Virus record (IMG/VR): IMGVR_UViG_3300037225_001468
Span: 1-64,000 of that record
Strand: one strand, 5' to 3'
Source of the DNA: a virus
Length of the DNA stretch: 64,000 nt
Shown: one piece after another, positions 1-64,000 of the stretch
Layout: the number at the start of each line of letters is the position of its first letter
Position numbering within the stretch: position 1 is the stretch's first letter
Program-made: the position numbers and the translations under genes
The notes under the pieces: generated by a model
Told to the model about the DNA's origin: nothing
Database searches by the model: none
Seen by the model: only the letters and a program-made list of their open reading frames with translations

Positions 1-178
1 AGTTCAAGCAGTTCTTCAAGTAGTAATACCAGTTCTTCAAGCAGTTCAAGCAGTTTAGGAACAAGTAAATCAAGTTCTTCAAGTAGTTCTAGCAATACTA
101 GTTCAAGCAGTTCTAGCAATACAAGTTCAAGCAGTTCTTCAAGTAGTAATACCAGTTCTTCAAGCAGTTCAAGCAGTT
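1..178 (+). repeat. Poly-serine coding repeat with exact 55-bp direct repeat
   Basis: Positions 1-55 and 124-178 are identical base for base. Between them are shorter repeats built from AGTTCTAGCAATAC and AGTTCAAGC units. Translated, the region is runs of 6-11 serines split by Asn-Thr pairs. Serine codons alternate between the AGT/AGC and TCA/TCT families. Confidence 0.85.
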
Positions 179-2292
179 CAAGTAACTCAAGTTCTTCAAG
201 TAGCTCTTCTAGTAGTTCAAATTCAAGTATTTCACTTTCAAGTGTAAGCAGTCAATCGAGCTTAAGCTCTGTAGAAGAAATAATGGTAGGTAATATTTCT
301 GTAGCAAATAGTCCTCTTAATGATTGGGCTTTTTTGACTTGCCCGGAGTTTCAATATAATACTATTTCTTTTCACGAGATAGACAATAATACTTATCTAT
401 ATTTTTTAAACTGGGGCATACTTATAGATACTGAAATAGATACATCAAAAAAAATAGTAGATGAATCTTTTTTAAGAGAATCTTTATATCCATATAGAGA
501 AAAATGTATAGGAATAGATCCTTTAACATATGATACTTATCCTCCTATATATAGGGCAGATAGTGTTGGAGGAGAAATTGCAGCAAATAAATCTGGGAGA
601 ATAATATGCACTGATGGAGGGGCTGTTTTTTTAGGAAAAGAGAACGAGATAATATATACTAAGAGAAGTTTATATTTTTCATATTATGATCATAAAAAGG
701 CTTGGATAGCTAAGGGATTAGAAACTCCTTCTTATGATTTTATGAAAAGCCTTACTTTCTCAATAAGTAAAGAATATCGTTTAGATCATATATTGATGTC
801 AACATATGGTGCAGATTACAGGTTAAATTTTATTGATTTAGTTCCATTGAAACATAGTAATATAAGAGATACAACATTTACTATAGATACTAGATATTCA
901 GAAGTTGGCTTGGTAGCTTTTTCTGATGCTTTAGGGTCTGATATTAGAGGATTTCCGATAAAGCCGTTATTAGAGTCTACATTTTTACAATGTGATAAAT
1001 TTCATAAATATAAACTTAAAAACAAGTATTCTTCTACGGTTTGTGATAATTTGGGAGTATTATATGTTTTTTATGAAGATCCTATACTTATTAATGGGAT
1101 AGAAGGAACTGGAACAAACGATAATTGTAATATATCATGTGCGATATCATATGATCATGGAGCTAATTGGATAGATTATAAGGGATTGATAAGATTATTA
1201 GGTAAAGAGGTAGTGTATGGGCCTCTTGCCGTATGTGATTTTAAGGGTAATAATATAATATATTTGTTTTTTATTCTAGCCAGTGAACAGGATAGTGCTT
1301 TGCTTTGTATGAAAGAAATACATATTTCAGATTTTAATACCAGAGATGCTTACATAGATTATGATCCATTATATCCTTATAGCTCTATTAATAGGTATAC
1401 TACTCAGGGAAAAAATATTAGAAATGCTGTTATGACTATAATAGATGGAGATTTTGGTCCTGATATGAGTATATATGGATATTATTATGGCTATGATAGA
1501 ACTAGAATGGGATATAGTCAAGAAGATTTCGCTAACGGTAATGTTGGAACTATACGAGAGTTAGTTCCAGGGAGAGGGGCTGTTCCGGGTCATGGAGGAT
1601 ATTCTGATAATGCTTTGGTTTTTTATAGATTGCGTTTTTCTGTTTACGAAGATAATCGAGGAGTTTTAAGATTGTTTTATGTTGAAACCTATCCCCAGTT
1701 GCTCTCTTTGTGCTCTATATCAATAAAGAGTAGTTGTGATAAAATTTTTTGGACTTCTGATGTTACGAGAGAACCTTTTGAAGGAGAGATTATTATATCT
1801 CAAATACAAGCAATATATAACAAATATACAGACGAAACAGCTATATTGTATGTTCTTACTGATATGAAAGATGTTCCTGGTGAGCAACCTAATCCTAACA
1901 GTTTTAGAGTTCCTAATCATTCTGGAAGAGTTCCTAATCATTCTGGATTATATATTCAAAAAATTAGTAATGATATATTTAATAATATATTTAATAATAT
2001 TTGGCTGTTTTTTAATTATGCTGTAAAAAGTCTTACTCTTTTTAGAATAGCAGGAGTTGATGTTACTATGGCATCATATGAATTGGCTTTTAGAAATCCA
2101 GGATTCGATCTTGGAAAAACTCTTAAATATAGTAAACCGGAGATACTTAATACTATACAGCCGGCCGGTTATTTTACTGATAGAGGTTTTTTAAAGATAT
2201 TTTTCTTTATTACAGATGAAGATAAGGAAAGGAGTGATATGTTTGAAATAACTCTTTTCTCGTCTGATTTCACTCCAAATATAGGAGACTAA
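1..2292 (+). CDS. Serine-rich virion surface protein with Asp-box motif, 5' end outside window
   Basis: The reading frame is open from the first base of the window, so the gene begins upstream. The first in-frame ATG, at 283, is internal. The first ~90 visible residues are almost pure serine with interspersed Asn-Thr, ending in a short Val/Leu/Gln-containing stretch. This looks like a flexible linker between a missing N-terminal part and the folded C-terminal ~670 residues. The folded part is rich in beta-type sequence and has one Asp-box motif (SxDxGxxW, visible residues ~383-390, nt 1147-1170), typical of BNR/sialidase-like propeller blades. Asp boxes are structural and do not by themselves show enzyme activity. 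No signal peptide or membrane segment is visible. It is followed after one base by the next tail gene. Role as a tail fibre or adhesin component is inferred from neighbours. A tandem 7-residue duplication lies near residue 636. Confidence 0.75.
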   Translation, partial: SSSSSSSSNTSSSSSSSSLGTSKSSSSSSSSNTSSSSSSNTSSSSSSSSNTSSSSSSSSSSNSSSSSSSSSSSNSSISLSSVSSQSSLSSVEEIMVGNISVANSPLNDWAFLTCPEFQYNTISFHEIDNNTYLYFLNWGILIDTEIDTSKKIVDESFLRESLYPYREKCIGIDPLTYDTYPPIYRADSVGGEIAANKSGRIICTDGGAVFLGKENEIIYTKRSLYFSYYDHKKAWIAKGLETPSYDFMKSLTFSISKEYRLDHILMSTYGADYRLNFIDLVPLKHSNIRDTTFTIDTRYSEVGLVAFSDALGSDIRGFPIKPLLESTFLQCDKFHKYKLKNKYSSTVCDNLGVLYVFYEDPILINGIEGTGTNDNCNISCAISYDHGANWIDYKGLIRLLGKEVVYGPLAVCDFKGNNIIYLFFILASEQDSALLCMKEIHISDFNTRDAYIDYDPLYPYSSINRYTTQGKNIRNAVMTIIDGDFGPDMSIYGYYYGYDRTRMGYSQEDFANGNVGTIRELVPGRGAVPGHGGYSDNALVFYRLRFSVYEDNRGVLRLFYVETYPQLLSLCSISIKSSCDKIFWTSDVTREPFEGEIIISQIQAIYNKYTDETAILYVLTDMKDVPGEQPNPNSFRVPNHSGRVPNHSGLYIQKISNDIFNNIFNNIWLFFNYAVKSLTLFRIAGVDVTMASYELAFRNPGFDLGKTLKYSKPEILNTIQPAGYFTDRGFLKIFFFITDEDKERSDMFEITLFSSDFTPNIGD
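1906..1947 (+). repeat. Two-copy 21-bp perfect tandem repeat
   Basis: Units 1906-1926 and 1927-1947 are identical and in frame, duplicating the heptapeptide RVPNHSG inside the serine-rich surface protein. Just downstream (about 1975-2000) an imperfect 12-bp tandem repeat duplicates IFNN. Confidence 0.85.
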
Positions 2293-2293
2293 A

Positions 2294-5200
2294 ATGGTAG
2301 AAACAACAACACCTGAGCCAGTTGATACTGATAGTTCTTTGACAGCAGTAGATAATGTTAGTGGTATAGTTAAAAATAAAAACACTGGACAAAATAATTA
2401 TAATTCTGGTGTGGTTTCTGCTAAATGTGTTATTAATGGTTTTTGTCCAATAAAATCTAAGTTTTTAGTTAATGAAAATCTTTTGTTTAATGCTGAAACT
2501 GTTAAATCTTTTTCTGATGGCGATATCGGAGGATTGGGGGTAATTAAGAATGTTTCAGGAATATATTTAAAAGAATATTATAATTATTTATCTACTTTTA
2601 TTGATGCTCCTTTTTCTGGCACAATTAATTCTCATTATCCCTTGCTTCCAGAAGAAGAAACTTTAGAAGATGTCTATTTTGATGAACAGACATTTATTGC
2701 TAAAACGAGTTTGTTTGGAGATCTTCCTTATAATACTTTAGAAGTAGATACGGCTCCCGGAAGAGCGGTTTGGATGTCTTATAGGGTATTAGAACCGTCT
2801 CAAAATAATTTTGTAGTTAGTGATCTTGATAGTAATGTATTACCTTCTTCTCAGAAGAGTGTGGGAGATGGTAAGGCTGTCTATTCTGGAGTTAATGCTG
2901 CCACTGTAGCTGGATCAAATAAAGGCATACATTGGGGAGCAGAAAAGAAAACATCTTTATTTCAGGGAGAAGATTTTTTTATATCATTTAGAAAACTTTC
3001 TGGTTCTGTAGATTTAACTAGCGTTGATATGGCTCCTTTTTCATATAATAGTTTACCAGATGCTTCTTTATTTCAGTCTATAGATGTTATTTATGAACCT
3101 GATACCAATAATACATTACCTGCCAATCAAGGAGTAGTTTCGTATAACAAAGTTATTAAAGATAATACCGAAGGGACACCTACATCTTCTTATGAAAAAG
3201 TTAAAGATTCAATGAAAGCTTTGAACTTAAATGATCAAGCTTATTATCTTATAGAATTTGATGTAAATGATAGCTTAGCTACTATTTTTATATTTATAAC
3301 CCAACGAGCTTATCCTACGTGTGTTTATGTTAAAGATGGAATCTCTTATAATTTAGGATCTTATAAGAATGTTAAAGGAAGCGCTTTAATACAATCTGAA
3401 AAATTTGTAGTTTCAGTAAGAAATCACTTGGGGTATTTATCTATAACTTTTAGTGGATATGATGATGATCCTTGGATAATTTCTTCTCCAACAGGAAATG
3501 CTAAAGCTGACATTAATTATTCTGGCAATAAAAAACAAACAGATGCTGTTTTGATAACGTCTTATAAATTAAGAATATGGGTTGGTAATATACCTTCTAG
3601 TTTTTGTTTTTCTCCACTGTCTTATTATGAACAAAAACAAATAATATTACCAGCTAAACCTAAAAGTCAAGTGAATAACACTCAACTGGTTGCTACCGAT
3701 ATAAACCAAAGTGGTCAGGAAACAGAACAGGACTTAAAATACGAATTACCTTATATGGGAATACAAAATTGTTATTGTTTATTATCTACAACAAGTGATG
3801 CTCTTGATGCTAATATCGTAGAGAAGAATCCACATTTAGCAAATTCTCCGTTATTTGGAAATGATCTTCAAGAAGCTTCTGAAGCAGAAATAAAATTGCC
3901 CGGCAATGAACAAATTACTCCTATTGCTCCAGGTCAGGTTTTAGCTTCTAATTCTTCTGATATTCAAAGTTCTGGTATGCTGTCTCCTATTACTTATTTT
4001 TTATCTTTGGGAAGATATATCAAAGCAGTAGCAACAGAAAACGGAGATGCCGATGATGTTGTTGATAGCGCTTTTAGTAATACTTCTACAAGGATAACAT
4101 TAATAGCTTTTAATGTTAAACCATCTAGTGATGGTCATACATTCTCTTTTAATTTATCCTGTGAATTAACTGCTGGAAGACATATATTTAAGGGGCAAAG
4201 ATTTTCAGATGGGAAAGATATAAAATTAGTTCTTAATGGATGTAAAACTCCTATACTTAACAATATAAGATTGGTAGCTATTCCTAAAACACAAACAGCA
4301 TGGCAGATTAATCCTGTAGATGTTTCTGCTTTGGTTATGAAATATAATGATACATGGAGCTCTAGTGATTTTCATTCTATAAGTCATACTGGAAATATAA
4401 CTTTTTTAATGAATAAAGGAATGAGTGGAGGTCTAGATTCTCTAGTGACTAAAATGGAAGGTCTTAAGAATAAAGCTTTTTATATAGAGTTTTGGGCAGG
4501 GTATAGTGGATGTAATTATTCTCAATTAGAACCTAAAAAGGCATATAAACTATTTACTGGTATATGTTATGGAGGAGTTTTAGACGAAGCTCCAGGACAA
4601 AGGACTATGACATGTAAAATATATGATTATACTAAGATCATGGAGGAGTCATATATATTTAATTCGCCATTTTATGATGGAATGAGAGATATGAATGTTA
4701 TTTATGATTTAACACAAATGGTTGGGTTTATGGATGCCGCCAGTCCACCAGGACCAGCATATTTGTGTAAAATACAAGCAAATAGCACTGGTAATCAATT
4801 TCAAGCTCAAACCCTAGATGGTAGGGGAAGTTTTTCTACGGTTTATGCTTTACCTAATTCTTATTCTAGATTAAAAGAGGCATATTATAAATTTCAAGAC
4901 GGAACTAGTTATTGGGAAAATATTCAAAAAATTACTAAAGTTGCTGGTAAGGTGGTTTTTTTTGATACATTTGGTATGTTTCATTATGAAAATTTACCAT
5001 ATGATAAATTTTTATTTACTAATGCTAATGAGAGCACTGTTACTTCTTTATGGAATTATACTAGATATCCTAATGGCTCTGGTCAATTAATTTTTGACGT
5101 TTTAACAAGGGAAAGAACCGTAGAAGATGTATATAATATTATACATCTTATGACAAGTACTCCAGATTATGAGTTAATAATATATGATAAAGTTAATTGG

Positions 5201-5509
5201 GAATCTCTTTATAATGTTGATTATTCTGGATTCCTTGGATATAAAAAGGTATATTTGCAACAAGATGGTATTTTTGGTAGTTTAGATACTTTGTCTAGTT
5301 TGGCTAAAAATTATTCTAAGTTCTTTATAGCTCCGGTGGTCTATAAGTTTCAGAGTTACGGTCTACCAATTAGATGTTTGGATATAGTTTCCGTTGATGG
5401 ACAAAAACTTATATTAACTAACGTTTCAACGGAAATAGACCCGTCTAAAAATCTTTGGTGGCAAAATTTAGAAGGTGAATGGTATGGATCGGAAGATGTG
5501 TTAGGATAA
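2294..5509 (+). CDS. Large structural protein, possible baseplate or tail hub
   Basis: This is a 1071-residue protein starting one base after the previous stop. No signal peptide or transmembrane helix is seen. The N-terminal ~30 residues are Thr/Glu/Asp-rich, and the middle is a long beta-rich region. The C-terminal third (about 690-1071) resembles the layout of tail hub and late-control type proteins: a segment around residue 750 reading like tail-hub strands (LFTG followed by a PGQRTMTCKIYD stretch), and a final segment near 1020 (GLPIRCLDIVSVDGQKLI) like the last beta domain of hub proteins. This similarity is by eye and weak. Its position between two adhesin-like genes supports a tail or baseplate role. 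It could instead be another fibre subunit. Confidence 0.45.
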   Translation: MVETTTPEPVDTDSSLTAVDNVSGIVKNKNTGQNNYNSGVVSAKCVINGFCPIKSKFLVNENLLFNAETVKSFSDGDIGGLGVIKNVSGIYLKEYYNYLSTFIDAPFSGTINSHYPLLPEEETLEDVYFDEQTFIAKTSLFGDLPYNTLEVDTAPGRAVWMSYRVLEPSQNNFVVSDLDSNVLPSSQKSVGDGKAVYSGVNAATVAGSNKGIHWGAEKKTSLFQGEDFFISFRKLSGSVDLTSVDMAPFSYNSLPDASLFQSIDVIYEPDTNNTLPANQGVVSYNKVIKDNTEGTPTSSYEKVKDSMKALNLNDQAYYLIEFDVNDSLATIFIFITQRAYPTCVYVKDGISYNLGSYKNVKGSALIQSEKFVVSVRNHLGYLSITFSGYDDDPWIISSPTGNAKADINYSGNKKQTDAVLITSYKLRIWVGNIPSSFCFSPLSYYEQKQIILPAKPKSQVNNTQLVATDINQSGQETEQDLKYELPYMGIQNCYCLLSTTSDALDANIVEKNPHLANSPLFGNDLQEASEAEIKLPGNEQITPIAPGQVLASNSSDIQSSGMLSPITYFLSLGRYIKAVATENGDADDVVDSAFSNTSTRITLIAFNVKPSSDGHTFSFNLSCELTAGRHIFKGQRFSDGKDIKLVLNGCKTPILNNIRLVAIPKTQTAWQINPVDVSALVMKYNDTWSSSDFHSISHTGNITFLMNKGMSGGLDSLVTKMEGLKNKAFYIEFWAGYSGCNYSQLEPKKAYKLFTGICYGGVLDEAPGQRTMTCKIYDYTKIMEESYIFNSPFYDGMRDMNVIYDLTQMVGFMDAASPPGPAYLCKIQANSTGNQFQAQTLDGRGSFSTVYALPNSYSRLKEAYYKFQDGTSYWENIQKITKVAGKVVFFDTFGMFHYENLPYDKFLFTNANESTVTSLWNYTRYPNGSGQLIFDVLTRERTVEDVYNIIHLMTSTPDYELIIYDKVNWESLYNVDYSGFLGYKKVYLQQDGIFGSLDTLSSLAKNYSKFFIAPVVYKFQSYGLPIRCLDIVSVDGQKLILTNVSTEIDPSKNLWWQNLEGEWYGSEDVLG

Positions 5510-5530
5510 AATTTTTAAGGAGATAATAAA

Positions 5531-5749
5531 ATGGAAGAAACATCTAATTTCATGGAAAGAATTAGGTTATATGTAGATAAAAGGGTGAGAAATATTGTAG
5601 CGCAAAACCAGGATATTGATGCCGTGCAAAATACTACTATAAATGGCTATAGAAGTTTAGGAACTTTTCAATTAATGCAATATGGTGATACTTCTGTACA
5701 GCAGGGATATACTATCGGAAGTTCTTCTACTCCTATTGTTTCTAATTAA
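5531..5749 (+). CDS. Small unknown protein in tail module
   Basis: This 72-residue protein is not recognised. AAGGAG lies 7 bases before the ATG, a strong ribosome binding site. The N-terminal half is charged and likely helical (FMERIRLYVDKRVRNIV); the C-terminal half is polar and glycine/serine-rich. It sits between the possible hub protein and the two genes that share an N-terminal domain, so a connector or chaperone role in tail assembly is possible but unproven. Confidence 0.6.
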   Translation: MEETSNFMERIRLYVDKRVRNIVAQNQDIDAVQNTTINGYRSLGTFQLMQYGDTSVQQGYTIGSSSTPIVSN

Positions 5750-5762
5750 GGAAAAATGAAAA

Positions 5763-7385
5763 ATGGCAGGTTACACCTCTTACTTAAATTTAGCATTCTT
5801 TGATTTTGCTGATAGATTAGACTACGCTATTAATGTTCAAAGAGAAGTTGACCGTTTTACGGTTATTGATAAACAGCTTTATGGTTTATCTTCTGTATTT
5901 GGAAATGGAGTAATATCAGGTTGGGAAGTTTTTGATAATGGGTATAGTGAGACATCAGGTATATCTATAGGAATATCTTCTGGTCTAGGTTTAATACAAA
6001 ATATTGCTACTCAAACTTTTGCTTCTGAGTTTTTAGACTCTCTTATTCCGGAATCTATTATATATTTATATGCAAATATTATGGGATCGAGTATAACGGA
6101 TAGAAGAATTAATTTTATTTTATCTTCATCAGATACCTTAAATAGTCCATCTAACTTGTTATTGTCTAAGATAGTTACTTCTAGTAATGGTATAGTATCT
6201 ATAGATGATACGGTAAGAACTAATATAGGTTTTGAGGAATCTATTTTGACAGCAATAAATAATCATAGACACAGAGGTCTACCCTCAAAAATAGATTTAT
6301 TAACTGAAACAAAAAATTTATTATCCGGTTCTAGATTAGAAAGTTTTGATGCAAGTAAGATATCGTCTGGTATATTTAATGTTTATCAAATACCTGTTTT
6401 AGATCATAATAAATTAAATAATATTGGCTCTTTAACACATGCTCAAATAGATACTTTTGTTCAATCTTTAAGTAGTTCTAATCAGGGATTGTTCGGAGAG
6501 ATATCTGTTATAGATCAATTGCATCAAATCATGTTTCTAAAAGCAAAATACCCTACGGTTGATAAGTATTTTGATAATGAAATATCTATTATACCAGGTA
6601 TATCAAGTGATAGTCAAATAGATTTTTATAATAGTGCAGTTTTTATAGACAAGGGGGCTCGTAGTATAATAGGATTGCCAGTTAGCACTAATAATACATA
6701 TTTTTTTACTAGTAATTTTTCTTTGTCATCACCTATAAAAAAAATGATTTTAACTAGTCATAAGTCTATTCCGGTTAACTCTCAAATAATATTTGGGATT
6801 AATACTACTAACTCTGTAATATTTTCAGATTATCAGGTTATTGAAGAGGATAAGTTGCAGGATATTGTGGCTTTTGGAGATAATTTAAGAATAGGAATAA
6901 AATTTGTATATACTGGGGGGATTGATGTCTCTGATCCATATAATTTTACCTTTAAAGATTTTGTGGATTTTGGTTTTGTAAATTCCTCATTGTCTCCTTT
7001 ACATTTTCATTTCAGAATAAGATGGTATACGGATATGGCTATGAGTCATCTCTTTTATACTGCTTTTAGTTCTAATGATAAGCAGGAAGGCTGGTTGGTT
7101 AATGATACTCTTTCTGTTCCTCCAGAGGGATACCTAATAGAACCAGATGGTTCTATTGTTGTGACATATTTTCCTGATTTAAGTTTATTTCATCCATTTG
7201 TAGTGTATTACTTAAATATTGACGCCTGGGATGGAACTTCATTCTCTTCTGAAACGGTTGGATATACATTTATTACAGAAAGAGGAAGTTCTATATGTGA
7301 TCAGTATGGATATTTGCCTCAAGTTAAAAATTTTGCATGTATGTTTTCTTTAGAAAATGATGAAAAAGTTAAATTAAATTTGTGA
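5763..7385 (+). CDS. Virion protein sharing its N-terminal domain with the next gene
   Basis: This is a 540-residue protein. Its first ~110 residues align by eye with the start of the next gene product: both have a run ending in R-x-R/D-x-F/M-x-[VI]-I-D-x-Q-L, then [GN]G-V-I-[SD]-G-W-[EN]-V, then a SSGLG/PGSG loop and a T-[QR]-T-F segment. A shared docking domain for attachment to the baseplate is the simplest reading. A coiled or His-rich stretch (NHRHRG, near residue 170) follows, then beta-rich sequence to the end. No membrane segment is visible. It is probably a fibre or adhesin subunit; its receptor is unknown. Confidence 0.6.
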   Translation: MAGYTSYLNLAFFDFADRLDYAINVQREVDRFTVIDKQLYGLSSVFGNGVISGWEVFDNGYSETSGISIGISSGLGLIQNIATQTFASEFLDSLIPESIIYLYANIMGSSITDRRINFILSSSDTLNSPSNLLLSKIVTSSNGIVSIDDTVRTNIGFEESILTAINNHRHRGLPSKIDLLTETKNLLSGSRLESFDASKISSGIFNVYQIPVLDHNKLNNIGSLTHAQIDTFVQSLSSSNQGLFGEISVIDQLHQIMFLKAKYPTVDKYFDNEISIIPGISSDSQIDFYNSAVFIDKGARSIIGLPVSTNNTYFFTSNFSLSSPIKKMILTSHKSIPVNSQIIFGINTTNSVIFSDYQVIEEDKLQDIVAFGDNLRIGIKFVYTGGIDVSDPYNFTFKDFVDFGFVNSSLSPLHFHFRIRWYTDMAMSHLFYTAFSSNDKQEGWLVNDTLSVPPEGYLIEPDGSIVVTYFPDLSLFHPFVVYYLNIDAWDGTSFSSETVGYTFITERGSSICDQYGYLPQVKNFACMFSLENDEKVKLNL

Positions 7386-7392
7386 GATAATA

Positions 7393-10300
7393 ATGCCTAT
7401 TTTTACTAAAAACTATGGATTAACAGCATTTACAAATGGAGACGCTTACTCTGCGTCTTCTGACAGAAACAGAATGAGCATAATAGACAATCAATTGGCT
7501 TTTATCTCTGACATTGTAGGATATGGGGTTATTGATGGGTGGAATGTTATTGATGAATCAGGTTCTATTTCTGGTAATATATTATATTCTAATAGTGAAC
7601 ATATTATAAGAGTTTTACCAGGGTCGGGAATAATTAATAGATTTTATACTAGAACTTTCGGAGAACTAAATGCTACTATAAAAGATGGAGATACTGCATA
7701 TGTTTATATGCAAAAAAAAGATAATTATAATGCTTCTTTTAGTTGTTTTTCTGATATAAAAAGTATTATTTGTAGTAATATTTTGCCTCCATCTATTCCT
7801 TCAGGATTTTCCTGTAATGGATCTACTGAAAATTCTATTAAACTTGTTTGGAATAAAAATTCAGAAGTAGATTTTTCTTATTATCTACTAAAAAGAAGTG
7901 TTGATAATATTTCATTTGTTGATATTGCTTCACAAATAGACAGTTCATATGAAGATATTGGATTATCTCAAAACACTATTTATTATTATAAATTATATGC
8001 TGTAGATTATAGTGGGAATATTAGTTTGTCTACAACAACTCTTAGTATTTCAACTTCTTTAGATTTAATCAAACCAGAAAATCCTAATATAATATCTTCT
8101 TTTGCTGGAAATAATTTTGTTCAATTTTTATGGCAACAACCCCCTAAAGGTAATGTTGATCATTATCAGATAGACGTATATGAAATGAATGATCAAAAGC
8201 AACCTATTTTTTTATTGAACACTTTTAATACAATAGACTTACAATTTATAATTAAAAATCTTATTAATGGAAAATTGTATAGATTTATTATTTATTCTGT
8301 TAGTATAAATGGGATTTTATCAGAAGGTGATATAATTAACCTTTCACCACAAACAATATTAGGACCTGCTGAAATAGAGAATTTAATTGTTTCTGAATCC
8401 TTAAGTCTAACTAGTCTTAATAATATAGATTTAACGATAGGATGGGATCCTGGAATTGATCCTTATTTATCTTTAGCGGAAAAATTTGCTATAACTATAA
8501 TAGAAAATGGTAATATAGTTTCTGATATAATATATGTTTATAATGATTTTTCTAGTATTTTTAGTAAGGTAATTAGCACATATAAATATAATGGTCTTGT
8601 TCGAGCAATACTTCCTAAAACTTATTATATAATAAAGGTTCAAGCAGTAGATGCTAATGGTAATTTTAATAAAGGTATCGTAAATAGTATAACTACTTTA
8701 AATTATGTATCTCCATCGGCTCCTTCTAACATTATAGCAACACTTAAAGAGAATAATAAGCTTTTATTTACTTGGAAAAATAGTATAAACTTATTTGATC
8801 ATAATTTATTAACTATAAAAAAAATAAATAAAACAACTTTAGTAGAAATTGTATTAGTAAATAATGAAAATTTTGGGCAAAAAAATTCCTATTTAACTAA
8901 TGATATTATTGATATGAATAGCACTTATACTGTTGAGTTACAATCAGTTGATGAATATGGAAATAAAAGTGATATTGTTTCTTATTCTTTTGATACACTA
9001 CCGTTAGATGGGACCTTACCAGAAGTTCCAAAAAATCAATTCGCTTTTAGTGGAGATAAAAAAGTATTTTTATCTTGGGACACATTTGAATTGCCGTTGG
9101 CTAAATATTATAAAATATGGAGAGCATTATATGGAACTAGTTTGGAAATTAGTGATTTTTCTTTAATAGAAACGTTGCCGTCAACACAATCTTCATATGT
9201 TGATTATTCTGTTGTAAATGGTAATAGGTATTATTATTTTGTTACTACTGTAGATGAATATGGGAGAGAATGTTTAAATCCAGTTGATGATGGATTTATT
9301 TTATATTCTTTGATATTGGCATATCCTCATAAAGATATAACATTTGAAGATATTGAAAATGTTTCTCTTACTCCATCTGGAGATCCAAATGGAAATGATG
9401 TTTTGATATCTTGGACAGTTGATACTCTAAAATATGATGGATATGATGGTTTTGAGATTTATAGATCTATTGGTAATAAATATTCTTGGGAAAAAATAGG
9501 ACATACCGATAGGGATGTATCTAACTTTATAGATAGATCTATTCTTTTGATAAATAATACAACTTATTATTATATGGTTAGAAAATATAGAGATGAAGCA
9601 AGATTATCTTTATCTATTAATAGTGATTTATTTCCAATAGATTCTGTTCTTTTGGCTAAAATAATAGCTATTCCAAGTGGATTAATAATTACAGATTTAA
9701 GAGTTTCATTAAAAAACATTGGGTCTGTAGCAAATTCTTATTTAAACGAAAAAGTTAATAGTCATAATCATTTAAATACCTCTTTAGTAGATAAAAGGAT
9801 TAATTTAGAAGATAATATATATATTACCAATTGGTCTTCTGTTGATAATTTAACTTTTACAACAACAGATGTTTTTTCTGGTGCTTTATTGTATGTTGTA
9901 AGAATAAATGGAGAACTTTCTAATATATTTTACGAAATAGATTATGTAAATAAGAAAATAATATTTTCTTCTCCAGTTATAGATTCAAATATATCTCTGG
10001 AGTGCATTGGTTTATCGGAAATACAAAACTTATTGTCATCAGAAAAATTACAAGAGATAGCAGCCTCTTTATGTGACACTGGAAAATTAAACAAAAAAAC
10101 TATCCCTAAAATATCTCATAGTGGAAGAATATCTGAAGATATTATTCCTCTTCAACTATTATTGATGACTGAAGATGGATATAATTTTGATATATATCAA
10201 AATATTAAAAGTGGAACTTCTGAAAAGATAGGAACGGCTACAACTTTTTATGATATTTTAAATATAACAGGGAATACTTTTGCGGCTGTTACTAGTGTTG

Positions 10301-12975
10301 GTATACTAAAAAGTTTAGACGGAGGTTATTCTTGGGAAGTATCTTATTCTGCTAGTGGCCCCGTTTTTAAGTTATATTATTCTTCGTCTTCTAATAAATA
10401 TTTTGCCATCGGAGGAAAAGAGGTATATATTAGCTCTAATGGATTAAACTGGAGTAGAACTAGTGGTCTTGATGGGGTATCTATTGTCAGAGATATTGTG
10501 GGAGATAATGCTTCTAATGTTTACGTTAGTTCTGATTTAGGAGTTTATGTTTTAAGTAATAATTCTTTTGGAGATTTTTTAATATGGACAAAAACTTCAT
10601 TACAGAGTGAGATGTCTTCAGATTGTTATGGATTATGGTATGATAATACAAACAATGAGGTAGTAGTTAGCACGGAAATAGGTTTGTATTATACTAAAGA
10701 TGTAGGGTTAACTTGGACATTGATATATGATTTTCCTTCACAAAGTCCGGTCTGGTTTTTTTCTGTATGTGGTAGTCATGTTTTTGCCTTAACAGATTCT
10801 TCTGTTTGGAGAAAGGAAATATCTGAAACTTATTTTTCTATGATATCTCAGATAGACGGTAACCTATCTAGAAAAATGGTAATTTTTAATGATAGCGGAA
10901 ATAATAAAATTATAGTAGTTTCTGATATTGGTTTATTTATATCTAACAGTAATGATGATATATTTATTTCTAATTATGTAAATATGGAAAAACAGACATT
11001 AGAAATAAATAGTTCTACATCAGAAATAGATGTAACATCTTTGAACGTTTTAGGGAATTATATATATGTTGGAAGTGATAAGAAATTATTTAGATCAAGT
11101 GTTCTACATAACTTTTCTAAGATATATGAAAATTCTTTTGGTGTAACTCCAATTATATATGTTGATAATAGCCCTCAGCATATAGGATCATATTATAATA
11201 CCGTAAATAATACTGTTTGTTTTGATTGGAGAATTGATGATAATTCTAAAATAACTATAGCTAATCAGTATAAAATATTTAGAGCTAAGAATAAGGGATG
11301 GATATCTCAAAATTTTGAATCTAAAATAACTATACATATAAATGGAACAGAAGTTATTGTAGATAGTCCTTTAGGTAGTGCTGCTTTTACTTCGTTGTCT
11401 AATGTTTCTTTTGGAGATTTATCTGAAACTAATTCTAATTATGATAGAACCTCTTTGTATATACAGGATTACAATTCAGAATTAACCCTGTTAACCAGTT
11501 CGGTATCCAATCAGGATTATTCTGTAGATATAGTAAATAATTTGTGTTATTTATATTATAGAGTATATTCTCAGGTAATTAAAAATATAAAATATTTTTC
11601 GGAAATAGTAATAAATGGATATAATTATTCTATAGTAGATTTTGAAAGAATATTAGATTCACTAATAGAACAAGAGCTAATAGATTATGAGTTGATTCCG
11701 GAGATACCTTCATTATTACCTTTTTTGCCAATTGACAATTCTTTAAAATATTTAGATGTGTCTTCTGGAATTCTTGTTTGGGATGAAAATTTTGATAAAT
11801 ATGACAATATAACTATAGATATAAATAGTTCTTTTATTAGAAATTCTGGTGTATTTACTCATAAAGATATTGATGATAATATAGAAATAAAAGATTCTGG
11901 TTTGCCATATTCTCTTGCTGAAGTTAATCAGACAAATTTAGTTAAGATGGGAATGTTTTTAGAAAAGAATTGGCCAAGTGAACAAAATCAGGTTGATATA
12001 TGTAATATACCAGTGAAGAGCACAATTCAATCTTCTTATTTTATACCAAGAGATAAAAGCTGGTATGATGTTTTAAATTCGACGGTTGACTATAATAAAG
12101 AATATTACTGTAAGGTATCTGGTCTTACTGTTTTGTATCCAACTTCTGTTTGTTATGATTTTGTTTTAGGAAAGGTTTTGGTTGGATCTGTTACAGGACT
12201 ATTAAGCATTGATATTAAAAATCTAAATATATCTGTAATAAATTTTAATGGAACATATGAAAACGAGTTTGTAAGAGACATAATTTATTATGGATATGTT
12301 TATATTGTAACAGAATATGCTATATATTATTCTACAGATTTATCTTCTTGGGATAGAATGGATCTAACTGGATTAAAAGGAAAATTTAACAAATTAACAG
12401 TATTTAATAATAATTATATATTATCAACAGATGATGGCATATACTATAGAGGAGCATATGATTTCTTGTGGAAAAATGTATCTACATTAAATAATGTTAG
12501 TGTTTTATATAGTCCAGATTTAATTTATGCTATAAATGATAATATTTTATACACTAGTAATAATGGTTTAGTTTGGAAAAATGGTGGAGATTTTGGATCT
12601 ATACAGGTTAATAATATAACAAAATATCAGTCTAATATGGCAATAGCAACAAATAGTGGTGTAAGATATGATAATTCTACTTTCTTTGGAAGTAATGCTC
12701 AAGTTTCTCTTATAGATGTGTTGAATGATATAAATCTTTCATCTTATTTAAAAGTTAATGATGTCGTTAGTGATGGAAATAATTTATTCGCTTTTTCTTC
12801 TAACGGTAAATATTATACGATAAATAATTTAGGATTTACAGAATTGGATTCGTATCTTCCTTCGATACAAAGGGCTTTATTGGTAGAAAAAGATATTTGG
12901 ATGTTTGGGTATAATTTATTAAGAATTAGCAGTTTAGATTATCCGATAATATTAGGTACTGGATCTATTTTTTAA
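7393..12975 (+). CDS. Giant adhesin with fibronectin III repeats and Asp-box beta-propeller blades
   Basis: This is a 1860-residue protein. Residues 1-110 are the domain shared with the preceding gene. Residues ~128-760 hold about six fibronectin type III-like units; typical features are PxxPSGFSC at the start, a W in strand B, Y-x-[YLV] before turns, and ends such as YYYKLYAVDYSGN. From about residue 960 there are propeller-type repeats with Asp boxes: SLDGGYSW near 974, TKDVGLTW near 1100, and looser copies (SSNGLNW, SNNGLVW) to about 1730. This recalls Ycf48/BNR propellers. Asp boxes are structural, and no sialidase active site (Arg triad) was identified. The protein is most likely a receptor-binding or decorating fibre of the tail. 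The start is just after a TGA, with only a weak ribosome binding site. Confidence 0.7.
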   Translation: MPIFTKNYGLTAFTNGDAYSASSDRNRMSIIDNQLAFISDIVGYGVIDGWNVIDESGSISGNILYSNSEHIIRVLPGSGIINRFYTRTFGELNATIKDGDTAYVYMQKKDNYNASFSCFSDIKSIICSNILPPSIPSGFSCNGSTENSIKLVWNKNSEVDFSYYLLKRSVDNISFVDIASQIDSSYEDIGLSQNTIYYYKLYAVDYSGNISLSTTTLSISTSLDLIKPENPNIISSFAGNNFVQFLWQQPPKGNVDHYQIDVYEMNDQKQPIFLLNTFNTIDLQFIIKNLINGKLYRFIIYSVSINGILSEGDIINLSPQTILGPAEIENLIVSESLSLTSLNNIDLTIGWDPGIDPYLSLAEKFAITIIENGNIVSDIIYVYNDFSSIFSKVISTYKYNGLVRAILPKTYYIIKVQAVDANGNFNKGIVNSITTLNYVSPSAPSNIIATLKENNKLLFTWKNSINLFDHNLLTIKKINKTTLVEIVLVNNENFGQKNSYLTNDIIDMNSTYTVELQSVDEYGNKSDIVSYSFDTLPLDGTLPEVPKNQFAFSGDKKVFLSWDTFELPLAKYYKIWRALYGTSLEISDFSLIETLPSTQSSYVDYSVVNGNRYYYFVTTVDEYGRECLNPVDDGFILYSLILAYPHKDITFEDIENVSLTPSGDPNGNDVLISWTVDTLKYDGYDGFEIYRSIGNKYSWEKIGHTDRDVSNFIDRSILLINNTTYYYMVRKYRDEARLSLSINSDLFPIDSVLLAKIIAIPSGLIITDLRVSLKNIGSVANSYLNEKVNSHNHLNTSLVDKRINLEDNIYITNWSSVDNLTFTTTDVFSGALLYVVRINGELSNIFYEIDYVNKKIIFSSPVIDSNISLECIGLSEIQNLLSSEKLQEIAASLCDTGKLNKKTIPKISHSGRISEDIIPLQLLLMTEDGYNFDIYQNIKSGTSEKIGTATTFYDILNITGNTFAAVTSVGILKSLDGGYSWEVSYSASGPVFKLYYSSSSNKYFAIGGKEVYISSNGLNWSRTSGLDGVSIVRDIVGDNASNVYVSSDLGVYVLSNNSFGDFLIWTKTSLQSEMSSDCYGLWYDNTNNEVVVSTEIGLYYTKDVGLTWTLIYDFPSQSPVWFFSVCGSHVFALTDSSVWRKEISETYFSMISQIDGNLSRKMVIFNDSGNNKIIVVSDIGLFISNSNDDIFISNYVNMEKQTLEINSSTSEIDVTSLNVLGNYIYVGSDKKLFRSSVLHNFSKIYENSFGVTPIIYVDNSPQHIGSYYNTVNNTVCFDWRIDDNSKITIANQYKIFRAKNKGWISQNFESKITIHINGTEVIVDSPLGSAAFTSLSNVSFGDLSETNSNYDRTSLYIQDYNSELTLLTSSVSNQDYSVDIVNNLCYLYYRVYSQVIKNIKYFSEIVINGYNYSIVDFERILDSLIEQELIDYELIPEIPSLLPFLPIDNSLKYLDVSSGILVWDENFDKYDNITIDINSSFIRNSGVFTHKDIDDNIEIKDSGLPYSLAEVNQTNLVKMGMFLEKNWPSEQNQVDICNIPVKSTIQSSYFIPRDKSWYDVLNSTVDYNKEYYCKVSGLTVLYPTSVCYDFVLGKVLVGSVTGLLSIDIKNLNISVINFNGTYENEFVRDIIYYGYVYIVTEYAIYYSTDLSSWDRMDLTGLKGKFNKLTVFNNNYILSTDDGIYYRGAYDFLWKNVSTLNNVSVLYSPDLIYAINDNILYTSNNGLVWKNGGDFGSIQVNNITKYQSNMAIATNSGVRYDNSTFFGSNAQVSLIDVLNDINLSSYLKVNDVVSDGNNLFAFSSNGKYYTINNLGFTELDSYLPSIQRALLVEKDIWMFGYNLLRISSLDYPIILGTGSIF

Positions 12976-12976
12976 A

Positions 12977-14380
12977 ATGGTTATATCTTCAAAGAAATTT
13001 GTTACAGATTATGCTTCAAGAAATATACTTTCTGATATTATAACTATTAATGATATTAATCCTTCGTATGAGAATTATGATTTAGGATCTAATAAAACCA
13101 TACTTAATGTTAGATTTAAGTTTAATAGAGGAGACATTTTATCTTCTGGGTCTAATAGGGATATAGTTATTTTAAGAGCATATAATTCGTCTAATACTTT
13201 ATCTTATAGTGTATATTATAGAGTAGATACAAATACTATTTATTATGATGACGGTGTGGCTCATGGGACTGTATGCTCTAATGGATGGAATGTTATAGAA
13301 ATTCAAAATAATTCTTCTGGTAACGATATTTTTTGGTTAAATGATATTGTTATATTTACTGCTGCAAGTTCAAATTTAAATATTAGGTATATCAAATATG
13401 GAGCGATATCTATATCTTCAAATATATCTAATTCTTATTATTTAGATGAATTAGTTTTTAGTAATTCTAAGATAGGAATGATTCCTTTTCTTCCTAATGC
13501 GATTTTTGCTGTGCCAAAAATATCTCAAAATTTTTCTGTATATAACACTTATATTCCTACGAAAGCTTCTGTTTATTTAAAACCTGTATGTAATGATGTG
13601 TCTAAGGCTTTTAATGTTGATATCATTAATGGAGATTTTATTAGTGGAGGGGCAAGTATTGATGCTTTAAATTTTTATAATATATCTGAAGTAAATGATA
13701 GCTTTTTGATTCCTAGTGATAATGATACAAATTTTTCTTCTGACAGTAAAGGGTTTTTACAGATAATTACTGAATTTAATACAGTAGATTATCCAACTAT
13801 AAATTATCCTATACAAAGTTCTATAACGGGATCTTATAATGTTTGGATTAGATGTCAATGTTTTACTGGAAGTTTTAGTGCTGATATCTATATAGATGGA
13901 ATTTTAGAAAATACAATACAAAATTATACCTTAAGTGGTGTTTCTTGGAATTGGTTTTCTTCTGTTATAAATATTCCAGATAAAGATGTTCATACTTTGG
14001 GTATAAGATTACATTCAAAGGGATCATCTTTAAATAAGATAGTTTTAAGTAAGAACTTTTTTATTCCAGTATCTTCTGGCCCGAAAATAACAAAAACTCC
14101 TTTTCAAACAATATTTGGGCAATTATATACTGTTGGAAATGATGGTCTTCCAAATTTGCCTCTTTTTATATATGATTATAAAAATACATTATTAGATATA
14201 AAGCAAGATGATTGGTATAATTTTAGTTTAGAGTTTTTAAAAAGTTATGGAGAAATAAATTTTGATTCTAAATATGCTTTTGTGTTATTTAGTGTAGGTG
14301 GAGAAAATAATAGATATATACTGTGGGAAACTGCCTTAAGTAATGAATATATCTGTGAAACTTCTGCTATTAAGTATTAA
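12977..14380 (+). CDS. Tail-associated protein with two lectin-like beta domains
   Basis: This is a 467-residue protein starting one base after the previous stop. Residues ~25-165 look like a concanavalin-type jelly roll (NVRFKFNRGDIL, then WNVIEIQNNSSGNDIFW, then YLDELVF). Residues ~270-350 look like a second carbohydrate-binding-type fold (GSYNVWIRC, DIYIDGILENT, VHTLGIRL). No catalytic residues were identified. Its position between two giant adhesins suggests a carbohydrate-binding part of the same tail structure. Domain assignment is by pattern only. Confidence 0.55.
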   Translation: MVISSKKFVTDYASRNILSDIITINDINPSYENYDLGSNKTILNVRFKFNRGDILSSGSNRDIVILRAYNSSNTLSYSVYYRVDTNTIYYDDGVAHGTVCSNGWNVIEIQNNSSGNDIFWLNDIVIFTAASSNLNIRYIKYGAISISSNISNSYYLDELVFSNSKIGMIPFLPNAIFAVPKISQNFSVYNTYIPTKASVYLKPVCNDVSKAFNVDIINGDFISGGASIDALNFYNISEVNDSFLIPSDNDTNFSSDSKGFLQIITEFNTVDYPTINYPIQSSITGSYNVWIRCQCFTGSFSADIYIDGILENTIQNYTLSGVSWNWFSSVINIPDKDVHTLGIRLHSKGSSLNKIVLSKNFFIPVSSGPKITKTPFQTIFGQLYTVGNDGLPNLPLFIYDYKNTLLDIKQDDWYNFSLEFLKSYGEINFDSKYAFVLFSVGGENNRYILWETALSNEYICETSAIKY

Positions 14381-14390
14381 GGAAAAGTGA

Positions 14391-17300
14391 ATGTCAATAG
14401 CTTATGCTTTTTTTACGTTAAATGGTTTAAAGATTTATTCCTTAAAAGAATGGGAAGATATTCAGTTAATTCCATTAAGCACAGATATAGAAACTTATAA
14501 TCTTTTTTTTTATAACGCATATTATAAAAAATTAAATAATAATGATAATAATATTTGGCACATATATTCTAATAATTTATATTTCTATAACGTTTATTAT
14601 AAAAAATTAGGAGATATTAGCAATATTTGGCATGAGAGTGAAACTGGTCATTCTTTAATAATATCTAGTTCGTATAACTCTTTTGATGAATATGGTGATA
14701 GGATAGTTATTCCTCCATCCTCTACAGAATCTTTAGTTGTCAATAACTTTATACCTTCTGTTTTAACTCTTAATAATACCAAAGTAGTTAATGATGAATA
14801 TGGAAAAGAAGATATAGTTCTTGATTTTCCAGATAGAGTAGTTAATATTGTTGTAGATAACAGTGGAAGTATGACATGGAACGATGAGTCAGGATTGAGA
14901 TATGATTTGATAAAAAGATTTATTGAAAGAGTGTCGGGGTATAAAAATTTAGGTAATGACAAAAATATTTGGCATACATATTCTAATAATCTTCTTTTTT
15001 ATGATGTTTTTTATAAAAAACTAGGTAACGATATCTCTGGTAAATATCCTGGAAGTGTAGAATATAATATCATAAAATATGGAGGAAAATATATTTCAGT
15101 TTTATTATCGGCAACAACATCTGATAATAATCCTCTTAATCCAGCAACTAATATTCAAAAAATATATGAACAAGATGATTTTATTGATGATGCTAGTGAT
15201 TTTTATGGTGTTAGAATTTTAAGAAGAAAAGATATGTTTTCTGCTTCTCCGATAGATGGAGAAATAATATTTGATGGTATTATTAATAAATTATCACAAA
15301 CATGTTTAATTGAAAATCAAACTTATTATTATTCGTTGTATACTTATGATAAAAATTATCATTTTAGTAATCCTACTAGAATATCTGTTGTTCCTAGAAA
15401 GAATTTAATCCCAAAAGGAGTTAAAACTTTTTATTCAGAAGTTCTAAAGGGTAGCGGGATAATAACAGATAATAATGTTGTTTCTTCATGGCATTTCGGA
15501 GAAGGAAATGGAGATATTGTTTATGATTTTACTGGATATGGAGATTTAGTATCTCAAAATTATAGTTCAGTTAGAACTCAATGGTTAAATAAATATGAAG
15601 TTCCTGTAGGAAATTCCGGAATTAGATATGACTCTATCCCTTCTTTAACTATTATTCAGGATAAAACAATACCTTATAAAGCTCCTTTCACTTTTATGGC
15701 ATGGTTTTATCCTTTTGATAATTCATTAACAAATCAGGTTATAGCCAGTAATGATAATGGAGTAAATTATGATTGGTATGTATCTTTGTCTGCTGGTAAT
15801 ATAAATTTTCATACTAATAACGGATCTAATATAGTATCTTCTATAGGATATATTTCCCAAAAAGAATGGCATCATTTAGCGATAACTGTAGCCTCTAACG
15901 GAAATACTAATATATATATAGATGGAGTTTTAAGCAATACTGGAACATCAGCATTGTCATCTTTCTCTTTAATGTCTTATCCTTCTTATGGTAATAATTT
16001 CAGAACAAGTATAGGTAGTGGGTTCTTGGGAAGTTTATCTTTTAAGGGATATATAACTGAAGTTAGTATTCATAATATAGAAAGAGATGTTTCGTATGTA
16101 TTAAAATATTCTAAACCATCTTTAGTTTCAGATAGAGATAATGGTGATAGACTAATAGTTCTAAAGTATTCAATTCCAAATTCTTTTGATTATGTTGGAG
16201 GCAAGGTAAGAATCGTTGAAAAATATTCTGAGGTACCATCTAATGAAGAAGATGGAGAGGTTATATATGATGGAGATGCTTTGTCTGGTGATTTTTATAA
16301 AACATATAAAGAAGAATTAATTTTAGATAAAACTTATAATTTTAGAATTTTTTCCCAGAACTCAATAGGAAATTATAGTCATATAAGCGACTCTGTTAAT
16401 CTGACAGTTAATATTCCTAATTTATCAGATGAGGCTAGACAAAATTTATTTCCTATAAGTGAAGAAATATATTTTCCTCATGATTTAACTATAAAAGAAG
16501 GTAACGGAAAAAATTATTTAAAATGGAAAATTCATAATTTAAATGATTTATCAAAAAGAATTTTAATATATTTTTCTACTGAATCATTTCCGTCTATAGA
16601 AGATAATAATTTCTCTGGCACTTTAGTTTTTGATGGTGACATTGATGACACAGGATTTGTTCATAGAGACTTACAAAATAATCAAATATATTATTATACT
16701 ATTTTTTCAATAGATAGATATCTTAGGGTATCTGATTCTTTTAGAATTTCTGGAACTCCTCAATCTTCTTTTGATGATACTGGTATCCCTTTAGTGAAAA
16801 TAAATAATTTATCTTATGAGATAAAAGATGAAAATACTGTTAATATATTTTGGGATAAACTTCCTAATATAAGAATAGTAAATGCTTATTTTGATCAAGA
16901 TATTGTTTTGTTAGCAAAACTTACAGATGAATTTGGAAATTTAATAATTAAAGACGTTAATGTAAAATTAGAAAATAATATAGAATCCGTTATAGATTTA
17001 CAGTCTGCTGAAGATGTTTTTATAGGAGAAAATTCTTTTGTTCCTCCAAACTCTCAAGATATATATAATTTTGTAATGTCTAATATGGATAGTGGTATTT
17101 CTAATGGAACATTAAAGTTAAAATTAACATCTGCTAATAATGAGTTTTTATTAAAGAACTTTAAAGAAATTATTATTAATACTAAAATAAAATTATTTAT
17201 TCCTGATACTAGTAGTATATTAGATTCTAATGGTAATTATACTAATAATCTTTTTGAATATACTTCTTCTGAAATTAAAATTGTTTTAACTAATCCTTTT

Positions 17301-20300
17301 AATCTTGAAATAACAAATAGAGATAATAGATATATAAACGTAGTGTGTAAAAATTCTATATCAGCTTTAGATAATAATGTATCAACGGAAGTAAAAAAAT
17401 ATAGTGGAGCATATGTTGGATCTTCTCAAGGGTTTACCGTAAGGTGCTTGATGACATATAGAGGGAGCCCTCTTATTGGTGTTAGTAGCATATTAACTTC
17501 TGCTTATACAGCTAATAAAAACCTATGTGATTCTTCCTTGCCAGAAAGGGGAGATATAAGTTCTTTTTATAATAATCTTACTGGCTTTTCGGATACAGGA
17601 TCAGTGCAATCTGAGATATTAGATGTTAATGGAAATCCTACCGGAGAATTTGAGACGGTAACTTATTCTGATATATTATTGAATGTTCCCTCTACTGCTC
17701 AAAATATATTATTATATATCAAGTCGAGTTTTGGAGGAATGTGTTTTGTTAAAAAAATGTTTTTAGTTTTTGATAGTCCTTTAAAAATTGACATGTCTGT
17801 TAAAGTCCCTCTCTCTGATGGAATGAGTATTTCTGAACAGTTTGCAAACGTTTATATATTGGATCCTAATTATCCAGAAGATATCAGCAAAAGAAGTTAC
17901 CCTCCGGATAATACCATAGTAAAATGGGAACTTACAAAATTAAGAAGTGTTTTTCCAGACAGATTGATATATTCTACTAATAACGTTCCGATTGTAGATG
18001 GTATATATTCTTATACAAATAGTGGAGTTACAAGTGGAGTTTTTATCGGACCTATTTCTGGGGTTACTACGTATGATACAGAATCTAATATTGATAGTAT
18101 ATACGAAAGCGACTCATTAAAGGCTACTGTTTTATATAATGGAATTTCTGCCACAGATTATCAAGTTATAAGAATATTACCTCAATCAGTTTTAGGACAT
18201 GCATCTGCCTCGTCTAGTTTTTTAATGGAATTTGAAGATATCAATAACAATCTATATACTGATGGACAATCTTATATTAAAATGATTATAAGCCATGACG
18301 CTAATACTTCAAACACAAAATATTCTTCTTGTTTTAGAAACTGTATGAATGATAAGGGCAAGACTATTTATGAATTGGTACCTGGTCAGTTGGTTTTTAT
18401 AAATACGAACGAACCGGAAATAGAAATAATATGGGGGAATGTAATAGAAGACATAGATACCTATACTGGGCAAAAGACAATTGATATAACTAATGCCACT
18501 ATAGGATTAGGGTCGGCATATGTTGAATTGTCTTCTGGAATTAACACTCCAGTATATTTTAGAATAAATAAAAATTATCAAAATCAACATTCTACAGGTT
18601 TTATAGAAAAGTCTACAGAATGTAAGTGTATAGGAAATGGGCAATTTATAAACTATTATAATGAAATTAATGTTTATGGGTCTATTACTTCTATTTTTAA
18701 TGGGAGTAGCATAGCTCTGACCGGCGGTGGAGATATGACAAATGGTTTTCCTCCAACAATAATAATTCCACAGGAGCCCGTTTTGATAAAAGTTGTTGAT
18801 AGAAAATCAGGAAATATATCTGTTAAAAGTTTAGTCGTAGATGGAGTTTCTGATAACAAAATAATATTAGATATTTCTTTTGCCGGGCAACCTGTTCCTA
18901 ATGGAACTCCTATTAATTTACAGATTGTTAATAATTTTGAAGAAGCTATATCTTTAGTCAATAGTATTATATATACTACAAATGATATTATATCAGATAT
19001 TGACCCGATAAACATTAGAAGTTACGCTGTAGTGGACATAGAACCTATTCCTACTAATGTCGTTTTTGATTCCAATCTTTATATTACAGTTAATTATGAT
19101 AATTTGGGAAATATATCCAGGTCTAATGTTTTATGTATAAGATTTGTTTATGATGCAGAATACTCAATAAATCAATCTTCTACGGTTTTTAGTTCATCTG
19201 TTAATTCTTATGATATTTCTACAAATTCTTGGACCAGTGTTTCTAGTCTAAAATATGAAAGAGGATATCATTGTGTTCAAGGAGTTAATAACAGGGTCTA
19301 TTCTATAGGTGGTATAAATAATAAAAGTATAGTTAATTATGTTGAAGAATATAATCCTATAACTAATGTCTGGACGGAAAAATCTAGTATGCCTACATCT
19401 AGGATGGGAGCTTTGTCTGTTGTTGTTGGTAATTATATATATGTATTTGGGGGCATAGTCTATGATAGCATTAATAATAGAGTATCAGTTTGCAATAAGA
19501 CTGAAAGGTATAATACTATAACTAATGAATGGATATCTTTAGAGGATATGCCTTCTATATATTTAGATACTGTTGACCCAGTTGTGTATGGAAATGCATA
19601 TGGAGCTATAGTTTATAATTCTGGGGTTATTTATATATTAAGCGGCATTAGAGACATATCATATGATGGATTAACTGTTGTTAATAACGATAAAGTTTTG
19701 TCTTATACGGTAGCTACAGATAGTTGGTCTTATTCTGATACCATATTAGATACAGAGGTAGAAAACTATGGAAGAATAGGTCCTTGGTATACTTTTGTGA
19801 GTGGAAATATTTTTATTGGAGGAGGAGCATTACAGGGGTTAGATCAAAGTTTGACTTATCCAACAAGTATTTATAAATATGATATATCAACATTTTCTTT
19901 TGATGGAGCAGAAAATGTTTTTTCTAATATTCCCATCTCGTCATATAGGACCGGAATTTCTGCTATAACTACTCCTAATATATTTTATTTAGCTGGAGGG
20001 AGTAATAGTAGTTCTCAAAATATTAGTAGGTTTGAGTCTGTTAATGTAAATTCTGTTTCGCTATTGTCATCATTTACGACCAAACTTAGTAGTATGGTCT
20101 CTGGTAAAAATGGTTTAGGTTTAGGTTTATACTCTTTACTTGGAAAAGATTATATTTTGGAAGTTGGAGGGGTTGAAAGCGGCAGGGGTAATAATTTTCT
20201 TAAGATATACAACTTAATAAGACCTAACTCTTTAGAATTAAATGGGAAACAGCACATTGAAGTAGAGATACAACTGTTAGATGAAGAGAACAATTATCCT

Positions 20301-22070
20301 TCTTCTAATATAGATGTTGAGGTAAAGGGATATGTTCAGTTTTATTTTGCTAATAATTTATCTTTATCTAATATACAGGAAGACACTTTACACTCTCAGG
20401 TTTTATTTGATTCTAATAGAGTTACTACTATAAACGGAAGAGGAATAGTCACATTAAAACCTAGAGCAGATGATATAATTAAAAACATTATGTCTAATTT
20501 ATCTTTTGAAGAGGATAAGAAAAATTTAAGATATAAAATTATTATTCAATCTATTATATATGATAATATTTATTTTGGTAGGAATTTTATCCATATAGTT
20601 TCATTATTTGAAAATATATATAGTTATGGAGATAATGTATGTATAGATTCAAGCACTAATATAAATATTAAATCATTAAATAATTCTTTAGAAGATAATT
20701 CTAAATTTAGTTTAATATCTAATGTTTTATATCAAGAAAAATCTTCTTCTTTAGATTGTATAATATCAAGAGGTCATATTATTGAAATAGAAAATCTTAC
20801 AGAGCATGGGTCGGTTAGTGCTTCTGAGGGAATGTTATTAATTGATAGTGTTAAAGAAGAGGATCCTATAGGAGGATCTCCTTTGTCGGATTCTTTATTT
20901 GATGCTTCTAATGCTCTTTCTCTTGTTTCTTATGATAATATAAAGAAAAATATAGTATCATTTGTTGATAGCGAACCTAATTCTTCTGTGAATTCTCTTG
21001 ATTATATTATTTCCTATATTAATGGGATTGCGGGATATACGAAGGTCCCTGTTATCTGTTCTAATATGTCTGTAATTTCTCCATCTATACAACCTATACT
21101 TGAGAATGGTACCACAAATGTTTTTCTAAACAGAATAACAAAAGAGACAGGTGGACAATCTTTTACTGTTGTATCCAGTTCTTTTATTAATGATGCCATT
21201 GATTTATTGATAGGAAATATGCGTGGAACTTTAGGATACGGTTCTGCTATATATGTTGTTGACCTTTCTGAAATATCTGAAATAAATTGTGTAACAGTAT
21301 TTTTTAATTTATATTCAAACACTAATGGAAAATGGAATATTTCTGTAAGTGATGATAATTATACCTATTCTTCTGTAACGGATAAATTTAGTCCTAATTA
21401 TACAGCTTATTTCGATAAAATATTTGGTAGATATATTAAGTTTAACATGGAACTTTTTAGTGAGTTAAGTTCGTCAAACGAAGAAATTTTAGTTCCTGGA
21501 TCTCCGTCAATAACAGGAATATCTATATCTTACACACCGGAAAAGGTTGATTATTTATATATTAACAAGAAAAATATAGGATCAGAAGTTCAGCAGGTTG
21601 TTATTTCTACTAATTCTGATAATAGTTCTTATGGAGTTAATAGCATTAGAGTAGGGACTTCTACATATGACTCTCATAATTGGAGAGATTTCGATACTAT
21701 TTCTAAACCTTCAAAAAAAGAAAGTGGAAAAATTATTATTCCTGTAAGATACGGGACAGCAAGCGGAAACATAATAGAGCAATTAGTTTTTGTTGATGGA
21801 TTTATGTATAAAACTTTATATGGAGGGTGGGACCAGGAATCTATAGTTAATATATATGATAAAAATAATGTTCTCATAAATTATAGTGAATATAAAACAT
21901 ATCCAAGGGAGGGTATAGTTATTTTTAACGCAAAAAGATCGGACAATTGTAGAGTAGAAATTGTAAATCCAAAAGATTTAAGAATTGGACTAAAAATAAT
22001 TAATAAAACTACAAATCAATTCACCTATATTGATGGAGTAGGATATTTAAATAACACAAATCAATTTTAA
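14391..22070 (+). CDS. 2559-residue virion protein with a VWA domain split by a giant insertion (LamG, FN3, Kelch)
   Basis: Domains in order: an internal repeat region (38-82 and 187-213); the first part of a VWA domain with MIDAS motif DNSGS at 156-160 after a hydrophobic strand; fibronectin-like units (~255-340, ~590-690, ~715-800); a LamG-like domain (~363-577, with SWHFGEG, FTFMAWFYP, EWHHLAITV, IYIDG); Ig-like and unassigned beta regions; Kelch-type repeats (~1605-1945, with YSIGGINN, YVFGGI, ILSGI, YLAGG and paired W residues); then, at ~2155-2275, what reads as the rest of the VWA domain. That part has GGSPL at 2161-2165 in place of the third MIDAS loop, a strand ending VDSEP at 2192-2196 where VWA domains have TDGEP, and a final helix TKETGG. 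The C-terminus (~2285-2400) looks discoidin-like. It is probably a cell-surface-binding tail protein that needs a divalent metal. A ribosome binding site AAGGA precedes the start. Confidence 0.75.
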   Translation: MSIAYAFFTLNGLKIYSLKEWEDIQLIPLSTDIETYNLFFYNAYYKKLNNNDNNIWHIYSNNLYFYNVYYKKLGDISNIWHESETGHSLIISSSYNSFDEYGDRIVIPPSSTESLVVNNFIPSVLTLNNTKVVNDEYGKEDIVLDFPDRVVNIVVDNSGSMTWNDESGLRYDLIKRFIERVSGYKNLGNDKNIWHTYSNNLLFYDVFYKKLGNDISGKYPGSVEYNIIKYGGKYISVLLSATTSDNNPLNPATNIQKIYEQDDFIDDASDFYGVRILRRKDMFSASPIDGEIIFDGIINKLSQTCLIENQTYYYSLYTYDKNYHFSNPTRISVVPRKNLIPKGVKTFYSEVLKGSGIITDNNVVSSWHFGEGNGDIVYDFTGYGDLVSQNYSSVRTQWLNKYEVPVGNSGIRYDSIPSLTIIQDKTIPYKAPFTFMAWFYPFDNSLTNQVIASNDNGVNYDWYVSLSAGNINFHTNNGSNIVSSIGYISQKEWHHLAITVASNGNTNIYIDGVLSNTGTSALSSFSLMSYPSYGNNFRTSIGSGFLGSLSFKGYITEVSIHNIERDVSYVLKYSKPSLVSDRDNGDRLIVLKYSIPNSFDYVGGKVRIVEKYSEVPSNEEDGEVIYDGDALSGDFYKTYKEELILDKTYNFRIFSQNSIGNYSHISDSVNLTVNIPNLSDEARQNLFPISEEIYFPHDLTIKEGNGKNYLKWKIHNLNDLSKRILIYFSTESFPSIEDNNFSGTLVFDGDIDDTGFVHRDLQNNQIYYYTIFSIDRYLRVSDSFRISGTPQSSFDDTGIPLVKINNLSYEIKDENTVNIFWDKLPNIRIVNAYFDQDIVLLAKLTDEFGNLIIKDVNVKLENNIESVIDLQSAEDVFIGENSFVPPNSQDIYNFVMSNMDSGISNGTLKLKLTSANNEFLLKNFKEIIINTKIKLFIPDTSSILDSNGNYTNNLFEYTSSEIKIVLTNPFNLEITNRDNRYINVVCKNSISALDNNVSTEVKKYSGAYVGSSQGFTVRCLMTYRGSPLIGVSSILTSAYTANKNLCDSSLPERGDISSFYNNLTGFSDTGSVQSEILDVNGNPTGEFETVTYSDILLNVPSTAQNILLYIKSSFGGMCFVKKMFLVFDSPLKIDMSVKVPLSDGMSISEQFANVYILDPNYPEDISKRSYPPDNTIVKWELTKLRSVFPDRLIYSTNNVPIVDGIYSYTNSGVTSGVFIGPISGVTTYDTESNIDSIYESDSLKATVLYNGISATDYQVIRILPQSVLGHASASSSFLMEFEDINNNLYTDGQSYIKMIISHDANTSNTKYSSCFRNCMNDKGKTIYELVPGQLVFINTNEPEIEIIWGNVIEDIDTYTGQKTIDITNATIGLGSAYVELSSGINTPVYFRINKNYQNQHSTGFIEKSTECKCIGNGQFINYYNEINVYGSITSIFNGSSIALTGGGDMTNGFPPTIIIPQEPVLIKVVDRKSGNISVKSLVVDGVSDNKIILDISFAGQPVPNGTPINLQIVNNFEEAISLVNSIIYTTNDIISDIDPINIRSYAVVDIEPIPTNVVFDSNLYITVNYDNLGNISRSNVLCIRFVYDAEYSINQSSTVFSSSVNSYDISTNSWTSVSSLKYERGYHCVQGVNNRVYSIGGINNKSIVNYVEEYNPITNVWTEKSSMPTSRMGALSVVVGNYIYVFGGIVYDSINNRVSVCNKTERYNTITNEWISLEDMPSIYLDTVDPVVYGNAYGAIVYNSGVIYILSGIRDISYDGLTVVNNDKVLSYTVATDSWSYSDTILDTEVENYGRIGPWYTFVSGNIFIGGGALQGLDQSLTYPTSIYKYDISTFSFDGAENVFSNIPISSYRTGISAITTPNIFYLAGGSNSSSQNISRFESVNVNSVSLLSSFTTKLSSMVSGKNGLGLGLYSLLGKDYILEVGGVESGRGNNFLKIYNLIRPNSLELNGKQHIEVEIQLLDEENNYPSSNIDVEVKGYVQFYFANNLSLSNIQEDTLHSQVLFDSNRVTTINGRGIVTLKPRADDIIKNIMSNLSFEEDKKNLRYKIIIQSIIYDNIYFGRNFIHIVSLFENIYSYGDNVCIDSSTNINIKSLNNSLEDNSKFSLISNVLYQEKSSSLDCIISRGHIIEIENLTEHGSVSASEGMLLIDSVKEEDPIGGSPLSDSLFDASNALSLVSYDNIKKNIVSFVDSEPNSSVNSLDYIISYINGIAGYTKVPVICSNMSVISPSIQPILENGTTNVFLNRITKETGGQSFTVVSSSFINDAIDLLIGNMRGTLGYGSAIYVVDLSEISEINCVTVFFNLYSNTNGKWNISVSDDNYTYSSVTDKFSPNYTAYFDKIFGRYIKFNMELFSELSSSNEEILVPGSPSITGISISYTPEKVDYLYINKKNIGSEVQQVVISTNSDNSSYGVNSIRVGTSTYDSHNWRDFDTISKPSKKESGKIIIPVRYGTASGNIIEQLVFVDGFMYKTLYGGWDQESIVNIYDKNNVLINYSEYKTYPREGIVIFNAKRSDNCRVEIVNPKDLRIGLKIINKTTNQFTYIDGVGYLNNTNQF
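14502..15029 (+). repeat. Dispersed internal repeat of an FYxxYYKKL / NIWHxYSNN unit
   Basis: The peptide pair FY-N/D-x-Y/F-YKKL and NIWH-x-YSNN recurs at residues ~38-62, ~63-82 and ~187-213 of the giant VWA protein. The copies are alike at DNA level (for example ATATTTGGCA and TATAAAAAA runs). The third copy lies just after the first helix of the VWA fold. Confidence 0.7.
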
Positions 22071-22099
22071 CACAGTGGAAGACGTATAGGTATAATGAA

Positions 22100-22912
22100 A
22101 TGATGGAAAAAACTCATTTATTTGAAAAATTATATGTTTTTCAGGGTAATCAAATTCCCTATGGGGAGTTAGATTTAATTGTTTTGTCTCATAATGGAAT
22201 AGAAACTACTAAAAAGTTTTTAGATCATTTTTATAAATTTACAGACAATAAATTTTGTAGGCTAATTTGGATAGACAATGGATCATCAGATGGATCGGTG
22301 GAATTTTTAAAAGATTTTTTTGCGCAAAAATTAAAAAATTATGTATTACATTTTTCTAAAGAAAATTTAGGAGTTATTGGAGGAAGAAATTTAGGATATA
22401 ATATTTCTCAAATGATAAATGGTAGAGGGGAACTATTTCCTTATTTAATGTTTCTCGATAATGATCAATATGTAGAAGAAGGATGGCTAGAGCATCATTT
22501 GTCGGTATTAAATAAAGGGTATGATATGATTGGGGTGGAGGCGTGGAAGTTGAGCGATGCTTTTTTGCCTATATTAAAAATACCAAACATAAATTATGAT
22601 TTTTCTTATGTTGGATGTGGAGGTATGTTAATTCGTAGAGAAGTGACTAATAGAATAGGTATATTTGACGAACAATTTAATCCGGCGTATTTCGAGGACC
22701 CCGATTTTAATTTTCGATCTCATGATGCTGGTTTTAAGATAGGATGGAACTGTAAGGCAAAAATAATTCATTTTCCTCATCAGACATTAGGAAAAATGGA
22801 TCAAACAAATAAACATAAAAAACTAATGGACAGTTATACAAAGTTTATAAATAAATGGAAACACAGAAAACCTACAATTTTAAAGCAAAAAGATTTGCCA
22901 GAATTTCATTGA
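22100..22912 (+). CDS. Family 2 glycosyltransferase (GT-A fold)
   Basis: This 270-residue enzyme has a GT-A fold. It opens with a beta strand DLIVLSHNGIE, then the nucleotide-sugar region WIDNGSSDGS near residues 58-67. The metal-binding D-x-D motif is D120-N-D122 in the sequence FLDND. A GCGGMLIRR segment near 175 precedes the likely acceptor/base region FEDPDFNFR (E199-D200). This order is typical of family 2 enzymes that transfer a sugar from a nucleotide-sugar donor. It lacks membrane segments, so it acts in the cytoplasm. It follows the giant adhesin by 29 bases and precedes a second glycosyltransferase. The pair may modify virion proteins, host glycans or DNA; the sequence does not say which. 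Two ATGs (22100, 22103) are possible starts. Confidence 0.85.
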   Translation: MMEKTHLFEKLYVFQGNQIPYGELDLIVLSHNGIETTKKFLDHFYKFTDNKFCRLIWIDNGSSDGSVEFLKDFFAQKLKNYVLHFSKENLGVIGGRNLGYNISQMINGRGELFPYLMFLDNDQYVEEGWLEHHLSVLNKGYDMIGVEAWKLSDAFLPILKIPNINYDFSYVGCGGMLIRREVTNRIGIFDEQFNPAYFEDPDFNFRSHDAGFKIGWNCKAKIIHFPHQTLGKMDQTNKHKKLMDSYTKFINKWKHRKPTILKQKDLPEFH

Positions 22913-22924
22913 AAGAAAAGAATA

Positions 22925-23029
22925 ATGAATATGATATATGCTAATACTATACCTAAGTATAAAGATGTTTTATTTAATAATTGTGATAATGTTAAAATTT
23001 TAGCAAAAATAATTTATGATAAAATATAA
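22925..23029 (+). CDS. Possible 34-residue open frame between glycosyltransferases
   Basis: A short frame starts at ATG 22925, after AAAGAAAAG, and ends at TAA 23029. Its peptide (MNMIYANTIPKYKDVLFNNC and then a Lys/Ile-rich end) is unlike any family I know. It could be a real small gene, a remnant of a longer sugar-transfer gene, or chance in an AT-rich spacer. The 150-base gap around it holds nothing else I can name. Confidence 0.25.
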   Translation: MNMIYANTIPKYKDVLFNNCDNVKILAKIIYDKI

Positions 23030-23064
23030 TTTAGTAATAATTAATTTGATAAGAGTAAATAAAA

Positions 23065-24183
23065 ATGCACATAGCTATATGCTGTAATCATTCTTGGCCA
23101 TTAATCGGAGGCTCTGAGCAAATCGTTAGACAGGTGGCAGAAAGATTAAAAATAAGATATAGTCACGAAAAGGTTACTGTTTATAGTAAATCATTTATCG
23201 GACAGGAAGCGGTTCATAATGGGGTGACGTATAAATCTGTAGATATTTTTCCGGCAAAATTTATTTCTCAACTTATAGATGATCAGGTAGATGAACTTTT
23301 GGTTTATAGTGATTTTTTTTGTCATTGGAATGCTATATTAAGTGCCATAGACGATATTCCTTTTAAAGTATCAATAGCTTTGGTCGGGATGAACTATATG
23401 AGGAAAAATATTTCAGTATTAAATGTTTTTAAGCAAAAAATAGATAAAATTAAAATTATTACTCATTCAGATAAATACATAGATTATTTAACTTGTAAAT
23501 ATTATAATATACCTGTTTCTGTTATTCCAAATGGTGTAGATGTAAATGAGTTTATAGAAAATAAAGATATTAATTTTAGAGAAAAATATAATATAAAAGA
23601 AAAGAAAATTATTCTTTGTGTTTCTAATTTTTTTCCAGGAAAAGGACAAATAGAAACTATTCCAGCATTAGAAGAACTTTGTAGAAATGAAAAAGATTTT
23701 GTTGTTGTTTATATTTGTAGCACTATAAATTTTCCGTTAGGAAAGATTTTAAGACAAAAATGTGAATTACTTTTGAAACAAAAAAATATACCACACAAGA
23801 TTTTATTAGACATTCCAAGAGAATATACAATTCAAGCATTCTTATACTCAGATGTGTTTTTCTTTCCTTCGCAAAAAGAAGTTGCTCCTTTAGTTATTTT
23901 AGAAGCAAGTGCATCAGGACTACCTTGGGTGTCATTTAATGTGGGTAATATATCTGAGTTGTCAGGCGGAATTGTAGTGAAAAATTCGCAGAAAGATATA
24001 GAGAATAATATAATAATAGGAATTGAAGAAAATAAAGAAATGTGTAAAAATTTGAAAAAAATATTAAATAATAGTGATTTAAGGAACAAATTGTCAAAAG
24101 ATGGAAGAAATATGGTTTTAGAAAAATTTGATATAGACGTTGTATCAAAACAGTATAATGATTTATTTTGTAGAGGTTTTTAA
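23065..24183 (+). CDS. Family 4-like glycosyltransferase (GT-B fold)
   Basis: This 372-residue protein has the GT-B fold. The N-terminus has CNHSWPLIGGSEQIVRQVAE, the usual glycine-rich acceptor-side loop. After VIPNGVDVNEF (~155-165) comes the second Rossmann domain beginning KKIILCVSNFFPGKGQ. The conserved EX7E motif is E272 to E280 in the KEVAPLVILEAS segment, followed by GLPWVSFNVGNISEL. These are the hallmarks of family 4-type retaining glycosyltransferases using nucleotide sugars. The protein is soluble and cytoplasmic. The ribosome binding site is weak. Together with the family 2 enzyme upstream it forms a two-gene sugar-transfer unit right behind the adhesin genes. Confidence 0.85.
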   Translation: MHIAICCNHSWPLIGGSEQIVRQVAERLKIRYSHEKVTVYSKSFIGQEAVHNGVTYKSVDIFPAKFISQLIDDQVDELLVYSDFFCHWNAILSAIDDIPFKVSIALVGMNYMRKNISVLNVFKQKIDKIKIITHSDKYIDYLTCKYYNIPVSVIPNGVDVNEFIENKDINFREKYNIKEKKIILCVSNFFPGKGQIETIPALEELCRNEKDFVVVYICSTINFPLGKILRQKCELLLKQKNIPHKILLDIPREYTIQAFLYSDVFFFPSQKEVAPLVILEASASGLPWVSFNVGNISELSGGIVVKNSQKDIENNIIIGIEENKEMCKNLKKILNNSDLRNKLSKDGRNMVLEKFDIDVVSKQYNDLFCRGF

Positions 24184-24196
24184 TAAGGTATTTTTT

Positions 24197-25393
24197 ATGG
24201 AAAAAAATAAAAAAGCTATTAATGTTTGGACGAATGAAGAGTTATCTCTTTTATATCTGTTAAGGCAAGAAGGTGTTCCATATAAGATCATAGCTGTTGA
24301 ATTAAAAAAAAGTATAAATGCTTGCGAAAAGAAGTATCAATCAACCATTTGGAAAGATATGCCTTTTTATGATCCTATTAAAAATAGAATAAATGAAGAT
24401 TTTAAAAAAGCATATTTAGAAAAAATAACTAAAGCAAACGATAAGAGGTTAGACTCGGAAAAGTTTAAAACAGAAATAATAGCAGATAAAATAGCAACTG
24501 CTGTTTATGCTTTGCCTAATATCTCAAGGGAAGTATATAAATTAAATTCTAAAAGTATAAAAAGTAGTTCAACAGAAGATGTTGGATTGTTGTTTAGTGA
24601 TACACACATTGGACATCATCATACGTTAGAGGAGACCGGTGGTATTAGTGAATATAATGAACAGATCTTTTATAATAGAATAGACATATTAAAGAAAGCT
24701 CTTATTGATATAGTAGATTTACATTCTCATTTATATAAACTTCCTAATTTACATATTTTTTCTTTGGGAGATGTTGTTGCCGGAATGAATTCTGTAGGAA
24801 ATTGGTCTCCTATATATATAAATATGCCTATCTATGATCAGATGGTAGCAGGATTTGAAGCTATATCTAATATGATATATTATTGGCTTGGAAAATTTGA
24901 TACTATAAATTTTTATGGGTGTTATGGAAATCATGGAAGAGGTAGTATTAAAGGTGTAGAAAAAGAATATGTTAATTGGGATTATATTTGTTATAAGTTT
25001 TTAGAAGCGAGATTTAAAGATAATCCAAGAGTTATATTTGATGTTCCAAAAACTTGGTGGATAATGAAAACTATCAGGAATCATAAGTTTTTAATGGTTC
25101 ATGGAGATGATATAAAAGGGGGGTCTATTGTTGGTTTAAGAAATTTTGAACAAAAAATGATAGGAGTTATTAAAGATATTCCTGATTATACACTTGCTGC
25201 TCATTTTCACCATGCCGCAGAAATGACTACCAATCATGGAAGACTTATTTTAAATAGTTCATTTATGGGACCTGATATCTATTCTCTAAAAGATCTTCAA
25301 AATAGCGCTAAGCCAGAACAGAAAATTTTTGGCATACATGATAAGAGAGGTATTACTTGGACATACAATCTGGATTTGAGTAAAGAAAGATAA
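24197..25393 (+). CDS. Calcineurin-like metallophosphoesterase with N-terminal Myb/SANT-like helix-turn-helix
   Basis: The start ATG 24197 is chosen because AAGG lies 8 bases upstream and the frame before it runs into the previous gene. The 398-residue product has an N-terminal helical domain (VWTNEELSLLYLLRQEG then INACEKKYQS) of the Myb/SANT or homeodomain-like type. The C-terminal phosphoesterase domain has all metal motifs: D135-T-H137, G191-D192, G-N245-H246, H302-G-D and H336-F-H338. Such enzymes hydrolyse phosphomonoesters or phosphodiesters, including DNA ends (the Mre11/SbcD relatives). A nucleic-acid substrate fits the DNA-binding-like domain but is inferred. No SbcC-like partner lies next to it. 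Confidence 0.85.
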   Translation: MEKNKKAINVWTNEELSLLYLLRQEGVPYKIIAVELKKSINACEKKYQSTIWKDMPFYDPIKNRINEDFKKAYLEKITKANDKRLDSEKFKTEIIADKIATAVYALPNISREVYKLNSKSIKSSSTEDVGLLFSDTHIGHHHTLEETGGISEYNEQIFYNRIDILKKALIDIVDLHSHLYKLPNLHIFSLGDVVAGMNSVGNWSPIYINMPIYDQMVAGFEAISNMIYYWLGKFDTINFYGCYGNHGRGSIKGVEKEYVNWDYICYKFLEARFKDNPRVIFDVPKTWWIMKTIRNHKFLMVHGDDIKGGSIVGLRNFEQKMIGVIKDIPDYTLAAHFHHAAEMTTNHGRLILNSSFMGPDIYSLKDLQNSAKPEQKIFGIHDKRGITWTYNLDLSKER

Positions 25394-25458
25394 AACAAGG
25401 AATTTTTGTTAAAGAATACAATATACTTATATAGTTTTTTTGTTAAAAAAGGTTGATA

Positions 25459-25941
25459 ATGATAGATATTCCTAATTGGATAAAAGTTTATATTAAGAAT
25501 TATGTTTGTCCTCAATGTTCAAGTAACATGAGAACGGAAAACGTTTCAGGTATTGGTATTAGATATAGTAGCAAACATAAAAATAAGACAGTTTTATTTT
25601 TTGAATATGTATGTGATAAATGTAATAATCATATTTTTGTTGAATTAGATTTTATGACTATTAAAGATTTTGTAAATAAAATGAGGAATGAAAAAACTGA
25701 TATAGATTCAAATTTAGTAAGGAGGGATACAGATGTATCTACTATAGATAAAAAAGAAAATAAAAGTAGAATATCTATAGAAGAAATTAAACAAATGAAA
25801 GAAGTTTTAGACAAAAGTGTTTATTGGGATGATATATTAATTAATGTAGGATTAACTCAAGAGGAGATAGATAAATATAAAGAGGATGGTATAAAAGAGT
25901 GTAACGATATAAGAAAAGAGAATAAGAATAAAAATGTATAA
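25459..25941 (+). CDS. Zinc-ribbon protein of unknown function
   Basis: ATG 25459 is preceded by AAAGG at 6 bases; a TTG two codons earlier is less likely. The 160-residue product has CPQC near residue 17 and CDKC near residue 53, together forming a four-cysteine zinc ribbon. A Lys/Glu-rich second half ends in a helix-turn region (YWDDILINVGLTQEEIDKYK). The next gene overlaps it by 8 bases. The family is not recognised. Confidence 0.65.
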   Translation: MIDIPNWIKVYIKNYVCPQCSSNMRTENVSGIGIRYSSKHKNKTVLFFEYVCDKCNNHIFVELDFMTIKDFVNKMRNEKTDIDSNLVRRDTDVSTIDKKENKSRISIEEIKQMKEVLDKSVYWDDILINVGLTQEEIDKYKEDGIKECNDIRKENKNKNV

Positions 25942-26986
25942 AATAAGTCATTTTAAATTAGCTAAGGATATTATAAAATCTGCTTGTTTGTCAAGCAGGT
26001 GTCATTTTTCAGATATTATTATAGAAACTGATGAAAATGGTTTTGTTGGTTTAAAAGATGGTAAGATTTTCTTTGGAAATCCTATAAAGATGCCTATGTC
26101 TGTATATAATATTGTATTTGTTTATTTTAATAATTTTGAAGAAATAAGTGGAGTAAAGTTGTTCTCTTCAGAAAAACAAAAGCAAGAGGTTTATTTAACT
26201 ATATTTAATTTTTTAAGAAGTTTATCTTATTTTTCAATAGATAATTTTGTTTATTATGATACTATTGTGTCAAGAATATATCAATATCCTTTGATATGGA
26301 TATTAATGAAAGATATAATAGAACCTGTTTATAATATTTCTATTAATAATACTAAAGTAATATTAAATAGTAATCCATTAATGGATGTTTCACATTTTAA
26401 CAAGTGTGATGTAGAGGAGGGAGAAGACTTTATCTTTCTTAATGGAGATATATCTTATGAACCTTGTAAACTTGCTTATTTATTAAATTCAGTGTTGGAA
26501 GCTCACGGTTTAGACGCAAATAAAGTTATAAAAAATATTTTAGATTCTGAATTAAAAAATAAACTTATAGGTTTATTAAAGTTAGCTTTTAAAGAAGAAA
26601 ATTTTATTAATGATTTTATTACAACGATATCTTCTTCTGTAGAAATAGATAATAAGATGGAAAGTATGATTTATAATTTTAAGGGAAATAAGACCGCTCA
26701 ATATGAGACAAGAGAATCTACTCAGTCTGGAAATTCTACTGGCTCTTGGTGGTATTTAGGATTAATAGAAAAAATGTTAGAACCAGTTCGCGGTGATGAT
26801 TGGACCGTATATCATAATTTAGAACCTTTCAGAAAAGAATTATGGGACAAAATAGAAAAAGCCAGAAAAAAAGTAGGTCGTGAAGGTTTGAATTATGAAG
26901 CTCTTTTGAGAATACAATCTGGAGAAAATTCTAAAGATAATGTTAAACTTATAGAAAAAATGTTAGGATCTGATAGGGTTTGGTGA
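25934..26986 (+). CDS. Unknown 350-residue protein
   Basis: I do not recognise the family. The protein is mixed alpha/beta without membrane segments or obvious nucleotide-binding motifs. Residues ~245-275 form a Ser/Thr/Gly linker (ESTQSGNSTGSWWYLGL) leading into a charged helical C-terminal domain (WDKIEKARKKVGREGLNYEALLRI). It overlaps the zinc-ribbon gene by 8 bases, suggesting translational coupling, and precedes two tiny genes and the UvsW-like helicase. Confidence 0.6.
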   Translation: MYKISHFKLAKDIIKSACLSSRCHFSDIIIETDENGFVGLKDGKIFFGNPIKMPMSVYNIVFVYFNNFEEISGVKLFSSEKQKQEVYLTIFNFLRSLSYFSIDNFVYYDTIVSRIYQYPLIWILMKDIIEPVYNISINNTKVILNSNPLMDVSHFNKCDVEEGEDFIFLNGDISYEPCKLAYLLNSVLEAHGLDANKVIKNILDSELKNKLIGLLKLAFKEENFINDFITTISSSVEIDNKMESMIYNFKGNKTAQYETRESTQSGNSTGSWWYLGLIEKMLEPVRGDDWTVYHNLEPFRKELWDKIEKARKKVGREGLNYEALLRIQSGENSKDNVKLIEKMLGSDRVW

Positions 26987-27002
26987 ATAAAAGGATATAA
27001 TA

Positions 27003-27194
27003 ATGAAGAATGAAGATATTATTAGGGAAATTAAAGACGTAATGGCAAAGCTTCAGGGGACTAGTAATCTTTTATTAGATGGAAAAATTATTGTTTCTTA
27101 TAATAGATTATTTGGTATAAATCAAAAATTAGCATATTTACTTAAAAGTATGGTAGAGAGTGAAAATGAAAATATTAAAAACAAAGATATTTGA
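27003..27194 (+). CDS. Small helical protein, unknown
   Basis: This 63-residue protein follows AAGGA at 6 bases. It is predicted helical (DIIREIKDVMAKLQG and LAYLLKSMVESENEN) and charged. No family is recognised. Confidence 0.55.
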   Translation: MKNEDIIREIKDVMAKLQGTSNLLLDGKIIVSYNRLFGINQKLAYLLKSMVESENENIKNKDI

Positions 27195-27198
27195 AAAA

Positions 27199-27375
27199 AT
27201 GGCTTATCCTTCATACGATGATCAGCCGGGATATGTGGATAGGGATGTTTCTGGCGAAGGAGCGTCAATATATATAGACCAGACAGAAATGTCAGATGAA
27301 GAACAAGTAAAAAATAATTGGAAAAAGAAAAAGAAGCAAGAAAAAATAGAAAAAATACCTAAAGGTAGTATTTGA
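27199..27375 (+). CDS. Small charged protein before the helicase, unknown
   Basis: This 58-residue protein starts MAYPSYDD. Start 27199 lies 4 bases after the previous stop; an in-frame ATG at 27160 would overlap the upstream gene and neither has a clear ribosome binding site. The N-terminal half is acidic, and the C-terminal part is very lysine-rich (WKKKKKQEKIEKIPKG). Its TGA shares a base with the helicase start codon, so the two are probably translationally coupled. Confidence 0.5.
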   Translation: MAYPSYDDQPGYVDRDVSGEGASIYIDQTEMSDEEQVKNNWKKKKKQEKIEKIPKGSI

Positions 27376-28880
27376 TGACAGATAAGATAAAATTAGTCGT
27401 AACAAACACAGCAACATATATTCAGGGAAAGTTAGAATCTTTAATTTATAAAGATTTAAAGAAATTAATTGGATATAGACCTGAAGATGCTATTTTTAGA
27501 ATGCGTCGTTCTAATAAACACTGGGATGGGATTGTTAGCACATTATGTTATAATAAAGCTTTTTGTCATTGTGCTATAAAAAAAGATGGAACTCATTTTC
27601 CTACTGGATTATTTAATAGGGTTAAAGATTTTTTAATTAGTAAAAATATAGAGTTTGAAGTATTTGATAATAGAGAACAAATAGAAAAAACTTTAAGTTT
27701 AACAATGTCAAAAGAAGGAGAGATAAGAGATTATCAGCAGCAGACGATAAAAGATGCCGTAAAAAGACAAAGAGGCATTATTAAAATGGCGACTGGGGGA
27801 GGTAAGACATATTGTGGGGCTGGAATTATAGCAGAATTAGGCATATCTCCGTTTATATTTTACGTGCCTTCAATAGATCTATTAAAACAAACCAGATCAG
27901 AATTATCTAAATTTTTATTACAAAACGGAAGCAGTTTGAAGGTAGGAGCAATCGGGGGTGGGGAATTTGATATTCAGAATATTAATGTAATGACAACTCA
28001 AACGGCAGTTAAGGCTTGTGGAGCGGAGTATGTAAAATATGACGATGAAGAAAGCGTTGATGACAAAGAAGTTTTGGTAGAAAAAAGAAAAGATATTTTA
28101 GATTTAATATGTTCGGCAAAAGGGATAATCATTGATGAATGTCAACATTGTGCTTCAGAAACTGTTCAAATTATTTCTGATTATTCTATTAATGCTAGAT
28201 ATAGATGGGGGGTATCTGCTACTCCTTACAGGGACCACGGAGATGATATATTAATAGATGCTTGTTTTGGTAGGGTTATTTCTGAAGTTAATGCTTCTTA
28301 TTTAATAAATAAGGGGTATCTGATTAAGCCTGAAATTTTTATAGTTCCAATAAAAGAAGGGATGCCATCGAACTTGAACGGATATCAATCTTATTATAAA
28401 TCTGGAATAGTAGAAAATATAAATAGAAATAAAACTATAGCTAGTATAACTAAAAAATTATATGAACAGGGAAGAAATATTTTAATTCTTTGTAAGCACA
28501 TAGAACATGGTAAAATGTTAAATACGATGATAGAAAATAGTGTATTTTTACACGGAGCTACTTCTGGAGAAGAAAGATTGAGACATTTAGAAAAAATGCG
28601 CAAAAGAGAAGAGAGAATAACAATAGCTAGTATTATTTTTGATGAAGGAATAGACTGTAGAGCATTAGATACTTTAATTTTGAGTGGTAGTGGAAAATCT
28701 TCTACTCGTGCATTACAGAGGATAGGAAGAGTTTTAAGACCGTATGAAATTGATGGATATAAAAAGAAAGATGCTATAGTTATTGATTTTGAAGATCATT
28801 GTAAGTATCTATTACAACATTCTAAAAAGAGAATAAAGATATATAAAACAGAACCAAATTTTAGTATAAAGTATATTTGA
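27375..28880 (+). CDS. uvsW: UvsW-like superfamily 2 DNA helicase
   Basis: This is a 501-residue helicase. The start is ATG 27375, overlapping the previous TGA. An N-terminal wedge-like domain (~1-110) precedes the RecA-like core: Q-like motif RDYQQQTI, Walker A MATGGGKT (K144), Walker B IIDECQ (D254-E255, a DEC variant as in UvsW-type enzymes), SATPYR near 279, and motif VI QRIGRVLRP near 448-456. UvsW of T4 unwinds branched DNA and R-loops, and so controls origin use and recombination. Its place beside replication and recombination genes fits. It could be another member of the broad UvsW/RecG-like group; the symbol denotes similarity, not proven orthology. Confidence 0.85.
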   Translation: MTDKIKLVVTNTATYIQGKLESLIYKDLKKLIGYRPEDAIFRMRRSNKHWDGIVSTLCYNKAFCHCAIKKDGTHFPTGLFNRVKDFLISKNIEFEVFDNREQIEKTLSLTMSKEGEIRDYQQQTIKDAVKRQRGIIKMATGGGKTYCGAGIIAELGISPFIFYVPSIDLLKQTRSELSKFLLQNGSSLKVGAIGGGEFDIQNINVMTTQTAVKACGAEYVKYDDEESVDDKEVLVEKRKDILDLICSAKGIIIDECQHCASETVQIISDYSINARYRWGVSATPYRDHGDDILIDACFGRVISEVNASYLINKGYLIKPEIFIVPIKEGMPSNLNGYQSYYKSGIVENINRNKTIASITKKLYEQGRNILILCKHIEHGKMLNTMIENSVFLHGATSGEERLRHLEKMRKREERITIASIIFDEGIDCRALDTLILSGSGKSSTRALQRIGRVLRPYEIDGYKKKDAIVIDFEDHCKYLLQHSKKRIKIYKTEPNFSIKYI

Positions 28881-28904
28881 CACTTAGAAAACTAAAGTTA
28901 TTTT
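28877..28904 (+). promoter_or_regulatory. Possible sigma70-type promoter
   Basis: TTGACA at 28877-28882 is a perfect -35 box, and TATTTT at 28899-28904 is a 4/6 match to a -10 box with a 16-base spacer. It lies in the 58-base gap before the Dam-like methyltransferase gene, one of the longer gaps in a tightly packed region. Chance AT-richness could produce the -10 match. Confidence 0.3.
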
Positions 28905-28938
28905 TATTCAATGATCAAACTTTCATAAGTAGAATACA

Positions 28939-30051
28939 ATGAAAAAAATATATTGTCCAGAAGAAATAGATTTTGTGTCAGGAGAGTGTTCTAACTCTTT
29001 TGAGTCTTTGTTATCTTTTTGTTGTGAAAAAGTAAAAAAGATAACAAATCCTTATGTCGGGAATAAGAGAAAAATACTTTTTAATATAGTAAAAACCATA
29101 GAAGATGAAGGTATTAAATATGACTCGATTTTAGATTTGTTTGGAGGAAGTGCTTGTGTTTCTATGGTTATGAAAATGCTTGGAAAACGTGTAATATATA
29201 ATGATTTATTGAAAAGTTCTTATTATTATGGTCTTTCATTTATAGAAAATAATCAATACTATTTAAATAAGAAAGAAATAGAATATTTGTTAAACGAATC
29301 AGATAATATAGGTTTATTTGTTGAGAAAAATTATTTAGACAGATTTACTATAAACGAGGCCCGCTTTTTAGATAGTTATCGTGAAAATGTATTGTATTTA
29401 AAAGAATTATATGAGGATAAAGACTTGTGGGATATAAAAACACAACAGATAAAAGAAGCATTAGCATTTTCTAGTCTTCAGCTTTATGTTATGGATAAAT
29501 GTTTTGTTGGAGGAAGACTAAATAGAGGACAGATTTTAGCAGAAATGAAACATAGAATTTCTCATAAAAGAAATAATGGTTCAGAAATGTCTTTTAAGAA
29601 TATAAAATATAAAACTTTTATTGTGAAAGATAACGCTAAAGAGAATAAGGCATATAATATGGATGCTTTAGATCTATTAAGTAATAAAAATATAGATACT
29701 GATGTTGATTTAGCATATATTGATCCTCCTTATGGAAATGAAATGAGTGATTATTGTGATATGTATAGTTTTTTTGAAAATTATTTAAATAATCGTGTTG
29801 TTGTTTTGTCAGATAAAGATAAGTTTTCTAAATCTAAAGGATATGAAAAAAACTTTGTTGAATTGTTAAGGAGCTTAGAACATATTCCAGTTTGGGTAAT
29901 AAGTTATAATGATTCAAGTTGGTCTGGTATAAAAGAAATAAAAAATATAATTTATAATTTTAGGAAAAATGTAAAAGAGAAAGAAATGGTATATAATTAT
30001 AAATATAGAAAGATTGGTAATGGAAAAGAATACTTAATTATTGCTAAATGA
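28939..30051 (+). CDS. D12-class (Dam-like) N6-adenine DNA methyltransferase
   Basis: This is a 370-residue enzyme. The SAM-binding entry motif NPYVGNKRK is at 37-45, followed by motif I DLFGGSACVS (66-75). The catalytic motif DPPYG is at 262-266. This order (motif X, I, then IV) marks the alpha-type D12 class that methylates adenine N6. Helical target-recognition sequence lies between motifs I and IV. No restriction endonuclease gene is adjacent, so it is probably an orphan protecting phage DNA from host restriction or marking it. A second methyltransferase of a different class lies 7 kb away. There is no clear ribosome binding site. Confidence 0.85.
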   Translation: MKKIYCPEEIDFVSGECSNSFESLLSFCCEKVKKITNPYVGNKRKILFNIVKTIEDEGIKYDSILDLFGGSACVSMVMKMLGKRVIYNDLLKSSYYYGLSFIENNQYYLNKKEIEYLLNESDNIGLFVEKNYLDRFTINEARFLDSYRENVLYLKELYEDKDLWDIKTQQIKEALAFSSLQLYVMDKCFVGGRLNRGQILAEMKHRISHKRNNGSEMSFKNIKYKTFIVKDNAKENKAYNMDALDLLSNKNIDTDVDLAYIDPPYGNEMSDYCDMYSFFENYLNNRVVVLSDKDKFSKSKGYEKNFVELLRSLEHIPVWVISYNDSSWSGIKEIKNIIYNFRKNVKEKEMVYNYKYRKIGNGKEYLIIAK

Positions 30052-30069
30052 ATAAAAAAGGAAAAAAAT

Positions 30070-30945
30070 ATGGAATTAGATGTTAAGTCTTTAATAGTTG
30101 ATGCTATTAAAGAGATATCTTCAATCAGTCAAGTAGAAAACACAAAAAAAGACAATCAGGAAAAAAGAAAGATAAAAAAACATATAGAAATAAAATCTTT
30201 ATTTAAAGATGGAGATTCTGTTGAGTTGTCTAACGAGTTTGATGCTTCTCCTATTGTTTATAAAAATATAAAGAAATCTTCTTGGGAAATTAAGAGTGAA
30301 AATATTTCAGAATGGACTAATAGGGATTTTTCTATATATATGTATAAACAATATCGAGATAGATACGGTATTGGGTGGGATTTTAATCACTATAGCGTTA
30401 TAACTTATCTAGATGGAGTTAAAGAGGAGATAAGACAGACTCTTGGATTTTGTGACAATATAGTATTTAAGGATTATATTGATTATTTTTTTATGAAATG
30501 GTTAGATATTTATAAGATACAAAAAGGTGTAAAGTTTTGGTTGAGATCTTTAAAAAATTCTGATCCAATAAATGATTTTTGTTCAAAATATGATTATAAT
30601 AGAAGTATAAAAAATAGAGAACAAGTATCTGTAAATAAAGAGGTAATTGAAAATAAAGATATTGAAACTTATTATTTATTAGGAATAGAAAGTCTAATTC
30701 TTAAATTTGGTATAATAAATGCTATAAATTATTTAATAATAAATAAAAATATTTCTAAAGAAAAAGCTCTAGATAAAATGGCATTTTATTTAGTTAAGCT
30801 ATATAATAATAAGCAAATTGATAAGGTTATTGAGATAACAAATAAAAGCGGGCCTTATGTAGACAAGTGTGTTTTTAGAGATTATAAAGAGATTTTTTTG
30901 GCAATTAAGGAAAAAGGTTTTAACTTTTTAGGAGAAACAAAGTAA
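30070..30945 (+). CDS. Unknown 291-residue protein upstream of IF-3
   Basis: The protein begins after AAGGA and ends flush against the IF-3 homologue's ATG. The first ~50 residues are lysine-rich and probably disordered. A folded region begins with SEWTNRDFSIYMYKQYRDRY (~80-100), and the C-terminus is helical. The WTNRDF-type segment recalls helicase-loading or initiator proteins of phages, but I cannot assign it. No catalytic motif is visible. Confidence 0.55.
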   Translation: MELDVKSLIVDAIKEISSISQVENTKKDNQEKRKIKKHIEIKSLFKDGDSVELSNEFDASPIVYKNIKKSSWEIKSENISEWTNRDFSIYMYKQYRDRYGIGWDFNHYSVITYLDGVKEEIRQTLGFCDNIVFKDYIDYFFMKWLDIYKIQKGVKFWLRSLKNSDPINDFCSKYDYNRSIKNREQVSVNKEVIENKDIETYYLLGIESLILKFGIINAINYLIINKNISKEKALDKMAFYLVKLYNNKQIDKVIEITNKSGPYVDKCVFRDYKEIFLAIKEKGFNFLGETK

Positions 30946-31539
30946 ATGGAAAGCAATCATAGAGTTAATTGGCAAATTACTCATTCTAAAATAATGGTTA
31001 TTTCTGCCGAAGGGAGCAATTTGGGAGTTATGACTAAAGACCAGGCTATTAGTGAAGCGAAAAAACAAGGTCTTGATTTAGTTCAATTTTCTGGAGAGAA
31101 AAGTGATATTCCGGTTTGTAAAATGGTAGATTATGGCAAAATTAAATATCAAGAATCTAAAAAACAAAAGAAATCTCATATATTTTCAAATGATATAAAA
31201 GAAATGCGTATTGGATGTAATATTTCTCAACATGATTTAGAAATAAAAAATAGAAAAGTTATTGAATTTTTAAAAAATAAACATAAGGTAAATTATGTAT
31301 TATTTTTAAGAGCAAATGTTAATGGAAATAGAATATTTACTCATAAGGTTAACACTCCAGTAGAAGCTTCGGAAATGATGAGAAAAATGCTCGATACTTT
31401 TTCTGAAGTAGCAGAATGGTCTCCCATAAAACAATCTGGTGGTCCAGAGTTTTCAAAATGGTCTGTATCTACAACTTTAACGCCTAAGCATATAGTCCAT
31501 AAGGATAAAAACAGAGAAGAACAAGTCGTAGTTAAATAA
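30946..31539 (+). CDS. infC: Translation initiation factor IF-3 homologue
   Basis: This 197-residue protein follows the IF-3 pattern over its whole length. The N-terminal domain has RVNWQITHSKIMVIS, LGVMTKDQAISEAKKQGLDLV, PVCKMVDYGKIKYQ; a lysine-rich linker follows; the C-terminal domain has DIKEMRIGCNISQHDLEIKNR and the last strands ending in LTPKH. IF-3 binds the 30S subunit, keeps 50S away and checks the start codon and initiator tRNA. Bacterial IF-3 is normally ~175-180 residues. The middle of the C-domain (LRANVNGNRIFTHKVN) is less conserved than in bacteria. A phage copy may favour phage messages; that is inference. A peptide deformylase gene 30 kb downstream also touches early translation. 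Confidence 0.88.
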   Translation: MESNHRVNWQITHSKIMVISAEGSNLGVMTKDQAISEAKKQGLDLVQFSGEKSDIPVCKMVDYGKIKYQESKKQKKSHIFSNDIKEMRIGCNISQHDLEIKNRKVIEFLKNKHKVNYVLFLRANVNGNRIFTHKVNTPVEASEMMRKMLDTFSEVAEWSPIKQSGGPEFSKWSVSTTLTPKHIVHKDKNREEQVVVK

Positions 31540-31554
31540 TTTTGGAGAAAAAAA

Positions 31555-33216
31555 ATGACAGAAGAAACATTGACGCCACAAAAAGAACACGAAAAAGCAT
31601 TAAAGCAAATGGGAACAGTTTCTTTTACTAGTGATTTGCTTTCACTTCTAAGAAGTAGAGCTCCACTTATCTATTTAACATGTAATGAAGAAAAGAGAAT
31701 GAAAATATACTTTAAACACTTGGCCGCCTCTGAGGGTTATAAGATATATATATGGGATTGTTTTCTTGGATTATTAGATTTGATGAGTGAAAAGAAGAGC
31801 AAGGGGATAACAGACGATCTGACTCAACCAACTGTTGTGCTTGATAAAATTATAGAACAAGCTCAACAGGATGAAGATAACGCTAAATCATTAAAGAGTG
31901 AAGGTATTAGAGGGACTATTTATATTCTTTTAGATTTTCATCGCTTTATGGAAGAAGCTGTTCCTGATTTGGAGAGAAGATTAAAAACATTTTCTAATAT
32001 TGAGTCTATGACTCATATTATTATGACTGGCCCATATTTGGTTACAACTCCAACGTTGGAAGATTCTATTTCTGTTTTAGATTTTCCTTATCCAAATAGT
32101 GATGAAATAAGTTGTGCATTAAATTCATTGGTTTCTGCCATAAAAAAGCAAGGAAAACTTCCTAATTTAGAAAAAGAGACAGAAGAGCATAAAGATGAGA
32201 TTATAAAGGCAGCAAATGGTTTAACTTTAAATGAAGCTCAGATGGCTTTTTCCAAATCTGTAGTTATGAATAAAACTTTTAGTATACCAGTTATCTTAAA
32301 AGAAAAACAACAAATCATAAGGAAGAAAGGCATATTAGAATTCTTTGAACCTAAAGTGTCTATGAAAGACATTGGAGGATTAAAGCATTTAGTAAATTGG
32401 TTAGAAAGAAGAAAACTATCTTTTCATTCTGATGCTAAAAAGTATGGATTGCCTTCTTTAAGAGGAATTATGCTCCTTGGTGGAGCGGGAACGGGAAAAA
32501 GTTTAACCTGTAAGGCTATAGCTGGTTTGTATCAACTACCATTGTTGAGATTAGATTTTGGAAAATTATTTGGATCACTAGTAGGACAGTCGGAAGCTAC
32601 AGTTAGAGATATGATACGTCTAGCTGAAAATATTTCACCTGCCGTTCTATGGATTGACGAGATCGAAAAAGGTCTTTCTGGATCAAGATCAAGCGGGCAA
32701 ACGGATGGGGGAACAACTAGTAGGGTTGTATCTACATTTTTAACTTGGTTACAGGAAAAAGAAGCTCCAGTTTTTGTTGTATGCACAGCAAATGATTATT
32801 CTACAATTCCTCCTGAATTTATGCGAGCAGGTCGTCTCGATGAAGTTTTTTTCGTCGATTTACCTACAAAGACTGAACGTAAAGATATATATAAAGTTTT
32901 ATTTAAAAAACACAATAGAGATCCGTTAAAGTTTGACATAGATTCTCTTGCTTCTGTTACTGAGAACTATAGTGGAGCAGAAATTGAAAAATCTATAGTT
33001 TCAGCTTTGTTTGAGGGATTTAGTGATAATAAAAGAGAAATTACAACAAAAGATGTCTCTATGGCAGTAAAATCTTTTAAGCCTTTATATGATATTAGAC
33101 AGGAAGAATTTGATGAAATGAGGGATTGGGCAAAGGGTAGATGTGTTATGGCAAATTCTGACGAAGAAGATGTATCAGCAACGAAGGAAAAGGAATATAA
33201 GAATTTAGATTTATGA
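31555..33216 (+). CDS. Ycf46-like AAA+ ATPase
   Basis: This is a 553-residue protein. The N-terminal domain (~25-250) has the feature RSRAPLIYLTCNEEKRM, typical of Ycf46-type proteins, then a degenerate nucleotide-binding-like region. The C-terminal AAA+ module has Walker A G309-GAGTGKS316, Walker B AVLWIDEIEKG (D368-E369) and the second region of homology with FMRAGRLDEVFFVDLP supplying arginine finger candidates. Members are found in cyanobacteria, plastids and various phages; their substrate is not well known. The next gene overlaps by 4 bases. It may remodel a protein complex in replication or virion assembly. Confidence 0.8.
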   Translation: MTEETLTPQKEHEKALKQMGTVSFTSDLLSLLRSRAPLIYLTCNEEKRMKIYFKHLAASEGYKIYIWDCFLGLLDLMSEKKSKGITDDLTQPTVVLDKIIEQAQQDEDNAKSLKSEGIRGTIYILLDFHRFMEEAVPDLERRLKTFSNIESMTHIIMTGPYLVTTPTLEDSISVLDFPYPNSDEISCALNSLVSAIKKQGKLPNLEKETEEHKDEIIKAANGLTLNEAQMAFSKSVVMNKTFSIPVILKEKQQIIRKKGILEFFEPKVSMKDIGGLKHLVNWLERRKLSFHSDAKKYGLPSLRGIMLLGGAGTGKSLTCKAIAGLYQLPLLRLDFGKLFGSLVGQSEATVRDMIRLAENISPAVLWIDEIEKGLSGSRSSGQTDGGTTSRVVSTFLTWLQEKEAPVFVVCTANDYSTIPPEFMRAGRLDEVFFVDLPTKTERKDIYKVLFKKHNRDPLKFDIDSLASVTENYSGAEIEKSIVSALFEGFSDNKREITTKDVSMAVKSFKPLYDIRQEEFDEMRDWAKGRCVMANSDEEDVSATKEKEYKNLDL

Positions 33217-34019
33217 AAAATATAACTTTATTAAAAAATAAATTTGAGAAAGAGAATGCTCAAAAATACTGTAATGTTTCTGATGTAAATAAGTGTCCAG
33301 ACCCTAAAAAAGAATGCACTTGTGCAATAGCAGCAGAGACAAAAGCATATTTACATACTATTATACCTGAGCCTTTTTATAAATATTCTATTAATGATTT
33401 TGATGGAAGATCAAAAGATGATAGTGAAGAACTTATTGACGCAAGAATAGCTTTGGCTGCTAAGAAAAAAGTTATAGAATATTGTTGGGAAAGTGTTTCT
33501 ATAGAAAATATTGGCAGTATTAGTTCAATAGAGTTAGATAAAAAATCTATTATTTGTAAAAGAAAAGATGAATGTTCTAATGTTGTTATACATGCTGGAT
33601 TTTCTTCTGGTGATGATATCCGTAAGGGGATATTTTGTCCAAGAGGGAAAACCCTCATAGCTTCTATTATTATGAAAGAAGCCATAAACAGCAGGACAAG
33701 GGGAGGAATATATTCTTCTCAAACATTTGATTGGATAGAATTTCCCATATTAGAAAATATGATTAAAAATAAAGAGGACATATCTGTTTCAGACATAAGA
33801 TCTGCTGATTGGCTTGTTGTAGATGATATTCCTTATAGTAAATATTATGCCAAAAATCTTTTAGATCCTTTTTTCCTTGAAAGGTTAAGTGATGGGCTCC
33901 CTTCTATATTTGTTTTTAAATTTGATGTAAAAAAAATAATAGAAGAAGATATTCTTGGGGTTGCTATATCTAAAGTTATACATGATCCTAAAACATTTTT
34001 TATTAAGTTGTCAAGTTAA
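33213..34019 (+). CDS. DnaC-like helicase loader with altered P-loop
   Basis: This 268-residue protein lies directly before the DnaB-like helicase, with ATGA overlap to the AAA+ gene. Residues 139-147 (GIFCPRGKT) look like a Walker A loop with one extra residue, and 202-205 (VVDD) like Walker B, as in DnaC/DnaI loaders. N-terminal cysteines (C20, C28, C35, C37) and C115/C121 could bind zinc or iron-sulphur. Loader function is inferred from gene order and the two weak motifs. If the P-loop is not functional it may load without ATP hydrolysis. Confidence 0.5.
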   Translation: MKNITLLKNKFEKENAQKYCNVSDVNKCPDPKKECTCAIAAETKAYLHTIIPEPFYKYSINDFDGRSKDDSEELIDARIALAAKKKVIEYCWESVSIENIGSISSIELDKKSIICKRKDECSNVVIHAGFSSGDDIRKGIFCPRGKTLIASIIMKEAINSRTRGGIYSSQTFDWIEFPILENMIKNKEDISVSDIRSADWLVVDDIPYSKYYAKNLLDPFFLERLSDGLPSIFVFKFDVKKIIEEDILGVAISKVIHDPKTFFIKLSS

Positions 34020-34020
34020 T

Positions 34021-35532
34021 ATGATTGATAGAAAACAAAAAATTAGTATTGAAAAAGAATTTATTAGTTTATTATTAAAATATAAAGATTTAGTTTCTGA
34101 ATGGAGAGAGACTGGCCCTGATAGGATTTTTTTTGATAATAATCATAAATACATATTAGAAGCGATTATAGAATCTTTTAATAACGATGTTCTTTTAACA
34201 AGAAAAACATTTGAAAGTTTTTTAGAGAAAAGAATATCCGTTAAAAGTGATATAGTTGCTCAAGGATATTTATATTTATCAACTAATTCTATTCCTGTTA
34301 AAAGAGATGATTTTCCAAATCTTAAAGATAAAATAACAGAAGCTTTTTTGTCAAAAAAAGCAATATCAGCTATAGAAGAATTTAGAGATATTTTTTCTAA
34401 AAAGGGAGCCGGCGTAGCTACTAAAAGTCTTTTAGAAAAATTAAAAAATTTAGTAGATGACACAAAAGAAACAAAACAGATATACTATGAATCAATAACT
34501 GATTATTCTGAAGAATATTACGAAAAACTTGTTGAAAAAAGAAATAGAGGGGCAGATGTTGACGTAATAAGATCTCATATTAAGGAAATAGATGAAGCTA
34601 TGGTTGTTGGTTTCGCTCCTGGAACATTAACTTTATTTTGTGGAGACGTTGGAGGATTCAAATCGGCCCAGATGTTAAATGTCGGATCAAATATTTGGCA
34701 GTTTTCTAAAAAGAATGTATTGTTTGTTCCCCTTGAAATGCCAAGGGAAAAAATGTTTCAAAAATTTGTTTCAAGATTTTTGAAGATACCATTTGATAGA
34801 ATAGAACATCCAACTCTTCTTACGGAAGATGAATTAAAAAAAATAGGAACTATAGGTAAATCTATTTTAGATATAGATATTAAAAATAATTCAAAGTTTT
34901 TTATAATGGAGGCTCCTGATCAAATTAAAGTATCAGTTATAAGGAGAGAAATAGAAAAACATATTGATATCTTTAAGCCTAATGTTGTTATAATAGATTA
35001 TATTGCCAATTTAGTGCCTGATGGTAATGATAGAAATGATCTAGAAATAGGATATATGTTAAAGGCTTTGAGGACAATGGGGAAACCTGGAGGAATGACT
35101 CATGATGGATTCGCTATTGTTTCTGGAGCTCAAATAGGAAGAGAAGCATTAAAAAGGATAAGAAGAAGCGCGGCTAATAAAATGGCTTTTTATTCTGAAG
35201 ATTTAAGGGGATCTCATGAATATTCTGCTGATGCTGATAATATTTTTGCACAAATGGAAGATCCTCAACAACCTCAAAGTCGGTTAAATATATATGTCAT
35301 TAAGGCTAGATATGGAAAGAAGATTTTCAATAACGGATCAATTAAAGCATCTTTAGAAGTAAAACCTGAAATAAGTTTAATTCAAAGTGTTAATGATTCT
35401 TTTTATAAAGTTAAGCATGAAGAGATAATGAACAAAATAAATAGTTCTAATGATTTGAATTTTGAAGAAAATAAGACTACAGAAAAATCTATTACTAATG
35501 ATGTTGAACTTGATAAAATACTAGGACTGTAA
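34021..35532 (+). CDS. dnaB: Replicative DNA helicase, DnaB/gp41-like
   Basis: Start ATG 34021 is used; upstream in-frame TTG codons would overlap the loader gene. The 503-residue protein has an N-terminal helical domain (~1-150) and a RecA-like C-terminal motor. Walker A is CGDVGGFKSA (G208 to S215), where phenylalanine replaces the usual last glycine. Walker B is VVIIDYIANLVP (D326), and VPLEMPRE supplies the DnaB-type E-M-P segment. The C-terminus (KARYGKKIFNNGSI) matches the hexamer arginine-finger region. It unwinds DNA ahead of the fork and acts with the adjacent primase piece, whose ATG overlaps its stop. Confidence 0.85.
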   Translation: MIDRKQKISIEKEFISLLLKYKDLVSEWRETGPDRIFFDNNHKYILEAIIESFNNDVLLTRKTFESFLEKRISVKSDIVAQGYLYLSTNSIPVKRDDFPNLKDKITEAFLSKKAISAIEEFRDIFSKKGAGVATKSLLEKLKNLVDDTKETKQIYYESITDYSEEYYEKLVEKRNRGADVDVIRSHIKEIDEAMVVGFAPGTLTLFCGDVGGFKSAQMLNVGSNIWQFSKKNVLFVPLEMPREKMFQKFVSRFLKIPFDRIEHPTLLTEDELKKIGTIGKSILDIDIKNNSKFFIMEAPDQIKVSVIRREIEKHIDIFKPNVVIIDYIANLVPDGNDRNDLEIGYMLKALRTMGKPGGMTHDGFAIVSGAQIGREALKRIRRSAANKMAFYSEDLRGSHEYSADADNIFAQMEDPQQPQSRLNIYVIKARYGKKIFNNGSIKASLEVKPEISLIQSVNDSFYKVKHEEIMNKINSSNDLNFEENKTTEKSITNDVELDKILGL

Positions 35533-36200
35533 TGGCGGAAAAAATTAGTAAATTTGTTGTTGATACTATTTGTTCAAAATATTCTATTGAAGATTTTCTG
35601 TCTTCTATTGGTATAGAATTAAAATATAAATATGAAGACAAACTAATATATATATGTCCTTTACATAAAGATAGTAAACCTTCTTTTGTTGTATATACGA
35701 GTGGGGAGTTCCAAACTTATTATTGCTTTGGATGTCAATCTACTGGAAATATAATTTCATTATACTCTAAAGTAAAAAATATATCTTTTACGGAAACAAT
35801 AAATCAATTAGGTGGATATAATGTTTCTAATAAAGATGAAATAAATTTTATAGTTGATTATCTTAAAAAAAAAGAAGAAAATAGTAAAGACAAAAAAGAT
35901 AATGAAGATATATTTTCTAATATATCGTTAAACATAAGTAGAGTATGTTATGATTTTTTAATAAGAGTCAATTTTGATATAGAAGAACAAAATATTTTAG
36001 AAAAATTATATAAAAAAATAGATAATTATATTTTATTGGAGAACATAAAAGGTTTATTAGAATTATATTTTATTATTATTGGAGAAAATAAATATGATAA
36101 AAATATTTTAATGGAAAGAGAAAAGATATACGAAGACAGAAAGAATAAAATAGATACAGAATATGATGAAGTTTATAAAGAACTGGGTATAACATTATGA
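35532..36200 (+). CDS. dnaG: Primase zinc-binding (CHC2) domain as a separate protein
   Basis: This 222-residue protein has a CHC2 zinc finger: C42-x2-H45, then C65-x2-C68 (CPLHKDSKPSF, YYCFGCQSTGN), the DNA-recognition part of bacterial DnaG. It has no TOPRIM catalytic core; the last ~130 residues are helical and lysine-rich. The missing core seems to be encoded 11 kb away at 47389-48168. Start and stop overlap the neighbouring helicase and methyltransferase genes, placing it in one operon with the helicase. It probably finds priming sites for the separately encoded catalytic half. Confidence 0.8.
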   Translation: MAEKISKFVVDTICSKYSIEDFLSSIGIELKYKYEDKLIYICPLHKDSKPSFVVYTSGEFQTYYCFGCQSTGNIISLYSKVKNISFTETINQLGGYNVSNKDEINFIVDYLKKKEENSKDKKDNEDIFSNISLNISRVCYDFLIRVNFDIEEQNILEKLYKKIDNYILLENIKGLLELYFIIIGENKYDKNILMEREKIYEDRKNKIDTEYDEVYKELGITL

Positions 36201-37069
36201 ATGATAAAAATGATTTCATAGATAAAATTATATGTGAAGACAATTTATCTGTTTTAAAAAGAATGCCTGATTCTTTTGTTGATCTTATATTCACTTCTCC
36301 TGTTTATAACGTAAATATAAAATATTTAAGTCATGATGATTGTATGCCGTATGATGTTTATCTTAATTGGCTTAAAGATAGGTTTATTGAGTGTAAGAGA
36401 GTATTAAAGCCAGGTGGAAGATTGGCTATTAATATTGACGCTATGACAAATAGACAATCAGATAAAGAAAAAGAATATGTTAGACCTATTTATGCTGATT
36501 TGGTAAACATGATGAAAAGTAAGGAAATAGATCTTAACTTTAGAACTGAAATATGTTGGTATAAACAGAATGCGGTAGGAAAAAAGACTGGGTGGGGTAG
36601 TTTTTGTTCTTCTAGCAACCCAGTTATACGACGAAATCATGAATATATTTTAGTTTGGTCAAAAGATCAATGGAAATTAGAGGGAGATAGTGAACAATCG
36701 GATATGACATTTGAAGAGTTTAATGAATATACTTTTTCTACATGGTTTATTCAGCCAGAAACAAGGAAATTGGGAGGTCATCCAGTCCCATTTCCATGCG
36801 AATTAGCAAAAAGAGTTATTAAACTATTTACTTATAGAGACAATATAGTTATGGATATTTTCTCTGGATCAGGGACAACCTGTTATGTAGCTAAACAATT
36901 TAATAGAAAATATATTGGAATAGATATTGATAAGCAGTATTGTGAGTTTGCTAATAATAGAATAAAACAGTTTGAAGACGATATAATGAGTGAAGAAAAA
37001 TATATTATTAGATCTGAAAGATTAAAAAAAAGTAAAATATTAGATAAAGAAATGGAAAATTTGTTATGA
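36197..37069 (+). CDS. Beta-class DNA methyltransferase (N4-cytosine or N6-adenine)
   Basis: This 290-residue enzyme has the permuted beta-class order. The catalytic motif comes first (FTSPVYN, T33-Y37, a TSPPY variant with valine for the second proline), then target-recognition sequence, then the SAM-binding motif DIFSGSGTTCYVA (220-232) followed by YIGIDID. TSPPY-type motifs are common in cytosine-N4 enzymes but also occur in adenine ones, so the base is uncertain. No restriction enzyme gene is nearby. It overlaps its neighbours by 4 bases each side. Confidence 0.85.
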   Translation: MNDKNDFIDKIICEDNLSVLKRMPDSFVDLIFTSPVYNVNIKYLSHDDCMPYDVYLNWLKDRFIECKRVLKPGGRLAINIDAMTNRQSDKEKEYVRPIYADLVNMMKSKEIDLNFRTEICWYKQNAVGKKTGWGSFCSSSNPVIRRNHEYILVWSKDQWKLEGDSEQSDMTFEEFNEYTFSTWFIQPETRKLGGHPVPFPCELAKRVIKLFTYRDNIVMDIFSGSGTTCYVAKQFNRKYIGIDIDKQYCEFANNRIKQFEDDIMSEEKYIIRSERLKKSKILDKEMENLL

Positions 37070-37485
37070 TCCTTCCAGATAATGATTTAGTTTTTGAAAT
37101 AGAGTTTGATGACATAACTATGTTAGAGTCAGAAGGAAACTTTTTTGAAGTTGAAAAAATAATGGAAAAAGAAATGTTTGGAGGAAAAGAGTGGATGATA
37201 GAAACTAATGTTATGATAAATAACCCTTATGGATCATCAGAAATGAACTTACATTTTTTTTCTAATAAAGATGTTTTTATAATGAGTTTTGCTACAACAT
37301 CTAAAGAGGATGTTTTTTATAATCCAGATATAAGGTGTGTTTCTATGTGGGCTCAAGAAAATGGATGGAATATACCACAACCGAGTCCAGATTTAATTGG
37401 AGATAATTTAAATTTTTGGAAACATTTTTGGGAAACAGGTCTTATTAATTCTAAATATTTAGATAAAAAATATGGAAAGAAATAA
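37066..37485 (+). CDS. Unknown 139-residue protein
   Basis: ATGA overlap with the methyltransferase suggests coupling. The protein is acidic at the N-terminus and rich in aromatic residues later (MWAQENGWNIPQ, FWKHFWETG). I do not recognise a family and see no catalytic motif. Confidence 0.55.
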   Translation: MILPDNDLVFEIEFDDITMLESEGNFFEVEKIMEKEMFGGKEWMIETNVMINNPYGSSEMNLHFFSNKDVFIMSFATTSKEDVFYNPDIRCVSMWAQENGWNIPQPSPDLIGDNLNFWKHFWETGLINSKYLDKKYGKK

Positions 37486-37709
37486 TGTTTCGAACATGTA
37501 AATATTGTTATATAAAAGAAAAAATGATTTTTGATAATTCTTTGCTTGAGTATGAAAACTTATTTGGATTTTTGTGTAAAAATTGTGGTATGTTTAATGA
37601 ACCAGTTGCGGATTTGCCTATAGTAGAATATAATAAGAAAGTTAAAGAGAGATTTTTAGAAACAATAAGAGAAAAAATGAGGAGAAAATTTAATGCCAAT
37701 AAATTCTGA
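37485..37709 (+). CDS. Small zinc-ribbon protein
   Basis: This 74-residue protein has CKYC at residues 4-7 and CKNC near 31-34, a four-cysteine zinc site, followed by a basic helix (KKVKERFLETIREKMRRK). The ATG shares a base with the upstream TAA. It may bind nucleic acid; the function is unknown. Confidence 0.55.
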   Translation: MFRTCKYCYIKEKMIFDNSLLEYENLFGFLCKNCGMFNEPVADLPIVEYNKKVKERFLETIREKMRRKFNANKF

Positions 37710-38220
37710 TAAGTCGAAAATTACTTTAGATTTTGAGTATGAAAACGAAAAAATAAAATACTTAGTGAAATATCATCATACTGATGATTTCGGTCCCACT
37801 GTCTCTTTGTCTGAAGAAGGAACTAATTCTGTTAGTTTTCCTGCTGAAATGTTTTCTGAGATAACTGACTTTTTAAGAGAACAAAAACACTTGCGATATC
37901 CTAAAATAGAAGTAAGGCAAAAAGAAACAGTAGAAAAAACTTTACCAATTCCGGAAATACAAATAGAAGAAGATGATAAGAAAATAGACATGATAAACGA
38001 AGATAGCAAGGGAGAAATTAAGGAATTTGAAAGTTTTGATATTGAGACTAAAACAGTCAAAGAGCAAGAAGAAATAAACACGCAAGTTAAAAAACAACCT
38101 ATTAATATTGAAGCAAAAGAAGTAGATTCTAAAGAATTTATAGAAGAACGAAGAAATGCTGCTGAAAAAGCTAAATTATCTCAAAAAAAGATTAAGAGAT
38201 TAGATAATATAGAGGAATAA
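37693..38220 (+). CDS. Acidic, partly disordered protein, unknown
   Basis: This is a 175-residue protein. Residues 1-75 look folded and beta-rich (ITLDFEYENEKIKYLVKYHH). The rest is Glu/Lys-rich and probably disordered. It overlaps the zinc-ribbon gene by 17 bases and has AGGAG upstream. No family is recognised. Confidence 0.55.
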   Translation: MPINSDKSKITLDFEYENEKIKYLVKYHHTDDFGPTVSLSEEGTNSVSFPAEMFSEITDFLREQKHLRYPKIEVRQKETVEKTLPIPEIQIEEDDKKIDMINEDSKGEIKEFESFDIETKTVKEQEEINTQVKKQPINIEAKEVDSKEFIEERRNAAEKAKLSQKKIKRLDNIEE

Positions 38221-38223
38221 AAA

Positions 38224-38466
38224 ATGGAATATCCCTGTAAGCTAGTTCCGGTATTAAAAGTTTTATCAACTCCAAAAGGACTTTTTGAGCCTTTATGTAA
38301 TAGTTGTAAAACTAAAGATTGCACTAATCCGGTGGAGGAAAGAGAGATTAGTATATTAGGAGTAAATAAAAAGTTTAGAATGTATATGCGTGGAGATGAC
38401 CCATGTTTTGTAATTCAATGTAATGAAGGATATACTACAGATGATAATGAAGAAGATGACATTTGA
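38224..38466 (+). CDS. Small cysteine-containing protein, unknown
   Basis: This 80-residue protein has cysteines near the N-terminus and the segment CNSCKTKDCTNPVE, which could bind a metal. The end is acidic. The next gene starts inside it. Not recognised. Confidence 0.5.
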   Translation: MEYPCKLVPVLKVLSTPKGLFEPLCNSCKTKDCTNPVEEREISILGVNKKFRMYMRGDDPCFVIQCNEGYTTDDNEEDDI

Positions 38467-39250
38467 TGAATATCAACAAATAAATAACGATATAAATGCT
38501 AAATACAAACAAAATGCTCAATTATTAAAAGATAATATTGAGAAGATAAGTAAACGCAAAGATACTAAAACAATAGTTTATCCTGAATTAAAAGAAGCAT
38601 TTGACTTTGTTGATTCTGTTTTTCCTAAATCTAATGTTAAAGAAGTTAAAGTTCTTGTTTGTGATAGAAAATTTCTTGAAGATTTAGGATATAAGGGGAT
38701 TGGCGGATTTTTTGAAAGAGTTATGAAGACTGTTGTTATACCTGATAATTTAAATTTCTCTTCTAATAAAAAAACAGATAAAAAAACAGATATAAAAATA
38801 TGTGCTAAATTAACTACTGATGAAGTCCTCGTTCATGAACTTTTTCATTATGTTTCTGATACATTTAATAAAAAGATTAGTTCTATAGAAATGGAAGAAG
38901 AATTTGCTTATGGAAATTCTATAGCATATTTAAAGAAAAAAGGTTATTCTGAAGAACAAATTATAAATGATAAATTTATGCCGTTTTTATATAATTCTAT
39001 TGATAAAAATAAAATAGTTAAAAAAGTTTTAATAGATAAAGATTATGATATTAAAGAGTTTTCTACTAAATCTACCAAATATCAAAAAGATATTATAAAC
39101 AAATATAAAAAACAAATAATTGAAGAAACAAAAAAAGAAGCATTCAAAAAGGGTCAAGAAATAATAGAAATATATAAACCTTTTACTACTCAAGAAATAA
39201 AAATAGAAGACGGTTCAAAAAGATTTGATTTAATTGATTTTGGAGATTAA
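38441..39250 (+). CDS. Zincin-type metallopeptidase (HExxH)
   Basis: The start is uncertain: ATGs at 38423, 38441, 38447 and 38456 are in frame. 38441 is chosen because AAGGA lies about 10 bases upstream; 38456 is also plausible. The ~269-residue protein carries VLVHELFHYV, an HExxH zinc-binding and catalytic motif, about 125 residues in. A downstream EEEFAYGNSIAYL segment could supply the third zinc ligand. The last ~80 residues are lysine-rich helices. No signal peptide is present, so it would act inside the cell or in the particle. Its substrate is unknown. Confidence 0.65.
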   Translation: MIMKKMTFDEYQQINNDINAKYKQNAQLLKDNIEKISKRKDTKTIVYPELKEAFDFVDSVFPKSNVKEVKVLVCDRKFLEDLGYKGIGGFFERVMKTVVIPDNLNFSSNKKTDKKTDIKICAKLTTDEVLVHELFHYVSDTFNKKISSIEMEEEFAYGNSIAYLKKKGYSEEQIINDKFMPFLYNSIDKNKIVKKVLIDKDYDIKEFSTKSTKYQKDIINKYKKQIIEETKKEAFKKGQEIIEIYKPFTTQEIKIEDGSKRFDLIDFGD

Positions 39251-39252
39251 AA

Positions 39253-39531
39253 ATGCCAATATATCAATATAAAGGTAAAATAAATGGTAAAATATATGAG
39301 ATATCTCGTTCTATCTCTGAACGAGAAAAAGAATATATTGCTGAAGATGAAGAAGTGTGTGAATTTATTCCTTGGTATTTAGTAGAGAAAATAAAGTCTA
39401 ATCTTGGTATTATTGATAAAAATGCTGAGGCTTGGGAAAAAGATGCTGAGTATGTAAAGAAGTGTGCTCCAAAATATGTAAAGTATAGAGATGGACATCG
39501 GGAAAAATTTGACCCAACAAGACATTGTTGA
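39253..39531 (+). CDS. Unknown 92-residue protein
   Basis: It follows the metallopeptidase after two bases. The first half is beta-type (YQYKGKINGKIYEISR); the second is charged (EKDAEYVKKCAPKYVKYRDG). No family is recognised. Coupling to the peptidase gene is suggested by spacing only. Confidence 0.5.
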   Translation: MPIYQYKGKINGKIYEISRSISEREKEYIAEDEEVCEFIPWYLVEKIKSNLGIIDKNAEAWEKDAEYVKKCAPKYVKYRDGHREKFDPTRHC

Positions 39532-39552
39532 AGAAAAATAAAAAGGCTGGCT

Positions 39553-39636
39553 GTGACTGAAGTGTCTCAAATTAGAGACCGGATTGATTTTGATGTTTTT
39601 AGAGAGAATATGTTAAAATTAGGAGATTCTTGTTGA
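39553..39636 (+). CDS. Possible 27-residue GTG-start gene
   Basis: GTG 39553 has AAAAAGG about 6 bases upstream, and the frame (VTEVSQIRDRIDFDVFREN and a short end) closes with TGA overlapping the next gene's TTG start. The peptide looks protein-like, but it is too short to judge. Confidence 0.3.
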   Translation: MTEVSQIRDRIDFDVFRENMLKLGDSC

Positions 39637-39980
39637 GATATATTAGGCAACAAGTTGTAACTACTACAATATCTAATGAAGAACTTACTTCAAAAGATAT
39701 TATTTTATCTCTATGTAAAAAAATACAAGAGTCAAGTGTAGATGTCTCTATAGAATATAGAGATAAAAAAACTGATAGTGTAAAATCATACGCTAAAGCA
39801 AGAGTCACATCTGTTAAAGACAATTCTCTTAGCATAAGAGCATTTTTTGGTAAGAGTAATATAACTATTGAAGATATTGATTTTGAAAGTATTATCACTT
39901 TGAAACTGGTGACAGCAAAACATAATATAGTGTCTGGTAACCAAGAAATGTCTAAGTTTGACTTTCTTGATATTGAGTAA
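39633..39980 (+). CDS. Unknown 115-residue protein, TTG start
   Basis: TTG 39633 is chosen because AGGAG sits 7 bases upstream; no ATG is available nearby. The product is a small alpha/beta protein (SKDIILSLCKKIQES, SYAKARVTSVKDNSLSIRAF) of unknown family, placed just before the polymerase gene. Confidence 0.5.
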   Translation: MRYIRQQVVTTTISNEELTSKDIILSLCKKIQESSVDVSIEYRDKKTDSVKSYAKARVTSVKDNSLSIRAFFGKSNITIEDIDFESIITLKLVTAKHNIVSGNQEMSKFDFLDIE

Positions 39981-39987
39981 AAAATAT

Positions 39988-41400
39988 ATGAAGTTTAATA
40001 ATTGTGATTTTGTGCATACACATAGTCATACGGACTTCTCGCAATTTGACGGAATGTGTAATGTTAAAGAGTTTGCCCTAAAAGCAAGAGAGATGGGTTT
40101 TCCTGCTTTAGCGATTACTGATCATGGAAATATAGGTGGATGGATTAAGTTTATTAAAGAATGTTCTGCTACTAAAGATAAAAAAGATAATCCTATTCCT
40201 TTTAAGCCTATTAAACCCATTTTAGGCTGTGAATTTTATTTATGTCGTCATAGAGAGTATAAAAATAAAGAATTACAGCCAGATGGAAGAAAGGGTAATC
40301 GTCATTTAATTTTACACGCTAAGAACTGGAAGGGATATCAAAATCTTTGTTCATTATCTCAAGAGTCTTGGGTTGATGGATTTTATTCTAATCCAAGAAT
40401 AGATTTAGAGCTTCTTGAAAAATATCATGAAGGACTAATTTGTCAAACAGCATGTCTGTCAAGTATAGTTAATGCTAATCTTTTGGCTGGAAGATATGAT
40501 AAGGCAAAAAGAATATGTTCTATATTTAAGGATATGTTTAAGGAAGATCTGTTTTTAGAAGTTCAATATCATGGAATAGATTCTGAAAGAATAATAATTC
40601 CAGATATAATAAAACTTTCTAAAGAATTGAACCTATTAATGGTTTGCTCGAACGATTCTCACTATTTGGAAAAATCTCATGCCAAGTCTCATGAAGTATT
40701 ACTTTGTATGTCTTCGTCAAGATGCCTTAGTGATCCAAAGCATTTAAGTTTTCCGTATGATGAGTTTTATATGAAGAGTGCAGATGAAATGGGGAAAATG
40801 TTTGGAGATATTCCTCAATGTATTTATAACACTATTGCTTTGGCTGAGAGAATTAATTCTGATGATATAAATAAAAACCTATTTGGAGGCATGAGACTTC
40901 CCGATATTGATATCCCAAAAGAATTTGAAACAAATGTTAAATTTGAAGGGCAATACAATTATATTGTAAAATTAGCCCAAGACGGAATGAAAGCAAAAGG
41001 ATGGGATAAAAGTCAAAAACATATTGATCAATTAAATAAAGAACTAAATGATATTAGAGTTGCTTGGGAAAATAATGGTTATGACTTTGCTACTTATTTT
41101 CTTATAGAATATACTATTATCAATGAAGCAAAAAAGAGAGGGATATTAACGGGTCCGGGTCGTGGAAGTGGATTTGCTAGTGTTTTATTACACTGTTTGG
41201 GAATAGCTTATGGGTGCGATCCGATAAATTATGATTTAATTTGGGAAAGGTTCCTAGGTTTCGATCACAAAAAATTCATAAAAGAGTCTGACTTTGGATT
41301 TAAGGATGAGTCGTATGATATTGGTAATATACAAGATACTACAGAAGAAGAAAACGAAGAAATAAATCAGGTTCTTGAGGGAGATGAAGAAGAATTATGA
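39988..41400 (+). CDS. dnaE: DNA polymerase III alpha, N-terminal part (PHP and start of palm)
   Basis: ATG 39988 gives 470 residues. The PHP domain starts FVHTHSHTDFSQFDG with metal ligands H10, H12, H14 and D16, and continues TDHGNIGGW and NDSHYL. At 389-394 comes GPGRGS, the start of the family C catalytic region, followed by LGIAYGCDPINYDLIWERFLGF. In ordinary DnaE the next motif is PDxDxDF with two catalytic aspartates. Here the gene instead ends after an acidic ~45-residue tail, and those aspartates lie in the gene at 41997. The product alone cannot polymerise. No intein motif is seen at the break. A ClpP-like gene follows after 16 bases. Confidence 0.88.
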   Translation: MKFNNCDFVHTHSHTDFSQFDGMCNVKEFALKAREMGFPALAITDHGNIGGWIKFIKECSATKDKKDNPIPFKPIKPILGCEFYLCRHREYKNKELQPDGRKGNRHLILHAKNWKGYQNLCSLSQESWVDGFYSNPRIDLELLEKYHEGLICQTACLSSIVNANLLAGRYDKAKRICSIFKDMFKEDLFLEVQYHGIDSERIIIPDIIKLSKELNLLMVCSNDSHYLEKSHAKSHEVLLCMSSSRCLSDPKHLSFPYDEFYMKSADEMGKMFGDIPQCIYNTIALAERINSDDINKNLFGGMRLPDIDIPKEFETNVKFEGQYNYIVKLAQDGMKAKGWDKSQKHIDQLNKELNDIRVAWENNGYDFATYFLIEYTIINEAKKRGILTGPGRGSGFASVLLHCLGIAYGCDPINYDLIWERFLGFDHKKFIKESDFGFKDESYDIGNIQDTTEEENEEINQVLEGDEEEL

Positions 41401-41416
41401 AAACAGGAAATATTTA

Positions 41417-41995
41417 ATGGACAATAGTGGAACACAAACTGGAACGCCCTATGATATCAAAAAGAGTAGAATGATATATTTAAGTGGGGACGTAAACGAA
41501 GAACAGTCTAAATCTGTTATTAAGGATATTTTAGAACTTGAAGTTTCCAATCCTCAATCTGATATTGTTTTGTATATAGATTCTCCCGGGGGTTATGTAG
41601 ACAGTTTTATAGCCATGCACGATTTTATGAAATTGTGCAGATGTGATATAGCTACCGTGTGTATGGGTAGGGCGATGAGTTGCGGTATGCTTTTGTTGAT
41701 TAGCGGGACCAAAGGAAAAAGGTTTATAACTCCTAACTCAAGAGTTTTAGTTCATGCTATATCTTCATGGAGTGGTGGTAATGTTCACCAGTTAGATAAT
41801 GATATAAAAGAAACAAAAAGACTACAGGAACTATTAGAAGGACTGATAAAAAGATATACTAATATGTCTTCTAAAAAAATAAAAGAATTGATGTCTAAGG
41901 ATTCATATTTAGATGCTAATTCCGCATTGAATTTTGGAATTGTTGATCATATAATATACAAGTCTTCTGATCTGCATTCTCACATAAGGGTATAA
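41417..41995 (+). CDS. clpP: ClpP-like serine protease located between the polymerase halves
   Basis: ATG 41417 has AGGAAA at 6 bases. The 192-residue product has the full ClpP triad: S88 in GRAMSCG, H113 in LVHAIS and D162 in MSKDSYL. It also has the fold signatures YIDSPGGYVDS and FGIVDHI. ClpP forms tetradecameric chambers fed by AAA+ unfoldases such as ClpX. Many phages use ClpP-fold proteases to mature capsids, but those genes sit in head modules; this one lies within the replication module. It might work with a host unfoldase, on the split polymerase, or on something else. Only its placement is seen. Confidence 0.88.
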   Translation: MDNSGTQTGTPYDIKKSRMIYLSGDVNEEQSKSVIKDILELEVSNPQSDIVLYIDSPGGYVDSFIAMHDFMKLCRCDIATVCMGRAMSCGMLLLISGTKGKRFITPNSRVLVHAISSWSGGNVHQLDNDIKETKRLQELLEGLIKRYTNMSSKKIKELMSKDSYLDANSALNFGIVDHIIYKSSDLHSHIRV

Positions 41996-41996
41996 T

Positions 41997-43976
41997 GTGG
42001 CAAAAAGTGATATAGAAATTAGAAACGAGTTATTATCTTTTGTAAAAATTAAGGATAGTAATGAGTTAAAAAAAATAGAACAGGAATTAGATATTCTGTC
42101 TATTACTGAAGGTTTGGATGAAAAAAGTAATCTTGAATCCTTTTACAATATTTGGGATAAAAGAAAAGGTCAAATTGGTAACGAAAATAAAATTAACAGT
42201 TGGCTTGCTTATCATTTAGGTTTAACGTTAGCTAAACCTAATGGGGAATTTTTGCCATTAAGAAGAGCTTTTGCTAGAGCAGGTTTTCCTGATATAGATA
42301 GTGATTTTGATTATTTTCATCGTCAAGAAATTTATGATTTTATTATAGAAAAATTTGGCAGAGAATATGTTGGTAATATTGGAACTTATAATGGATTAAA
42401 ATTAAAAGCCACTATTAGAAGATTAGGAAAAGCTTTAGATGTTGCTGGTTCTTTTTTTAAGGGATCTAAAGCTAATAAAACCGACAATGAAGAAAAGGTG
42501 ACAGAAATAGTAAAGTCATTACCTCCTCAAAGGGGAGCGGTTCTTAAAGTTAAAGATGAAGATGGTAATGATAGGGCTATAAAGACTGTTGAGGATGCCT
42601 ATAAATATTGTGGTGATTTTAGAAATTATATAGATAAATATCCTGGTATTAGAGAACACGCTAAGAAAATTGAGGGTTTAACATCTAATGTAGGATGTCA
42701 TGCTTCTGGGATTTTAATATCTAATGTCCCACTAAAACAGATAGCTCCATTAAAAAATATTAAAAAAGGATTAGTCACTCAGTTTCCTTATGAAGATTTA
42801 GAAAGCATCGGATTGATAAAATTTGATATTCTTGCCTTAAGCTCTTTGACTGTTATTCAAAAAACTATAGAAATGGTAAAACAAAATTATGGCATAACTA
42901 TTGATATTGCCAATTTGCCTCTTGATGATGAAAAAACATTTGAACTTTATAGAAGTGGAAATTTGGTTGGAGTGTTTCAGTGTGAAAACGGGGGAATGCA
43001 AAACACAATTCAAGAAATTGAGGCAAGCTGTTTTGATGATATTATGGCAGCGATTGCTTTGTATCGTCCTGGTCCAATGATATCTATTCCCGAGTATTGT
43101 GCAAGAAAGAAGGGGATAAATGAAGTAAATTATTTTCATCCATCAATAGAAAAATATGTAAAACCTTATTTAGAGAAAACATATGGTCTTATTGTATATC
43201 AAGAGCAAGTTATGCAGATATGTAATTCTCTTGCTGATTTTAGTATAACAGAAGGCTATGTTATGATTAAGGGTGTAGGTAAAAAGAAAGATTATTTAAT
43301 ACAAAAGTTTAAGAAGAGATTTTTAGAAGGAACAGCTAAGAAGGGTGTATTAAATTCTGTTTCTGAAGAATATTGGGATAAGTATATAACTCCATTTTCC
43401 AGCTACGGTTTTAATAAGTCACATTCCTGTTCTTACGGTTTATTGTCTTACTATAGTGCTTTTTTGAAGGCTAATTATACAGAAGAGTTTATGGTGTCAT
43501 TTTTGAATGTTGAAAATTATAGAAAAAAACACGACAAAATAGCAGTTTTAGAAAAAGACTTAAAGAGATTTGATATTTATCTTCATCCAAGAAACATTAA
43601 CACTTGTGGAGTTGATTACAAAATAATAAAGAAAAAAGATACTTTATCGGGTGTTGTTAGATCTGAGATAATGCCTTCTGTTATGTGTAAGGGTATGGGT
43701 CTAGATGCCGCTCAAGAGTTAGAAAAAAATGCTCCATATGAAGGATTAAGAGATATAGCTTTTAAGACTAATTCTAAATTATTTGATAATAGAGCCATGA
43801 CCTGTTTAATAGAAGCTGGATTTTTTGATAATGAGTTTAAGGAATATAAAAAAGCTAATAAGGGTGTAAAAAAAGAAGAATTTCAAGAAATAATTCTTAA
43901 AAAATTTACTTCACTAAGAGAAGATTCTAAGGCTTCTAAAAAATTAGGATTAGGAACTGAATCGCTTTTTGATTAA
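41997..43976 (+). CDS. dnaE: DNA polymerase III alpha, C-terminal part (catalytic palm, fingers)
   Basis: GTG 41997 has AAGGG at 6 bases. The 659-residue product begins with ~97 residues without clear match, then PDIDSDF with catalytic D101 and D103. The third palm aspartate is in IKFDILALSSLTV near 277. Fingers and tail motifs follow: LYRPGPM, YGLIVYQEQVMQI, KGVGKKK, FNKSHSCSYGLLSYYSAFLKANY. Together with the gene at 39988 it would rebuild a complete family C polymerase. The C-terminal OB-fold and tau-binding regions of DnaE (usually to ~1160 residues) seem absent or divergent. No 3'-5' exonuclease domain is present. Confidence 0.88.
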   Translation: MAKSDIEIRNELLSFVKIKDSNELKKIEQELDILSITEGLDEKSNLESFYNIWDKRKGQIGNENKINSWLAYHLGLTLAKPNGEFLPLRRAFARAGFPDIDSDFDYFHRQEIYDFIIEKFGREYVGNIGTYNGLKLKATIRRLGKALDVAGSFFKGSKANKTDNEEKVTEIVKSLPPQRGAVLKVKDEDGNDRAIKTVEDAYKYCGDFRNYIDKYPGIREHAKKIEGLTSNVGCHASGILISNVPLKQIAPLKNIKKGLVTQFPYEDLESIGLIKFDILALSSLTVIQKTIEMVKQNYGITIDIANLPLDDEKTFELYRSGNLVGVFQCENGGMQNTIQEIEASCFDDIMAAIALYRPGPMISIPEYCARKKGINEVNYFHPSIEKYVKPYLEKTYGLIVYQEQVMQICNSLADFSITEGYVMIKGVGKKKDYLIQKFKKRFLEGTAKKGVLNSVSEEYWDKYITPFSSYGFNKSHSCSYGLLSYYSAFLKANYTEEFMVSFLNVENYRKKHDKIAVLEKDLKRFDIYLHPRNINTCGVDYKIIKKKDTLSGVVRSEIMPSVMCKGMGLDAAQELEKNAPYEGLRDIAFKTNSKLFDNRAMTCLIEAGFFDNEFKEYKKANKGVKKEEFQEIILKKFTSLREDSKASKKLGLGTESLFD

Positions 43977-43988
43977 AAGGAGAAATAA

Positions 43989-44294
43989 ATGGCAGATGAG
44001 ATTAAGAGTAGTATTTCTGAAAGAAATACTAAAGTGATTAAAGGGATAGAGAGAACATTAAATACTGGCAAGTATGAGAGTATTAGAATATCTGTTTCTT
44101 TTGAAGAAGAAATTGTTTGGACCACTCTTGATGAAAGACAAAAAAAAATAGATGCTATATCTAAGCATGTTATTAATGATTTTCAGAAGACTAAAAGTGA
44201 AGTTTGTCAGTCTTTAGGATTAGAAGAGAAAAAAGCTTTTGGAAACAACAAAGAAGATACTGTTGTAGATAATGGTATTTTTGATAAACTATAA
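43989..44294 (+). CDS. Unknown 101-residue protein after polymerase
   Basis: AAGGAG precedes the ATG. The middle reads as a beta strand pair (KYESIRISVSFEEEIVWTT), followed by a long helix (ERQKKIDAISKHVINDFQKT). I cannot name the family. The gene lies in the polymerase-SSB-RecA run, so a replication accessory role is plausible. Confidence 0.55.
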   Translation: MADEIKSSISERNTKVIKGIERTLNTGKYESIRISVSFEEEIVWTTLDERQKKIDAISKHVINDFQKTKSEVCQSLGLEEKKAFGNNKEDTVVDNGIFDKL

Positions 44295-44309
44295 AGAAAA
44301 GGAAATATT

Positions 44310-45503
44310 ATGCCAGAAATAGATGAAATAATGGACATATTTGGTATCCCCAAAAAAAGTAATGATCCTGGATCGGAAACTGAAGAGGCTACGGATAATG
44401 ATGAAGTGTATGATACTCTAGGAAAACAGGGAGATACTGTTCCATTTGAAGAAAAGGTTAAAGATGTTAAAGAAGTTATACAAAAAGCTGTAGCTGAACT
44501 TGGAATACCATCTTCAGTCAAGAAAGAAGATAAATCTGTTTCTAATGAAGAAACTATTAAGGTGTCAGTAGAAGAAGTAAAGTCAAAAAGCTGTGAGGAA
44601 GATATTCTTGATATATCTAATGAGATAATTAAAGAAGATATTAAAAAAGAAGAAGATAAAAGAATTGATGTCATGTTAAATAAACCGGCAATTCCTTTTA
44701 TGGTTTCTGAGACAAAAGAAGAATTACCAGCAGGTGTTGAAAACAAAAAAGAAACATATGTTATTGTAAATCTTCAGGATTGGAATTTAGAGTCTCCATC
44801 GCCTAAATATGATAAATTTTATGCGGAAAAAAAGAATATTCTTAAAACCATATTAAAGGGTGGAAAATTGCCTTTTGATGATTATGAGAAAGATCTAATT
44901 GACTGTAAGGTTGATGTCTCTATACCTATTTTTGATACTGCTGAAATACATAGAAAAATGCAAGAAGTTCAGGGGTGGAGAGACAGGATAAAAGAAATAC
45001 AGATGAATTGCTCTAAACAATATTTTAAGTGGGAAACGGCCTTACAGCTTCTTGAGGGCTTATTATCCAAAGTTGAATATACTAAACCATCGGCAGGCAG
45101 GGACGGTATTATTTATGAACATTTGGCTGATATGAAGTTTTATTTTGATGATTTAAAAAACATACACAGGTCTGCTGAAATAGTATCTAAACACATGGAT
45201 AATGCTTTTGATTGTCTGTCTAGACAAGCAACTATAGCTATGCCTAATAGGAACATAGAAAGATCTAATACCACTTGGGGAAATGTAAATAAAGATGAAG
45301 CGTTTTCTGAAAAAAAAGATATATTGACAAAAGAAATATTTCCCATAGCTAAAAAAGAAGAAGTAAATATACCAGAAAAACTAAAAGATTTTGATATTTT
45401 AGGAGAATTAGGAGATGGAGCAATTAAACCTGTAGTTAAAGAGAAAAAAATAGATTTAGATAATGGGGCAAAGCAAATATCTTGGGAATCCTTAATGAAA
45501 TAA
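44310..45503 (+). CDS. Acidic two-part protein in replication module, unknown
   Basis: This is a 397-residue protein. Residues 1-150 are Glu/Asp/Lys-rich and likely disordered. Residues ~155-310 look folded and helical (YKTYAEK-like start, then VQGWRDRIKEIQMNCSKQYF, KFYFDDLKNIHRSAEIV). The end is again charged, with an acidic/aromatic tip (QISWESLMK). I do not recognise it. The layout of disordered tails around a helical core would suit a mediator or scaffold acting with the SSB-like and RecA proteins directly downstream; that is inference. Confidence 0.5.
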   Translation: MPEIDEIMDIFGIPKKSNDPGSETEEATDNDEVYDTLGKQGDTVPFEEKVKDVKEVIQKAVAELGIPSSVKKEDKSVSNEETIKVSVEEVKSKSCEEDILDISNEIIKEDIKKEEDKRIDVMLNKPAIPFMVSETKEELPAGVENKKETYVIVNLQDWNLESPSPKYDKFYAEKKNILKTILKGGKLPFDDYEKDLIDCKVDVSIPIFDTAEIHRKMQEVQGWRDRIKEIQMNCSKQYFKWETALQLLEGLLSKVEYTKPSAGRDGIIYEHLADMKFYFDDLKNIHRSAEIVSKHMDNAFDCLSRQATIAMPNRNIERSNTTWGNVNKDEAFSEKKDILTKEIFPIAKKEEVNIPEKLKDFDILGELGDGAIKPVVKEKKIDLDNGAKQISWESLMK

Positions 45504-45515
45504 TGGAGGATAAGC

Positions 45516-46187
45516 ATGAATTTTTGGGACAATATAAGTAAAGGTATAGACAAGAATAAGCCGAGATACATGAAACTTGTTAGTGGCCATAAATATAAGA
45601 TTAGGCCATTAGGGATACCATATGAAATTAAAAAATATCTATTAAAGCATAATGAACAGTGGAGATCTGCTATATGTTTAGACGTAGAAACATGTCCAGT
45701 GGCTAATAAACATAACATTTTGCCCAAAGACAAATGTGTTATGAATGTTATTAATAGGGAAAGTGGTCAGATAGAAATACTTGAAAATTATCCAAATGTT
45801 TTTTACGAGATGGCTAATTTTTACAATAAAACAGGTAAAAATCCCGGAGGAACAGATGGAGCTCATTTTGAATTGTCTGTATCTGGGTCTGGTTCATCTA
45901 CAAAATATACTATGAAGTTTTTAGGGCCACACATCCTTTCAGAAGAAGATATAGCGTTAGTTAAGAAAAATGGACTGTATGATCTTAAAAAAATATATAG
46001 AGCTACTGATCCGAATAAAATAGAACAGGTTTTATTTGGAGAAAATGGATATAAAAATGATGAAAAAGAAGTTAATGTTATTACTGGAACAAATAAGCAT
46101 TTTAGTGATGAAGATGTCGATAATAGTATAAGTAAAGCATATCAAAAAGAGAAAGTCACAACGACATTACTTGATCTTGATTTTTAA
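45516..46187 (+). CDS. Probable phage single-stranded DNA-binding protein
   Basis: This 223-residue protein has GGAGGA upstream. It begins with a small aromatic N-terminus, then SGHKYKIRPLG and a cysteine region (ICLDVETCPVANKH then KDKCVMNVIN). This is the type of OB-fold plus zinc arrangement seen in gp32-like and other phage SSBs. The C-terminus is acidic and ends TTLLDLDF, an acidic-aromatic tip typical of SSBs that contact partners. It is immediately upstream of RecA. The assignment rests on layout and context, not a strong family match. Confidence 0.55.
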   Translation: MNFWDNISKGIDKNKPRYMKLVSGHKYKIRPLGIPYEIKKYLLKHNEQWRSAICLDVETCPVANKHNILPKDKCVMNVINRESGQIEILENYPNVFYEMANFYNKTGKNPGGTDGAHFELSVSGSGSSTKYTMKFLGPHILSEEDIALVKKNGLYDLKKIYRATDPNKIEQVLFGENGYKNDEKEVNVITGTNKHFSDEDVDNSISKAYQKEKVTTTLLDLDF

Positions 46188-46205
46188 TATCAAAAAGGAG
46201 ATTTT

Positions 46206-47423
46206 ATGACAAAAGATAAGAAAAAAGAACCTAAAAAAGATATAGTTTTAGAGAACTTAAAGGGGTTTGTTCGTCTTGGAGCTTCTTCTGAGATATCGGG
46301 AAATGTTCCTACAGGGCATTTTGATTTAGACTTTGTTATTCATCATGGAACGTTGCCTTCTAATGTAGACCTGTCAACATTAAAAGATTATGATCCTTCT
46401 AAGTCTCTTGGTTTGCCATTAGGTAAATTGGTAGAGATATTTGGAGAGGAAGGTGGAGGAAAATCATCTCTTGCTTATAGGATAGTAGGATATGCTCAGA
46501 AAATGGGTTTTAAGTGTGCGTGGATTGATACAGAACATAGTTTTTCTGATAGTCTATCTTACATAAATGGTGCAAGAAAAGAAGATATTTATTATGCTAA
46601 CATGTCAAATTCTGAGAATGTTGATACCGTTTTTTTTGCGGAAGATGTTTTTGATGCTATTGTTAATTTAATAAAGAGTGAGGTTAAAGTTATAGTTCTG
46701 GATTCAGTTGCTAATCTTGTCCCTCAAGCTAGATTTGAAAAAGAAGCAGGACAAGCCACTGTAGGTATTGTTGCTAAATTGATGTCTGAAAACTTAGGAA
46801 AAATAGTTAATTATGCTGCTAAATATGGAGCATTGGTAATATTCATAAATCAGTTGAGAGAAAAGATTGGTGTATTTTTTGGATCTCCTGAAACTACTCC
46901 TGGTGGTCGAAGTTTGAAACATAATGCTTCCGTGAGATTACAGGTATCAAAAAAGAACAGTAAAGAAGCCGACATTTTCAGAGAAGATGAAGGTGGAAAA
47001 CAGGTTCTTATTGGGCGAAAGGCCAGGATTAATGTTAAAAAGAATAGATTTGCTAAGCCATTTTTTGAAGGAATAGAAGTTCCAATTTATTATGAACCAT
47101 ATTTTCCTGATATTGAAGAAATGATGTTTGATACAGGTAGGCAGTTAAAAATTATTAGTGTTTATAAGGGAGTGTTTAAGTGGGAAGGAGTGGAAGAAGA
47201 AGGACGTAAATCTTTTGTTAAAAAATTAAAAGAAGAAAAATTACAAAATAAATTATTTTTTGATTTACAAAAACAAGCTTTAGAAGATGGTTTGTTTTTA
47301 GCTCCAGAACTTTCTCAGTGGGCCGAAGAAAATTATAATCCAGAAGATATACAAGAGGCAGCAAAGCAGATAGATGAAGGAGTAAATAATGAGAAACCAA
47401 CAGATGAGGGACAAACTGAATGA
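46206..47423 (+). CDS. recA: RecA/UvsX-type recombinase
   Basis: This is a 405-residue protein with a strong AAAAAGGAG start site. Walker A is G80-EEGGGKS87; CAWIDTEHSFS is the RecA E96-type segment; Walker B is VIVLDSVANLVP (~160-170). The L1-type region has EAGQATVG, and L2 is TTPGGRSLKHNASVRL, as in RecA. It forms filaments on single-stranded DNA for strand exchange, repair and recombination-dependent replication. The C-terminal ~100 residues are Lys/Glu-rich and may carry a RecA-like domain. The next gene starts 35 bases inside its 3' end with its own strong ribosome binding site. Confidence 0.9.
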   Translation: MTKDKKKEPKKDIVLENLKGFVRLGASSEISGNVPTGHFDLDFVIHHGTLPSNVDLSTLKDYDPSKSLGLPLGKLVEIFGEEGGGKSSLAYRIVGYAQKMGFKCAWIDTEHSFSDSLSYINGARKEDIYYANMSNSENVDTVFFAEDVFDAIVNLIKSEVKVIVLDSVANLVPQARFEKEAGQATVGIVAKLMSENLGKIVNYAAKYGALVIFINQLREKIGVFFGSPETTPGGRSLKHNASVRLQVSKKNSKEADIFREDEGGKQVLIGRKARINVKKNRFAKPFFEGIEVPIYYEPYFPDIEEMMFDTGRQLKIISVYKGVFKWEGVEEEGRKSFVKKLKEEKLQNKLFFDLQKQALEDGLFLAPELSQWAEENYNPEDIQEAAKQIDEGVNNEKPTDEGQTE

Positions 47424-48168
47424 TGCTGAAAGGGTGAAAATAGTTGAAAATGCTAAATTAGAAATAAAAAATCATAAAGATGTTGTAGAATATCTGAAAT
47501 CTAATAAAAGACATTTTACTGATGAAGGTATAGATTTTATAGTAAAAGAGTTTTCTGTAGGATATATGCCAGAAGGCGTATATAATTTATATGGAGATTT
47601 TCACGAATTTTCTGGAAGAATAATTTTACCCATATATGATCAGTATAATGAATTGATCGCATTATCTTCAAGAGATTGGAGAGAAAATGCTTATATGAAG
47701 TTTTTTCATGAGAGTTTTCCTAAAACTCGTTATTTATATGGATTAAATGTAGCAAAAGAAAGTATCATAAAAAACAAAAGAGCTATTTTGGTAGAAGGTG
47801 AATTTGATGTTCAATATCTACATTATAGAGGAATTAAAGAAACAGCAGGCATTATGAGTAGTAATTTACATCTATATCAAATATCTTTATTGTGTAGGTA
47901 TTGTAAAGATATATATATAGTTTTTGATGGAGATAATTCTGGCAAAAAGTCTAAAGATAAAATTGTAAATAAAAGTATTTCTATGAAGATGTTTTCTATG
48001 TATGATATCAATATTATTCCTGTTATATTGCCAGACAAAATGGATCCTGATGATTTTGTTTTTAACAATGGAGTAAAAGAGTTTAATAATTTATTAGAAA
48101 AATCGAAGAAAGATTTTGACGAGGGTTCGGACGAAAGAATTAAAGAAGAAATATTATATAAGGTGTAA
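47389..48168 (+). CDS. dnaG: Primase catalytic (TOPRIM) domain as a separate protein
   Basis: AAGGAG lies 6 bases before ATG 47389, which supports this start despite overlap with RecA. The 259-residue protein matches the DnaG core: FVKEFSVGYMP-like N-part, FSGRIILPIYD, and KTRYLYGLN. The TOPRIM motifs are VEGEFDV (E136) and VFDGDNSG (D180, D182). It lacks the zinc-binding domain, which is a separate gene at 35532-36200, and the helicase-binding C-terminal domain. It would make RNA primers once partnered with the zinc-finger protein. Confidence 0.85.
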   Translation: MRNQQMRDKLNDAERVKIVENAKLEIKNHKDVVEYLKSNKRHFTDEGIDFIVKEFSVGYMPEGVYNLYGDFHEFSGRIILPIYDQYNELIALSSRDWRENAYMKFFHESFPKTRYLYGLNVAKESIIKNKRAILVEGEFDVQYLHYRGIKETAGIMSSNLHLYQISLLCRYCKDIYIVFDGDNSGKKSKDKIVNKSISMKMFSMYDINIIPVILPDKMDPDDFVFNNGVKEFNNLLEKSKKDFDEGSDERIKEEILYKV

Positions 48169-48171
48169 AAA

Positions 48172-49185
48172 ATGTCAAATGATTCTAGTATTTTTTTAGT
48201 GTCTCCTGAAATAAGTTCTGTAATGGGCGTTATGGATGCTCACTTGAAATGGAAAAGTGCGAACGGAAAACCCAGGGGATATGAGACATATCATCCTAGT
48301 GCGTTTGGGGCATGTTTAAGAAATATGCAGTATTTTAGATATGTAGAAAAGGGATATATTCAAATATCTGTTGAGGAGTTTGATAGTAAGACAATAAGGA
48401 TATTTGACACAGGTCATACCATGCACTCTCGTTGGGCTTCTTATTCTGAAGATATAGGGATATTAAGAGGATATTGGATATGCACAAATCCAATGTGCAG
48501 AATAATAGATGATGAAGGAAAATTAATAAAAAATATATCTAATGATATAATAAGTTCGCAAACAGAAAAGCCAAGAATGTATGGTAAAAAAGACCCATTA
48601 GGATGTTTTAAACCGGAAAAATGTATTTGTGGAAATAATGTTTTTGAATATAGAGAAATTGATGTTAGTAGTAAAGAGCTTAACTTTTACGGTCATGCTG
48701 ATATGGTTTGGGATTTTTCTAAGTTTAATCCTGAAAAATACAACGGATTTAAGAAGGGTTTTAATATGGAATTGCTTCCAAAAAATCCAGTTGTTGTTGA
48801 CATGAAAACGATAAATGATTATGGATATAAAAAAGTGTTACAATCAGGACCAGATCTAAAATATAAAATTCAACTAACTATATATGCCAATTTGTTACCT
48901 GTGGAATATGGACTACTTATTTATGAAAATAAAAATTCATCAGAGGTTGCTCCCTATAAGATAGACAAATCAACAGATAATATTTTTGCGCAAATAAAAA
49001 AACAAGCAATTTCTATGAATGAAATGGTTCCGTTAAAATTATTACCTCCTCCGAGGCCATTAGATCAAGATGATATTGAGTGTAGAAAATGTCCTTTTGC
49101 TCAAGTTTGTCATAAATCTAAGATTTGGTCTGATAAAGATTTAGTTCAAAAGAGAAAGAGCTTTTATGGCAATTTAATGAAATAA
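48172..49185 (+). CDS. PD-(D/E)XK nuclease, Cas4/RecB-like
   Basis: This 337-residue protein has the RecB-family layout: an early GHTMHSRW histidine, a GHADMVW segment supplying an aspartate, VVVDMKT (D210, K212) as the D-x-K core, and QLTIYANLLP as the conserved Q-Y motif. Mid-protein cysteines (CTNPMC, CICG) may hold a zinc. C-terminal C304, C307 and C313 (CRKCPFAQVC) resemble the iron-sulphur cysteines of Cas4/AddB-type nucleases. It probably resects DNA ends or trims recombination intermediates alongside RecA. No Cas1/Cas2 or CRISPR array is present, so this is not evidence of CRISPR. Confidence 0.8.
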   Translation: MSNDSSIFLVSPEISSVMGVMDAHLKWKSANGKPRGYETYHPSAFGACLRNMQYFRYVEKGYIQISVEEFDSKTIRIFDTGHTMHSRWASYSEDIGILRGYWICTNPMCRIIDDEGKLIKNISNDIISSQTEKPRMYGKKDPLGCFKPEKCICGNNVFEYREIDVSSKELNFYGHADMVWDFSKFNPEKYNGFKKGFNMELLPKNPVVVDMKTINDYGYKKVLQSGPDLKYKIQLTIYANLLPVEYGLLIYENKNSSEVAPYKIDKSTDNIFAQIKKQAISMNEMVPLKLLPPPRPLDQDDIECRKCPFAQVCHKSKIWSDKDLVQKRKSFYGNLMK

Positions 49186-49251
49186 AATTATTATGTCGAT
49201 ATAATTGATGTATATATTTTGAGATTATTTTTGTAAAACAAGGAGAAAAAC

Positions 49252-49602
49252 ATGACAAACTCAAAAGAAAACGTGAACGGAAATGTAAAAACACCTTTTA
49301 GTAATTCTAGTGATCCGGCTTTTCTTGCTGTTAAAGGTAATTTTGAAAACAAGGATGACGCCAAGGCTTATGTAAAAGATTTAGCTAAAGCTGTTTTTGT
49401 TGTATTTCAAAAGCTTAATACAGCAAAACTTCGTTGTATTGGTGCAGCATCACTGAATAATGCGATTAAGGCTACGATTATTGCTTCTGGAGAAGCAAAG
49501 AAAAAGAGTTTGAATTTTGCTATAGTTCCATCATTTACTACTGTTCAATTTGATGGAGGAGAAGATAGAACTGCTGTAGTATTAGAAGTCGTTAAGATTT
49601 GA
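49252..49602 (+). CDS. SpoVS-like protein (Alba-type fold)
   Basis: This is a 116-residue protein with a perfect AAGGAG site in a 66-base leader. The first ~25 residues are a polar extension. The rest matches SpoVS: a helix AKAYVKDLAKAVFVVF, RCIGAASLNNAIKATIIASG, FAIVPSFTTVQFDGGEDRTAVVLEVV. SpoVS proteins are small single-domain members of the Alba superfamily, known from sporulating bacteria and others, where they influence sporulation; Alba folds bind nucleic acid. It is followed by a clear terminator-like hairpin and preceded by one of the larger gaps, so it may be a separately expressed, abundant DNA- or RNA-binding protein. Confidence 0.8.
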   Translation: MTNSKENVNGNVKTPFSNSSDPAFLAVKGNFENKDDAKAYVKDLAKAVFVVFQKLNTAKLRCIGAASLNNAIKATIIASGEAKKKSLNFAIVPSFTTVQFDGGEDRTAVVLEVVKI

Positions 49603-49613
49603 TTTTGCACAAA

Positions 49614-49648
49614 AAATAGTAAGTCAGAAATGATTTGCTATTTGTTTT
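49614..49648 (+). terminator. Rho-independent terminator-like hairpin
   Basis: A 13-bp stem (49614-49626 with 49631-49643, two G-U pairs) closes a GAAA tetraloop at 49627-49630 and is followed by GTTTT. It lies 11 bases after the SpoVS-like gene stop. The A-tract before the stem could make it work in both directions. Confidence 0.7.
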
Positions 49649-49659
49649 AATGAGGATAA

Positions 49660-50262
49660 ATGTTGATGTTAAATCAAAAAAAAATAGCAGACATAATAGA
49701 AACGAAGCAGTCTATTCCATTAGATAATGAGATGGAAATAGAAGATGTCATTGTAGCCATAAGCGGTTTAGATAAAAAATTAAATTTTCTTGCCAAATTA
49801 AAAAAGAATAGGGTAGAAAAAATAGATGAAGAAATAGAAAAGTTTGAAGAAAGAAAAAAATTATTAAAGCAAGTTATAGAAGATACTCTTAAAAAGTTTA
49901 ACTATAAATCTTTGAATTTTCCGGGAATTGGTAGAGTGATTATGAAAAATCCACAATCTAAGTGGACAATAATAAATGAAGAAGAACTTCTTAAGGTATT
50001 AAAATCTGAACTTGGAAGCGATTATGATAAAATAGTTCAAACTAAGCTTTCGATTATAAAAAAGGAACTTACTGCCTTATTAGATGAATGGGAGAAAACT
50101 AATAAAGTTCCAGCATGTGTAGATAAGGAAATAGGAAATACTATTGTAAATATATCTTACGGAGACCAGATTGAAGAAAAATCTGAAAAAATGGAAGAGA
50201 TAAATGAAAATAGAAAGGACACAGAAGTAAGTAAAGAGAACTTTGATGGAATAGATTTTTAA
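49660..50262 (+). CDS. Gp157/Gam-like coiled-coil protein
   Basis: This is a ~200-residue protein; ATG 49660 or 49666 is possible. Residues ~35-85 form a long coiled coil (KLNFLAKLKKNRVEKIDEEI then EKFEERKKLLKQV). It is followed by a small domain typical of phage Gp157/Gam-like proteins: SLNFPGIGRVIMKNPQSKW, then INEEELLKVLKSEL. Mu Gam binds DNA ends and blocks host nucleases; Gp157-type proteins are linked with phage recombination. End protection is a reasonable guess. The C-terminus is acidic. Confidence 0.65.
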   Translation: MLMLNQKKIADIIETKQSIPLDNEMEIEDVIVAISGLDKKLNFLAKLKKNRVEKIDEEIEKFEERKKLLKQVIEDTLKKFNYKSLNFPGIGRVIMKNPQSKWTIINEEELLKVLKSELGSDYDKIVQTKLSIIKKELTALLDEWEKTNKVPACVDKEIGNTIVNISYGDQIEEKSEKMEEINENRKDTEVSKENFDGIDF

Positions 50263-50270
50263 GGATATCT

Positions 50271-51041
50271 ATGAAAAAGATAAAAAGAGTTACTGAAGAT
50301 AATAGAGTTAAAATAGCAAATCAAAAATTAAAATCTTTATATAAAAAGATACCTAATACAAATGGTTGTTTAGAAAATCTTAGTAAATGTTGTTCGTATT
50401 GTTGCCAGATACAAAACCCTCAGGTTTTATATTGCGAATTTCTAAATTCTTGGTATAACATTATTACTACGTGGGAGACTGAAGATGTTATTAGATTATT
50501 TGAAAGAGCATTAAGAAATTATTTATCAAACAACATTACTAAAGGTTGTATTTTTTGGGATGAAAATACAAGGTTGTGTAAACAACATAAAACAAGACCG
50601 TATTCTTGTATGATGTATGGAATAACACCTGATGAAGAATTTGCTCCTAGATATGAAAGATTGAAAGCTTTATATAAAGATAGGACTGATGTGTGTTTTA
50701 GAGAACAATGTAATTTAGTTAAAACAGAACATAATAAAAAAGTAAATATTAAGGATACAGGTCACTGGTGGAGATGTTTGAACGAAATAGAACAGGGTTT
50801 AGGAGTAAAGAAAAAAGAGATTAATGATGGACCGGGAGGTTCTTATAGAACATATCATGACCATTTGTTAATTCAGTTGCTTCCTGAAAATATTCTTGAA
50901 CAATTAACTCAAGTTAGATTAGATGGAGATATAATAAGTAAAGAAATGGCAATAAGAAATCTGGTTGATCAGTTGAAACAAAATATAGAAAAAGGCTTTA
51001 AGGGAGATAGAGTAAGTGGCAACGAAGAAACAAAGAGTTAA
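50271..51041 (+). CDS. YkgJ-like cysteine-cluster protein
   Basis: This 256-residue protein carries the cysteine pattern of the YkgJ family (putative zinc or iron-chelating): C33, C40-C41, C44-C45 and C55, then GCIFWDENTRLCKQHKTRPYSC, with further cysteines near CFREQC and WWRCL. The RPYSC element is diagnostic. The function of the family is not established. The C-terminal ~60 residues are helical. The next gene starts inside its end with a GTG. Confidence 0.7.
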   Translation: MKKIKRVTEDNRVKIANQKLKSLYKKIPNTNGCLENLSKCCSYCCQIQNPQVLYCEFLNSWYNIITTWETEDVIRLFERALRNYLSNNITKGCIFWDENTRLCKQHKTRPYSCMMYGITPDEEFAPRYERLKALYKDRTDVCFREQCNLVKTEHNKKVNIKDTGHWWRCLNEIEQGLGVKKKEINDGPGGSYRTYHDHLLIQLLPENILEQLTQVRLDGDIISKEMAIRNLVDQLKQNIEKGFKGDRVSGNEETKS

Positions 51042-51375
51042 GATTTTAGATACTAAATATACTAAAAAATCTAATTTAGTAGAATGGTTAGTTGAGTTGG
51101 AAAATAAAGATCAATTGGTTTTAGCGTTACCTGGAGATGATATAGGGCCATCTATAGGTATTAAGGGACATATGACCACTGAACAAATAAAAGAGCTTTG
51201 TGAAAAAATAAAGGGTAAAGAAGTTAATTTGATTATAGAGGGAGATCAAAAAGAAATACCGAAACTTAAAGATATGACTAATGATCAAATTCAAAAACTC
51301 AGTGATGAAATGGATAAGTTTCCTTTTCATGAGGTTATCAGTGAGATCAATAAATCAGAGAAAGATGAAAAGTGA
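51016..51375 (+). CDS. Unknown 119-residue protein, GTG start
   Basis: GTG 51016 overlaps the upstream gene by 26 bases; GGGAG lies about 9 bases before it. The N-terminal half is beta-type (VEWLVELENKDQLVLALPGDD), and the rest is Lys/Glu-rich helix. Not recognised. Confidence 0.5.
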   Translation: MATKKQRVKILDTKYTKKSNLVEWLVELENKDQLVLALPGDDIGPSIGIKGHMTTEQIKELCEKIKGKEVNLIIEGDQKEIPKLKDMTNDQIQKLSDEMDKFPFHEVISEINKSEKDEK

Positions 51376-51680
51376 AAATCTATTTTTTTGGTAGCAATCA
51401 ATGTAAGAATTGTATTAAACAGTTGAGAAGTATAAAAAAAGAGCATATAATACTTCCAGTTAACGGATTGTTTTTGTATGTAGATGCTTTTGATATGGAT
51501 AACGAAAACATTTGTAATGAGCATAATATTGATGAAATACCTCATACTAAAGTTTATGATGATAATGAAGTATTAGTTTTTGATAAAATAGGATTATTTG
51601 ATCCAAAAAGACTTTGGGATAAAATATATCCTGACGAAAATAAAAGAAAAATCGCAATAGAAAAATCTAAAAGGATGTGA
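51372..51680 (+). CDS. Thioredoxin/glutaredoxin-fold protein
   Basis: GTG 51372 overlaps the preceding stop. The 102-residue product has the redox motif C11-KNC14 after a strand (KIYFFGSNQ) and the cis-proline region DEIPHTKVYDD, ordered as in thioredoxin-fold reductases. It might supply electrons to a phage or host enzyme such as ribonucleotide reductase, but no such gene is in the window. Confidence 0.7.
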   Translation: MKIYFFGSNQCKNCIKQLRSIKKEHIILPVNGLFLYVDAFDMDNENICNEHNIDEIPHTKVYDDNEVLVFDKIGLFDPKRLWDKIYPDENKRKIAIEKSKRM

Positions 51681-51685
51681 TATAA

Positions 51686-53605
51686 ATGGAAGAGTTAAAT
51701 GAACAACAAAAGATTGTCATAGAGCATCTTGATGGTCCTTGTTTGGTTATAGCATCTCCGGGAAGTGGAAAAACTAAGACTATAGTTGAAAGAACTATTA
51801 AACTTATAGAAAAAGGGATAAGTTCTCATAATATACTTTGTATAACTTTTACCAATAAAGCTGCGAAAGAGATGAAAGATAGAATATGTAAAAGATTAAG
51901 AATAACAAAAGCTGATTTTTTTATTGGAACATTTCATTCATTATGCGCGAATATAATAAGAACATATGGTAGTAAAATAGGTTATACAGATAAATTATCT
52001 ATAATGGATGAAAGTGACCAGGTTCATTTAATAGAAAAGATTATTAGACAAAAAGGCAAGAGTAAAAAAGATGATAATATTGATGTTGAAAAAATAATAA
52101 ATATATTAAATCATAGCAGAGAAAGATTGGAAACTGAAGAAGAGATTTTATCTAACTTTAAGGATGTGTTATTTGAAGAGATAGCAAAAGAATATCTTAA
52201 ACAAATTAAAGAAAATAATTTAATAGACTTTAGTGGATTATTGTATGAAGCTGTAAATTTGTTAAAAAATCATAATGATGTATTACAGAAATTACAATCT
52301 CTTTTCTTATACATACAGGTAGATGAAGTTCAGGATACAAATTATACTCAATTTGCTTTAGTAAATCTCTTGGAAGGAGAAAAGGCTAATATAATGATGG
52401 TGGGAGATCTGGATCAAAGTATCTATAAATTTCGTGGGGCAAGATATCAGAATATTTTAGATTTTCTAAAACTACATCCTAATTGTAAAAAGATAACACT
52501 TGGAAAAAATTATCGTTCAACTCCTCAGATAGTTGCTTGTGCAGACAAGCTAATAAAGCACAATAAATCTCATATGGCAGAGTTTTTTGAAACTGACAAT
52601 CCTGATGGAGAAGAGGTTTCTTGTAATAAACATTTTGATGCCACATATGAAGCTCAATCTGTTGCGAAAAAAATAAAGTATTATATAAACGAATTGGGAT
52701 GGGATTATTCTGATATCGCAATACTTTATAGGTTAAATAGGTTATCACTAGAGCTTCAATCTGCTTTTTCTGTTGAAGGTATTCCTTTCACGGTTATTGG
52801 AGGATTTAACTTCTTTGACAGAAAAGAAGTTAAAGACACTTTATCTATGTTAAAATTTGCTTCTAATGATAAAGATACTGTAGCATTTAGTAGAATAGCA
52901 GGTCTATTTAAGGGTATGGGAGATGTGAATATTGGCTCTATAGAAAATCTTTCAAAATCTAATGGTATTAGTTTATTAGATGTATGTAAGAGAATAGATG
53001 AGTTTTCTAATAAAGTGGCAGTAAAAAATGCTGCTAAAAAGATTTATGAAGCTTTTGGCATAGATTTTTCTTCTATGAATTCTGGTGATTGTATGGCTTA
53101 TTTGGTAAACAAGTTAGACTATCTAAACTATTTACAATTACATGAAAAGCAAGAAGGAGAGGCAATTGAGAGAACGGACAATGTTAACGAGTTAATAGTA
53201 AATGCTACAGAGTTCAGTAAAAAGAATAATAAAATTGAAGCATATTTACAGAATATCTCTTTAATTACAGCAAGTGATAAAGAGGGAAATGAAAACTCTG
53301 TATTACTAATGACAGGACACGCTTCAAAAGGTCTTGAATTTCCGATAGTATTTGTTGTTGGAATTGAACAGGGAATACTTCCTCATGATTGGCCTATTAT
53401 GGAAGCAGATACAAAAGAGAAAAAAGAGGAAGCACTTGAAGAAGAGAGAAGGATTTTATATGTCTCTCAAACGAGATGTAAAAAACACTTAAATCTATCG
53501 TATTGTCAAAACAGGAAGTTTAGAGGTAAAAACGGTGCTTTTATGTATAAAAAAGCTTTTCCAAGTCAGTTTCTTAAAGAATGTGGTTTTGAAATTAAGG
53601 AGTGA
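51686..53605 (+). CDS. UvrD/PcrA-like superfamily 1 helicase
   Basis: This is a 639-residue protein. Motif I is ASPGSGKT (K29), Ia ITFTNKAAKEM, motif II VDEVQDTN, III MMVGDLDQSIYKFRGA, IV GKNYRSTPQIV, V TGHASKGLEFPIVFVVG, VI EEERRILYVSQTR. This is the full set for a 3'-5' UvrD/PcrA/Rep-type DNA helicase. Such enzymes strip proteins from forks and assist repair. It could serve the role of Dda in phage replication. A short Gly/Arg C-terminus follows motif VI. Confidence 0.9.
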   Translation: MEELNEQQKIVIEHLDGPCLVIASPGSGKTKTIVERTIKLIEKGISSHNILCITFTNKAAKEMKDRICKRLRITKADFFIGTFHSLCANIIRTYGSKIGYTDKLSIMDESDQVHLIEKIIRQKGKSKKDDNIDVEKIINILNHSRERLETEEEILSNFKDVLFEEIAKEYLKQIKENNLIDFSGLLYEAVNLLKNHNDVLQKLQSLFLYIQVDEVQDTNYTQFALVNLLEGEKANIMMVGDLDQSIYKFRGARYQNILDFLKLHPNCKKITLGKNYRSTPQIVACADKLIKHNKSHMAEFFETDNPDGEEVSCNKHFDATYEAQSVAKKIKYYINELGWDYSDIAILYRLNRLSLELQSAFSVEGIPFTVIGGFNFFDRKEVKDTLSMLKFASNDKDTVAFSRIAGLFKGMGDVNIGSIENLSKSNGISLLDVCKRIDEFSNKVAVKNAAKKIYEAFGIDFSSMNSGDCMAYLVNKLDYLNYLQLHEKQEGEAIERTDNVNELIVNATEFSKKNNKIEAYLQNISLITASDKEGNENSVLLMTGHASKGLEFPIVFVVGIEQGILPHDWPIMEADTKEKKEEALEEERRILYVSQTRCKKHLNLSYCQNRKFRGKNGAFMYKKAFPSQFLKECGFEIKE

Positions 53606-53610
53606 AGAAA

Positions 53611-54021
53611 ATGGAAGAAAACAAACCTGATGATCAGAAAATCATGATGAAATATAAAGCTTTTATGCACTGTTTCCCAGCATTGATGAGTTTGCCAGGT
53701 GCTGAAAAAAAGTTTAAAACTATATGTTTGTATTTTCAAGATCAAGAAATAGAGGGTCCAGCTTATAGTGAGAGTTTTGCTATTACCAAAGACGATGCCT
53801 GGAAGTTGGTATTAGATGTTTTAAGGGGGTTATGTGATATGGGAGAGCCTTTGGCTGAAAAATTTATGAGTGATTATTTCAAAGAAAAACAAGAAGAAAG
53901 AAAAAAAAAGACTAACATTAAAAAGAAAAGAAAGAAAAAGAAAGATTTTCCAAAAAACGATCAGGGATATCCAGAGAACAATGAAACTGAAGATGGAGGA
54001 GAGGACATAAGAACGGATTAA
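53611..54021 (+). CDS. Unknown protein with lysine-rich tail
   Basis: ATG 53611 has AAGGAG at 8 bases, better than the in-frame GTG at 53602. The 136-residue product has a helical N-terminal domain (FMHCFPALMSLPGAEKKF, WKLVLDVLRGLCDMGEPL) and a strongly basic stretch (EERKKKTNIKKKRKKKKD) before an acidic end. Nucleic-acid contact is possible. Family unknown. Confidence 0.55.
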   Translation: MEENKPDDQKIMMKYKAFMHCFPALMSLPGAEKKFKTICLYFQDQEIEGPAYSESFAITKDDAWKLVLDVLRGLCDMGEPLAEKFMSDYFKEKQEERKKKTNIKKKRKKKKDFPKNDQGYPENNETEDGGEDIRTD

Positions 54022-54026
54022 ATGTT

Positions 54027-54455
54027 ATGAATACGATAGAATGTCTTCATGTTTGTATTCCTTCTCCTAAAGATTATATAACTATATCTGAAAATAGTAA
54101 TAGAATAAATATAAATGAGATAGAAAAGATATCTATTGATATGGGAAGGAGAAATGTTGAACTTGTATTTTGGCTTTCTACAACTGTTGTGATGCTTATT
54201 CCGGTTTTTTATAAGGGAGCAATAGAGACAAGTCCAATAGAGTGTAATGTTTCTGGAAAATTCTATAATACAAAAACTAATACAATTATATCTTTTCCTT
54301 GCGAAATAATTTTGGTAGCTTATAATTCACAGAGACATGCGTATATGGTAAAATGTAAAATAGATATATCTCCTATCATTAAAGAAGTAAAACTTCAAGA
54401 TTTTAAAAATCTTAAAAAAGAAGATAGTCAGTTCAAATTTATCGAGGTTGAATAA
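54027..54455 (+). CDS. Unknown 142-residue protein
   Basis: This is a beta-rich protein with a hydrophobic stretch (LVFWLSTTVVMLIPVFY, ~45-62) that could be a buried strand pair or a single membrane segment. Its stop overlaps the start of the sialyltransferase-like gene. No family is recognised. Confidence 0.5.
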   Translation: MNTIECLHVCIPSPKDYITISENSNRININEIEKISIDMGRRNVELVFWLSTTVVMLIPVFYKGAIETSPIECNVSGKFYNTKTNTIISFPCEIILVAYNSQRHAYMVKCKIDISPIIKEVKLQDFKNLKKEDSQFKFIEVE

Positions 54456-55204
54456 TGAGAATAAAAGACTTACAAGATAAATATAAAGGGAAGATGGGAT
54501 TTGTTGTAGGTTCTGGTCCATCTTTACACTTTCAGGATGTTTCAAAAATGATGAATTATCCTGTTATTTGTGTAAATTCATCTATATTAAAATTTGCGCA
54601 AAAAAATAAAGATTTGTATTTTTTGGCAGATGATTGGTCTGTGAAAACTTGGAGCTACTTTTATGAATTGTCAAACATAAATTGTATAAACTTATTGTAT
54701 AAAGAAAAATTAGAAAAATATTCAAAACATTTAGATGAAAACAAAATTATTTGGTTTAACCATAAAACTTGGTATAATGTAGAAAAGAGAGAATATCCTA
54801 AAGATGGGTTATTTCTAACTAAAGATGTTGAACTTCCAATAATAGGAGCGAGAACTGCTGTGGGGTCAGCAATTCATTTTGCATATATTATGGGATATGA
54901 TCCAATTGTTGTGACGGGAATAGACTGTTCGTATCGAGATGGTAAAAAATATTACTGGCAGTATAATAATGAACCACAAGTTTATTTAATGGAAAATAAA
55001 AATAGTAAAATTATTTGTAATAGTATAAATAATCAAGATGTTCATACTTTAGAGTTTATTAAATATTTTATTCAATTATCAGAACAAACTAAAAAGCAAA
55101 ATATAAATATTATAGATGTTTCTGGTGGTGTTTTGAAGTGCTTTAATAAGATGAAATATGATGAAGTTTTTGAAAGATATGGAGAAAAAAATGAAAAGTG
55201 TTAA
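54455..55204 (+). CDS. DUF115/sialyltransferase-like protein
   Basis: This is a 249-residue protein. GFVVGSGPSLHF near 17-28 matches the G-x-GPSL nucleotide-binding loop of DUF115/MptE-like proteins and of Campylobacter-type (GT42) sialyltransferases. GARTAVGSAIHFAYIMGYDP and VVTGIDCSYRDGKKYYW follow the order of the GT42 segment G-x-A-[IV]-A-x-x-x-GY...GID, and HTLEFIKYFIQ parallels a later conserved helix. In flagellin modification, DUF115-type Maf proteins are thought to transfer nonulosonic acids. With a CMP-sugar synthetase one gene away it is the best candidate for the transferase of this cassette. The catalytic histidine is not assigned. Confidence 0.65.
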   Translation: MRIKDLQDKYKGKMGFVVGSGPSLHFQDVSKMMNYPVICVNSSILKFAQKNKDLYFLADDWSVKTWSYFYELSNINCINLLYKEKLEKYSKHLDENKIIWFNHKTWYNVEKREYPKDGLFLTKDVELPIIGARTAVGSAIHFAYIMGYDPIVVTGIDCSYRDGKKYYWQYNNEPQVYLMENKNSKIICNSINNQDVHTLEFIKYFIQLSEQTKKQNINIIDVSGGVLKCFNKMKYDEVFERYGEKNEKC

Positions 55205-55574
55205 ATGTATTATTTGCGAAAAAGAATTAGAAAAAGATGTTACTCTTGGTGATGTAAAACCAACAGATATAATTGAACCTATTTATGATGGATTATCTTG
55301 TCGTTCTTATGGAAACTATGGAAGTCAAGTTTATGACCCTATGGCTGATGGACAATTTTTGTTATTTTATATTTGTGATGATTGTATGGTTAAAAAGGGA
55401 GATTTGGTGACATATGTTAGATATATTAAAAAATCTATAAATTTAGATGAAAAAACTTTTTCTCAAAAAATAAAAGAAGATCAAGAAAATGAGAAAAAAT
55501 ATAAAAAAAGTGATTTATCAAAAAAATTTGACGATATGAACAGGTCTTTAAGAAAAAATATATCAAGGAGATAA
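55191..55574 (+). CDS. Cysteine-rich protein, unknown
   Basis: ATG 55191 has GGAG 6 bases upstream. The 127-residue product has CIICEKEL near residue 6 and CDDC near 62, a probable zinc site of two knuckles separated by a loop (SCRSYGNYGSQVYD). The C-terminus is highly charged. It lies between the transferase-like and NeuA-like genes, but nothing ties it to sugar metabolism. Confidence 0.55.
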   Translation: MKSVKCIICEKELEKDVTLGDVKPTDIIEPIYDGLSCRSYGNYGSQVYDPMADGQFLLFYICDDCMVKKGDLVTYVRYIKKSINLDEKTFSQKIKEDQENEKKYKKSDLSKKFDDMNRSLRKNISRR

Positions 55575-55577
55575 GGG

Positions 55578-56312
55578 ATGCTCGATGGAAAAAAGATACT
55601 CGCAATCATTTTGGCTCGAAAAAATAGTGTCGGCCTTCCGGGTAAAAATTATAGAAAACTATGTGGTAAACCTCTTTTTATATGGTCGGTTATCGCTGCT
55701 ATAAATAGTAAATATGTAGATGCTGTTGTAGTGTCGAGTTGTTGCACTGTAGTTAAAAAGGATTTTTTTAATTATGTAAATAATTTGTATGGAAATAATA
55801 AAGTAATTGAGTTTATAGATAGAGATGAGAAGCTAAATGGTCCTCAAGTTAAAAATGAACCTGTGATGATAGATGCTTATGATAAAATGGTAAAGATAAA
55901 TAGTTTTTATGCTGATATTATTGTATCTTTACAGCCAACTTCTCCAGTTAGAACAAATAATTTAATAGATCAATGTTTGGAAAAATACAAGTTAGATAAA
56001 GCTGATAGTTTGGTGACGGTATCTAAAAATTATCCTTTTATATTTCATCAACACGATGAAAGGGCTACTTGTCCAAATATGTATTTCACAGACAGACCTA
56101 TGAGACAAGAAATTAGAGATTGGCAATTTGCTCTAATAGATAATGGTAATGTTTATATAACAAAGAAAGATATATTATTAAACCATAATAATAGGTTAGG
56201 AGGACGCATAACAACTTATGTGACAGATAAATATCAGAGTTTACAGATAGATGATCTTGAAGATTTTAATCTAATAGAAAAAATGGCTGAGATATATCAA
56301 GAAATTATTTAA
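55578..56312 (+). CDS. neuA: CMP-nonulosonic acid synthetase (NeuA type)
   Basis: This is a 244-residue enzyme. The N-terminal CTP loop reads LARKNSVGLPGKNYRKL, the NeuA/NeuA-like form of the A-R-x-x-S-x-G-x-P-x-KN motif. Mid-protein segments SLQPTSPVRTNNLID and DNGNVYIT are characteristic. The end is the usual QSLQIDDLEDFNLIEK, with the conserved aspartates. It activates a sialic-acid-like sugar with CTP in the cytoplasm. Its exact substrate (Neu5Ac, KDN, legionaminic or pseudaminic type) cannot be read from the sequence. Length fits the single-domain form. Confidence 0.85.
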   Translation: MLDGKKILAIILARKNSVGLPGKNYRKLCGKPLFIWSVIAAINSKYVDAVVVSSCCTVVKKDFFNYVNNLYGNNKVIEFIDRDEKLNGPQVKNEPVMIDAYDKMVKINSFYADIIVSLQPTSPVRTNNLIDQCLEKYKLDKADSLVTVSKNYPFIFHQHDERATCPNMYFTDRPMRQEIRDWQFALIDNGNVYITKKDILLNHNNRLGGRITTYVTDKYQSLQIDDLEDFNLIEKMAEIYQEII

Positions 56313-56320
56313 TTATTTTT

Positions 56321-56809
56321 ATGCGCAATAAATATAAAACAGAAAGTGAAGAATTGTTTAACTACTTACAAGAAGTTTTGCCGGGGGACTGGAAGGTAAT
56401 AGAAAATAGTTCTAATAAAATAAGTAGCGTCTTAACTGAAGCGGGAGTGAATATTCCGCATAGTAAAATGGGAGGTAGTTATGCTATTTATTTTTATGAT
56501 TTTGCTTATTTTGTTTTAGGGAAATATGATAGATTTCAGGTTTTTATTGTAAGAGATAAAGAGAGAAGTGAAAACAAATATAAGTATAATCTTTTTATCT
56601 TATATTATGACGAATTAGATCCGATTTTTACTCATAAATCAAAAGACTATAAAGAATGTGTGGATTTTTTATTTGTATTTTCTATTAGGGCAAGAACATT
56701 TTTTGGTGAAATACTGAAAAATTCGCATAAAAAGGATATGAATGAAATAATAAACTCGCCAAATGAAAAAGCAGAAAGAAACTTTTCGTTTTTAGAGATT
56801 AAGGAATAA
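56321..56809 (+). CDS. Unknown 162-residue protein
   Basis: This is an alpha/beta protein with aromatic-rich central strands (YAIYFYDFAYFVLGKYDRF). I do not recognise a family. Its last 11 bases overlap the end of the minus-strand synthase gene, so the two genes converge. Confidence 0.55.
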   Translation: MRNKYKTESEELFNYLQEVLPGDWKVIENSSNKISSVLTEAGVNIPHSKMGGSYAIYFYDFAYFVLGKYDRFQVFIVRDKERSENKYKYNLFILYYDELDPIFTHKSKDYKECVDFLFVFSIRARTFFGEILKNSHKKDMNEIINSPNEKAERNFSFLEIKE

Positions 56810-57683
56810 CTCTTAGTTTCTTTCTATTTTTTATTTCTCCTTCAGTTAAATCTATGTTTTTATATTGAAGTGCTTTGTGTGTTGCTTTTAGATCTCTTAC
56901 AAGTTTATACAAACCATCTCTTTCTAGAGAAGCACTGTGATCATTTCCTTTAGCCGTTCGATCTAATGTAAAGTGTCGTTCAAACCAAGAGCAGCCTAAA
57001 GTGTAAGCAGCTATATCGACTGCTATACCAAGATTATGTCCGCTAAAGCCTTTAGTAAAAGAATTAGGTATTTGTGATATTTCTAAAAGAAACAAATCTT
57101 CAAATTTAACAGGATAGTCTGATGTTGTCCAATATAAAACTATTCTTTTTCTAAAATCATAAAGAAAGCCATAAAGTTTATTTAACTCTTCTTTAGTTGA
57201 CATTCCTAATGAAATATGTATATCTCCATTATATTTATTTAATAGAGTTTTTATTAGATCGTAGTTGTTATTACAGGCAGAAGGAACTTTAATATAATCA
57301 GGATTTAATGAAATTATTTCTTCTGCTGAGGGTATATCCCAAACCGAACAAGAGTATTTTATTCCTATTTCATCACAATATTTTTTTAGTTCTTTATGAG
57401 TTTCTATATTAAACTCTAAAAACTTACGATGTTGAAGGTAGGTTTCGCCAAAAGAGTGCATTGGACAGGAGTGAGGCTGATTTTGAATTTCTTTTGGAAC
57501 ACAAATTTCAGGAACTCTTTTTTGAAACTTTACATAGTCGGCATTACATAATTTTGCCATTTTAATAAGTTCTTTTGCTGTTTCCGGATTGCCTTGATGA
57601 TTTGCGCATAGTTCAGCGATGGTTTTTGGACTTTTATATTCCATTTTTTTGCTTTCTGAAAAATTGAGGATATAATATTTCAT
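56799..57683 (-). CDS. neuB: Nonulosonic acid synthase (NeuB type), the only minus-strand gene
   Basis: This 294-residue protein is a NeuB-type TIM barrel. After the start come TIAELCANHQGNPETAKELI and NADYVKFQKR, then SVWDIPSAEEI, DYIKVPSACNNN, LSLG-like ISLGMST, and near the end WFERHFTLDRTAKGNDHSAS, which carries the conserved active-site histidines. NeuB enzymes join phosphoenolpyruvate to a mannosamine-type or mannose-type acceptor to make sialic acids. The usual C-terminal antifreeze-like domain (SAF) is absent: the family is often ~345 residues, so this one stops after the barrel. Start 57683 or the in-frame ATG at 57644 are both possible; neither has a clear ribosome binding site. With all neighbours on the other strand it looks inserted. 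Confidence 0.85.
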   Translation of the reverse strand: MKYYILNFSESKKMEYKSPKTIAELCANHQGNPETAKELIKMAKLCNADYVKFQKRVPEICVPKEIQNQPHSCPMHSFGETYLQHRKFLEFNIETHKELKKYCDEIGIKYSCSVWDIPSAEEIISLNPDYIKVPSACNNNYDLIKTLLNKYNGDIHISLGMSTKEELNKLYGFLYDFRKRIVLYWTTSDYPVKFEDLFLLEISQIPNSFTKGFSGHNLGIAVDIAAYTLGCSWFERHFTLDRTAKGNDHSASLERDGLYKLVRDLKATHKALQYKNIDLTEGEIKNRKKLRVIP

Positions 57684-57767
57684 CGGCAGAAAAGTGGCGA
57701 AAAGGTAAATAGAATATGTGGAGCAGTAAGATTTTGTTCTAATGGATTACCATCATTGGTAAAATGT

Positions 57768-57899
57768 ATGTTTGAAAACCTTTTAGACGCACATAGAATG
57801 GCAGAAAAAGATTATGAAAAAAATATAAAGGTAGGTAATATTAAAGTCGATAAAAACTTTTATAACTCGTTAATAGTAAAAGATAGCATATACATGTGA
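57768..57899 (+). CDS. Possible 43-residue protein, perhaps a remnant
   Basis: ATG 57768 to TGA 57899 encodes a charged peptide (MFENLLDAHRMAEKDYEKN and on). The frame stays open upstream for at least ~35 codons back through 57683 with no ATG, giving a run (CGAVRFCSNGLPSLVKC) that looks protein-like. It may be the 3' end of a gene broken by the inverted NeuB gene, or a small gene of its own. No ribosome binding site is seen. The rest of the 57684-57912 gap holds nothing else I can name. Confidence 0.3.
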   Translation: MFENLLDAHRMAEKDYEKNIKVGNIKVDKNFYNSLIVKDSIYM

Positions 57900-57912
57900 A
57901 TAGGAGAAAAAT

Positions 57913-58650
57913 ATGGAAATAATATATGATAATGCTGATGATGCTCACTATGTCTACTTTGATAATATATCGGTATATGTGATATATCATCCTAAAATAG
58001 ATAATAAACAGATTGATAAATGGGTGGTATATAGGGAGCAATACGATGCTGGTCATTTAGTCTATAATAAAAATAAACAAGTAAAGTTAATTGTTTCAAT
58101 GTGGGGCGATGAGTTTTGGGAAACATTACCACTTAATATACAATATTTCTTTAATACAATAAAAGAAGCAACAAATATAGCAAGTAGAGATTATTGTGAA
58201 AATATAGAAACTGGAATATACAAAAATAAACAAGATTATTATGTTCCTTTTGCGCAAAAAATAAAAGATGAAAAAATTCATAAAATATTAGATATGATGA
58301 AGTATTTAGATATGACTAGTGTAGAGATGGGTGCTAAAAAAGAATGGTTTCCCAGAAATGCGGTAGCAGATGATGCGAACTTGTGTCTTGGTGTGTGTTT
58401 CAATACAACATGTCCAAAAAAAATACATTTAACGTGTTATTATGTGACATGGGATAAGACGAGTAAATCTTATCATGACAAACTAGAAAGTATATCATTA
58501 TTTAATATAACAGAAGACATTAAGGATGGCATAATAGATCATCTAAAAGAAAAATGTATAAAATTCGCACAAAAGAAAGCATTAGAGAAAATAACGAAAG
58601 AAGAACTTAATAACAATAATCTCTCATATTGCCTTAAGGAACAAAAATGA
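57913..58650 (+). CDS. Unknown 245-residue protein
   Basis: AGGAG precedes the ATG by 7 bases. The protein begins with a short beta region (NADDAHYVYFDNISVYVIYH), contains a W-rich segment (VSMWGDEFWETLPL) and two cysteines (CLGVCFNTTC) and ends in a Lys/Glu helix. It overlaps the HAD phosphatase gene by 4 bases (ATGA), suggesting translational coupling. Not recognised. Confidence 0.55.
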   Translation: MEIIYDNADDAHYVYFDNISVYVIYHPKIDNKQIDKWVVYREQYDAGHLVYNKNKQVKLIVSMWGDEFWETLPLNIQYFFNTIKEATNIASRDYCENIETGIYKNKQDYYVPFAQKIKDEKIHKILDMMKYLDMTSVEMGAKKEWFPRNAVADDANLCLGVCFNTTCPKKIHLTCYYVTWDKTSKSYHDKLESISLFNITEDIKDGIIDHLKEKCIKFAQKKALEKITKEELNNNNLSYCLKEQK

Positions 58651-59162
58651 TAAAAGTTTTGATAGTTGATGTAGATGGCGTATTGAGCGATGGAAAGTAT
58701 TATATCTCATCGTCCGGCGAAGTGATGAAGTCTTTTTACACAAGAGATTTTGATGCTTTAAGAAGGATACAAGAACTTGGGGTTATTGTTGTTATTTTAA
58801 GCCAAGCTAAAGATGATTGTATGTGGCAAAAGTTTTGGCAACTTAATTTAGAGAGTAAAAAGAAAATGTATGTTTTTAGTGAGGTAAAAAATAAATTAGA
58901 AAAAGTTGAAAATATTCTTGAAAATTGGGACCTAAAATGGGAGAATGTTGCGTATGTTGGTGATGCCGAAAACGATTTAGAATGTATGAAAAAAGCATTT
59001 TTGTCATTTTGTCCTAATGATGCTATAGAGAAAGTTAAAGAGGAAGCTAATTTAATATCTAATAAAGATGGTGGGTGTGGTGTAGTGTATGATATATTTT
59101 GTAGAACATGCGATGAGAATTATGGTGCCTTTTGTGATTATGGAGATATGACAAATGATTAA
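58647..59162 (+). CDS. KdsC-like HAD phosphatase, probable nonulosonate-9-phosphate phosphatase
   Basis: This is a 171-residue protein with HAD motif I DVDGVLSDGKYYI (D8, D10), as in KdsC. Motif II-type region VVILSQAKDD follows, lysine-bearing helix K-x-K-L-E-K-V near 84, and motif IV VAYVGDAENDLECM. KdsC-like phosphatases remove phosphate from KDO-8-phosphate or acylneuraminate-9-phosphate. It fits the pathway synthase-phosphatase-CMP transferase used for Neu5Ac/KDN made through a 9-phosphate. The C-terminus is longer than the core and cysteine-rich (IFCRTCDENYGAFC), which is unusual. Confidence 0.8.
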   Translation: MIKVLIVDVDGVLSDGKYYISSSGEVMKSFYTRDFDALRRIQELGVIVVILSQAKDDCMWQKFWQLNLESKKKMYVFSEVKNKLEKVENILENWDLKWENVAYVGDAENDLECMKKAFLSFCPNDAIEKVKEEANLISNKDGGCGVVYDIFCRTCDENYGAFCDYGDMTND

Positions 59163-59673
59163 ATTGAGAGATTGGCAGAAGGTTGTTCTTGATGAAATAG
59201 ATAAACATGATGAAATAGTTGATTCTGAACTTTATTCTTCTATGTCTGATTTAGAAATAAATAATAGAACAAGTATAAAGGTTAAGTTTCCTAAAGGTGC
59301 AGGTCATACTTTTTTAACAGCATATTTAGCAAGTCAAAAATATAATACTTTATTTATTTATTCTGATACAGATCATCTAAAAGAAATTCAACACTATAAA
59401 GAAGACATTCGTTCTAGCAGAAGTAAGGAAGAGATGAGTTCTGCTATTAAAGAGGTTGTAAATGATGGTTTATCTTTGTATGAAATATATTATGCTGTAA
59501 ATCATGCTAATATGGTTAATCCCACAGAGAAACCAATAGTCACATTAGCTTCTGTGAAGGCGAAAATATCAGGAAAAGATATCATTGTAATTGATAAGAC
59601 TTCTTCGTTGCCTACTATTGTAGAAAGTTTTATTTTCAATGTAGCAACAGGAACTATTGTTCTTTTAGGTTAA
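59155..59673 (+). CDS. Degenerate P-loop protein, helicase or terminase N-part remnant
   Basis: This 172-residue protein begins LRDWQKVVLDEIDKHDEI, a Q-type motif, followed by KVKFPKGAGHTFLTAYLA, where a Walker A should be but the lysine-threonine pair is G-H-T, so ATP binding is doubtful. A VIDKTSSL segment resembles Walker B. The protein stops at IVLLG, about the length of one RecA half. It may be a decayed helicase/terminase fragment or a repurposed short form. It overlaps the phosphatase gene by 8 bases. Confidence 0.45.
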   Translation: MIKLRDWQKVVLDEIDKHDEIVDSELYSSMSDLEINNRTSIKVKFPKGAGHTFLTAYLASQKYNTLFIYSDTDHLKEIQHYKEDIRSSRSKEEMSSAIKEVVNDGLSLYEIYYAVNHANMVNPTEKPIVTLASVKAKISGKDIIVIDKTSSLPTIVESFIFNVATGTIVLLG

Positions 59674-59687
59674 ATAGAGAAACAAAA

Positions 59688-59936
59688 ATGACTAATGATG
59701 AATTTGAAAAAGATTGGAGAAGTTATTCTATTGAATGTGATGATGGAGTAATAATTTGTTTGAAGGATAAGATGATGATTTGTTGGGGAACTGTTGAGGA
59801 CGGATTATTTTTTGATACTGGAGGAGAACAGGGGAGTCCCGCCTACCTCCTTAAAGTTGAAGGTAATGATCTTTTTCAAAAAGATAATGATGAAAAATGG
59901 GAAAAACTTGGCAAACTAGTGAAAACCAGCATATAA
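59688..59936 (+). CDS. Unknown 82-residue protein
   Basis: This is a small acidic beta-type protein (DGVIICLKDKMMICWGTV, EQGSPAYLLKVEGNDLF). No family is recognised. It ends just before the first of the 52-bp direct repeats that flank the homing endonuclease. Confidence 0.5.
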   Translation: MTNDEFEKDWRSYSIECDDGVIICLKDKMMICWGTVEDGLFFDTGGEQGSPAYLLKVEGNDLFQKDNDEKWEKLGKLVKTSI

Positions 59937-59939
59937 TAT

Positions 59940-59991
59940 ACAAAATGCTATTTAAGGAAAGAGAGGTGGCAAATTTCAGAATTCACCGTTG
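59940..59991 (+). repeat. Upstream copy of a 52-bp direct repeat flanking the homing endonuclease
   Basis: This copy matches 60866-60917 at 45 of 52 positions without gaps. Shared blocks include GAAAGAGAGGTGG and GAATTCACCGTTG. Confidence 0.85.
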
Positions 59992-60055
59992 GTCGCGCGA
60001 AATATTTAATGATTTAGTAAATAAAAGAAGGACTTGTCATGTAGTTGAAGTATAA
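59945..60055 (+). CDS. Possible 36-residue frame overlapping the repeat
   Basis: ATG 59945 to TAA 60055 encodes a basic peptide (NFRIHRWSREIFNDLVNKRR and a short end). It spans the first direct repeat. Another frame of the same repeat, not this one, encodes WQISEFTV, which matches the start of the DUF1257 gene downstream. It may be a real small gene or remnant. Confidence 0.3.
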   Translation: MLFKEREVANFRIHRWSREIFNDLVNKRRTCHVVEV

Positions 60056-60062
60056 GTAGAAT

Positions 60063-60881
60063 ATGAATATGAAAAAGTTTAATAAAAGTAAAAAGTGGCT
60101 AGAAAAAGAATATTGTATTAAAAGAAATAAACTTGAGGATATCGCTGAAAAAATAGGAGTAGATAGAACAACTATTTTTAATTGGACAAAAACATTTGGT
60201 CTTAAAAGACAAAAAATAGTTCCAGAAGTGGCAAATAGTAGAAAATATTCTGTAAATGAAGAATACTTTAATAAAATAGATACTGAAGAAAAAGCTTATT
60301 GGTTAGGATTTATTGCGGCAGATGGATGTGTTCAGTGTAGAAAAAGTAAAACTCTTCTTTCTGTAGAATTAGCAAAAAAGGATGAAGATCACTTGATAAA
60401 ACTAAAAAACGCTATAGAATATACCGGTCCTCTTCATCAGAGAAAGGCAAAAAACGGCAAGGGATCAAGCTGTTGCTTACAGGTATCAAGTATGAAAATG
60501 GTTCCTGATTTAATGAGACACGGAATAGTTGAAAGAAAATCTAAAATCTTACAACCTCCCTTTATGATAAATAAAGAGTTTTATAGACATTGGATTAGGG
60601 GATTTTTTGATGGAGATGGGTCCATAAGTTTATGTAAAGATGGTAGAATTAAAGGTGAATTCTTTTCAGGGTCAAAAAATATTATTGAGTTTATAGTTAA
60701 AGAATTTTTCCCGTTAAATATTTTTTTGACATTAGATATTTATACGTCAAAAAATTGTCTTGGATTTCATAAAAGTTTTTCTGGAAAATATAGAATAAAT
60801 CAACTACATAAGACAATGTATGATAATGCAACTGTTTATTTAGATAGAAAAAAGAAAATATTTGAACAAAATGTTATTTAA
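60063..60881 (+). CDS. LAGLIDADG homing endonuclease
   Basis: This 272-residue protein carries two LAGLIDADG helices: YWLGFIAADGC (81-88 core) and WIRGFFDGDGS (178-186 core), each with the catalytic aspartate at its end. It is therefore a single-chain, two-domain homing endonuclease. The N-terminal ~50 residues form a helix-turn-helix (LEDIAEKIGVDRTTIFNWTK). These enzymes cut long specific DNA sites and spread by repair copying. Its last codon overlaps the first of the DUF1257 gene, and it lies between 52-bp direct repeats. The leader is too short to hold a group I intron, so it appears free-standing. No clear ribosome binding site. Confidence 0.88.
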   Translation: MNMKKFNKSKKWLEKEYCIKRNKLEDIAEKIGVDRTTIFNWTKTFGLKRQKIVPEVANSRKYSVNEEYFNKIDTEEKAYWLGFIAADGCVQCRKSKTLLSVELAKKDEDHLIKLKNAIEYTGPLHQRKAKNGKGSSCCLQVSSMKMVPDLMRHGIVERKSKILQPPFMINKEFYRHWIRGFFDGDGSISLCKDGRIKGEFFSGSKNIIEFIVKEFFPLNIFLTLDIYTSKNCLGFHKSFSGKYRINQLHKTMYDNATVYLDRKKKIFEQNVI

Positions 60882-60917
60882 TGAAAGAGAGGTGGACAAT
60901 TAGTGAATTCACCGTTG
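60866..60917 (+). repeat. Downstream copy of the 52-bp direct repeat
   Basis: This copy overlaps the last codons of the homing endonuclease and the first codons of the DUF1257 gene. It is 926 bases from the upstream copy. Confidence 0.85.
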
Positions 60918-61300
60918 TAAATATAGAGTTAGACGACCAGGAGTGTCTTGTAAAATCTCTTGAAGAAATGGGATATAAGCCAGAAATTCATGAAGAGGCA
61001 AAAAACCTTTACGGATATCATGGAGATAAAAGAGTGCAAAAGGCTCATGTTATTGTTCCAAGATCACAAGTAGGTTCAGCCTCTAATGATGTTGGTTTTG
61101 AAAAAAATAATAATGGCAAGTTTACTATGCACCTTTCAGAATATGATCGTCATGTTTTTAAGACAGATAAATTAAAGCAATTATATGCCAAGCATAGAGT
61201 AAATCAGTTTGTGAAAAAAAATGCCGGTAAGTATTCTCATAAAACTACCAAAGTAGATAAAGATGGAACTATTAGAATTCGTTTAACTAGATTTGGATAA
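60881..61300 (+). CDS. DUF1257 (Ycf35) family protein
   Basis: This is a 139-residue protein. The pattern FTVVNIELDDQECLVKSLEEMGYKP near the N-terminus, YGYHGDKRVQKAHVIV, DVGFEKNNNGKFTMHLSEYD and a final IRIRLTRFG follows the DUF1257/Ycf35 family, known from cyanobacteria, plastids and some phages with no established function. The start ATG is 60881, overlapping the end of the homing endonuclease; the alternative Shine-Dalgarno-like AGAGAGG inside the gene hints that the original start was at the conserved ISEF segment. Confidence 0.75.
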   Translation: MKERWTISEFTVVNIELDDQECLVKSLEEMGYKPEIHEEAKNLYGYHGDKRVQKAHVIVPRSQVGSASNDVGFEKNNNGKFTMHLSEYDRHVFKTDKLKQLYAKHRVNQFVKKNAGKYSHKTTKVDKDGTIRIRLTRFG

Positions 61301-61308
61301 GGATAAAT

Positions 61309-61914
61309 ATGCCAAAAACAAAAGATCAAAAAAGAAATACATTAAAAAGGGCAAAAGACTTTCAAAAAAGGCACTATTTTAATGAACTAAAAAATAGTAT
61401 TTTAACTTTTAATAATCCTATTTTATCTCAGGTGTCACAAGATGTGGCAAAAGAAGATAATTTAGATTTTATTGAAAAAATGAAAAAGGTATTATTTGTT
61501 AGTGAGAAAGGGGTGGGTTTAGCTGCTCCGCAGATAGGTGTATTAAAGAAAGTTATTGTTTTAGACCCGAAAAAAGAAAATAAAATTAAAGTAATGATAA
61601 ATCCAAGAATAACAGAAATATCTCAAGAGACCAATAATGTTTCTGAAGGATGTTTATCTTATCCTGATATTTATGTTCCAGTTGATAGAGCGAATAAAAT
61701 TAAAGTAGAATATTTTACTACTTTATTTGAGAAGAAAGAAGAAGAGTTTATTGGGTTTGAAGCAAGAATAATTCAGCATGAAGTTGATCACTTGATAGGG
61801 GTTTGCTTGGTAGGGGAAGTGTGGAAAGAAAGTAAAGAAAAAGGTTTGCCAGTAGAAGAAATAATTAGAATAAGAAAAGAAGAAATAGAAAAAGCCGAAT
61901 TAAGTATGAAATAA
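61309..61914 (+). CDS. def: Peptide deformylase
   Basis: This 201-residue enzyme has all three deformylase motifs: GVGLAAPQIG (68-77), EGCLS (113-117, C115 binding the metal) and QHEVDHLIG (H157, E158, H161). It removes the formyl group from the start methionine of new proteins, using iron or zinc in the cytoplasm. The first ~30 residues are basic and extra. Phage deformylases are known, for example in cyanophages and others. AAGGA precedes the start. It joins IF-3 as a second translation-related gene in the window. Confidence 0.92.
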   Translation: MPKTKDQKRNTLKRAKDFQKRHYFNELKNSILTFNNPILSQVSQDVAKEDNLDFIEKMKKVLFVSEKGVGLAAPQIGVLKKVIVLDPKKENKIKVMINPRITEISQETNNVSEGCLSYPDIYVPVDRANKIKVEYFTTLFEKKEEEFIGFEARIIQHEVDHLIGVCLVGEVWKESKEKGLPVEEIIRIRKEEIEKAELSMK

Positions 61915-61925
61915 GGAGAAAAAAG

Positions 61926-62117
61926 ATGAAGAAACAAGTGTTTATTAGTGTTCATGGATTATCTAAAAGCTTTGAGAGAGATGTTGCGTTTGATTTTGTT
62001 CGTGGTATTTTAGATTTAGAAGAAAAATATGAAGTATATTTTAATATAAGTTTTCCAGAGATGTCTAAACAAGAAATTTATGATATGGCAGATGAAATGC
62101 CTATTGATATCTATTAG
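61926..62117 (+). CDS. Unknown 63-residue protein, ends with the only TAG
   Basis: AAGGAG precedes the ATG by 7 bases. The small protein (MKKQVFISVHGLSKSFERDV then acidic residues) is not recognised. Its TAG stop is the only TAG I found ending a gene here. The next gene, in the same frame, begins 15 bases later and also starts MKKQ. Confidence 0.55.
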   Translation: MKKQVFISVHGLSKSFERDVAFDFVRGILDLEEKYEVYFNISFPEMSKQEIYDMADEMPIDIY

Positions 62118-62132
62118 CAAAAGGAGAAGAAA

Positions 62133-62456
62133 ATGAAGAAACAAATGTTATTAAAAGGAAATTATATACATCAAGATGAAGATTTTTTAACGCAAACAAA
62201 TATTGTGACGCAAGTTCAGATAGAAGATGAAGAAGGTATGTGTTTAGTGAATACTAAAGCAATTGGCGAGATAGGTTTTAGTCCTAATTGGAGCTCTGAG
62301 AGTTTGCGCGGATATCATCAAAGTTCTGGTGTTCCAGATGGAATGACATTATCTATGGATAATGCTAAGAAAATGTGGAGTTGTCGGCTTCCTGAGAATG
62401 GAGCAATTTTCTTTTTTGAAACTAAACAAGAAAGAGATGATTTTATCGGAGAATAA
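62133..62456 (+). CDS. Unknown 107-residue protein
   Basis: AAAAGGAG lies 6 bases ahead of the ATG. The protein is beta-type with a W-rich region (FSPNWSSESLRGYHQSSG, KKMWSCRLPENGAIFFFE). It is in frame with the preceding gene beyond its TAG. Not recognised. Confidence 0.55.
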   Translation: MKKQMLLKGNYIHQDEDFLTQTNIVTQVQIEDEEGMCLVNTKAIGEIGFSPNWSSESLRGYHQSSGVPDGMTLSMDNAKKMWSCRLPENGAIFFFETKQERDDFIGE

Positions 62457-62461
62457 AAGGT

Positions 62462-63133
62462 ATGGTAGAACTTCCTAAAACACCATTAGATCTATATAAT
62501 TTATTTCTTGCGCAAAAAAATAAATTATATGATTATTCTTGGCTCTATGAAACTATCCGGCCACACTGTAAGTTTAAGAAAATACCAGGTCTTCAGCATT
62601 GTGGACCAAGAAGAATAATTCAAGTTCCATCTGAATTTACTAAGTTTTTATTGTGGATGAATGATAAAAAAATAAAGAGTTATTTAGAAATAGGTATATC
62701 TACAGGTGGTTCTTTTTTTACGACAGACGCTTATTTAAGAAATGTAAATGAAGAATATCAGTATTCTTATGGTCTTGATATAAGAGAAAAATGCGGAGGC
62801 TATATTGAATATAATTCAAAGTTTTCTACCTGTCAATTCGTAAAAGGAACAAGCCAAGAAGTAAAACATATAGATTTCTTTTTTGATTTATGTTTTATTG
62901 ATGCTAATCATACGGAAAAATGTTCTTTAGAAGATTTTGATATCGTTAAAGAAAGATGTAAATATGTTGCTTTTCATGATATTGTTTTAGATATTGATGA
63001 AAAGTATTTTGGTAAAAGAAAAAGTTCGACTGTGTTTAAGACTTGGAATAAATTAAAAGAAAAGTATAATTTTGTTGAGTTTATTGATAAAAGTTTGCCA
63101 GAAACTTGTGGTATCGGTATAATAGAGATGTGA
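62462..63133 (+). CDS. Class I SAM-dependent methyltransferase
   Basis: This is a 223-residue protein with SAM-binding motif I YLEIGISTGGSFFTTD near 80-95, then YGLDIRE (acidic residue of motif II) and FDLCFIDANHTEKCSLEDFD as the D-x-x-H region of the small-molecule methyltransferase_24-like group, ending AFHDIV. The acceptor is unknown. As it lies after the sugar cassette it might methylate a nonulosonate or other glycan, but this is speculation. Confidence 0.7.
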   Translation: MVELPKTPLDLYNLFLAQKNKLYDYSWLYETIRPHCKFKKIPGLQHCGPRRIIQVPSEFTKFLLWMNDKKIKSYLEIGISTGGSFFTTDAYLRNVNEEYQYSYGLDIREKCGGYIEYNSKFSTCQFVKGTSQEVKHIDFFFDLCFIDANHTEKCSLEDFDIVKERCKYVAFHDIVLDIDEKYFGKRKSSTVFKTWNKLKEKYNFVEFIDKSLPETCGIGIIEM

Positions 63134-63144
63134 AAGGAATAAAA

Positions 63145-63468
63145 ATGACCATATTTACTGAAGGAAAAGAAGTGTCAGAACCTAAAGTGGGAGAGTATTT
63201 AATTGAAGCAGAGCATAGACATTGTAATAGTATATGTGTTCAGGTTACGGAAGTAAATGGAAAAAACTTTAAGGGCAAATTGCTTGATATTTATGATCCT
63301 CATTTTGAACAATACGTGACAATAGGAAAAACCTATAGCTTTAATAGGTGGAAAGATGGAGATAATATTTGGCATGTTCCAGATAAAGAACTAAATAGGG
63401 GTTGTGGTCCGTCTCAGCTTTTATTATATTCATGGCCAGAAGGCTATTCTTTTGATTTGGATTGTTGA
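63145..63468 (+). CDS. Unknown 107-residue protein
   Basis: ATG 63145 is preferred because AAAGGA lies about 6 bases upstream; earlier ATG would overlap the methyltransferase. The protein is small and beta-rich (VGEYLIEAEHRHCNSICV, GKTYSFNRWKDGDNIWHV) with three cysteines. Not recognised. Confidence 0.55.
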   Translation: MTIFTEGKEVSEPKVGEYLIEAEHRHCNSICVQVTEVNGKNFKGKLLDIYDPHFEQYVTIGKTYSFNRWKDGDNIWHVPDKELNRGCGPSQLLLYSWPEGYSFDLDC

Positions 63469-63479
63469 GAATACATTTT

Positions 63480-63761
63480 ATGGATAAGATCTCTGATTGC
63501 GTAATAGCGTGGTATGTTTCTTCTGAGAGGTTTCGTTTTTCTTATAGTAAAGATGAGTGGACAGAATTAGTATATAATATGTTAGTGGAGAATAAAACTA
63601 TTCAAGAACTTTGGGATTGTCTTAAACTGGAGGCCAAGGCTACGCAGAAAGATTTAGATGAGATAGATATAAATAATAATCCTAAAGATTTGTTTGTAAA
63701 AGCATATGGTTTATCACTTGATGTTTATCTTAAAGAAGGAATATCTCTATGTCACAAATAA
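63480..63761 (+). CDS. Unknown 93-residue protein
   Basis: ATG 63480 is the first ATG in frame; TTG codons at 63462 and 63465 have no ribosome binding site. The product is acidic and helical (SKDEWTELVYNMLVENKT, ATQKDLDEIDINNN). Not recognised. Confidence 0.5.
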   Translation: MDKISDCVIAWYVSSERFRFSYSKDEWTELVYNMLVENKTIQELWDCLKLEAKATQKDLDEIDINNNPKDLFVKAYGLSLDVYLKEGISLCHK

Positions 63762-64000
63762 CTGGATTATATCGAGATATTGTTAGTGGTAAAAGTTATT
63801 TTGTTTTTGCTACGGCAAGACATACAGAAACAGGTGAAGATTTGGTTGCATACAAGGACGAATATGAACAATATTATGTTCAACCTAAAAAAATATTTAA
63901 TGAAGATATTTGCTATAATGGAAAGTGGAGTAAAAGATTTGAATTATTTAAGATAGTCAGAGAAGGACATATTTCTTTCAAAGATATGATGGCTGATTAA
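63749..64000 (+). CDS. DUF1653 family protein
   Basis: This 83-residue protein matches the DUF1653 pattern: GLYRDIVSGKSYFVFATARH, then TETGEDLVAYKDEYEQYY, VQPKKIF and a final KRFELF. The family is common in bacteria and phages but its function is unknown. The start overlaps the previous gene by 13 bases and the TAA ends exactly at the window edge. Confidence 0.75.
   Translation: MSQITGLYRDIVSGKSYFVFATARHTETGEDLVAYKDEYEQYYVQPKKIFNEDICYNGKWSKRFELFKIVREGHISFKDMMAD

Follow-up and report, generated by a model that had tools for sequence, protein, structure and literature searches.

A phage DnaE-type DNA polymerase III alpha encoded by two adjacent genes with overlapping palm segments

The split polymerase locus

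The window analysed here, which covers the first 64 kb of an IMG/VR record of 117.7 kb, holds a replication module in which a DnaE-type polymerase III alpha (Pol III alpha) is cut inside the palm. The GRGSG motif is encoded by one gene (39988-41400, N-half) and the PDIDSD motif by another (41997-43976, C-half). ORF mapping confirmed the order N-half, ClpP (41417-41995), C-half. According to these ORF and domain checks the three reading frames of the preliminary description are real, and the break which it placed between PGRGS and PDIDSDF is a true split. The N-half and the C-half each gave no second match in the 117.7 kb record. Apart from the genes listed below, the annotated neighbours of the split polymerase include a Cas4-like exonuclease and a UvrD helicase.

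33955-35532: DnaB-like helicase, annotated neighbour
39988-41400, + strand: Pol III alpha N-half, PHP domain and palm entry segment with GRGSG, 470 aa, ATG start
41158-41172, + strand: GRGSG, the dNTP-binding Gly-Ser motif, N-half residues 391-395, intact
41257-41397, + strand: N-half tail 3' of ERFL, conserved F..(ExD)FGF followed by a variable acidic tail
41417-41995, + strand: ClpP-like serine protease gene in the gap (PF00574, E 1.5e-47)
41997-43976, + strand: Pol III alpha C-half, degenerate palm entry copy, catalytic palm, thumb, fingers and HhH, 659 aa, GTG start
41997-42284, + strand: C-half head, residues 1-96, degenerate second palm entry copy (hhalign; Pfam in the relative L006)
42177-42203, + strand: GNENKINSW, replacing PGRGSxxGS within the head
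42288-42305, + strand: PDIDSD of the C-half with catalytic aspartates D99 and D101
42825-42827, + strand: D277, third catalytic aspartate (KFDILAL), invariant
43956-43973, + strand: TESLFD, C-terminal end of the C-half, located where alpha has its internal clamp-binding motif; ESMDLF or ETIDIF in relatives
43989-44294, + strand: downstream gene with a homologue 3' of a split (L132) and of a fused (L131) polymerase, i.e. synteny, translations compared by eye
46206-47423: RecA, annotated neighbour
47389-48168: DnaG-like primase, annotated neighbour

The N-half contains a PHP domain (PF02811, E 5.6e-45) and the beginning of PF07733 (profile positions 2-100). Its PHP metal ligands (H12, H14, D21, H46, E82, H106, C156, D223 and H225) align to those of 5lew and are invariant in 12 relatives at 9/9 positions, and RGS is retained in all N-halves seen. 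The C-half matches PF07733 at profile positions 69-260 as well as the fingers and HhH profiles, and all C-halves seen retain PD(I/V)D. The GRGS motif and the three catalytic aspartates of DnaE-type enzymes are thus all present, on two chains rather than one. The C-terminal TESLFD we take, from what is generally known of Pol III alpha, to be a probable sliding-clamp-binding motif. Clamp binding is probably a task of the C-half, since this chain ends near the internal clamp-binding motif and the sequences ESLFD, ESMDLF and ETIDIF fit such a role.

Overlapping palm segments on the two chains

The PF07733 matches of the two halves overlap, which indicates that the head of the C-half is not a new domain but a degenerate second palm entry segment. 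In the C-half of the relative L006, the PF07733 match even begins at profile position 6. At the level of single sequences the homology is weak (HMMER 0.8 to 8.9 bits, with 0.8 for the head in the window), so that the case is made by profile comparison. A profile of eight heads aligns over 86 columns with the palm entry segment of 18 intact phage polymerases (hhalign P 7e-6; 3e-6 in the other comparison with intact segments), scoring 36.0 where 200 column shuffles reach at most 23.0. When 16 heads are compared with a full-length profile of 22 intact polymerases, the score is 40.0 (P 6e-5), while the next match scores 20.1 and 100 column shuffles do not exceed 27.5; the match is unique within the profile and lies at the expected position, a segment ending immediately ahead of PDIDSD. 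In PDB searches the end of the N-half falls on residues 398-461 of the Taq enzyme and the start of the C-half on residues 423-510, and HMMER likewise places both halves on one common stretch. The preliminary description had regarded the additional residues as extra tails that might join the halves; this was incomplete, since the head is homologous to a segment which the N-half also carries.

Where intact enzymes carry PGRGSxxGS, the heads carry a GxxNxxNSW-like sequence. Conversely, the N-half tail contains a F-(I)-x-E-x-DFGF stretch that HMMER aligns, over a short length, with the catalytic strand of 5lew. In the relatives the position of the first catalytic aspartate is mostly occupied by E, also by A, while one D is invariant; the resemblance is only suggestive of a degenerate catalytic strand. 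The acidic part of the tail contains GGVDRY in most relatives but not in the N-half of the window. In the close pairs L002/L003 and L001/L294, head and tail show dN values of 0.07-0.19 with dS around 1 or saturated, as does the remainder of the protein. Hence, both segments are kept by purifying selection and are not decaying.

No direct match was obtained between the head and the palm entry segment of the clade's own N-halves, which argues against a recent tandem duplication and for an event that is either old or involved a copy from another polymerase. A recent tandem duplication within the clade was rejected accordingly, as the head matches only diverse intact polymerases. The head alone gave no match in 50,697 described phage records.

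The presence of a palm entry segment in the head raises the possibility that the C-half is self-sufficient. Its own head would then complete the palm without a Gly-Ser motif, and the N-half, in which all PHP ligands are retained, would be an independent PHP nuclease for proofreading that retains a vestige of the palm. The invariance of RGS in the N-halves is unexpected of a vestige, and the fused relatives described below employ the N-half copy and not the head. We therefore regard this reading as quite unlikely.

AlphaFold models of both halves match Pol III folds. The single-chain models are weak (pLDDT 69 and 73), and the palm ends are poorly resolved in both halves, which would fit, but does not prove, palm ends that fold only in the complex. 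Compared with Pol III alpha, the domains of the C-half model are badly placed (rmsd 25-29 Å), so that the position of the head is not readable from it.

Conservation of the split and variable contents of the gap

When IMG/VR was searched with the N-half, the C-half and the head of the latter, and the ORFs were mapped, the same cut was found in 15 further contigs of large phages with 45-64% identity, i.e. 16 in all (L001, L002, L003/L007, L004, L006, L008, L019, L132, L290, L294, L295, L297, L302, L304 and L309 in addition to the window; L003 and L007, whose match statistics were identical, were counted once). Many of these loci lie on contigs of 100-548 kb, and all are broken between WERFL and FPDID. 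The recurrence of the split in 15 other contigs refutes the assembly or sequencing error that the preliminary description had considered. An RNA intron that rejoins the halves would be an alternative to two separate products; Rfam gave no match at 38000-46000 even at E 1 and, at gathering cut-offs, none in six relatives. A group I or group II intron between the halves was rejected on this ground. With the same split on 16 separate contigs, no Rfam match and no observation in favour of either reading, the chance that the arrangement is an artefact or an intron-interrupted gene is negligible.

Two relatives, L131 (998 aa, same gene order) and L005, carry a single ORF across the split site. Both join exactly the GRGS part of the N-half to the PDIDSD part of the C-half and contain neither head nor tail. 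The preliminary description had named related genomes with an intact polymerase as a point against the split, and taken literally such genomes exist. In a tree based on 967 columns, however, both cluster with the split L309 (98/96) inside the split set, so that they do not turn the split into an artefact. Separate trees of the N-half and the C-half also place L131 and L005 beside L309, and the split set forms one clade in 0/200 bootstrap trees. The sequences WERFLAF and FARPGF are common to L131, L005 and L309, and the junction from ERFL to PDID comprises 18 residues in L131 and L005 vs 7 or 8 in ordinary polymerases. A secondary re-fusion in L131 and L005 is thus favoured but not proven; we do not claim it because the AU test leaves the alternative standing, with p values of 0.053 (all), 0.135 (N-half), 0.055 (C-half) and 0.148 (fewer outgroups), none of which rejects it.

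The preliminary description saw no intein at the break, and this is borne out: a search with Pfam and TIGR profiles gave no intein or Hint match in the N-half or C-half of the window, while control proteins of L006, L019 and L008 matched TIGR01445 or PF14890 in the same search, which hence detects inteins elsewhere in the gene. A fractured gene of the split-intein type was rejected, as intein N and C halves were not found at the break. Elsewhere in the polymerase, inteins, split inteins or look-alike inserts occur at about N-residue 80 in L003, L008 and L132 and at about C-residue 241 (split inteins or look-alikes) in L006, L019, L294 and L302. Inteins or intein-like inserts are present at N-residue 222 in L302 and at C-residue 416 in L019, while at C-residue 475 the element is split in L005 and in frame in L008, L290 and L309 (intein or look-alike).

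These elements could point to another origin of the split, in which a split intein or a homing endonuclease inserted long ago at this very conserved site and was later lost, leaving as its relic two genes with assembling products and the head as a remodelled interface. The inteins or split inteins that the relatives' polymerase carries at about five other sites are in keeping with such a history, as are the free-standing endonuclease-like ORFs between the parts of some of these split inteins. Bacillus phage G offers a comparable case, with an intein-like insert in the GRG motif and a frame that breaks at KLP before DID and is followed by a homing endonuclease gene. Neither tail nor head contains an intein remnant, however, and insertion alone predicts no overlap, whereas the head duplicates about 60-85 palm residues. 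We thus consider this origin unlikely, although a mobile-element insertion could have been the trigger, with the duplication arising during repair.

For the ClpP gene in the gap, ATG 41417 is the likely start, with AGGA lying 8 nt before it; a start at the preceding ATG, 41384, would make the gene overlap the N-half. All three triad residues (Ser, His and Asp) occupy the aligned positions, so that the complete protease noted between the halves in the preliminary description is confirmed by the PF00574 match and the aligned triad. Among the relatives the split recurs, but ClpP itself lies between the halves only in the window and in L290 (6340-6987), the two proteins being 55% identical. The two carriers are sisters in the tree (98/99), and a single insertion accounts for both. 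The gaps of L132 (3 nt) and L309 (about 54 nt) contain no gene. L295 carries a dCMP-deaminase-like gene, and L002, L003 and L302 carry a D12 adenine methylase (Dam) preceded by another ORF (Pfam for L002; L003 and L302 matched by eye). A 190-aa ORF is found in L008, a zinc-finger ORF, probably a nuclease, with small ORFs in L297, and small ORFs in L001, L004, L006, L019, L294 and L304. This varied content marks the gap as a site where genes come and go, ClpP being one of them.

A functional tie between ClpP and the polymerase, e.g. the maturation or turnover of both chains by the protease, would fit the close packing in the window and in L290, where gaps of 1-30 nt flank the gene on either side, and its retention in both. 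Against it speaks the absence of ClpP from the gap of the 14 other split loci, of which L132 and L309 have no gene there and the others unrelated ones, and no AAA_2 unfoldase was found in the known 117.7 kb. A special link of ClpP to the polymerase is therefore not supported and appears very improbable.

A two-chain replicase and known counterparts

In Pol III alpha, the GRGS motif and the catalytic aspartates act in one palm. Each of the two chains described here is devoid of one essential element of this active site, hence activity would need both. As each half keeps one motif and has lost the other, and the fused relatives join the intact pieces, the simplest model is one active site formed by two chains; the joining of the GRGS and PDIDSD parts without head and tail is what is expected if those parts form a working active site. 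In our estimate the odds are roughly two in three that the locus encodes a two-subunit DnaE-type replicase which arose by partial duplication and complementary loss and whose active site is assembled in trans. Here, an ancestral single-chain gene would have given rise to two genes sharing roughly 100 palm residues. The N-half would have kept the PHP nuclease and the dNTP-binding GRGSG motif while its catalytic strand was lost (PDIDSD to ExDFGF-like). In the C-half, the catalytic aspartates, the thumb and fingers and the clamp-binding end would have been retained, while GRGS was lost from its own entry copy. We infer that GRGSG, supplied by the N-half, and the PDIDSD strand, supplied by the C-half, would meet in one active site, and that the degenerate head and tail probably form a structural or interface "pseudo-palm". 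ClpP would be a mere passenger, inserted between the two genes in a single sublineage. A fuller history, in which duplication and complementary motif loss led to a heterodimer with one true site and one pseudo-site, and L131 and L005 later deleted the redundant copies and re-fused, is tentative, and we place it somewhat below even odds.

A cut straight through the active site of an enzyme would be expected to be lethal, but these large phages have retained it while their proteins diverged by about 50%. A path without a lethal intermediate is suggested by the overlap, with duplication first and complementary motif loss second. Since the family spans fused forms, empty gaps and gaps with unrelated genes, it allows a direct comparison of fission, gene capture in the gap and possible re-fusion; if the model is true, fission and its reversal would be readable within one virus clade. 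This naturally divided Pol III alpha would moreover allow mutations that target dNTP binding on one chain and metal catalysis on the other.

Single-chain bacterial DnaE enzymes (PDB 2hpi, 2hnh, 5lew, 7pu7) have the same domains, catalytic motifs and PHP ligands, while the phage enzyme stops close to the clamp-binding motif and has no OB and tau-binding region. Polymerase genes divided by split inteins belong to the "fractured genes" that Dassa et al. reportedly described in 2009. As in fractured genes, cyanobacterial split DnaE and PolB of phage MIJ3 (PMC6892783), the polymerase gene is present in two parts, sometimes with a free-standing gene in between; those proteins are rejoined by protein trans-splicing, whereas the halves in the window carry no intein halves. 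In huge phages, polymerase genes are often cut by endonuclease elements (PMC12363816).

A split Pol III alpha is already known. Group 2.2 jumbo phages, which also carry a family B polymerase, encode a minimal Pol III alpha likewise divided into NTP-binding and Mg2+/template-binding parts that are predicted to reassemble (Iyer et al. 2021, PMC7824862). There, other Pol III domains are absent and the genes are distant, whereas the enzyme described here has an intact PHP domain and is encoded by neighbouring genes whose products overlap in sequence. It is this overlapping, adjacent and PHP-bearing version that is new; in the open-licence literature, we found no account of a Pol III alpha that retains PHP, is made from two neighbouring genes and carries complementary palm copies which overlap.

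Essential phage enzymes in two chains, with a break open to gene insertion, are also represented by the split gene 43 (43A/43B) of Aeromonas phages 44RR and 25 and the split NrdA of Aeh1; gp43 of phage 25 and NrdA of Aeh1 are active as two chains, and the two-part gp43 co-purifies (PMC2988022). These are a family B polymerase and a ribonucleotide reductase split by insertion, and the parts of that account available to us describe no sequence overlap. Mitochondrial cox2 of Campsomeris, a case of gene fission by insertion, similarly turned one gene into two complementary genes with foreign ORFs in between, and overlapping complementary copies are not reported in its abstract (PMC5374615). In the other described phages that we examined, the polymerase is split at other sites: near C-residue 311 in P1201, after the PHP domain in LilyPad, and near C-residue 340 in KLEB27-3, where an HNH gene lies in between.

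Insertions in the polymerase of relatives and of phage G

About five different intein sites are found in the polymerase of this clade (IMG/VR relatives L003, L006, L008, L019, L005, L290, L294, L302, L309 and L132). Among them are split inteins in which a free-standing ORF sits between the two halves:

L019 6986-7912, zinc-finger ORF
L005 7530-8684, LAGLIDADG ORF

The same polymerase motif region is also a target in Bacillus phage G (Pol III alpha, gp329-gp331; L125 2246-6218). Here, the GRG/S motif contains an intein-like insert, and the frame is broken at KLP, immediately upstream of DID, an annotated homing endonuclease gene following the break.

Gap genes and polymerase termini

In three split relatives, the gap between the genes of the N- and C-terminal polymerase halves holds a gene for a D12 adenine methylase with an ORF of 170-187 aa ahead of it:

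L002 4629-5971, ORF and methylase
L003 4579-5993, ORF and methylase
L302 5621-6987, ORF and methylase

Judged by eye, the preceding ORF is nuclease-like, that of L002 having no match in Pfam; together with the methylase it may form a restriction-modification pair.

The N-half ends in GGVDRY in most relatives (e.g. L001 1634-3049), a terminus not present at the N-half end of the window. The same terminus, ELEDDLGGVDRY, is carried by an unrelated 110-aa ORF in the gap of L297 and L307 (L307 9566-9898).

A further C-terminal peptide, RFDILDL/RFEILDI, is common to about 25 distinct, mostly small proteins near the polymerase locus of relatives (L305 3223-11316; also L306, L307, L308 and others), against a background of 18 of 12718 ORFs, some being duplicates from the same phages. 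A window ORF (39630-39980) has the related end KFDFLDIE. These ends resemble the clamp-binding ends that T4 gp33 and gp55 possess; alternatively, the peptide could be a sorting tag.

Replication module and other split polymerases

The window contains a compact, one-strand replication module:

33955-53605, DnaB, split Pol III alpha, RecA, small DnaG-like primase, Cas4-like exonuclease and UvrD

Split Pol III alpha also occurs in the described actinophages LilyPad (L128) and P1201 (L326), where, unlike in the window, the break lies after PHP and near the fingers, respectively.
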